This document shows, one piece after another, positions 1 through 30,234 of a stretch of 30,234 bases of DNA (position 1 is its first letter; the number at the start of each line of letters is the position of its first letter). The DNA is from a virus. The notes under the pieces are model-generated. The model searched no databases, had not been told where the DNA came from, and worked only from the letters and a program-made list of their open reading frames with translations. A program made the position numbers and the translations under genes. The DNA lies in the IMG/VR virus record IMGVR_UViG_3300041964_000130, positions 1 through 30,234 of that record. One strand, 5' to 3'.

Positions 1-2021
1 GAACGTCCGTGGGCAGCGTCACGCGATTGACGCCGACCCGTCCCTGCGGGAGATCGCGCGCCGGCCGGACGCGATCCGCACGGCGCCGGCCTCGCTCTGC
101 GTCCAGGTCACGACGAGCCGGCCGCCGCGGCGGCGCACCGAGGCGCGACTGATCGCGCGGTGCGGTGTGGTCCGCGACCGCGATCGCGGCACCCGGCGTG
201 GAGGCCGTCGTCGTGACCGACTGCTGCGAGCCGGGCGCCTCGGTGACCTCCGGGTGACGGGCCCGGGAGTCTGCGTCGGCGCGACGGCCGGGGCCGGCTC
301 GTCGCCGACCTGGAGCGTGCGCTCGGCCGGCATGGCGTCGGTGTTGCCGTCGCGGTCGACGGCGCGAGCGGCCAGGACGTGCTTGCCGTTCGCGAGGACG
401 CCGGCGTCCAGGCCGCCGGGCACGGCGCCCACGCGCCGTCGTCGACGCGGCACTCGAACGTCGCCTGCTCGGTCGCCGTCATCGAGGCCGTGACCGCCGC
501 GCCCTCGGCGACCGCTCCGGGCGCGTCGAGCGTCGTCTCCGGCGCGTGCTCGTCGATCGACACGTGGGCTACGCCCGCGCCGATCTGGTAGCCGTAGAGG
601 TCCTCCTCGTCGTCGCGGTCCGTCCCCCGGAGTCGCTCCTTGGTGACGAACACCGCAGCGCCGCCGGCGAGGACGTCCGCGGACTGGGCGGCGACATCGG
701 GGCCCGAGCTCGTGCCGTCGCGCCCGCTCGCCAGGAACGTGAGTCCGCCCGTGGCCACGTAGACATCGGCCAGCGCGTCGGTGTCGTCGGGGCTGATCGG
801 CTCCGCGGTCGTGAACGCGACGACGTTGCCGTTCGGGCTCATCCGCCCGAAGGTGTGGTCGTGCTCCCCGTTCGTCTTCGTCACATGGACGAAGTCCGGC
901 CGGCGAGACCCGGTACAGGTCAGCCGCCTTGTCGGTGTCGGTCGGAAGCAGCGCCTCCTTCGTCGAGACGAGCAGCGTCTTCGCGTCGTCGGAGACCCCC
1001 ACCTTCTGCGCCGGCGTCGTGCCGGGCGTGAGCAGCGTGGTCGTGCCGCCGTCGCGCGCGTAGAAGTCCTTCGTCTGGTCCAGATCACCGGCGACGAGCG
1101 GCTCCGTCGTGGTGAAGATGACGCGACCAACGGAGGGCGACGCCTCCGAGAAGAACACGGATTGCGCGGCAGCGGCGCCGTTCGGGCTGGGCGTCAGGAG
1201 GATGGGCTTGCCCGAGTAGTCCTGGAGGTACAGGTCGTCCTCCGCGTCGACGTCGGCAGCGACCAGCGGCTCGCGCGTGCGGTACACGACGTGGCCGTTG
1301 CTGCGGCCCAGCGCCTCGAAGTCCGCGCCGACGTCACCGTTGCCGTGCGTGGCCTGACCGACCGCCTTGCCGTCCGGGGTGAAGAAGACGTCGGCCTCAT
1401 CGTCCGTGTCGCTCTTGGTGACCTGATCCTCAGACTCGAAGAACACGTTCCCGGCCGTGGTCGCCCCCATGAAATGGGCGTTGCCCGGGGAGTTCGGTGA
1501 CATGTGGGTGATCGCGCCGGTCGCCGTGTCGTAGCGGTAGACGTCATCGAAGGTGTCGGTGTCGCCGGGTGTCAGCTTGGCGAACGTCTCGAGGTACACG
1601 AACCCGAGATCGGCGCTGTGGCCCGCGTGGTACACGGCCGGCTCGCCCTCGGCGCCGGGTGCGATGACGTCAGGCCGGAGGCGTTGCGCAGGTAGAGGTC
1701 GGCGTCGTCGTCCTGGTCGGCGGGCAGGAGGGCGTCCTGTGTGCTGAAGAGCGCCGCTCCGTTCGCGGTCGCACCCGTGACGTACGGTGCGTCGGAGGCC
1801 GCCGCGGTGCCGCTCGAGACGAGCTTCGTCACGCCGCCGGTCCGGACGTACAGATCCTCGATCGTGCCGTTGACGTCGCCGGGCGCGAGCGCCGAGGTCG
1901 ACTTGAAGAACGGGACCGCGCGGTCGTCCGACGCGCGGGCGTACGCGGCGTGCGCGGCGGCCGGGCTGGCGAGGGCCGTCGTGGCGGCGAGGACGGCGAT
2001 GAGTGAGGCGCGAGTCGACAA
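1..2021 (-). pseudogene. Secreted TolB/PD40-like beta-propeller protein, frameshifted, 3' end outside window
   Basis: The N-terminus (TTG start at 2021, AGGAG six bases upstream) is a signal peptide with an Ala-rich core. The mature protein is a chain of about nine units of roughly 50-60 residues. Each carries the signature L-x-P-x-D-x-D-x(4)-D-[LVF]-[YF], for example ALLPTDTDKAADLY and PISPDDTDALADVY, which fits blades of an extracellular propeller with acidic, possibly calcium-binding, loops. An Ig-like segment follows near 540-420, then a Pro/Thr-rich linker and a conserved C-terminal start (RGGRLVVTW) running off the left edge. The reading continues only by changing frame near 1670, 900, 420, 250 and 155, so the gene is either a pseudogene or, more likely, carries sequencing indels. 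Function is unknown; a surface or secreted role is inferred. Confidence 0.6.
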
Positions 2022-2242
2022 CGTGGCTCCTGGGTCCTTGGGGTGGGACGAGGTTCGCCTCGTCGGGCCCCGGGTGCCACAGGGAGGGCCCCCGTCTCAA
2101 CCCCAAGGTTTCGTCGCAGCCGAGAAGCCCTGGGTCGATCAGAGGGCGGCCCCCGTCGTCCGGGCCGCATCGGCGGCGAACCGGCACGGATCGATCCTGA
2201 GCGAAACGGCCGGGTGAGCCGGGCTCCTGCTCAACATCGGAA

Positions 2243-2260
2243 GCCCCGCCAGAGCGGGGC
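2243..2260 (-). terminator. Hairpin downstream of the tRNA-Val fragment
   Basis: GCCCCGC pairs perfectly with GCGGGGC around a 4-base loop. On the minus strand the hairpin lies just after the 3' end of the tRNA fragment and is followed by only two Ts, so it is a modest intrinsic terminator at best. It fits the usual placement of a terminator behind a tRNA gene. Confidence 0.45.
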
Positions 2261-2270
2261 CGTCTGACAG

Positions 2271-2317
2271 TGGGCGCGGCGGGTTTCGAACCTGCGACCT
2301 CTCGCGTGTGAAGCGCG
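2271..2317 (-). tRNA. 3' half of tRNA-Val (anticodon CAC), 5' half missing
   Basis: Read on the minus strand, the sequence gives an anticodon arm with CAC in the loop, a variable loop AGGTC, a T arm with loop TTCGAAA, a 3' acceptor strand CGCGCCC and discriminator A, without an encoded CCA. The anticodon stem has one G-A mismatch (position 28-42) and the T stem one A-C mismatch. No D arm and no matching acceptor GGGCGCG occurs upstream where the 5' half should be. Such 3' halves are typically attachment-site remnants left by tyrosine-integrase elements that enter tRNA genes. It may alternatively be a decayed tRNA or a victim of poor sequence quality. Confidence 0.6.
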
Positions 2318-2768
2318 GCGACAGCGTCAGCAGAACCGTGGTGTTCCCGGCGTAAACGCGTCGGCGGTGATTCGCTGGCCAACGATGAATGTAGGCGGAT
2401 AGCGGCCGATCTCCGGCGGTTCGGGCAGCAGTGCCCGTTCCCGAGTCACGCTGTGTGTGGACTACCGCTTCTCGTCCCAGAGCGATAGTGGTCGGGCTCG
2501 TCGTCGCGCTGTCGCTTCCAGGCGATAGCGACTGGAGGTTCAGCTATCGCGTTGGCGTATGAGGGCGGCCCTCATGTCCCGCGCCCGACCTCGGCGCAGT
2601 GGTTGCTGCGGTGTGGACGGCATCCTCAGAACTGGGGATTGCTATCGCACAGTTCGTCTGTGTAGCGTCGGCGCAAGGGCCAGTTCGGCATCTCCCTGAC
2701 ATCGCCGGCCGGCTTTCGTTCCCCCTTCCTCAGTCTTTTCTGAGTACCTGACCGCAGGAGGTCACCCC
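2318..2768. promoter_or_regulatory. Non-coding upstream region with repeated GCGATAG / CTATCGC boxes
   Basis: No convincing gene lies here. GCGATAG occurs at 2482-2488 and 2522-2528, and its complement CTATCGC at 2544-2550 and 2642-2648. Two of them form a perfect 8-bp inverted repeat, GCGATAGC (2522-2529) and GCTATCGC (2543-2550), separated by 13 bases. A small hairpin, CTCAG/CTGAG, lies at 2729-2744, and a GGAGG ribosome-binding site at 2757-2761 serves the gene starting at 2769. The boxes could be operator sites for that gene; this is inference from the pattern only. Confidence 0.4.
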
Positions 2769-4486
2769 ATGCCATGGACGCACGCGGTCAGGTTGCTGGC
2801 TTGCTTCACGACGCTCGTCTTGTTGACGATGGCGGGCGTCGCGCTCGGCGACGAATCCGGGTCCGATGCGCGCAAGGACGCGGCCGTTGAGATCGTGTCG
2901 TCGCTGGACTCGGTGGTCGCGGGCGCTCCATGCGAGTCGACGGGCGGCGAAACGATTGCAACGGACAAGGCGGACTATGCGCCCGACGAGACCGTCCAGG
3001 TGAGACGGCGCCGGCTTCGCTCCGGGCTGCGACGTGGTCATCAAGATCACCCGGCCCGACGGCGGGGTGTTCAAGGGCGACGGGACTTGGGGCCCGGGCA
3101 GCGACACGGTCACGACGTCCGGCGAGGGCTCGATCGAGTACCCGTACATCCTCAACGGGATGGACGGCGAGTTCCTTCTCGAGGCGATCGGCGCGGACGG
3201 TGCCGTCCTCGCCACCACGACATTCACCGACAGCACGGTCAAGGTCAGGGCCGCGGGTCCTGCGGGTGTGACCTTCGCAACCACGTGGGCGAAGTACAAC
3301 TCGAGCAACTGCACGGGCTCCCCCTTCGTCCAATGGGACGTTGTCCAACGTCGGGGCATCGGCCATCGCCCCGTCCTGGGGCAGCTTCACGTCGTCGCAA
3401 TCGCTTGAACTGACCGCAAATGCGGATGCCTCATCGCCTACGCCGGCTCCCACGTTCGCGAGCTGGACCAGCACGCTGCTGGACTCCCGGGACCGAGCTC
3501 AACTGGCAGGACCATCTGCATCCAGGGCTATGACAACGTGGGCTTCTTCGTCGTTCCGGTTACCGCCACGGCCACCTACTCGTTCGAGCCGGTGGTGACG
3601 GGGCCGTCGAATCAGAACGCCACGTCGGGTGAGTACAAGTCCTTCAGCCTCGGATCGTTCGCCGACAGCACCGGCGGTCCGTGGGAGGTCGATGTCGACT
3701 GGGGCGACGGGTCCGATCACACGACGTTCGAGATGAACACGGCCGGAGCGATCACTGGTCAGAGCCACACCTATGACCTGCCGAGCTTCACGCCCGCGCT
3801 CCGGAGCCTGAAGGTGGCCGTCACCGACAAGGCGCAGAGCACGACGAACTCCAAGACCGCGTCGGTCCTGGTCTCGCCGCCCGCCGACGGTGGCGTCCAG
3901 GTCAAGGCAGGCGGCACCTCCGGCAACGCCTTCGACGTGCAATGGGCCAAGTACGCGCGGCACCTCGGAGTCGCCCGACTCGACGTGCGAGGGCACGGCG
4001 TCTCCCGACGCCGCGCTCGAGGACGTGTCGGCGTCCGGGAGGGACTTTGCCTTCTACAACGACGACTCTGGGCCCGGTCGCGTGAGTCGCTACGGGTCGC
4101 TGCTCGTCACGGGCCTCGCCCACCGCGGACGACGGGGCCAAGTCGGCGGGTGGTCGTCGTCGAAGCCATACACGACGCCGGACCCCGTGCACCCCGAGAC
4201 GATCTGCATCCCGGGCTACGCCGTGTCGTTCTTCAACGGCCTCCCGACCAGCGAGACGACGCGCTCCTACGCGGCGACGTACAGGGCTGGTCCGATCGTG
4301 GCTGCGCCGGCCGAGCAGACGGCCAAGCCCGGCGAGTCCAAGTCGTTCGACCTCGGCTCGTTCGCCGACTCCGACCACGAGTCGGGGGTCAGCGAGTACA
4401 CGGTGGACGTCGACTGGGGAGACGGGACGTCCGAGAGCTTCAGGACGTCGGAGACCGGCACGATCGGCGCCAGGCAGCACACGTAT
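2769..4486 (+). pseudogene. Secreted multi-module PKD-domain protein, frameshifted and cut off by the junction
   Basis: ATG at 2769 is preceded by GGAGG and followed by a signal peptide (about 27 residues ending near VALG). After an Ig-like segment (TDKADYAPDETVQV onward) come two copies of a composite module. Each has a segment containing WAKY and Cys residues (near 3285 and 3940), followed by a PKD-type domain with VDWGDG and an H-T-Y end (3580-3780 and 4290-4486). Frame changes near 3003, 3338, 3495 and 3955 are needed to follow the protein. The second PKD domain stops exactly at its HTY motif, where phage-like sequence begins. PKD domains usually mediate adhesion or polymer binding at the cell surface; the partner is unknown. 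Confidence 0.6.
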
Positions 4487-4556
4487 CGGCTGCGAGCTCT
4501 CCCCCGAATATGCGGCCATCGCCGAAGCTCGTTTATCGGTCGGCATTGCCGCCTAG
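4485..4556 (+). pseudogene. C-terminal remnant of a DNA methyltransferase, 5' part missing
   Basis: The 23 codons before the TAG at 4554 read I-G-C-E-L-S-P-E-Y-A-A-I-A-E-A-R-L and a short tail. This is the characteristic last segment of phage and type II N4-cytosine/N6-adenine methyltransferases (the G-x-E-L-x-P-x-Y-x-x-x-A motif near the end of the fold). The rest of the gene is absent: immediately upstream the sequence is the PKD gene in another frame. It therefore marks the first recognisable phage sequence and places the junction at about 4480-4488. The assignment rests on a short motif but the match is good. Confidence 0.55.
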
Positions 4557-4635
4557 CAGGCTCGTTCTTCGGGGTATGGGTAGGGGTGCGGCTTGCCTGC
4601 GCGCACTCTCACGCCCCTGCGCGCGGGCTCGACAC

Positions 4636-4660
4636 GGCGGAGGACATGTCCGCCGCGTTC
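4636..4660. repeat. 25-bp direct repeat, left copy (hairpin-forming)
   Basis: This 25-bp segment matches 27487-27511 at 24 of 25 positions; the only difference is A versus T at the eleventh base. Each copy folds as a 6-bp stem (GGCGGA/TCCGCC) with a 7-base loop. This copy lies 80 bases after the methyltransferase stop and just before a strong terminator-like hairpin. It could be a shared 3' UTR element, a protein-binding site or an att-like core. Confidence 0.75.
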
Positions 4661-4672
4661 GTCGACGTCGTG

Positions 4673-4702
4673 GGGGTTTTTCCCCGAGCCCGGAAAAACC
4701 CC
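4673..4702. terminator. Strong 11-bp inverted repeat, probable bidirectional terminator
   Basis: GGGGTTTTTCC (4673-4683) pairs perfectly with GGAAAAACCCC (4692-4702) around an 8-base loop. The G/C clamp followed by runs of T and A within the stem is typical of terminators acting in both directions. It separates the methyltransferase remnant from the next operon, which starts at 4742. Confidence 0.65.
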
Positions 4703-4741
4703 GGCTTGCCGCAGTTGCTATTCTGTTCCAGTTGAGCGGCG

Positions 4742-5083
4742 ATGCGACTCGCGACGGAACAGCTTCGGACCAAGGCGCTTGGCGTGCTCGAGGAGGCGGC
4801 GATCGCGACGCGGGCCGCGCCGGTGCCGCCGGGTGAGGCGCTGCGCCGCGCCCTGGCCTGGCTCCACGCCCGGCATGGTGGCGATCGGTGGCCCTATGAC
4901 GGCTTCTGGCAGGCGGTGACGCGCGGGCATGGGGCGCAGGAGCAGCCCGGCGCCGCGGCGATCGGGCGGAGCCAGTCCGCCAATGCCTGCCTGAACGCAA
5001 TCTATCGCAGCGTCGGCGTCGAGCGTACCGCCGACATCATCTACGCGGCGGCGACGCGCTCGCGAGAAAGTTCCGCCCCTTGA
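4742..5083 (+). CDS. Hypothetical phage protein, first gene of the pre-packaging operon
   Basis: A 113-residue soluble protein, Ala- and Arg-rich, with a predicted mostly helical fold, no signal peptide and no membrane segment. It begins 40 bases after the strong hairpin at 4673-4702, so it is probably the first gene of a new transcript. I do not recognise a family. The central stretch (residues 25-60) is rich in Trp and His (ALAWLHARHGGDRWPYDGFW), which may bind a ligand or nucleic acid, but nothing shows this directly. Codon use matches the following phage genes and differs from the broken genes to the left. Confidence 0.65.
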   Translation: MRLATEQLRTKALGVLEEAAIATRAAPVPPGEALRRALAWLHARHGGDRWPYDGFWQAVTRGHGAQEQPGAAAIGRSQSANACLNAIYRSVGVERTADIIYAAATRSRESSAP

Positions 5084-5168
5084 CGAAAATCTAACTCCCC
5101 AAGCGGCCACGCAACGGCCAAAAACGACCCCGCCACAACTGCGCCTGGAGCGCAGCATGTGTGAACCG

Positions 5169-5196
5169 AAGCCCGCCGTCCCCCCCGGCGGGCTTT
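5169..5196 (+). terminator. Intrinsic-terminator-like hairpin
   Basis: AAGCCCGCC (5169-5177) pairs with GGCGGGCTT (5187-5195) around a C-rich 9-base loop and runs into TTTGCTGTTT. It lies between the gene ending at 5083 and the ribosome-binding site (GGAGG, 5206-5210) of the next gene, so it may partly terminate or attenuate transcription there. Confidence 0.6.
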
Positions 5197-5215
5197 GCTG
5201 TTTCCGGAGGCTGCG

Positions 5216-5539
5216 ATGTCCACACATTCGCCTTCGGCCGCCGCCGCCCGCACCTCGCGCGCCGACACCCCGTCCGGCGCCAAGGCTTCCTGTGAAGCCA
5301 CCAGCGGGCGGCGGCCCCCACATTCCCGCTCGGCCGAGACGCTCGAGCAGCTGAGCAGCCGCCTGGACGTGCTGATTCGCGACGTCGGGCTCGGCGCCCG
5401 ATCCCAGCGCGAGCATGACCACCTTGTCGACGAAGCCGAGGCGATCGCCACCGGCATCCGCGCCGTCTTCCGGGAGCCGACCCGGCAGGACCCTTCCAAT
5501 CCTCCGCTCTGGCAACAGGGCGGGAAAGCCATCTGGTGA
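5216..5539 (+). CDS. Hypothetical small phage protein
   Basis: A 107-residue protein. The ATG at 5216 was chosen over the upstream TTG at 5195 because GGAGG sits six bases before it and the terminator-like hairpin overlaps the TTG. The first 45 residues are Ser/Ala/Thr/Pro-rich and probably disordered. Residues 40-90 look helical (ETLEQLSSRLDVLIRDVG). It follows the hairpin at 5169 and is separated from the next gene by four bases. No family is recognised. Its position in the operon with a Gam-like protein suggests an accessory role in DNA metabolism, but that is only context. Confidence 0.55.
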   Translation: MSTHSPSAAAARTSRADTPSGAKASCEATSGRRPPHSRSAETLEQLSSRLDVLIRDVGLGARSQREHDHLVDEAEAIATGIRAVFREPTRQDPSNPPLWQQGGKAIW

Positions 5540-5543
5540 GCCG

Positions 5544-5744
5544 ATGAAGCCGCTTAACATGGATCAGCTGCGCGCCACCATCGAGGCGGCGCCGCCGGTC
5601 GGCCCCGTCGCCGGCGTGACCCGCCAGTGGCTGCAGCAGGTCGAGCGCGAGCTCAGCGAAGGCAGGGCCGCTCAGGCCCTCCTGGCGGCTCAGCCGCGCA
5701 TGGACGCCGCCAAAGCCTCCATTGGCGCCGTAGGCGCCCGGTGA
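5544..5744 (+). CDS. Hypothetical 66-residue protein upstream of gam
   Basis: A short helical, Ala/Gln-rich protein. The start ATG at 5544 lies four bases after the previous stop, with GTGAG just upstream as a weak ribosome-binding site; a second Met follows at codon 6. The middle (RQWLQQVERELSEGRAAQALL) has heptad character and could form a coiled coil. Its TGA overlaps the GTG start of the Gam-like gene by four bases, so the two are translationally coupled. I do not recognise it; a partner role to Gam is a guess from the coupling. Confidence 0.5.
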   Translation: MKPLNMDQLRATIEAAPPVGPVAGVTRQWLQQVERELSEGRAAQALLAAQPRMDAAKASIGAVGAR

Positions 5745-6253
5745 AGAGGCTGCGCACCACCGAGGCGGCAACCGCCGCCCTGACCTCCTACAGCGAGCTT
5801 AGCGCCCGTTTGGCGGCCATAGAGGCCCGCCGGAAGGCGATGATCGGCAGGGTGAACGCCGCGGCCGATGCGAAGGCCGCGGGTGTGTCGGCCGAGCTGG
5901 CGGACCTGACGGGCCCGATCGGCAAGTGGTGGCAGGCGAAGGGCCACCAGCTGCTGCCCAAAGGCCGCAAGACGATGCAGCTTGGTGGCTGCACCATTGG
6001 CACCGTCGCCGGCAGAGCCAAGCTCGGCCATGGCTTCGAGACCGAGGAGAAGGCGGTCACCGCCCTGCGCGGCTCCCGCTATGCCAAGCAGACCACCAGC
6101 GTGAAGTATTCGATCGACCGCCCGGCCACGCTGAAGCTGCTGCAGGCGGGTGGTGCCCGGGCAGCAGCGCTCGGGGAGCTGGGCTTCCGGGTCGACGAGG
6201 GTGAGCGCTTCGTGCTCGCCCCTGTCGAGCAGAGCGGCACGGTCGGCAGCTGA
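5741..6253 (+). CDS. gam: Gam-like host-nuclease inhibitor / DNA-end-binding protein
   Basis: This 170-residue protein resembles phage Mu Gam and related host-nuclease inhibitors (about 170 residues). The family binds double-stranded DNA ends as a Ku-like dimer and protects linear phage DNA from exonucleases such as RecBCD. Visible features are a long N-terminal helix (residues 10-55, SARLAAIEARRKAMIGRVNA), a central segment with R-K-T-M-Q-L-G-G-C, as in the family's strand region (normally R-K-x-x-x-x-x-G), and a C-terminal helical part with R-V-D-E-G-E-R-F near the end. The GTG start at 5741 overlaps the preceding stop. There is no Mu-type transposase here, so it likely protects linear or replicating DNA of a temperate siphophage. 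Confidence 0.75.
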   Translation: MKRLRTTEAATAALTSYSELSARLAAIEARRKAMIGRVNAAADAKAAGVSAELADLTGPIGKWWQAKGHQLLPKGRKTMQLGGCTIGTVAGRAKLGHGFETEEKAVTALRGSRYAKQTTSVKYSIDRPATLKLLQAGGARAAALGELGFRVDEGERFVLAPVEQSGTVGS

Positions 6254-6263
6254 GGAGCGAGAC

Positions 6264-6458
6264 ATGGACGAGCGTGCCAAGCTGGACGATCTGATCGCCG
6301 AGCTCACGATCGCACGCCTTGACCAGGTGCAGGCACGCGAGGACTACCAGGAGGCGCAGCAGCGTGCCGAGGCGGCGCGGGTGCGGGCCCAGGATCTCAC
6401 CCGGTCCATCAACGAGCAGGTCGATCGCATGACCGCGGCCCGCGCCAATGGCGCGTAA
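6264..6458 (+). CDS. Small coiled-coil protein, 64 residues
   Basis: ATG at 6264 is preceded by GAGGAG (6253-6258). The whole protein is charged and helical (ARLDQVQAREDYQEAQQRAE), with clear heptads, no hydrophobic segment and no Cys. Its last 11 bases overlap the HNH gene start at 6448. It sits between the Gam-like protein and the HNH nuclease, the usual place for small accessory proteins before the packaging genes. A coiled-coil oligomer is likely; function is unknown. Confidence 0.55.
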   Translation: MDERAKLDDLIAELTIARLDQVQAREDYQEAQQRAEAARVRAQDLTRSINEQVDRMTAARANGA

Positions 6459-6795
6459 GGCTTGGCAGCGGGCCGACGGCACCCCTGACAAGCGCAAGCG
6501 CGGCCGCGCCGGCCAGCGCGATCGGCGGCGGCGCCTCGAGCGGACCGGCGGGCTCTGCCACATGTGCCTGGACGAGGACCGCACCGAGCTGGCCACGGTG
6601 GTCAACCATATCGTGCCGCTCGCCCGGGGCGGCGAGGACGTCGACGACAACACCGAGAACCTATGCGCCCGGCATGACGCCGAGGTCACCGCCCGCCAGT
6701 TCGGCAAGGCCGCGCCGATCGAGGCCCGCGGCGTCGGCGCCGATGGTCGGCCGACCAGCGCCAGCCATCCCTGGAACCGCCCTCGACGCGCCTGA
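6448..6795 (+). CDS. HNH homing-type endonuclease next to the packaging genes
   Basis: This 115-residue protein has a basic N-terminus and a complete HNH core. Cys37 and Cys40 (C-H-M-C) form the first zinc half, N-H-I-V-P-L places the catalytic His at 54, N-T-E-N-L spans residues 68-72, and Cys73 and His76 (C-A-R-H) complete the zinc site. Phages with HK97-type heads commonly carry such an HNH gene beside terS/terL, where it stimulates terminase cleavage at cos (shown for HK97 gp74). The same role is likely here because the gap just downstream carries cos-like repeats. The start at 6448 overlaps the preceding gene. Confidence 0.85.
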   Translation: MARKAWQRADGTPDKRKRGRAGQRDRRRRLERTGGLCHMCLDEDRTELATVVNHIVPLARGGEDVDDNTENLCARHDAEVTARQFGKAAPIEARGVGADGRPTSASHPWNRPRRA

Positions 6796-6797
6796 TC

Positions 6798-6978
6798 CGG
6801 CGCCCCTACACGGCGCCCCTACAGGGCCTCCCCGGCGGGCCGCCCACCCCCCGCGACTGGCACGGAGCGTGCCGAAGGGGGGGGGAGGGTCGATCGTTGG
6901 GCCGCCCCTGGCCGGACACCGCGTAGGGGGGCCATGCACACTGCGAGGTGTTTCAAAGTAAAAAGTTGGGGTAGGGTG
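6798..6978 (+). other. Non-coding gap before terS with tandem repeats; candidate cos/terminase recognition site
   Basis: CGGCGCCCCTACA occurs twice in exact tandem (6798-6810, 6811-6823). An inverted version of its core, GTAGGGG, follows at 6923-6929, and related GGGGTAGGG lies at 6969-6976. Between them are long G and C runs. There is no credible gene. In HK97-like cos phages the cohesive-end site lies between the HNH gene and terS, and short repeats there bind the small terminase. The placement is convincing; the exact nick positions cannot be read from one sequence. Confidence 0.5.
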
Positions 6979-7491
6979 ATGGGGCAGGTGAAGCGTCCGG
7001 CGGCGAACGAGGCCGCGGCGAAGCCGGCGCGGAAGCGGGCTCCGGCGCCGAGGGCGGCGAAGCGGGCGACCGGTAAGGGCGAGGGCATCGTTCCCGAACC
7101 AAACTGGACGCAGCTGCTGCCCGATGTCGGCGAGCGGGCGGCCGCGCGGGCGCACTGGCAATCGGTGGCCGGCGAGATGCGCGAGCGCGAGACGCTGTCG
7201 CCTGCCAATAGCCACGCGCTGTTGCGCCTGGTGCTCGCCTACCTGGTTTATGACCGCTGCTCGCTCAGGGTGGCGATGGACGGGCTGGTGACGGAGCCGG
7301 CGGCGGACAACCCGAAGGCGATCGCGCGCCTCTCGATCCACTACAAGGCCATGGCCGAGGCCGAGAAGACCGCGGAGCGCCTCGAGGCGCAGCTCGGTCT
7401 CTCCCCGGGCCGGCGCGGCCGCGTCGGCAAGGTGGCGAAGAAGCGGGAGCGCAGCGCCAGTGCCGACGCGTTCCTCGGGCCGAAGGGCTAA
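6979..7491 (+). CDS. terS: Terminase small subunit, P27 family
   Basis: This 170-residue protein binds the packaging site and recruits the large terminase. The first 30 residues are Lys/Arg/Ala-rich and probably bind DNA. Residues 50-140 are helical and follow the P27/Terminase_4 plan, with a helix-turn-helix-like part (SPANSHALLRLVLAYLVY) and a C-terminal segment after an LGLSPGRRGRVGKV motif typical of the family's oligomerisation tail. ATG at 6979 was chosen because GTAGGGTG lies directly upstream; an in-frame start at 6934 has none. The terL gene begins inside its last 32 bases. Confidence 0.85.
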   Translation: MGQVKRPAANEAAAKPARKRAPAPRAAKRATGKGEGIVPEPNWTQLLPDVGERAAARAHWQSVAGEMRERETLSPANSHALLRLVLAYLVYDRCSLRVAMDGLVTEPAADNPKAIARLSIHYKAMAEAEKTAERLEAQLGLSPGRRGRVGKVAKKRERSASADAFLGPKG

Positions 7492-9280
7492 GGCAACAGC
7501 GGCCGACCCGACCACGGCCTGGGCCGAGGCGGCGGTCCGCGGCGACTTCGTCGTCGGCGAATCGGTCCGCTATTCGGCCGAGCGGCACCTCCGGAATCTG
7601 AGGGACGCGGAGAGGAGAGGATATTTCTGGCGGCCGGAGCTCGCGCAGCGAGCACTGGACTTCTTTCCGTCGCTGTTCACGATCACGGACGGACCCGCGG
7701 CCGGCAAGCCGTTCCACCTGATCCCGTACCAGACCTTCTGCGTCGGCTCGCTGATGGGCTGGGTGAACGCGGAAGGGCGGTGGCGCTTCCGGTCCGGTTA
7801 CATCGAAACAGGCAAGGGACAGGCCAAGTCGCCAATGATGGCTGGCCTCGGGCTCTACGCCATGGGCTGGTGCGGGTTTGCGCGGGCGCAGATCTACTCG
7901 ATCGCGGCCAACAAGCAGACCTCGATGGTGCTGTTCAAAGATGCGGTGGCAATGTGCCGCGCGCCGGTGCCAGGCTACGATGATGACGAGACGCTCGAGC
8001 AGCTCGGCCATGTAAAGATCCGGGGTGAGGACGACAACGCCCACAAGATCGAGCATCCGAGCTCGCAATCCTTCTTCCTGCCGCTCGCGGATGGCAAGCA
8101 GCAGTCCGGTCCGCGGCCCCGCATGGTGCTTGCGGACGAGATCCACGAATTCTCTACCGACAACCAGCTCGAGATCTGGGCGCGCGCGATCGACAAGATC
8201 GCCGGCAGCGCCATGATGGTGCTCGGGAGCAACACGCCGGCGAAGTCGCAGTTCGTCGGCACGTCCATCTCGGACACCGCCCAGGCGGTGGCCAAGGGCG
8301 ACCTGAAGAACGACACGGCTTTCGCGTTCGTGGCGCGGATCGACAAAGCCGACCGGGAAACGGTCTTCGACAACGAGGCATGCTGGGGCAAGTCGCTCCC
8401 GGCGCTCGGGATCACCTATCCGATCACCAACATCCGGGAGGCGGTGGAGACCGCCAGGACGCGGCCATCGACGGCCTCCTCGGTCCGGCGGCTCTACTTC
8501 GGCATCCCCGCCGGCGCCGCCGACTTCTGGATCAACGAAAGCGACTGGGCTGCGGTTCAGGCGCCGATCGACGATGACAAGATGGAGCAGCTGCGCGGCT
8601 GCCGTTGCTGGCTCAGCCTCGACCTGTCGAAGAAGAACGACCTCACGGCGCTCACCGCGACGTGGATCGACGACGAGGGCCGGCTCTGGTCGAAGACCTG
8701 GTATTGGACGGCCAAGGAAGGGCTGGAAGACAGGGCGGTAAAGGATCTCGCGCCCTACGAGGACTGGGTCGAGCAAGGATTTCTCGCCGCCGTCGGCGGC
8801 ACGACGATCGACTACACCTTCGTCGCCGAGCAGGTGAAACAGCTCTACAGCGACCACGATGTCGTGGAGCTGGTCTTCGATCCCGCCAAAATGGCGGATT
8901 TCGAGGCGGCGTGCGAGGAGATCGGCTTCGCAGCCTGGCGCTACAAAGGGCCGGACGAGCCGGAAGGCACCGGCCTAAAAATGGTCGCCCACACGCAGGG
9001 CAAGCAGGTTCGATTCGAAGACCGGCAATACAGCATGCCACGCTCGATCGAACGCTTCGAGGACAGGATCCTCAAGAAGACGATCACGATCGACAATTCG
9101 CCGGTCACCTACAGCTGCGCAGCCAATGCGACGCTGGACGAGGACGGGATGAGCAACCGGTGCTTCGACAAGAAGCGCTCCCGCGGCCGCATCGACGGTA
9201 TTGTGACGGCCGCGATGGGCGTCGGCGCGGCCGACAGCGTTTCGCTCGAAGCAGCAGCCTTTGAATATACGGGGATCTGA
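7460..9280 (+). CDS. terL: Terminase large subunit (ATPase and nuclease)
   Basis: This 606-residue protein pumps DNA into the prohead and cuts concatemers. The N-terminal ATPase has a Walker A variant E-T-G-K-G-Q-A-K-S (116-124), a Walker B M-V-L-A-D-E-I-H-E with Asp226/Glu227, and a coupling motif V-L-G-S-N-T-P (254-260). The C-terminal RNase H-type nuclease offers Asp388 (L-S-L-D-L-S), Asp474 (V-F-D-P) and Asp579 (I-D-G-I-V). The GTG start at 7460 gives an N-terminus (DPTTAWAEAAVRGDF) like that of Terminase_1 relatives and implies coupling to terS. Length is normal for the family; no defects are seen. Confidence 0.95.
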   Translation: MPTRSSGRRAKATAADPTTAWAEAAVRGDFVVGESVRYSAERHLRNLRDAERRGYFWRPELAQRALDFFPSLFTITDGPAAGKPFHLIPYQTFCVGSLMGWVNAEGRWRFRSGYIETGKGQAKSPMMAGLGLYAMGWCGFARAQIYSIAANKQTSMVLFKDAVAMCRAPVPGYDDDETLEQLGHVKIRGEDDNAHKIEHPSSQSFFLPLADGKQQSGPRPRMVLADEIHEFSTDNQLEIWARAIDKIAGSAMMVLGSNTPAKSQFVGTSISDTAQAVAKGDLKNDTAFAFVARIDKADRETVFDNEACWGKSLPALGITYPITNIREAVETARTRPSTASSVRRLYFGIPAGAADFWINESDWAAVQAPIDDDKMEQLRGCRCWLSLDLSKKNDLTALTATWIDDEGRLWSKTWYWTAKEGLEDRAVKDLAPYEDWVEQGFLAAVGGTTIDYTFVAEQVKQLYSDHDVVELVFDPAKMADFEAACEEIGFAAWRYKGPDEPEGTGLKMVAHTQGKQVRFEDRQYSMPRSIERFEDRILKKTITIDNSPVTYSCAANATLDEDGMSNRCFDKKRSRGRIDGIVTAAMGVGAADSVSLEAAAFEYTGI

Positions 9281-9282
9281 GC

Positions 9283-10584
9283 ATGGGGATGATGCACCGT
9301 GCTCGCGCCGCCTTGCGGGCTTGGCAGTCGCCAAGCACGAGCAGCTCGACCTCCGCGATGGCCGCGGGCGCCGATGGCTTGAACGACCTGGGCGGTGCCA
9401 CCGTCCTGAACCTCCTGGGCGCGGGCGCCCGCGGGGTGCCGATGTCAGAGTCCCGGGCGTTCTCGGTTCCCGCAGTGATGCGCGCGCTCGAGGTCCTGTG
9501 CGGCCTCTACGCGATGACGCCGTGCCACTATTACAAGCGTACGCCTGGGGGGAAGGTCCGCGTCGACGACGCGCCGCAGGCGCAGATCTTCCTCACCAGC
9601 GCCAACGCGGTGCAGCCCGCATTCCTGCTCAAAGAGCTGATGCTCGGCGATCTGCTGATGCAGGGTCGTTTCGGCGGCTTCATCCACCGCGACCCGCTTT
9701 ACCGCCCTTCGGGTCTGACACGGCTGGATCCCGGTGGCATCGGGCCGCCACTGCAGCACTGGACCAAGGCGGACGGGCTCGAGCTCTTCTACGACGTCTC
9801 ACTGCCCGACGGATCCCGGGAGCGCATGTCGCGCAACGACCTCTGGTTTGTGCCTGGCTTCAGCCGAGACGGGCTGGTCGGCGTCGATAGGCTGAAGCTG
9901 CTTGGCGACACGATCGAGCGCGCAGCCTCGATCAGCGAGTTCGCCAAGCGCTTCTGGGACAACAATGCGCAGCCGTCGACGATCCTGACCACCAAGGGCA
10001 AGGTCGAGCCGGATCAGAAGAAGCTGATCAAGGCCGACTGGATCGCCCGTTTCGCCGGCCCGCGCAACGCCGGCGCCGTCGCCGTCCTCGACCAGGAAAT
10101 GGACGCCAAGTTCCTGGCGCACGACAACAAGGCCTCGCAATTTATTGAGGCGCGCACCTTTGACGTGGCGGATCTTGCCCGGGTGTTCGGCACGGCGCCG
10201 CATATCCTGTTCGAGCTCAGCCGAGCTACTCTTGCGAACATCGAGCAGCAGAGCCTCGAGCTGTATCTCTACACGATGCTAGCGCATTTCGAGCGCGGCG
10301 CGGCCCACATGACCCACCAGTTCGCCGAGCCCGGGCACTTCTTCGAGTTCATGCCCGACGCGATGCTCAAGGGCGACATCAAGACCCGCTACGAGGCCTA
10401 CGCGATCGCCGTCGACAAGGGCGTCCTTAATCCCAACGAGGTCCGCCGGCGCGAGAACCTCAACGATCGAGAGGGTGGCGACGAATACCGGGTCGGCTCC
10501 GGCTCCACCGTCGAAGGGCAGCAGCCCTCCAAGCCGACCGACCACCGGCCACCGCCGCCGCCCCAGCCCGAGGAAGACGAATGA
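9283..10584 (+). CDS. Portal protein, HK97 family
   Basis: This 433-residue protein forms the dodecameric ring at one capsid vertex through which DNA enters and leaves. It follows terL after two bases and starts at ATG 9283. The N-terminal third has the family start (SESRAFSVPAVMRALEVLCGLYA). A middle clip region contains L-W-F-V-P-G-F-S, and the long helix QKKLIKADWIARFAG is typical. The motif R-V-F-G-T-A-P-H-I-L-F near residue 300 matches the R-x-F-x-x-P hallmark of HK97-type portals. The tail is Pro-rich and acidic (HRPPPPPQPEEDE). The gene overlaps the protease start by four bases. Confidence 0.92.
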   Translation: MGMMHRARAALRAWQSPSTSSSTSAMAAGADGLNDLGGATVLNLLGAGARGVPMSESRAFSVPAVMRALEVLCGLYAMTPCHYYKRTPGGKVRVDDAPQAQIFLTSANAVQPAFLLKELMLGDLLMQGRFGGFIHRDPLYRPSGLTRLDPGGIGPPLQHWTKADGLELFYDVSLPDGSRERMSRNDLWFVPGFSRDGLVGVDRLKLLGDTIERAASISEFAKRFWDNNAQPSTILTTKGKVEPDQKKLIKADWIARFAGPRNAGAVAVLDQEMDAKFLAHDNKASQFIEARTFDVADLARVFGTAPHILFELSRATLANIEQQSLELYLYTMLAHFERGAAHMTHQFAEPGHFFEFMPDAMLKGDIKTRYEAYAIAVDKGVLNPNEVRRRENLNDREGGDEYRVGSGSTVEGQQPSKPTDHRPPPPPQPEEDE

Positions 10585-11513
10585 ACCAGCGCATCCTGGC
10601 GGCGATTCGATCGCAGCCTTGGGCGATCCTGCCCGAGCACCTCCTCGCGATCGAGGCGATCGCGCTGCGCGTCCTCGATGACCCGGCCGTTCTCGCACTG
10701 AAGGATGACGGCCACCAGGAGCGGCAGGTCTCCGCGGTGGCGCAGATGGGCTGCCGCGCGCCGGCGACGCGAACCTCGATGCTGCGGGACGGCGTCGGGA
10801 TGCTGCCGATCACCGGCCCCATCTTCCCCAGGGCCAACATCATGACGGAGCTGTCGGGAGCCACCTCGCTCGATGTTGCCGCGGCCGACCTTCGCGCGCT
10901 GCAGGCCTCACCCGACGTCCGCTCGATCTTGATGGTGGTCGACTCGCCGGGTGGCGCCGTCGCCCAGGTGAGCGACTTCGCCCGACTGGTGGCGGCCTCC
11001 CCCAAGCCCATTTCGGTGCATGTCACCGGCATGTGCTGCTCGGCCGCCTACTGGATCAGCAGCCCGGCCGCCGGCGGGATCAGCACCGATCCCACGGGCA
11101 TCGTCGGCTCGATCGGCGTCATGATCTCCACTTCCTACCAGGTTGAGCCTGACAGCGAGGGGCGCCGCGATCTGGACATCGCGAGCTCGAATGCGCCGAA
11201 CAAGCGGCCCGACCTCTCGACCGATGAGGGCCGCGCCCAGGTCCGGCAGATGCTCGACGGTATTGAGGAGGTGTTTATCCAGACGATCGCCCGCGGCCGC
11301 GGCGTGACCGAAGCGACGGTCCGCAACGAGTTCGGCCGGGGCGGCACGAGAACCGGCAAGGACGCGAAAGCGGCCGGCATGATCGATCGTGTCGAGGCAG
11401 ACGGCCTTGACGGAGCGATCCGCCGGCTGGCGCGCAGCGCCCCTCCGGCAGCGCCTCGGCGGGCCGCCGCGGCTAATTCCCTGACACTCGCGCGACTGCG
11501 CGCGGGTCTCTAA
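10581..11513 (+). CDS. Head maturation protease, S49 (SppA/phage C-like) family
   Basis: This 310-residue ClpP-fold serine protease probably cleaves the scaffold part of the capsid protein during head assembly. It shows D-S-P-G-G (121-125, oxyanion loop), the nucleophile Ser154 in C-C-S-A-A-Y-W, and Lys208 in N-A-P-N-K-R-P as the likely catalytic base of the Ser-Lys dyad. I-V-G-S-I-G-V at 174-180 is the family strand. It lies between portal and capsid, as in HK97-like phages that use S49 rather than U35 proteases. There is no signal peptide, so it acts inside the cell. ATG overlaps the portal stop (ATGA). Confidence 0.93.
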   Translation: MNQRILAAIRSQPWAILPEHLLAIEAIALRVLDDPAVLALKDDGHQERQVSAVAQMGCRAPATRTSMLRDGVGMLPITGPIFPRANIMTELSGATSLDVAAADLRALQASPDVRSILMVVDSPGGAVAQVSDFARLVAASPKPISVHVTGMCCSAAYWISSPAAGGISTDPTGIVGSIGVMISTSYQVEPDSEGRRDLDIASSNAPNKRPDLSTDEGRAQVRQMLDGIEEVFIQTIARGRGVTEATVRNEFGRGGTRTGKDAKAAGMIDRVEADGLDGAIRRLARSAPPAAPRRAAAANSLTLARLRAGL

Positions 11514-11531
11514 CCCAAGGAGACTGATGAT

Positions 11532-12854
11532 ATGCGCATCACCGCGCTGAAGACGGCCCTCGCGGCCGTCCTCGCCACGATGGACGGCACGCTGCAGGCG
11601 GCCACCGACGACAACAACCGCGAGCTCACGGCCGAAGAGCAGACGGCCTACGACGCCGAGGCGAAGAAGGCGCAGGGGCTGCAGGCGCAGATCCAGCGCG
11701 AGGAAAACCTCCTGGCCCTCCGGGCCTCGGCCGCGGCGCCGATCACCCTTCCGGGCAACCCGGGCAACGCCGGCGCCGGCGCCGGCGGCCGCACCGTGCC
11801 CGCGTCCCCGGCCGAGAAGGCCGAGCCGGGTGCCATGGTCGGCCGGGTCGCGATCGCGATCGCGGCGACCGGCGGCCAGGACCAGCGGGCGATGGCCGAC
11901 CACGCCTCGAGCGTCTGGGGCGATGAAACCGGCACGATCGTCGCCAACATGGAGCAGTCGACCAACACGAGGGGCGGCTACCTGGTCGACACGGCCTACA
12001 GCCGCGACTTCATCGGCCTGCTCCGGCCCCGCGTCGTCATCCGGAACATGGGCGCCCGATCGGTGCCGATGCCGGACGGAAATCTCACCATGCGGAAGCA
12101 GACCGGCAGCACCACGGCCGGCTACGTCGGCGAACGCTCGCCGGCGCCCACCACCCACCTCACCGTCGGCACGCTCAGCATGACGGCGAAGACGCTCCGC
12201 GCGCTCGTGCCGATCACCAATCAGCTGATCCGCCGCGCCGCCTGGGGCGTCGACACGCTGGTCCGCGACGATCTCGTGACCTCGGCCGCGATCAAGGAGG
12301 ATCAGCAGTTCCTCCGCGGCACCGGCAGCGCCCTGGCGCCGGCCGGCCTGCGCAGCCTTCTGCTCGGCAGCCATGTGCTGACGATGACGGCAGCGCCGGA
12401 TCTGGTGAAGGTCACCAACGACCTTTCCCGCCTGCGGCTGAAGGTCATCAATGCCAATGTCCCCATGTCGAAGTGCGGCTACATCATGAGCCCGCGGACG
12501 TCGGAGTTCCTCGAGAACATCCGCGACGGCAACGGCAACAAGGCGTTCCCCGAGGTCGCCCAGGGCAAGCTCGGCAACTATCCGATCGGCGTCACCACGT
12601 CGGTTCCGGACAATCTCGGCGCGGGCTCCAACGAGTCGGAGATCTACTTCGGCGACTTTGAGCAGTTCCTGATCGGCGACACCCACCAGGTGGTGCTCGC
12701 CGCGTCGGACAGCGCCGCCTACGAGGAGGACGGCGAGATCAGGTCGGCGTTCTCGAACGACGAGACGGTGATCCGTCTCATCCAGGAGCACGACACCCAG
12801 CTGCGGCACGACGCCGCCTTTGCGGTGCTCACCGGCGTCACCTGGGGCGCCTAA
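11532..12854 (+). CDS. Major capsid protein, HK97 fold
   Basis: A 440-residue capsid subunit starting at ATG 11532 with AAGGAGA nine bases upstream. Residues 1-75 form a charged helical delta (scaffold) domain (ELTAEEQTAYDAEAKKAQGLQ), followed by a Gly/Ala/Pro-rich linker (78-110) where the S49 protease probably cuts. The mature part begins near residue 130 and has the family landmarks G-G-Y-L-V-D (N-arm region), E-lobe strands around TMRKQTGSTTAGYVGE, the spine helix R-R-A-A-W-G-V-D-T-L-V-R-D-D, and the P-domain end with Q-A-K/L-like C-terminal strands. It is intact and of normal length. Confidence 0.93.
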   Translation: MRITALKTALAAVLATMDGTLQAATDDNNRELTAEEQTAYDAEAKKAQGLQAQIQREENLLALRASAAAPITLPGNPGNAGAGAGGRTVPASPAEKAEPGAMVGRVAIAIAATGGQDQRAMADHASSVWGDETGTIVANMEQSTNTRGGYLVDTAYSRDFIGLLRPRVVIRNMGARSVPMPDGNLTMRKQTGSTTAGYVGERSPAPTTHLTVGTLSMTAKTLRALVPITNQLIRRAAWGVDTLVRDDLVTSAAIKEDQQFLRGTGSALAPAGLRSLLLGSHVLTMTAAPDLVKVTNDLSRLRLKVINANVPMSKCGYIMSPRTSEFLENIRDGNGNKAFPEVAQGKLGNYPIGVTTSVPDNLGAGSNESEIYFGDFEQFLIGDTHQVVLAASDSAAYEEDGEIRSAFSNDETVIRLIQEHDTQLRHDAAFAVLTGVTWGA

Positions 12855-12891
12855 GACGGCCTAGGCCGATAACATCATCCACCACCCAGCG

Positions 12892-12911
12892 AGGGCGCCT
12901 TCGGGCGCCCT
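12892..12911 (+). terminator. UUCG-capped hairpin after the capsid gene
   Basis: AGGGCGCC pairs perfectly with GGCGCCCT around a C(TTCG)G tetraloop, an especially stable loop. It lies 37 bases after the capsid stop and just before the next gene. There is no T run, so it may protect the capsid mRNA 3' end or slow transcription rather than end it. Confidence 0.55.
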
Positions 12912-12932
12912 TCGCGCATCTGGAGAGCCGAT

Positions 12933-13076
12933 ATGGCCGTGAAATTCCTGAGGCCCTGCCAGCAGGGCACCCTCTACAATGAAGGCGAGATCGCCGGCTT
13001 CGACAAGGAGACCGAGGAGCGCCTGGTGAAGCAGAAGTTCGCCGAGCTGGTGAAGGCCGAAAAGTCGGCTTCCTGA
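12933..13076 (+). CDS. Small protein between capsid and connector, 47 residues
   Basis: ATG at 12933 is preceded by GGAGAG (12922-12927). The protein reads M-A-V-K-F-L-R-P, then N-E-G-E-I-A-G-F-D-K-E-T-E-E-R-L. Short proteins with this 'Y-N-x-G-E-x-A-x-F' pattern are common directly after the capsid gene in HK97-like phages, where their function is not established. It probably folds as a small beta-hairpin followed by a helix. It is too short for most gene finders but has a good ribosome-binding site and normal codon use. Confidence 0.65.
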   Translation: MAVKFLRPCQQGTLYNEGEIAGFDKETEERLVKQKFAELVKAEKSAS

Positions 13077-13101
13077 TCGACCTCGAGCGGTGGAGGGCGG
13101 C

Positions 13102-13401
13102 ATGACACAGATCCTGGCGCTTTCCGCTGCTCGCCAGCACCTTCGCGTCGGCGACGAGCTCGCCGATGAGGAGCTGCTGCCCTATGTCGCCGCGGCCGAG
13201 GCGGCCGTCGCCGACTTCCTCGGCCGCCCGATCGTCGATACGGTGAAAGGCTGGCCGGATCTCGAGGCGGTCCCCTCGACCGTCATCCATGCTATCAGGG
13301 TCGTGCTCACCGAGCTGTACGAGAACCGGGCAAGCCCGGTCATCGACGAGCGCCTGCTCCGGATGCTGATCGGCCGCCACCAGGTCGTGAGTTTCGGTTG
13401 A
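13102..13401 (+). CDS. Head-tail connector (HK97 gp6-like)
   Basis: This 99-residue, mostly helical protein probably forms the ring under the portal. ATG at 13102 was chosen because GGAGGGCGG lies directly upstream; an in-frame GTG at 13090 has none. The sequence opens with L-S-A-A-R-Q-H-L-R-V and contains D-E-L-L-P-Y-V-A-A-A-E-A-A-V-A-D-F-L, the helix pair typical of gp6/YqbG-like adaptors, then V-I-H-A-I-R-V-V-L-T-E-L-Y-E-N-R-A. Its stop overlaps the next start by one base (TGATG). Confidence 0.8.
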   Translation: MTQILALSAARQHLRVGDELADEELLPYVAAAEAAVADFLGRPIVDTVKGWPDLEAVPSTVIHAIRVVLTELYENRASPVIDERLLRMLIGRHQVVSFG

Positions 13402-13757
13402 TGAGCGACAAATCGCTGGCGAGCCGGCTGCGCCATCGTATCACCATCCGCCGGATTACGGAGGTCAAGAACGGGCGAGGCGGGCTGGTCGACACGCCGG
13501 TCGACATCGCCGCCGTGTGGGCGGAGGTGAAGGGGCTGGACGGGCGCGAGTCGGTAATGGAGCGGGTGCTGCAGGGCGTCTCGGTCTTTCGGGTGACGAT
13601 ACGCTGGCGCGACGACCTTCGGGTGAGCGACCAGCTGGTGTCGGCGGGTTCCTGCTTCTACGGGCGCGAGGTCAATATACGCTCGATCGTCGATCCGGAC
13701 GGGCGGCGCGAGCAGCTCGTCGTCATCGGCGAAGGGGCGGCGTGGGGTGGGCCGTGA
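13401..13757 (+). CDS. Head closure / head-tail adaptor protein
   Basis: A 118-residue beta-rich protein of the Phage_H_T_join (SPP1 gp16-like) type, which plugs the connector and gives the tail its docking surface. It opens with S-R-L-R-H-R-I-T-I-R-R (the family's L-x-x-R-I-x-I start), then has V-W-A-E-V-K-G-L-D-G-R-E, V-T-I-R-W-R and a final strand with I-R-S-I-V-D-P-D-G-R-R. ATG at 13401 shares one base with the preceding stop. Its length and place between the gp6-like and gp10-like genes support the call. Confidence 0.82.
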   Translation: MSDKSLASRLRHRITIRRITEVKNGRGGLVDTPVDIAAVWAEVKGLDGRESVMERVLQGVSVFRVTIRWRDDLRVSDQLVSAGSCFYGREVNIRSIVDPDGRREQLVVIGEGAAWGGP

Positions 13758-14284
13758 GGCAGCGGGTCGAAGGACTGGCCGAGGCATACGCCATGTTCGG
13801 TCGGATCGGCGCGACGGCCGCCGAGGACGCGGCCGAGCTGATCGAGATCATCGGCACCGAAGTGCTCGCCGCGCAAAACCGGGATGTCGCCAAGAGATCC
13901 GGCGCGCTGGCGGCGGCGCTGTCGATGCGGTTCAAGTCGGAGGAGCTGACGGCGCGGATCGGCCTGCTGATCGGCGGTCGCGATGCTTCCAGGTCCAACG
14001 GGCGCAATCGCAGTTCGGTCGCCGGCGGACCCTTCTACGGCCGCTTCGTCGAATATGGCCGGCGAGCACAGACCGTGCTCGTCACGCGTCGCATCAAGAG
14101 ACGCAAGATCCGGGGCAACGGCCGCACGTCGAAGCGGCGGGTGCTCTACGACGGCAAAGCCTATTCGATGAAGGTCAAGGCCATGGCGCCCCGTCCCTTC
14201 GTCCACAAGGATCGCCCTGAGATCCGCGCCGAGCAGCGGATCGCCACTTTCTGGGCGCAGGTACTGGACAGGAACGGCGCATGA
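13754..14284 (+). CDS. HK97 gp10-like neck/tail-completion protein
   Basis: A 176-residue protein with an N-terminal helical region (residues 1-60, EDAAELIEIIGTEVLA) and a family-typical middle where G-P-F-Y-G-R-F-V-E-Y-G lies next to a basic stretch (TRRIKRRKIRGNGR). The C-terminus has the hallmark A-P-R-P-F-V-H-K near residue 150, as in HK97 gp10 relatives (P-x-P-F-x-x-P). The basic insertion is longer than usual. GTG at 13754 overlaps the preceding stop by four bases and the next gene starts inside its stop. Confidence 0.8.
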   Translation: MRQRVEGLAEAYAMFGRIGATAAEDAAELIEIIGTEVLAAQNRDVAKRSGALAAALSMRFKSEELTARIGLLIGGRDASRSNGRNRSSVAGGPFYGRFVEYGRRAQTVLVTRRIKRRKIRGNGRTSKRRVLYDGKAYSMKVKAMAPRPFVHKDRPEIRAEQRIATFWAQVLDRNGA

Positions 14285-14691
14285 TCGACCTGATGTCGGC
14301 CGTGCAGGCCGCAACCTATTCGGCGCTGGCGGAGCGCGTGCCGGCGGCGATCGCGCCGGTCTTCGACACCGTGCCGCAGGGGACGATGGGATCGTTCATC
14401 CAGGTCGGCGGGATCGACAGCGACAACGAAGGGGAGAAGGACGAGCAGCGCGAGCGGTTCGAAGTCCAGGTGCACAGCATCTATGTCGGCAAGGACCGCG
14501 GCGAGCTGCTGGCGATGATGCACGCGGCGCGCGAGGCGCTGGACGAGCAGGACTTGCAAGGCGAGGGCGTCAGTTTTTCCCCGCCCGCCTTCCTTGGCGC
14601 CTCGTCCGACTCGGTGCCGGCGGTGACCGACGACGGCCGTTTCGTCTTCGCCGGGGTCAGCATCTTCGAGATCTACGCCGAGCCGGCCTGA
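14281..14691 (+). CDS. Tail terminator / tail completion protein (DUF3168)
   Basis: A 136-residue protein that probably caps the tail tube and binds the neck. DUF3168 features are visible: an N-terminal helix (LMSAVQAATYSALAERV), V-F-D-T-V-P-Q-G-T-M-G-S-F-I-Q-V-G, a strand pair with R-F-E-V-Q-V-H-S-I-Y-V-G, a helix (ELLAMMHAAREAL), and a final strand with F-A-G-V-S-I-F-E-I-Y. ATGA couples it to the gp10-like gene. It is followed by a terminator-like hairpin, closing the connector block. Confidence 0.85.
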   Translation: MIDLMSAVQAATYSALAERVPAAIAPVFDTVPQGTMGSFIQVGGIDSDNEGEKDEQRERFEVQVHSIYVGKDRGELLAMMHAAREALDEQDLQGEGVSFSPPAFLGASSDSVPAVTDDGRFVFAGVSIFEIYAEPA

Positions 14692-14702
14692 CCGGCGGCG
14701 AA

Positions 14703-14720
14703 CCCCTCAGGGGGCTTTTT
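14703..14720 (+). terminator. Short GC hairpin with T tail
   Basis: CCCC and GGGG pair around a 3-base TCA loop, followed by GGCTTTTT. It lies 11 bases after the tail terminator gene and about 45 bases before the tail tube gene, where a partial terminator would set the ratio of connector to tail tube. The stem is short, so strength is uncertain. Confidence 0.45.
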
Positions 14721-14764
14721 CCACCACTTTTTCAGCCCCGGCGCAGCCGGAAAAGGAGAGCAAC

Positions 14765-15181
14765 ATGAAAACGCAAATGGGCAAGGCCTACCGGCTGCTG
14801 TTCGCCACCACCGCCGCCGGCGTCGCGACGGCGCTCGGCGGCGAGAAGTCGTTCAGCTGGTCGCACGGGAGCAGCAACGTCGACACCACCGACAAGGACG
14901 GCCCCTCCGGCATCTATGTGCCGGGCCAGATTTCCTTCTCGGTCAACGGCAACATCAAGCTGCCCGACGCAGCGCTCGAGCTCGCCTTCGACGCCTGCAA
15001 GTCCGGCGACGAACTCTTCGTCACCGTGAAGAACGGCGCGATCGTCAAGTTCCACGGCGCCGTGTCCGTCGGCAACTTCAAGGGCGACTTCGATTCGACG
15101 GCCGCCGCCCCGTACAGCTTCGAGCTGCTCAACTCCGATGTGCCGCTGGTCGACGACCTCGGCGCGACGGGCGGCGCGTGA
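14765..15181 (+). CDS. Major tail tube protein
   Basis: A 138-residue tube subunit starting at ATG 14765 with AAAGGAGAG upstream, a strong ribosome-binding site expected for an abundant protein. It contains V-D-T-T-D-K-D-G-P (the TP901-1-type major tail protein hallmark: 'D-x-T-x-x-D-x-x-G'), a beta strand with Q-I-S-F-S-V-N-G-N, and A-F-D-A-C-K-S-G-D-E-L. It is short for the family, without the C-terminal Ig domain seen in some. Its stop overlaps the next gene's GTG start by four bases. Confidence 0.85.
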   Translation: MKTQMGKAYRLLFATTAAGVATALGGEKSFSWSHGSSNVDTTDKDGPSGIYVPGQISFSVNGNIKLPDAALELAFDACKSGDELFVTVKNGAIVKFHGAVSVGNFKGDFDSTAAAPYSFELLNSDVPLVDDLGATGGA

Positions 15182-15582
15182 GCGGCGGCGCCCGCCGGGC
15201 GAATGCCGTGCGGGGCGAGCATCAGCTCGTCCTCGCCGGCAAAACCTATCTGCTCCGCCCGAGCCACACGGCGCTGGTCGAGATCGAGGCGCAGACGCGG
15301 CCGATCATGGCGCTGGTGCGGCTCGGCAATGCCGGCGAGCTGTCGTTCGAGCATCTCGGCATCATTGGCGCGGAACTGATCCGCGCCGGCGCGGCCGACG
15401 ACGACACGATGACCCGCGCCGTGTCGGCCGAGCGGATTTCCGAGCTGATCATGGAGGAGGGCGTCGCCAAGGCGATGGCTTGCTTCACGCTCTGCCTGCT
15501 CGACGCGGTCACCGGCGGGCGCACCGCCTCGGGGGAAGCGAAGGCGGCTCCAGCGAAGAAGGCCCCGCCTGGCGCCGCCTGA
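15178..15582 (+). CDS. GTA-gp10-like tail assembly chaperone, first component
   Basis: A 134-residue protein with the gene-transfer-agent-family start (N-A-V-R-G-E-H, then L-V-L-A-G-K-T-Y-L-L-R-P). A helical core (LVEIEAQTRPIMALVRLG), a second helix bundle and a low-complexity Ala/Lys/Pro tail (from residue 118) follow. Such proteins help pack the tape measure and load tail tube subunits and are not part of the virion. The GTG start is coupled to the tube gene and its TGA overlaps the ATG of the second chaperone (TGATG), so re-initiation rather than a programmed frameshift is likely. Confidence 0.75.
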   Translation: MSGGARRANAVRGEHQLVLAGKTYLLRPSHTALVEIEAQTRPIMALVRLGNAGELSFEHLGIIGAELIRAGAADDDTMTRAVSAERISELIMEEGVAKAMACFTLCLLDAVTGGRTASGEAKAAPAKKAPPGAA

Positions 15583-15695
15583 TGGGCATCGCGCTCGACA
15601 CCTTCGGGTGGAGCGCGGACCAGTATTGGGCCGCAACGCCCCATGAATTCTGGTCGATGATTGACGCGCGCGAGGCCGCGAACAAGCCGCGCTGA
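15582..15695 (+). CDS. Second tail assembly chaperone, Phage_TAC_6 / Rcc01693-like, 37 residues
   Basis: ATG at 15582 shares its first base with the preceding stop. The 37 residues show the family pattern G-W-S-A-D-Q-Y-W-A-A-T-P-H-E-F-W, equal to the 'W-x-x-x-x-x-x-x-T-P-x-E-F/L-W' signature of Phage_TAC_6 (pfam09550), seen in gene transfer agents and alphaproteobacterial phages. It is shorter than most members (about 60). Lying directly before the tape measure gene confirms the role. Confidence 0.7.
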   Translation: MGIALDTFGWSADQYWAATPHEFWSMIDAREAANKPR

Positions 15696-15737
15696 GCAGG
15701 CCCTTCGACGGGCATGAGACGAAGGAGGGGCAGGGGC

Positions 15738-18700
15738 ATGACGCGATCCAGCGGCAGGCGCGACCTGTTCCTCCAGGTCTCGGGCAATGTCGACCCGCTG
15801 AAGGCGTCGATGAAGGCGGGCCAGTCGGTCCTCGCCGAATTCGGCACCGCGGCGGTCAACGTCCAGGCGGAGGTGGAGAAGGCGCTGGGCAATCTCGGCG
15901 CCAATGCGCCGGCGCAGGCCAAGCAGATGGAGCGGGCCTACCAAAAGACCTTCGCCGCGATCCGGGCCAACGCCAAGGCGGTGATGGACGCGACGCCGGC
16001 GGGCGCGGTCGAGATCCTCAACGTCGCCGGCGCACGCCAGGCGGCCGAGGCGGCCGAGCAGCAGGCGGCAGCGCTGCGCATGGTCGCGAACGCCGCGGCC
16101 CAGGCGGACACGGCGGCAAACGGGAACAATGCCGAACTGCGCATCCTCGCGTTCTCCACCGAGGCGGCAGCGCAGGAGGCGGGGCAGTATGCCGCCGCGC
16201 TGCGCGGCCAGGCCAATGCCCTGAGCGGCGTCGAAGCTCAGATCGAGGGCGTGACGGCAGCAAAGAAGCGCAACGTCGCTATTACCGGGCAGGCGCGTGC
16301 CGGCATGCAGCAACTCGGCTTCCAGATGAACGACGTGGCCGTGCAATTTGCGCAGGGCACGCCGCCGGCAATCATCTTCAGCCAGCAGATCAGCCAGGTG
16401 ACGCAGGCCGTTCAGATGATGGGCGATGGCACCAACAAGGTGGCCAGCTTCCTCGGCGGGCCGTGGGGCATCGCGCTCGGCTTTGCGATGACGGCGCTGG
16501 CTCCGTTCGTCGGCAAGCTGTTCGAGGAGAGCGACGCCCTCAAGGCAGCAACCGACGAGCTGACTAAGAACAGCGAGAAGACAAAGATCGCCGAACAGGC
16601 GAAGGACGCGTTCGCCAAAACCATCCCAGGGATCGTTGCGGCGATACGCAAGGAGACCGAGGAACTCGAAAAGCAAAACCTGACGCTCGAGGAGAATGCC
16701 CGGCTGCGGCAGAAACGTGCGCGCGCGGAGGGCGAGGCAGTGAAGACCGAGCTGTACGGAACGGACGGCAAGGGCGGAAAGGCCAAGGAACTCGCGGCTG
16801 CGCAGCGGGAGCTTCGGGCCGCAGTTACTGCAATCGACAACTTCGAGAAGGGGGACCCGACGTCGATCGGCCCGGTTGATGCCGCGGAGCAGGCTGCACA
16901 GAACCAGCGGCGCTTCGATGCGGCGCAGAAGCGGGTTCGGGCACTTGAGGCCGAAGTCGACGGGCTGAAAAAAGATATCGCTCGCGCCGAGCGGAACGCA
17001 CGCATGGCCGGATTCACGGCTGCCGAACAGCAAGCGAAAGAGGCTGTCGATCCAATCGAGGCGATCAAGGGCAAGTACAGGCGCAAGGTCGACAGGGAGA
17101 TGGACGCCGCTGCCGGCAGCGACGAGCTCAACAACCGTCTCGTCCAGACGCTGTTGCTGCTCAAGCGGCAAGAAGAGGCAGAGCTCAGCCTTGCGCGGGC
17201 CCGCCAAAAGGCGGCGGAGGATAGGCGGCGAGAGGCCGAGCGCGCCGCAAAGCAGGGGCCGCTGACCAACTTGCTGCTGCCCGTGAACGGTCCGCAGACC
17301 GGTAGATTCGGCGAAGACCGCGGCACGCACCGCCATCAGGGGCGCGATTACGGGGTGCCCGTCGGCACGCCAGTCAAGGCTCCCGCTGCCGGCGTCGTCA
17401 CGCACGTCGGGCCGAAGGGCGCGTACGGGAACGTGATCTACATCAACTTCGGCGGCGGCGTAGAAGGACGCTACGCGCACCTCAGCCGCTTCGACGTGAA
17501 GCCGGGGGAGCGCGTCGAGGCAGGCGACGTGATCGGGCTCAGCGGCGGCGCGAAGGGCGCGCCGGGTTCGGGCCGATCCACTGGAGCGCATCTGCACGAA
17601 GAGATCCGCATCAACGGCAAGGCGGTCGATCCGGCGAAGCGTAAATACCGCGTCGATGAGGGCCAGCTGGCCGACATCGCCGCCAAGGCGGAAACTCGTA
17701 GCGCCAATAGCGCCGAAGTGGAGGCGCAGCGTGAGCTCGCCGAAGACATCAAATTCGGCGATGAGGAGCGCAAGCTGCGGCTGCGGCTGCTCGACCTGCA
17801 GGGCCGCACCGCCGACAATGCCGCGAAGCGGCTCGATCTCGCCGAGGAAGAGATCAGAGTCGACGCCGAGGCCTATGCTGAGCGAATCGGCAAGCTCAAG
17901 CAGGCCGGCAAGCTCGACGAGGCCGAGGCAAAGCGCCTGCTCGCGCTCAACGACGAGGTCAAGGCGCAGCGCGAGCGCAACCTCAAGATCGAGGAGGCGA
18001 CCCGCGTCTTCGACCAGCAGGCGGGGGTGCAGAGCCGGAGCCTGGAGTACGATATTCAGATGCTGCGCATGCAGCTCGACCTCGCCACAACCACCAAAGA
18101 GCGCGAGCGCATCGCCCGGGAGCTACTGGCGGCGGAGCAGAAGCAGCGGCGCCAGGCACTGGAGGCCGCGAAACGCCGTCCCGATGCGACCGAGGACGAC
18201 GTTGCGCGCGCCGACGATGAGCTCAAGCGGCTCCCCGACATCGAGACCGGCGAGCGCGAGAAGCTGCGCCGCGAGGACAAGCTCTCGCCGATGGACGAGT
18301 ATCGCAAGCGGCTCGAGGAGTCGCTGGCGGACATCGATGGGCGCTACGAGGAGATCGGCGTTCGCGCGATCCAGAACCTCGAGGACGACCTCGCCGGCGC
18401 GGCCGCACAGGCGCTGGGCCTGAAGGGCGCGCTCGGCCAGGTGGCGGAGGAACTGATCCGGATCGGGCTGCAGAAGGCAATTCTCGCCATGCTCAACCTG
18501 GCGAGCGGCGGCAGCGGCGGCGAGGAAGCCAATGCGACGGCGGCTTGGCAGAAAGTCAAGGCGGGCAGCGTGCCGGGCTTCGCCAGCGGCGGCATGATCC
18601 GTGGTCCGGGAACGGGCACGTCGGACAGCATTCCCGCCCTTGTCGGGGGGCGGCGCCCGATCGCGGTGGCGAACGGCGAGTATCTGATCAACGCCAGATC

Positions 18701-18995
18701 GACCCAGGAGTACCTGCCGCTGATCGAGGCGATCAATGCCGGCACCCTCCCCGGCTTCGCCGGCGGGGGCATGCCGTCGGCGGGGTTCCAGGTGCCGCGG
18801 CTGCCGCGGCTGCCCAAGGATCTTGGTCGGAGGGGCGACGGGATCAGCATCAGCGTCCCGATGAGCCTGCACGCCCCAGGGGCAGATCCGGCTCAGCTGG
18901 CGCGACTCGAGGCAGCGTTCATGCGTGCTCAGGACGAGCTGCCGACGCAGATCGTCGCGACGGTGCTCGACGCCCGATCCCGCTTGAGCTTGTGA
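15738..18995 (+). CDS. Tape measure protein with an embedded M23 metallopeptidase domain
   Basis: This 1085-residue protein sets tail length and probably cuts peptidoglycan during entry. The start at 15738 was preferred over 15714 because GAAGGAGGGG lies directly before it. Residues 1-180 are helical. A hydrophobic stretch near 235-265 (GPWGIALGFAMTALAPFVG) may insert in the membrane. Coiled coils follow. Residues about 515-640 form a Peptidase_M23 domain with His533 and Asp537 (H-Q-G-R-D) and His618/His620 (H-L-H), a complete zinc site. After more coiled coil the C-terminus has the usual Gly-rich repeats G-P-G-T-G-T-S-D-S-I-P-A and G-E-Y-L-I-N-A. The domain is likely active, acting on Gram-negative murein. 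Confidence 0.93.
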   Translation: MTRSSGRRDLFLQVSGNVDPLKASMKAGQSVLAEFGTAAVNVQAEVEKALGNLGANAPAQAKQMERAYQKTFAAIRANAKAVMDATPAGAVEILNVAGARQAAEAAEQQAAALRMVANAAAQADTAANGNNAELRILAFSTEAAAQEAGQYAAALRGQANALSGVEAQIEGVTAAKKRNVAITGQARAGMQQLGFQMNDVAVQFAQGTPPAIIFSQQISQVTQAVQMMGDGTNKVASFLGGPWGIALGFAMTALAPFVGKLFEESDALKAATDELTKNSEKTKIAEQAKDAFAKTIPGIVAAIRKETEELEKQNLTLEENARLRQKRARAEGEAVKTELYGTDGKGGKAKELAAAQRELRAAVTAIDNFEKGDPTSIGPVDAAEQAAQNQRRFDAAQKRVRALEAEVDGLKKDIARAERNARMAGFTAAEQQAKEAVDPIEAIKGKYRRKVDREMDAAAGSDELNNRLVQTLLLLKRQEEAELSLARARQKAAEDRRREAERAAKQGPLTNLLLPVNGPQTGRFGEDRGTHRHQGRDYGVPVGTPVKAPAAGVVTHVGPKGAYGNVIYINFGGGVEGRYAHLSRFDVKPGERVEAGDVIGLSGGAKGAPGSGRSTGAHLHEEIRINGKAVDPAKRKYRVDEGQLADIAAKAETRSANSAEVEAQRELAEDIKFGDEERKLRLRLLDLQGRTADNAAKRLDLAEEEIRVDAEAYAERIGKLKQAGKLDEAEAKRLLALNDEVKAQRERNLKIEEATRVFDQQAGVQSRSLEYDIQMLRMQLDLATTTKERERIARELLAAEQKQRRQALEAAKRRPDATEDDVARADDELKRLPDIETGEREKLRREDKLSPMDEYRKRLEESLADIDGRYEEIGVRAIQNLEDDLAGAAAQALGLKGALGQVAEELIRIGLQKAILAMLNLASGGSGGEEANATAAWQKVKAGSVPGFASGGMIRGPGTGTSDSIPALVGGRRPIAVANGEYLINARSTQEYLPLIEAINAGTLPGFAGGGMPSAGFQVPRLPRLPKDLGRRGDGISISVPMSLHAPGADPAQLARLEAAFMRAQDELPTQIVATVLDARSRLSL

Positions 18996-19007
18996 GGCGT
19001 TGATCCG

Positions 19008-19703
19008 ATGACGGCTATTCCCCTGTCGATGCCGCGCGTGGGCGCGATTGGCCAATCGTTCGAACCGGAACGGATAGATTACCTCGCGCCGGAGACCGGC
19101 GGGCAGCTCGGCGGCGTGACGGCCGGTGCGCCGATCTGGAAACTGGAGGTCTCGCTGAACAATCTGAGGCCGGACGACGCCGACGCATGGCGCGCCTGGC
19201 GCGACCGCCAGCGGGGCGCGCAACGCGCCTTTCTCGGCTTCGATCTTGACCGCCCGTTCCCCAAGAGGCACGCCGCTGGTTTCGGGCGGATGCGGACGAT
19301 CAACGGCACGCCGTTCTCGGGCTCCGCCGGCGGGTGGAATCAGGCGTTCGACGCCGACGATAATGCGGTGCTCACCCTGCAGAGCCTGCCCGCCGGGCTG
19401 ATCCTGTCGCCAATCGACTATGTCGGCTTCAAGTGGGACGCAGCCGGCGATGAGGCCGGGTCGTACCGCCGACGGGCGCTGGTGCGCGTGGTGGCTGGCG
19501 GCGTGGCCGCGGCCAGCGGCGCGCTCTCCGTCATCGTCGAGCCGGCAGTGCCACTGGCGGTGCCGCCGTCGGCGATCGCCCACCTCGATAATCCAGCTTG
19601 CCTGATGAAGCTGGTCCCGGGCGAGACGAGGCTCGGGCGCCAAATGGCGGGCTACATGGCGGCGGGCGGCGAGATCGTGGCGATCCAAGACCTCAGGGCC
19701 TGA
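19008..19703 (+). CDS. Distal tail protein (Dit-like / GTA gp12 position)
   Basis: A 231-residue beta-rich protein directly after the tape measure gene. It contains W-K-L-E-V-S-L-N-N-L and a helical turn D-A-D-A-W-R-A-W-R-D-R-Q-R-G-A-Q, then F-L-G-F-D-L-D-R-P, resembling minor tail proteins that form the adaptor between tube and hub. I do not see a DUF2460 signature. The place after the tape measure is that of GTA gp12 or siphophage Dit. The start ATG at 19008 lies 12 bases after the tape measure stop. Confidence 0.6.
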   Translation: MTAIPLSMPRVGAIGQSFEPERIDYLAPETGGQLGGVTAGAPIWKLEVSLNNLRPDDADAWRAWRDRQRGAQRAFLGFDLDRPFPKRHAAGFGRMRTINGTPFSGSAGGWNQAFDADDNAVLTLQSLPAGLILSPIDYVGFKWDAAGDEAGSYRRRALVRVVAGGVAAASGALSVIVEPAVPLAVPPSAIAHLDNPACLMKLVPGETRLGRQMAGYMAAGGEIVAIQDLRA

Positions 19704-19716
19704 GGGAGCCTGATCC

Positions 19717-20391
19717 ATGAAAACCTTTTCCGACGTAGCGCTCGACGAGATCGAAGCGGGGACAGCGGTCGTCTCCGCCGCGGTGGAGATCGCCTGCGAC
19801 CCGCCGATCCGGCTGTGGGGTGGCCACGGCACCTTGCCGATTCCCAATGTCGGCGCCGACGGCGCTACGGCGGTATTTGAAGGCGTCGGCGATCGTGGTC
19901 TCGCTCAGAGCAGCGCCGGCGCGGTCGGCGGTGCGGCGCAGGCGGTGAACCTGACGCTGTCGGGCATCGAGCCATTCGTGCTCGAGCTACTCGACGCCGC
20001 GGAGGTGCAGGGGGCGCCGGTGACCGTTTGGCGGCTAATCTTCAAGGGCAACGGCCGTACCCTGCTGGATGCCCACGTCTTCACGCGCGGCCGCCTTGAT
20101 CGCTTGCTCATCGAGAACGTTGTCGGCGGACTCGCCACTATCAAGGCGATGGTCGAAAGCTCAGCTCGCGGGCTCGGCCGTCGGGGCGGGCGGATGCGGA
20201 CCGATGCCGATCAGCGCCTGATTAATCCGACCGACGGCTTCTTCAAGAACATCGCCTTCGCGGCCGTGAAGACCCTTCATTGGGGCGGGCCAAAGCCGGA
20301 AACCGCGGGCAGCGTGCTCCGCACTGGCGGAGGGAGCGGCGGCTATGCGGATGGTGGCGGCGACGGCCGCCTCCAGATGCGCCACTTATGA
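19717..20391 (+). CDS. Tail hub-associated protein (GTA gp13 position)
   Basis: A 224-residue protein, ATG at 19717, with AGGGAG 11 bases upstream. It shows a beta-rich N-terminal part (V-S-A-A-V-E-I-A-C-D-P-P-I-R-L-W), a strand with L-T-L-S-G-I-E-P-F-V-L-E-L-L-D and V-T-V-W-R-L-I-F, then a basic linker (GLGRRGGRMR) and a Gly-rich tail. The R-x-D-x-D-Q-R-L-x-N-P-T-D-G-F-F near residue 172 is a motif shared with DUF2163/TIGR02218-like tail proteins. Position before a papain-like small protein also matches the GTA order. The exact family is not certain. Confidence 0.6.
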   Translation: MKTFSDVALDEIEAGTAVVSAAVEIACDPPIRLWGGHGTLPIPNVGADGATAVFEGVGDRGLAQSSAGAVGGAAQAVNLTLSGIEPFVLELLDAAEVQGAPVTVWRLIFKGNGRTLLDAHVFTRGRLDRLLIENVVGGLATIKAMVESSARGLGRRGGRMRTDADQRLINPTDGFFKNIAFAAVKTLHWGGPKPETAGSVLRTGGGSGGYADGGGDGRLQMRHL

Positions 20392-20801
20392 ACCGCCGAC
20401 TCGACCGCCTGTTCGCCTTCATTGAAGCCCGAAGTGGCGTGCCGTTCGCCTGGGCGCAGCCTTTCGACTGCGTCTCCTTCGCGCTAGGTGCGGTGAAAGC
20501 GCAGACCAAGCGGCGGCTGACGGGCCGGCTGCGCTGGCGGACGCTGGCTGGCGCCCGGCGGGCAATCGAGCAGGCGGGCGGGATCGAGCAGGCGCTCGAC
20601 GCCAAGCTTAAGCGCATAGCGCCGGCAGAGGCGCAACGCGGCGACATTGCTGGCGTGCCGGACGATCTGTTCGGCGTCAGGCTGATGATCGTCGAAGGCG
20701 CGACTCTGGTGGGACCCGGTGTGCGCGGGCTGCGGCGGATGCCACGCTCATCAATGGTTTCAGCTTGGTCAGCCACGCTGCCGCAGGGTGCGCGACAATG
20801 A
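20388..20801 (+). CDS. NlpC/P60-like tail protein (DUF6950 type)
   Basis: A 137-residue protein whose start overlaps the previous stop (ATGA). The core reads P-F-A-W-A-Q-P-F-D-C-V-S-F-A, with Cys at residue 27 in the position of the papain-like nucleophile of NlpC/P60-type tail proteins. A conserved R-G-D-I follows near residue 85. The usual catalytic His is not clear: the segment that should hold it is Arg/Met-rich, so activity is doubtful and it may be structural. Its position matches GTA gp14, the tail peptidase. Confidence 0.6.
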   Translation: MNRRLDRLFAFIEARSGVPFAWAQPFDCVSFALGAVKAQTKRRLTGRLRWRTLAGARRAIEQAGGIEQALDAKLKRIAPAEAQRGDIAGVPDDLFGVRLMIVEGATLVGPGVRGLRRMPRSSMVSAWSATLPQGARQ

Positions 20802-22681
20802 GCAAGGTGGTAAAATTCGCCATTGGCGGCGCGATGATTGCTGCAGGGATCATCACCAAGAACAAAAGCCTGATCATCCAGGGGACGCTGGCCATTGCGT
20901 CCACAGTGCTAACCCCCAGCAACCAGCAGGCGCGCCAGAGTTCGGTGCTCGAGCTGACGCTGGGCGAGCAGCCGCGCGAGGCGATCTTCGGGGAAGCGGT
21001 GACGGCCGCTGGCCTGGTCGATGCGTTCAATTATGGCGGAAAGTACGGCACCGACTGGGAAGTGCTGGTCATCGCGCTCGCCGACCATAAGTGCGAGGCG
21101 CTTGTCGGTTTCTGGGTGGACGACAAATATGTGGCTTACACCGGAGATGGGCCGGTCGCCGGCTACAAGGGCCAGCTGGAAGTTTATTGGCGCTCCGGCG
21201 ACGCGGTGCAGTCGCTTCCGCCGGTCGTGCTTCAGAATGGCCCGGGCTGGACCGCGGACGATTACGGGGCCGGCGTCGCCTATGTCGCCGTCGCCTACAA
21301 GGCCGACAAGCCGGATGCGAAGAAGCCGGTTTGGTCGGGACGGCCGAAGTTCAAATGGCGGGTGAGGGGCGCGCGCTGTTACATCGCGCGCAAGGATGGC
21401 AGCCTGCCCGGCGGCAGCGGACCGCACCGCCGCGACGATCCGTCCACCTGGGAGTGGACCGACAACCTGATCGACTGCCGCTATAGCTGGGTTCGCGGCA
21501 TACACGCCTGCGACCGGGTCGGCGAGCCCGAGCAGCTGCTGATCGGCCGCGGTCTCAGCGAGATCGAGGCGCCGCGGGGGAACACCTTCGCGCCGGCCAA
21601 TCTGTGCGACGAGCTGGTCGATGGCGAGAAGAGGTACCGGATCGGCGGCGTCATCCGGTCCGACGAATCCTATATCGACACCGAGCAGAGCTTTGCCGCG
21701 GCATGCGGCGGTGTGATCATCCAGCCGGAAGGCAGCGTCGAAATCGAGCCGGCGCAGGCCAAGGCAGCGGTCGTCACGATCACCGATGACGACCTACTGG
21801 TCGGCAGCCGGGTCGAATATGACAGCTTCCTCGGCCAGGCGGACAGCGAATGGGTTAATACGGTGGTGCCGCGCTTCGTAGATCCGGCTCAGAATTGGAC
21901 CGACCACGCCGCGCCGATCCGCCGCGATGTAACCGACCTGCTTGCCGACGGCGGCTCACGCGAGGAGACCTTCTCGATGCGCCTGGTCACCTGGGCGGAG
22001 CAGGCGGGGCGAATTGGCGAGATCCGGCGTCGCCTCGGCCGGCTGTGGAAGCGGGGGGCGATCACGCTCGGCCCGCGCTTCTGCGAACTGGAGGAGGGCG
22101 ACTGGATCGTCTGGGACAGCCCTCGCTATGTTAGGGGAACCGCGACCTTCAGGATCGAGAGCTACCTGCTCGACGAGAAATGGCACAACCGTCTCCGGCT
22201 GCGCCAGATCGACGCGAGCGTGTTCGACGATGGCCCGTTCATCCCAGACGGTGCGGTCGCCAGCCAGGCTCCGCCGCCGCCGGCCGTCGCAGCACCCGGC
22301 GCGGGTGCCTGGACACTCACGGCTGAGCAGCTCGGCGCCGCCACGCAGATACCCGTCCTGGTGGTGAGCGGGGCGACGGACGATCCCTACGCCGGCGCGA
22401 TCCTGTTCGAATATCGCGTCGACGACGGCAGCGATCCCGCCTTGGCGACAGACTGGATCGGCGGCGAGCAGGCGCCGCCGACGCTGACTCGCAAGGAGTT
22501 TTCCAGCGTGGCGTCCGACACCGCCTACCATGTCGCGGTCAGCTACTTCGTCGGCGCCGAGCAGAGCGACCGGCTGATCCTCGGCCCGGTGACCACAGGC
22601 ACGCTCAACGGCGTGCCCAGCGGCGGTGAGGCCGGCGAGTTCATCTTCGACGGCGGCGATGCCTTCGGGAACCTTCGCTGA
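20798..22681 (+). CDS. Central tail hub / host specificity protein
   Basis: A 627-residue protein starting at ATG 20798 overlapping the preceding stop. The N-terminus has a hydrophobic stretch (FAIGGAMIAAGIITKNKSLII). A long beta-rich body then contains G-E-Q-P-R-E-A-I-F-G-E-A, F-W-V-D-D-K-Y-V-A-Y-T-G-D-G, and two Trp-rich hub segments. From about residue 500 a Pro/Ala linker (PPPPAVAAPGAG) leads to a fibronectin type III-like domain (DPYAGAILFEYRVDDGSD). This pattern matches the lambda J / T5 pb3-like hub of alphaproteobacterial siphophages. It would hold the fibres that bind the host. Confidence 0.8.
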   Translation: MSKVVKFAIGGAMIAAGIITKNKSLIIQGTLAIASTVLTPSNQQARQSSVLELTLGEQPREAIFGEAVTAAGLVDAFNYGGKYGTDWEVLVIALADHKCEALVGFWVDDKYVAYTGDGPVAGYKGQLEVYWRSGDAVQSLPPVVLQNGPGWTADDYGAGVAYVAVAYKADKPDAKKPVWSGRPKFKWRVRGARCYIARKDGSLPGGSGPHRRDDPSTWEWTDNLIDCRYSWVRGIHACDRVGEPEQLLIGRGLSEIEAPRGNTFAPANLCDELVDGEKRYRIGGVIRSDESYIDTEQSFAAACGGVIIQPEGSVEIEPAQAKAAVVTITDDDLLVGSRVEYDSFLGQADSEWVNTVVPRFVDPAQNWTDHAAPIRRDVTDLLADGGSREETFSMRLVTWAEQAGRIGEIRRRLGRLWKRGAITLGPRFCELEEGDWIVWDSPRYVRGTATFRIESYLLDEKWHNRLRLRQIDASVFDDGPFIPDGAVASQAPPPPAVAAPGAGAWTLTAEQLGAATQIPVLVVSGATDDPYAGAILFEYRVDDGSDPALATDWIGGEQAPPTLTRKEFSSVASDTAYHVAVSYFVGAEQSDRLILGPVTTGTLNGVPSGGEAGEFIFDGGDAFGNLR

Positions 22682-23271
22682 TGCCGACGACGCTCGTAAC
22701 TTTCAAGGTCCGCGGCGATACGGCAGCGCAAATGGCCTTGGCCAACCCGGTGCTGAAGGCGTGGGAGATTGCGGCCGAAGGAGACACGCAGAGGCTGAAG
22801 ATCGGCGACGGAGTGACGCCCTGGAACTCCCTTCCTTATGCCGAGCGGGAGGGGACCACGAAGATCAGCGCAGCCGTGGCCAATTCGACGACGAGCTACG
22901 CGAGCGTGACCGGACTCTCCTTTCCGGTCGCGGCGAACAAGGTCTACCGTTTCCGGTTCTTCATCCTGTTCACCTCGGCGGCCCCCACGACCGGGTCACG
23001 CTTCAGCATCAGCGGCCCGGCGGCGATGATGGGCTACCGGTCCCTCTACAGCTCCGGAACCAATACCGAGACGGTCAATTCCGGCCTGTTCGCCTATGAT
23101 CGGCCGATTGCCGCCAACGCCGCCTCAAATTCCAGCCTCAGCGTGGCGATCATCGAGGGATCCATCTCGCCCAGCGCTGCCGGCGTGGTGATAGCCCGCT
23201 TCGCCAGCGGCGTGGCCGGATCGGCGATCACCGTACAGGCGAACAGCTACGTGCAGTTCGCCGAAATCTGA
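22681..23271 (+). CDS. Tail fibre protein with an N-terminal anchor domain
   Basis: A 196-residue protein. TGATG couples it to the hub gene. Residues 1-60 contain L-K-A-W-E-I-A-A-E-G-D-T-Q-R-L-K-I-G-D-G-V-T-P-W, the 'major tropism determinant N-terminal' signature (K-x-G-D-G-x-T-x-W) that anchors fibres to the baseplate. The remainder is a Ser/Ala/Thr-rich beta-sandwich-like domain (TSAAPTTGSRFSISG...) without a recognised fold and may contact the receptor. No frameshift or variable-repeat template was seen near its end. Confidence 0.65.
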   Translation: MPTTLVTFKVRGDTAAQMALANPVLKAWEIAAEGDTQRLKIGDGVTPWNSLPYAEREGTTKISAAVANSTTSYASVTGLSFPVAANKVYRFRFFILFTSAAPTTGSRFSISGPAAMMGYRSLYSSGTNTETVNSGLFAYDRPIAANAASNSSLSVAIIEGSISPSAAGVVIARFASGVAGSAITVQANSYVQFAEI

Positions 23272-23305
23272 CCGTGCTTCACGGCCCCAACGAAAGTTCA
23301 TCGGT

Positions 23306-23665
23306 ATGATTCGCAATCTATGGGCGCGGGAAAGCGTCGGTCTGAGCGCCGAATACGCTCTGAGCAAGGACGGCGCACCGGTCGACATCACCGGCTGGAT
23401 CTTCGCGCAGAGCCTCGCCCGCGTCCACGGCGCCGTCGACCTGACGCTCGGTATGGCGGCCAATGCGGAGGCGCAGGGCTTCTTCATTACGAACGGGCCG
23501 GCGGGCAAGTACCAGGTGCGCATTACTTCGGCGGCGCTGAAGGCGATTGCCGACACCACCGGCGATTACACGCTGCTCGGCGACATCATCGCGACGCAGC
23601 CCGGCGGCACCCGCGTCTGGATCGAGGACCAGGCGCTCCAGGTGACGGAAGGAACCACCCTGTGA
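23306..23665 (+). CDS. Small baseplate/tail protein, BppU-like N-terminal domain
   Basis: A 119-residue, beta-rich protein. The fold pattern (G-x-x-V-D-I-T-G-W near residue 25, V-H-G-A-V-D-L-T, then G-K-Y-Q-V-R-I-T near 70) is like small immunoglobulin-like proteins or BppU N-terminal domains that attach fibres to the baseplate. The start ATG at 23306 has only a weak upstream GAAAG. Its stop overlaps the GTG start of the tailspike, suggesting the two products work together. Confidence in a precise family is low. Confidence 0.5.
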   Translation: MIRNLWARESVGLSAEYALSKDGAPVDITGWIFAQSLARVHGAVDLTLGMAANAEAQGFFITNGPAGKYQVRITSAALKAIADTTGDYTLLGDIIATQPGGTRVWIEDQALQVTEGTTL

Positions 23666-25479
23666 CCTATCTACAGACGCTGAAGCAGCCGCAATTCAGC
23701 CAGGAGATCGGCGGCCTTCGGGGGCAGCGCGGTGCTTCCGCCTACGAAGTCTGGCTGGAGGCCGGGAACAGCGGCTCGATCAACGATTTCCTCAACGACA
23801 TGCTGTCGCGGGCGGACCTCACCGTCACGGCGTCTTCCGGCGCCAGCTATACGCTGCGCGCGCTGATGAAGCAGGCGACCGGCCTTGCCGCAGGCCAGGT
23901 GCTGAAGCTGAGCGAGGCGGGGCGCGAGGGTGAGTTTCGCGTCGACAATTATGCCGGAAACGAGGCGCTGATCGCCTTCGACACGTACGAGGGCCTCGCT
24001 TTCCGCTCCACGGCGGAGCCGCAGTTCGTCTTCATACGGATCGTCCCCGACGATATCTTTCATGTGAAATGGTGGGGCGTCACCGGCGCGGCCGACGACT
24101 ATCTGCGCTGGCGAAAAGCCCTGGCGCTTCGCCCGCCAGGCTCGACGCTGAAAGGACCGTGTGTCAGCTACACCAATTTCGGCAGCGGTTGCCCTATCAC
24201 CCAGGCGATGGTGGTCATCAGCAAGCCCGGGGTGATCGACCTGGGCGGCGCCACCTTCAACTTCGATCCGGCGGTAGGAGCCCACGGCTTCCATATCGAA
24301 GCGCCGGCAACCGGGATACTCATCTTCGAGAACTTCGTGTTCAAAGGCCACCGAAGCGCGCTCAACAACGACGGACGCGCAGCCCTGCAAGTCTCGCGGC
24401 GCCATGCCGGGTCGACGAGCGGCGCCGAGATCAAGAACCTCCACATCAGGAACTTCGAGATTGACGATTGCGACATCAGCGTTCGCGTTATTCCCGCGGG
24501 CTGGGACCCTGAAGACGCCTGGTATTACCCCAAGTACATGGCGATCACGGATGGTCGGATCAGCGGCGGCCGGTATCAGAACCTCAGCCTGTGGTCGACG
24601 CACCTGATCGTCGACCGCGTCTTCCTGTCCACCGCGGCCGACGCGCCGTCACGCGGTACCTTCCATTGCGTCGTCCGCTGCTCGGGGGTCCGCCACAGCC
24701 GCATCAATGTGGAAATCGAAGATCCGCGTGGCTTGCCGGCCTTCATCTTCAACATGGGAGGGATCGATTCCCTGAACGCTCAGGCTGGCTCGCAATATAA
24801 CGACCCGGGGGAGTTGCTGATCGATGCCCGCGCGAGCGGCCTCGGCTTCGTGGCCAAGATCGGAAGCCCCAACGGGCGCATCGTCTTCGCGCCGACGTGC
24901 CGGTACATTCGCGATCTGTCGCGTACCGATGAGATGCCGGCGTTCGAATTCCACGGCGGCGACCGCCACCCGCCGAAGCAGTCTTCGGTCATCATCTCCG
25001 GCACCTATGCGGGCTTCACCTGCCTTGCCAAGGGCGAGCCGCAGAATACGAAGCATGTGAAGTTCAAGGGCGGCGAGTTGCAGTGGAACTCGCGCACCGA
25101 AGCGCCTGCCGTCTATACCTCTGTGATCCTGCTCCAGAACGGGCACCCCGATGAAACGGACTTCACGGGCACCCTAATGGAAGGAATGCAGCTTCTCGAG
25201 GTCTACCAGTGGGAATTCAAGGTTCCGGAAGGACTTCATACGAAATTCATCAACTCGGTGGCCAGCAAGCCGTCGAGTCACGTGCGCATGACGGACTGCC
25301 ACGTCCCCGCCGGCCCCTGGAACGATGTAAACCGGTTCCTGATCGCTACAGGCGATAACGGCGGCGCCGGCACCGCCTACAAGGCCAATATTCATGAATA
25401 TCCGGCTGGCACGGCTGGTCGCCTGATCTCGGACTTCGCATTCCCCAGCCCCCGAGCAACGGACCCGGGGCCGCTCTAG
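23662..25479 (+). CDS. Tailspike with pectate-lyase-like beta helix
   Basis: A 605-residue receptor-binding or depolymerising spike. The N-terminus has a collagen-domain-like anchor motif (G-A-S-A-Y-E-V-W-L-E-A-G-N-S-G-S) common in phage fibres. Residues 130-180 carry the pectate-lyase superfamily entry (V-K-W-W-G-V-T-G-A-A-D-D, then R-K-A-L-A-L-R-P-P-G). A long series of beta-helix turns follows with I-x-D-G-R-I-S-G-G and N-L-S-L-W. The C-terminal 100 residues could be a trimerisation or capsule-binding part. No catalytic residues can be identified. The GTG start is coupled to the preceding gene and the TAG stop lies inside a palindrome. Confidence 0.75.
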   Translation: MTYLQTLKQPQFSQEIGGLRGQRGASAYEVWLEAGNSGSINDFLNDMLSRADLTVTASSGASYTLRALMKQATGLAAGQVLKLSEAGREGEFRVDNYAGNEALIAFDTYEGLAFRSTAEPQFVFIRIVPDDIFHVKWWGVTGAADDYLRWRKALALRPPGSTLKGPCVSYTNFGSGCPITQAMVVISKPGVIDLGGATFNFDPAVGAHGFHIEAPATGILIFENFVFKGHRSALNNDGRAALQVSRRHAGSTSGAEIKNLHIRNFEIDDCDISVRVIPAGWDPEDAWYYPKYMAITDGRISGGRYQNLSLWSTHLIVDRVFLSTAADAPSRGTFHCVVRCSGVRHSRINVEIEDPRGLPAFIFNMGGIDSLNAQAGSQYNDPGELLIDARASGLGFVAKIGSPNGRIVFAPTCRYIRDLSRTDEMPAFEFHGGDRHPPKQSSVIISGTYAGFTCLAKGEPQNTKHVKFKGGELQWNSRTEAPAVYTSVILLQNGHPDETDFTGTLMEGMQLLEVYQWEFKVPEGLHTKFINSVASKPSSHVRMTDCHVPAGPWNDVNRFLIATGDNGGAGTAYKANIHEYPAGTAGRLISDFAFPSPRATDPGPL

Positions 25480-25512
25480 ACTAGAGCGCATCTGCAAACC
25501 CGCCGCGGCGGG
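25473..25512. promoter_or_regulatory. Two palindromes at the tailspike end, before the lysis genes
   Basis: GCTCTAGACTAGAGC (25473-25487) is a perfect 15-base odd palindrome that contains the tailspike stop. CCCGCCGCGGCGGG (25499-25512) is a perfect 14-base palindrome. Neither has a T run. The first could be an operator controlling the lysis operon and the second a weak terminator; both calls rest only on symmetry and position. Confidence 0.4.
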
Positions 25513-25556
25513 AAGCTGCTCGACGGCTGAACAAACGACATCGGTGGGAGTACAAA

Positions 25557-25898
25557 ATGGACAGGTTCGAGCTGGCGGTCCTCTGGACGGCCGCGCTCTT
25601 CAGCGCGCTTGTCGGTCTCACCGCCCGCATCGCGTGGCTGCTCTACGGGCCGCAGGCGCCGGAGCCGCCGGAGGATCCGGCGCAGCTCGCCGCGTGGAAA
25701 CGCAAGCGGCTGTGGGTGACGATCAGCGAGTTTTCGGCGCTTCCCCTACTGGCGACCTGCTGGCTGGCGGTGATGATGTGGTGGCCGCTGTCGCCGGCGC
25801 TGATGGTGCTCGGCTGCATGGCGTCGGGCGCGCTCGGCTTCGGTTTCCTGCTGAATGCTCTGCAGACGGTGCTGACTAGGAGGATCAAGAATGTTTGA
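25557..25898 (+). CDS. Small membrane protein in the lysis cassette, possible holin
   Basis: A 113-residue protein starting at ATG 25557 with GGTGGGAG upstream. It has a hydrophobic helix at about residues 5-30 (LAVLWTAALFSALVGL), a loop with charged residues (33-52), and two or more helices between 55 and 105 (LPLLATCWLAVMMWW and ALMVLGCMASGALGF), ending with basic R-R-I-K-N-V. That layout, and a place before the endolysin, fits a class I/II-like holin, but no family motif is recognised. The next start overlaps its end by eight bases. Confidence 0.6.
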   Translation: MDRFELAVLWTAALFSALVGLTARIAWLLYGPQAPEPPEDPAQLAAWKRKRLWVTISEFSALPLLATCWLAVMMWWPLSPALMVLGCMASGALGFGFLLNALQTVLTRRIKNV

Positions 25899-26103
25899 CC
25901 CGGTCACCATCGCGATCGGCTCCGCGACGCTCGCCTCGGCGCTCGCTACGCCCCTGGCACTCAGCCGCGCCTGCCGCGCCACGACGGAATATGTTCGGCT
26001 GCGCAAGTCGCCGATCGGCGAGGCCCTCGAGGCCGCTTTCGGCGGCTCCGCCGGCGAGCCCTTGCCCGACGACATGCGGGACATGCTCGCCCGCCTCGAC
26101 TGA
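25891..26103 (+). CDS. Small hypothetical protein, one hydrophobic segment
   Basis: A 70-residue protein starting at ATG 25891 inside the end of the previous gene, with AGGAGG just upstream. Residues 1-28 form a weakly hydrophobic Ala-rich segment (IAIGSATLASALATPLAL) that could span the membrane; the remainder is soluble and acidic. It sits between the putative holin and the endolysin, so it could be a holin regulator (antiholin-like). Nothing in the sequence shows this directly. Confidence 0.5.
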   Translation: MFDPVTIAIGSATLASALATPLALSRACRATTEYVRLRKSPIGEALEAAFGGSAGEPLPDDMRDMLARLD

Positions 26104-26141
26104 GCACCGCCGGCAGCGCCGGCCTTACCAGGAGAACAATC

Positions 26142-26666
26142 ATGACCGGTGGAAACCCGAATGCAGCCGCGCGTCCGCGGCCCGGCGCCAAGGCCGGCGG
26201 CCTGACAGCCATCATCGGCAGTGTCGCTGCAGGCGTCCTGTACGTGACCATTCCGGAGGACGAGGGCACCCGCTACCAAGCCTATCGCGATATCGTCGGC
26301 GTTCTCACGATCTGCAACGGCGACACGAACGATGTCCGGCCTGGCCTGGTGGAGACCAGGGAGGGATGCCAGCGCCGCCTCGAGCAGCAGCTCGTCGCCC
26401 ATGCGGCGCCGGTCATGGCATGCACGCCGCGGCTGAAGGAGCCCGGCCGGGACTATCAGCGCGCAGCCGCGGTGAGCCTCGCGTACAATGTCGGCGTCGG
26501 CGCCTATTGCCGCTCGAGCGTCGATCGCCACTTCGATGCCGGCAACTGGCGCCAAGGCTGCGATGCGCTTCTCGCGTGGAACAAGGCAGGGGGACGCCCG
26601 GTGCGCGGTCTGACGCTGCGGCGCCAGCGCGAACGGGCAATCTGCCTCCGCGGGGTGACGAAGTGA
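26142..26666 (+). CDS. Endolysin, GH24 (T4/P21-type lysozyme) with signal-anchor segment
   Basis: A 174-residue muramidase that cuts the beta-1,4 bonds of murein. ATG at 26142 has AGGAGA upstream. Residues 18-38 are a Gly/Ala-rich weakly hydrophobic helix (GGLTAIIGSVAAGVLYVTI), as in signal-arrest-release (SAR) endolysins, so it can be exported by Sec and freed by membrane depolarisation. The active-site spacing of T4 lysozyme is exact: Glu41, Asp50 (9 later) and Thr56 (15 later), within E-G-T-R-Y-Q-A-Y-R-D-I-V-G-V-L-T. The usual Tyr in T-x-C-Y-G-D is Asn here (I-C-N-G-D-T). The helix A-A-A-V-S-L-A-Y-N-V-G is a normal GH24 core. It is coupled to the next gene. Confidence 0.9.
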   Translation: MTGGNPNAAARPRPGAKAGGLTAIIGSVAAGVLYVTIPEDEGTRYQAYRDIVGVLTICNGDTNDVRPGLVETREGCQRRLEQQLVAHAAPVMACTPRLKEPGRDYQRAAAVSLAYNVGVGAYCRSSVDRHFDAGNWRQGCDALLAWNKAGGRPVRGLTLRRQRERAICLRGVTK

Positions 26667-26833
26667 AGGCGCTCCGCGCGCTGCGGCAGCGCCTGCTCGA
26701 GCCGTCGACCTGGGCCGGCTTGTCCGCCGCGGTGATCGCGGTCAGCCCGGGCCCGCCGCTCACGTACGTTGCGATCGGCTTCGGGGCCGCCGCGGTGCTG
26801 CTGAAGGAGCGCGGCTCGGAGCAGCGGTCGTGA
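26663..26833 (+). CDS. Small membrane protein, possible second holin component, 56 residues
   Basis: GTG at 26663 overlaps the endolysin stop (GTGA). The basic N-terminus (M-K-A-L-R-A-L-R-Q-R-L-L-E-P) is followed by S-T-W-A-G-L and one or two short hydrophobic helices (AVIAVSPGPPLTYVAIGFGAAAVLL), then a charged tail (KERGSEQRS). Short W-A-G-containing membrane proteins occur in lysis cassettes of alphaproteobacterial phages, where they are usually named holin or hypothetical. Its stop overlaps the Rz-like gene start (GTGA). Confidence 0.55.
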   Translation: MKALRALRQRLLEPSTWAGLSAAVIAVSPGPPLTYVAIGFGAAAVLLKERGSEQRS

Positions 26834-27258
26834 TCAGCACGCCGTATCTGGCCGGCGCCGCAGCGATCGCCATCATGGCCTCGGGGATCGGCGGCTTCTT
26901 CTTCGGCCGGGATACCGGCAAGGACGCGGTCCGCGCCGAAATCCAGGGCAAATGGGAGGATGCGCTCAGGGACAAGGGCAAGGCGGAAGCCGAGCTGGCC
27001 CGGCTTACCGGCATCCACTCCGTGCTCGAGCAAAAACGACAGACCGCAGTGAGGGAGATTCGTCATGAAACGACGCGCGTCATTCAAGGTGATCCTGTGT
27101 ATCGCAATCGCTGCGTCAATGGCGACGGCCTGCAACTCCTCGACCGAGCCGTTGCCGCCGCCAACGGCGAGGCTGCCGGAGCACCTCCTGGTGCCACCAC
27201 CGGTGTTTCCCGCGATGAGGCGGTCGACGGATCCGGAGACGGGACTGGAGGGCGCTGA
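26830..27258 (+). CDS. Rz: Inner-membrane spanin (Rz-like)
   Basis: This 142-residue protein has the Rz layout: an N-terminal membrane anchor (about residues 5-26, YLAGAAAIAIMASGIGGFFFG), a periplasmic charged coiled coil (about 28-80, KDAVRAEIQGKWEDALRDKG), and a C-terminal C-V-N-G-D-G-L-Q-L-L-D-R-A motif that is conserved among Rz proteins. It would sit in the inner membrane and join the outer-membrane lipoprotein (Rz1) to fuse the two membranes at lysis. GTG at 26830 is coupled to the preceding gene. The Rz1 gene starts inside it in another frame. Confidence 0.85.
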   Translation: MISTPYLAGAAAIAIMASGIGGFFFGRDTGKDAVRAEIQGKWEDALRDKGKAEAELARLTGIHSVLEQKRQTAVREIRHETTRVIQGDPVYRNRCVNGDGLQLLDRAVAAANGEAAGAPPGATTGVSRDEAVDGSGDGTGGR

Positions 27259-27397
27259 CGGCGCCGACCTGACGACGGCAATTATCGACATCCTGGACGT
27301 GGGCGGATCGATCCGCGGCCAGCTCGTCGCACTGATCGCAGCCGAGCGCAGCCGCCAGGCGGAGCAGGACCAAGGCGGGAAGAAGCGACGAAACTGA
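27065..27397 (+). CDS. Rz1: Outer-membrane spanin lipoprotein (Rz1-like), overlapping Rz
   Basis: A 110-residue protein in the +1-type alternate frame, starting at ATG 27065 within the Rz gene with GAGGGAG upstream, and running 139 bases beyond it. Residues 5-22 form a hydrophobic signal peptide and the lipobox A-T-A-C places the lipidated Cys at residue 23. The mature N-terminus is Pro-rich (EPLPPPTARLPEHLLVPPP), as expected for Rz1. The C-terminal part (SIRGQLVALIAAERSRQAEQ) is charged and longer than in classical Rz1. The overlap with Rz in a different frame is a strong diagnostic arrangement. Confidence 0.85.
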   Translation: MKRRASFKVILCIAIAASMATACNSSTEPLPPPTARLPEHLLVPPPVFPAMRRSTDPETGLEGADGADLTTAIIDILDVGGSIRGQLVALIAAERSRQAEQDQGGKKRRN

Positions 27398-27486
27398 TCC
27401 TGCACGCGTGGGGGTACAGATCGGGGTGCGCTGCCGGCCCTACGTACGTCGCGCCGCAGAATTCTGCCCTTCCTGTATATGAAAAG

Positions 27487-27511
27487 GGCGGAGGACTTGT
27501 CCGCCGCGTTC
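27487..27511. repeat. 25-bp direct repeat, right copy
   Basis: This copy matches 4636-4660 at 24 of 25 bases and folds the same way (GGCGGA/TCCGCC stem, 7-base loop). It lies 90 bases after the Rz1 stop and 117 bases upstream of the integrase start. A second inverted repeat, GCCCTT/AAGGGC (27466-27471 and 27484-27489), adjoins it, so the region could form alternative hairpins. It may end lysis transcripts, or be part of attP. Confidence 0.75.
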
Positions 27512-27521
27512 AGCGCCGCGG

Positions 27522-27555
27522 ATGCATATTTGCATCCCCTGAATGCATATTTGCA
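27522..27555. promoter_or_regulatory. Twin 13-bp boxes 21 bp apart upstream of the integrase
   Basis: ATGCATATTTGCA occurs exactly at 27522-27534 and 27543-27555. Each box has an internal dyad (TGCA-TATT-TGCA), and the first is extended to GATGCA/TGCATC. The 21-bp spacing equals two helical turns, so bound dimers would sit on one DNA face. The patch is AT-rich in a GC-rich genome. It is a candidate operator for int, or arm-type integrase binding sites. No other copy was noticed elsewhere in the window. Confidence 0.5.
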
Positions 27556-27627
27556 GCGCGGCCGCTGCAACCTGGGGTGAACCCCGGATCCACGCGCGGC
27601 CGCCGCCGCCTGTCTCTCGAGGTGCCA

Positions 27628-28887
27628 ATGCTGACGAACGCGACCGTGAAGGCCGCGCGCCCTGGTGCGCGCCCCTACAAGATGGCCGACGCCGGCGGCC
27701 TGTACCTCTACGTGAGACCGAACGGCCGCCGCACCTTCCGGATGAAGTTTCGCTATGCCCGGCGGGAGCAGCTGCTCACCTTCGGCGACTTTCCCGATGT
27801 CAGCCTGGGCGACGCACGCGAGCTCCGCGACGAAGCACGAGAGCAGCTGCGCCGCGGCGCCAATCCCGCCGGCGCCGCCGCCAGGGCACGCGCCGGCGCG
27901 GCCGCGCCCGAGTGCGCGGCGACCTTCGAGGACTGGGCGCGCCGCTGGCACGCCCACCAGCTGCCGCGCTGGTCGGCCGTGCACGCCGCCGACGTCATCA
28001 CCAGCCTCGAGCGCGACGTGTTCCCGGAGCTCGGCGCGCTCGAGCCGAGCGCGATCGACTCGCCGGCGGTCCTGCGCGTTCTTCGCGCCGTGGAGGCGCG
28101 CTCCTCGATCGAGACGGCGCGGCGGCTGCGCCAACGTACCTCCGCGATCTTCGGCTTCGCAATGTCGGAAGGCGGAGCCAAGGTGGCCACGGGCGACCCG
28201 GCGGCGATCGTCACGCGCGCGCTGGCCGCGCCGCCGGCGAAAGGACGGCACCCGGCCCTGACCGAGCTCGAGCCCGCGCGGGCGCTGCTCGCGGCCGCCG
28301 AGCGCGTCCAGGCGGCGCCGATCGCCAAGCTCGCGTCGCTTTTTCTCGCCCTCACCGCGGTCCGCCTCGGCACGCTTCGCGGTGCCCGCTGGGCCGAGCT
28401 CGAGGACGTCGACCTGGACGGCAGCTTCATCGGGCCGCGGCGGCCGCTCTGGCGTGTCCCGGCCGCGCGGATGAAGCTCACCAAGGCGCGAAAGGCCGAT
28501 CCGGCCGCGGACCATTTGGTGCCTTTGCCCCTGCAGGCGATAGAGATCCTGCGCGCGGCGCGGCGCCAGGGCGGAGGCAGCCCGTATATATTCCCCGGCC
28601 GGAGCGGGCGCACGCCGATCGGCGAGGCCGCGATCGGCGACCTGTACACCCGCGCCGGCTTCGCCGGCCGGCACGTCCCGCACGGGTGGCGGTCCACCTT
28701 CTCCACCATCCTCAACGAGCTTTACCCCGAGGAGGACGGGCTGATCGACCAGGCTCTGGGTCATGTGCCCAAGGACAAGGTCGAGGCCGCCTACAATCGG
28801 GCTGAGCATCTCGCACGGCGCCGGCTGCTGTTCCAGCGGTGGGGCGAACTTCTTATCGGCCCGGAAGTGGCGATTTCGTCGTGTTGA
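27628..28887 (+). CDS. int: Tyrosine-type integrase, P4 family
   Basis: A 419-residue site-specific recombinase. The start ATG at 27628 gives the family start (M-L-T-N-A-T-V-K-A-A), which is better than the in-frame ATG at 27577. Residues 1-80 are the DUF4102-type arm-binding domain (K-M-A-D-A-G-G-L-Y-L-Y-V). Residues 95-180 are the core-binding domain. The catalytic domain shows Arg246 (T-A-V-R-L-G-T), His352 and Arg355 (H-G-W-R-S-T), His379 (L-G-H-V) and nucleophile Tyr389 (A-A-Y-N-R). Thr249 replaces the usual Glu after R-x-G. All key residues are present, so it is likely active. It lies at the end of the late operon and defines a temperate phage. Confidence 0.93.
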   Translation: MLTNATVKAARPGARPYKMADAGGLYLYVRPNGRRTFRMKFRYARREQLLTFGDFPDVSLGDARELRDEAREQLRRGANPAGAAARARAGAAAPECAATFEDWARRWHAHQLPRWSAVHAADVITSLERDVFPELGALEPSAIDSPAVLRVLRAVEARSSIETARRLRQRTSAIFGFAMSEGGAKVATGDPAAIVTRALAAPPAKGRHPALTELEPARALLAAAERVQAAPIAKLASLFLALTAVRLGTLRGARWAELEDVDLDGSFIGPRRPLWRVPAARMKLTKARKADPAADHLVPLPLQAIEILRAARRQGGGSPYIFPGRSGRTPIGEAAIGDLYTRAGFAGRHVPHGWRSTFSTILNELYPEEDGLIDQALGHVPKDKVEAAYNRAEHLARRRLLFQRWGELLIGPEVAISSC

Positions 28888-29110
28888 GATCGCCCGGCGG
28901 CGATCGGAGACGCTCAGCTCGACGATATCGCGCTGCCGCAAACCGCAGGCGGCCCCTGGCAGCCCGCGCCGGCGTGAGCCGGCGCTCAGCGCATGTGTTC
29001 TGCGCCGTTGTTGTCGAGTTGAAGGGACGAGGGACCTTAGCCAGCCATCAAATAGCGCCGCCCGAAGGGCGTCCACCTCCTTTCTATCACCTGATGGGGG
29101 TATAGTGGCA
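28888..29110. terminator. Convergent gap between integrase and minus-strand rep; hairpin at 29059-29071
   Basis: The 223-base stretch contains no credible gene. CGCCC (29059-29063) pairs with GGGCG (29067-29071) around a 3-base loop, placed 40 bases after the minus-strand gene's stop, and TGAGC/GCTCA form a small hairpin at about 28975-28990. Together they probably end transcription from both sides. An AT-rich patch (29083-29115) follows. Nothing else stands out. Confidence 0.4.
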
Positions 29111-29809
29111 CTAAGTAAGACTCGCGCCAGGGACCAGAGCGCCGAGGCGGTCCAGAGCAGCGCGCAAGGCAGGATCCGCGACCTCGCGGGCAGGGGCCGG
29201 GGCAGCCGGCGCACCGTTGGCGGATCGGCGCTTTCGTCGCTCCCGCAGCTGGCGGAAGCGCTGCAGCGCCGCTCGGGGCAGCCGGCCGACATCGAAGAAG
29301 TAGGCGTTCGTCTCCTGCTCGCGCTGCGGGCCCGCCTGGCGATCGTTGCCCGTCTTACGGCTGCGGCGCACCCAGTCCAGGAAGCCGTGCCGCTTCAGTC
29401 GCGCCAGGGCATCCACCACGGTCTTGCGGGCGAAGCCGGTGACCTTCTCGATCCAGGCGATCGCCGGATCCAGCTTTCCCGTCTTGAAGTCGAGCTGATT
29501 ACCTCGGCAAAGCGCCTCGAGCACCGTGATGCCATAGGGCGTGAGGTGGCCGCGGCTGCTCTCCCGGCGGCTCTGCGCGTCGAACTCCTTGGCGATCTGA
29601 ACGAGATCCTCGACCCAGCCGAGGCCGCCCGCGACCGTGCCGTCGCCGATCGGACGCCACACCTTCGCGCGCGGATCGTCGACATCATAGCTGCCGCGGC
29701 GAACGTGCGGGTCGTTGCCGCGCTTCGTTTTGCCCGTGAGGGCGGCGAGGCTGCGCTTTGAGCAGCGCGCGCGTTTCGCGCGCCGTGGAGTTCCCCCGGG
29801 CGCCTTCAC
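29111..29809 (-). CDS. Winged-helix replication-type protein (RepA-like), minus strand
   Basis: A 232-residue basic protein. The N-terminus is Lys/Arg-rich. The middle (residues 87-140) carries a winged helix-turn-helix: L-T-P-Y-G-I-T-V-L-E-A-L, then A-I-A-W-I-E-K-V-T-G-F-A-R-K-T-V-V-D-A-L-A-R-L-K-R-H-G-F-L-D-W, with a recognition-helix pattern like MarR or RepA-type initiators. A linker and an acidic/basic C-terminal tail follow. Alphaproteobacterial phages and plasmids often call such proteins 'replication protein A' or 'HTH domain protein'; a transcription regulator is also possible. GTG at 29809 has GGAGA upstream and overlaps the small ORF before it. Confidence 0.6.
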   Translation of the reverse strand: MKAPGGTPRRAKRARCSKRSLAALTGKTKRGNDPHVRRGSYDVDDPRAKVWRPIGDGTVAGGLGWVEDLVQIAKEFDAQSRRESSRGHLTPYGITVLEALCRGNQLDFKTGKLDPAIAWIEKVTGFARKTVVDALARLKRHGFLDWVRRSRKTGNDRQAGPQREQETNAYFFDVGRLPRAALQRFRQLRERRKRRSANGAPAAPAPAREVADPALRAALDRLGALVPGASLT

Positions 29810-29934
29810 GAGTGGATCTCCGGTCGCCGCGGGAGGTGGTAGGTGTTCGCCAGCTGGCGGATCTGCGGCTGAGCGCTGGAGGCGGTGGAGACGCGGGAGA
29901 TGATCTGGATTGCCTTTGTGGCGATCGGCATCAT
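29806..29934 (-). CDS. Small 42-residue ORF coupled to the Rep-like gene
   Basis: On the minus strand ATG at 29934 (a second ATG follows at 29931) has AGGAAG six bases upstream. The protein is basic, without a membrane segment, and reads from M-M-P-I-A-T-K-A-I to P-R-R-P-E-I-H-S. Its stop overlaps the GTG start of the Rep-like gene by four bases (GTGA), so translation is coupled. It could be a leader peptide, a copy-control element or a small DNA-binding protein. I do not recognise it. The opposite strand holds a 19-residue hydrophobic ORF at 29900-29959, which is considered separately. Confidence 0.45.
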   Translation of the reverse strand: MMPIATKAIQIISRVSTASSAQPQIRQLANTYHLPRRPEIHS

Positions 29935-29966
29935 GTTCGGCTTCCTGTGCGGGAGCTGAGGACGCA

Positions 29967-29998
29967 CGAAACCGCCGGCTGCGAAGGGTTTCGCAGCC
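29967..29998. promoter_or_regulatory. Two mutually exclusive hairpins upstream of the coupled rep pair
   Basis: GGCTGCGAA (29977-29985) pairs perfectly with TTCGCAGCC (29990-29998) around GGGT. CGAAACC (29967-29973) can instead pair with GGTTTCG (29987-29993). The two structures share bases, so only one can form. They lie in the probable 5' leader of the small ORF on the minus strand, a position suited to attenuation or a protein-binding switch. Function is inferred from symmetry only. Confidence 0.4.
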
Positions 29999-30101
29999 GC
30001 GCGGCTCGCAAGCAGACCGGCGCCGAATCGGCGCTGGTGAAGAGGGGTGGGCGTTGGCCGGCGCCTTGAGTTCAAGGCGAGACGCTGGTCAGCGGGCCCA
30101 C

Positions 30102-30152
30102 CTGGTGCGGCGGTTCCCGCGCGGGGGTCCCCGCGGCCGATGCGCGCACCAG
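30102..30152. repeat. Nested inverted repeats near the right edge
   Basis: CTGGTGCG (30102-30109) pairs with CGCACCAG (30145-30152), enclosing CGCGGGG/CCCCGCG (30120-30126 and 30129-30135). The arrangement could be a large hairpin or paired operator sites in the early control region. No gene overlaps it with confidence. Confidence 0.4.
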
Positions 30153-30210
30153 CGGGCGTGCGGCCGCGGGGGCTTCAAATCATGACGGAACGCCTGGGAC
30201 TGTTAGGCCG

Positions 30211-30228
30211 GTAGCGGTCCTCCGCTAC
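30211..30228. repeat. Hairpin GTAGCGG/CCGCTAC
   Basis: A perfect 7-bp stem around a TCCT loop close to the right edge of the window, in a stretch without a recognised gene (29999-30234). It could be a terminator or operator of the early region, most of which lies beyond the edge. Confidence 0.4.
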
Positions 30229-30234
30229 ACCCCA

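Follow-up and report, generated by a model that had tools for sequence, protein, structure and literature searches.

A probable artificial chimera of a bacterial fragment and an unrelated temperate siphovirus fragment in an IMG/VR viral record

Viral records are documented to suffer from chimeric ends (PMC10978663). In such contaminated viral and metagenomic contigs DNA of two organisms is found together, with a foreign end and an abrupt shift in composition and in the genes present. The sequence analyzed here (hereafter the window) is the whole of an IMG/VR viral record, 30,234 bases long; it likewise combines a foreign end with such a shift, and nothing essential distinguishes it from the described cases. 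Chimeras arising in MDA are primed by 2-21 complementary bases (PMC1855051), and the joint in the window resembles them in having a short shared stretch, here at most 8-9 bases. However, the MDA chimeras are mostly inverted joins within one genome, whereas the joint in the window connects two unrelated genomes. The phage part of the window has its closest described counterparts among temperate HK97-type siphoviruses with alphaproteobacterial relatives, with which it has the morphogenesis, lysis and integrase modules in common. Its nearest relatives in IMG/VR are the loci L004 and L005. It departs from these siphoviruses in the early-region modules that precede the terminase, and in the window a methyltransferase gene is cut off. 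We consider the contig to be an artificial chimera of a bacterial and an unrelated phage fragment, with a probability of about 0.92.

The original prediction had described a sharp joint at about 4.5 kb, at which two unrelated genes are fused within about 8 bases, a PKD gene reading up to an H-T-Y motif at 4486 and the tail of a DNA methyltransferase reading from 4485. Both frames were read again, and the joint is confirmed as genuinely present in the sequence. The PKD-like frame on the plus strand continues to H-T-Y (codons 4478-4486), perhaps two residues further, and the gene is truncated there by the junction. On the same strand, the frame from 4485 to 4556 translates to IGCELSPEYAAIAEARLSVGIAA followed by a stop codon, and DNA similarity to the methyltransferase genes of three other IMG/VR loci (L042, L044 and L045) starts exactly at 4485. 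A codon-level HMM, trained on the phage genes of the right side and blind to the junction, ended the left coding segment at 4481. Within the PKD gene, copy 1 of the repeat aligns with copy 2 through HTYDL/HTYRL; hence, at most about eight or nine bases (ATCGGCTGC, 4485-4493) could be common to both sides. Homology start, coding end and a composition change point at 4460-4480 place the junction at 4482-4493.

The change in composition was located by a scan of the whole window with an order-2, strand-symmetric composition model allowing one change point. The best two-segment split fell at 4460, followed by 4480, and gained 118 log units; this is about three times the gain of the best internal split of either the right part (39) or the left part (36). 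With composition models trained without positions 4200-4800, the cumulative optimum was found at 4463. The tetranucleotide comparison of the two sides, which the original prediction had proposed, gave a distance of 0.627; within the right part, a 4.5-kb piece compared with the remainder never exceeded 0.415. No second genome with the same joint was found among the IMG/VR records searched: a 21-base word spanning the junction had no match in other viral contigs, in a scan from which the record itself and very near records were possibly excluded.

The left arm carries two bacterial genes. The first (about 270-2003, minus strand), delimited by frame-by-frame translation, the codon HMM and frame margins, encodes an exported protein with repeats such as DTDTFDDVYRYD and DDEADVFF. 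The second (2769-4486, plus strand), delimited by translation, HMM, repeat alignment and frame margins, encodes an exported protein with two PKD-like copies (3569-3666 and 4272-4369) that are 70% identical. A match to PKD_4 (PF18911) at 3586-3867 has an E value of 4e-4 and lies below the curated cut-off. The two genes point away from each other across a long spacer. Relatives of the left genes were matched neither in genome contigs (two scans with short exact words) nor in plasmids nor, by conserved-word searches, among 2.9 million viral contigs; as these searches mostly need short exact words, the lack of a match does not prove an absence of relatives. The assignment of the left arm to actinobacteria is an impression. 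Host-derived genes are carried by some phages, and the left genes could on general grounds be seen as cargo of a phage that has acquired bacterial surface-protein genes. Of the explanations considered this is the least credible, as the search of viral contigs revealed no relative and the two genes are divergent around a long spacer, damaged and of different composition.

To the right of the junction, positions 4485-4556 hold the last 23 codons and the stop codon of a site-specific DNA methyltransferase gene, identified through IMG/VR homologues and a codon search. A degenerate-codon search with the remnant peptide in IMG/VR retrieved five loci, each of which encodes the peptide within a site-specific DNA methyltransferase, just downstream of the DPFxGSGST motif. 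At the DNA level the methyltransferase of L042 is 90% identical, and those of L044 and L045, which are alike, are 83% identical. The catalytic motifs DPPY and DPFxGSGST lie upstream in the relatives and are missing from the 23 residues found in the window; what is left of the gene is a remnant that the join has cut off. Three relatives of the phage (L030 and L031, which are nearly alike, and L039) encode a methyltransferase with a C-terminus of this kind, in the same orientation as TerL and about 5 kb upstream of it; in the window the distance from remnant to terminase is 2.9 kb. Since relatives carry a like methyltransferase upstream of the terminase, the remnant would most simply be part of the phage's own gene that was interrupted by the join.

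The two sides also differ in gene intactness, again in line with the original prediction. Over roughly 3.7 kb of left coding sequence there are about 7 frame breaks, 5 of them strongly supported. The minus-strand repeat gene is spread over at least four frames, with breaks near 433, 897 and 1669, and the PKD gene over about five, with breaks near 3003, 3340, 3470-3500 and 3957. Apart from the stretch 3341-3470, around which two breaks are weakly supported, each left segment favors its own frame by 35-250 nats. No in-frame nonsense codons were found in the left coding segments, and the codon bias of the left arm is still sharp. In the right part no frame breaks were recognized, changes of frame there coincide with ordinary gene ends, and large genes such as that of the 1093-residue tape measure are intact. 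Sequence quality is therefore unequal between the arms. Frameshifts without nonsense codons, together with a sharp codon bias, look like sequencing indel errors rather than gene decay. Long-read assemblies contain 0.23 indels per kb when polished and 4.7 per kb when unpolished (PMC6487183), and the density of breaks in the left arm, about 2 per kb, falls between these values. The left arm may be poorly covered, uncorrected read sequence of an unrelated bacterium.

Two origins of the joint had been left open in the original prediction, a chimera of two organisms and an insertion of the phage by illegitimate recombination; the first is favored here and the second is not. For a natural insertion, the phage would have been opened in its methyltransferase gene and recombined through microhomology into a bacterial surface-protein gene, after which the host genes decayed. 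Broken left genes are what decaying genes would look like, and the few bases shared at the junction count against an artificial chimera to the extent that they suit a natural illegitimate recombination, which would leave just such an overlap, equally well. Nevertheless, the decay would have produced frameshifts alone, with no nonsense codon and with the codon bias kept sharp. The damage also extends to another gene over 2 kb away. A natural insertion would require a rare event plus two adjacent host genes damaged by indels only. Moreover, the junction was present in no second IMG/VR record searched, and the best named terminase matches of the phage come from Azospirillum, an alphaproteobacterium, while the composition of the left arm is very different. 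Natural illegitimate insertion is thus an unlikely origin of the joint, with only a very small share of the probability, and the particular event of a temperate siphovirus entering the exported PKD-protein gene of a distant bacterium through a few bases of microhomology, with its methyltransferase gene opened, is slightly less probable again.

The right 25.7 kb, from 4485 on, reads as a clean fragment of a temperate HK97-type siphovirus. An intergenic stretch (4557-4741) is followed by a small phage gene (4742-5083) with relatives in L005 (74%) and L040 (70%). Genes for a Mu Gam-like protein, an HNH endonuclease and the terminase small subunit (5627-7491) precede those for TerL, portal, head protease, major capsid, connector, tail and tape-measure proteins (7460-20391), all of which are intact. 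The tail tip and fibre, endolysin and Rz-like spanin genes (20765-27258) come next, followed by a tyrosine integrase gene (27577-28887); all these genes, from the small gene onward, are on the plus strand. A replication-initiation O-like gene (29111-29809, a weak match) lies beyond them on the minus strand. A related terminase was found in 36 IMG/VR loci. The nearest locus, L004, shares 85% DNA identity over 9 kb, the second nearest, L005, 82% over 4.2 kb. Among named sequences, the best TerL matches were Azospirillum phage Cd and Azospirillum brasilense plasmids (40.7% each), and positions 1-7900 of the window gave no match to named phages at the DNA level. The Gam-like gene had suggested a Mu-like insertion, and this candidate was rejected: no transposase was present in the right-hand genes scanned, and the phage is interrupted within a gene instead of at one of its ends.

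The junction is not adjacent to the integrase gene, which is 23 kb away, and coincides neither with a tRNA gene nor with an att repeat. There are no tRNA genes within the window. In L040, the integrase gene (286-1551) adjoins a tRNA-Ser(cga) gene (38-127) at the contig end, which is likely the attachment site, and no pieces of this tRNA-Ser gene were detected in the window. These observations bear on natural insertion, as the phage possesses a tyrosine integrase whose relative sits beside tRNA-Ser, and equally on the possibility that the junction is an ordinary integrase-made prophage boundary (attL or attR), the left arm being host DNA. Such a boundary could be expected for a temperate phage with an integrase, and host flanks are common in viral records (PMC10978663). 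In addition, a near-identical direct repeat of 25 bases is present at 4636-4660, 151 bases to the right of the junction, and at 27487-27511, just upstream of the integrase gene. As an att pair this repeat was rejected, being away from the junction and, in L005 too, flanked by phage genes. The boundary explanation, which we regard as highly improbable, is further contradicted by the position of the junction within a methyltransferase gene, which in relatives belongs to the phage, and by a phage-like replication gene beyond the distant integrase. The repeat is more likely an operator-like element than a boundary. The stretch concerned, GGCGGAGGACATGTCCGCCGCGTTC, is partly palindromic; it lies upstream of the 4742 gene, recurs upstream of the integrase gene with one mismatch, and could serve the phage as an operator. 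An exact match to the 25-base pattern occurs in only one other IMG/VR contig, that of L005, where positions 7395-7420 are identical to 4636-4661 of the window (26/26). A third segment between 4485 and 4742 was also considered and rejected on account of this identity and of the nearly identical copy upstream of the window integrase.

An artificial chimera is favored because homology start, coding end, composition and gene intactness independently place unrelated sequences together at 4482-4493, and because the break lies inside a phage methyltransferase gene, away from any attachment site. The joint is most likely an artefact of laboratory or assembly, not biology. In the proposed course of events, a bacterial chromosome fragment (window 1 to about 4484) would have been joined, across no more than 8-9 shared bases, to an unrelated phage fragment starting at 4485 inside a phage DNA methyltransferase gene. 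The join could have been made in vitro, in one DNA or read molecule (a ligation or template-switch chimera), or in silico, during assembly. A classic de Bruijn misjoin needs k of 21 or more. The overlap at the junction is too short for this, which counts against the explanation in that it has to invoke a chimera from the library or from long reads. The left arm would then retain uncorrected insertions and deletions, as expected from a single chimeric read or very few, and the phage side would be accurate; low read support would explain the damage.

Taken at face value, the joint would put a phage with alphaproteobacterial relatives inside a surface gene whose bacterial owner is of a very different kind. 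Positions 1-4484 should be trimmed from the viral record before host range, cargo genes or gene transfer are inferred. The joint is a data-quality flag that tells nothing new on phages and matters for quality control alone. The point where homology starts and the point where the codon frame ends, combined with an unsupervised change point in composition and with frame-damage asymmetry, provide a cheap chimera test that needs no reads.

Some further features of the phage arm and its relatives were observed. The L005 contig (L047 1-1293, 2251-3540) contains two integrase genes in opposite orientation with an O-like gene between them, and perhaps represents two neighboring prophages. A tRNA-Ser call in L048 looks spurious. 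Among the tail genes of the window, the gene at 22681-23268 encodes a Major tropism determinant N-terminal domain (Mtd_N). The tape-measure protein (15714-18995, 1093 aa) includes a metallo-endopeptidase-like segment at about residues 519-670.
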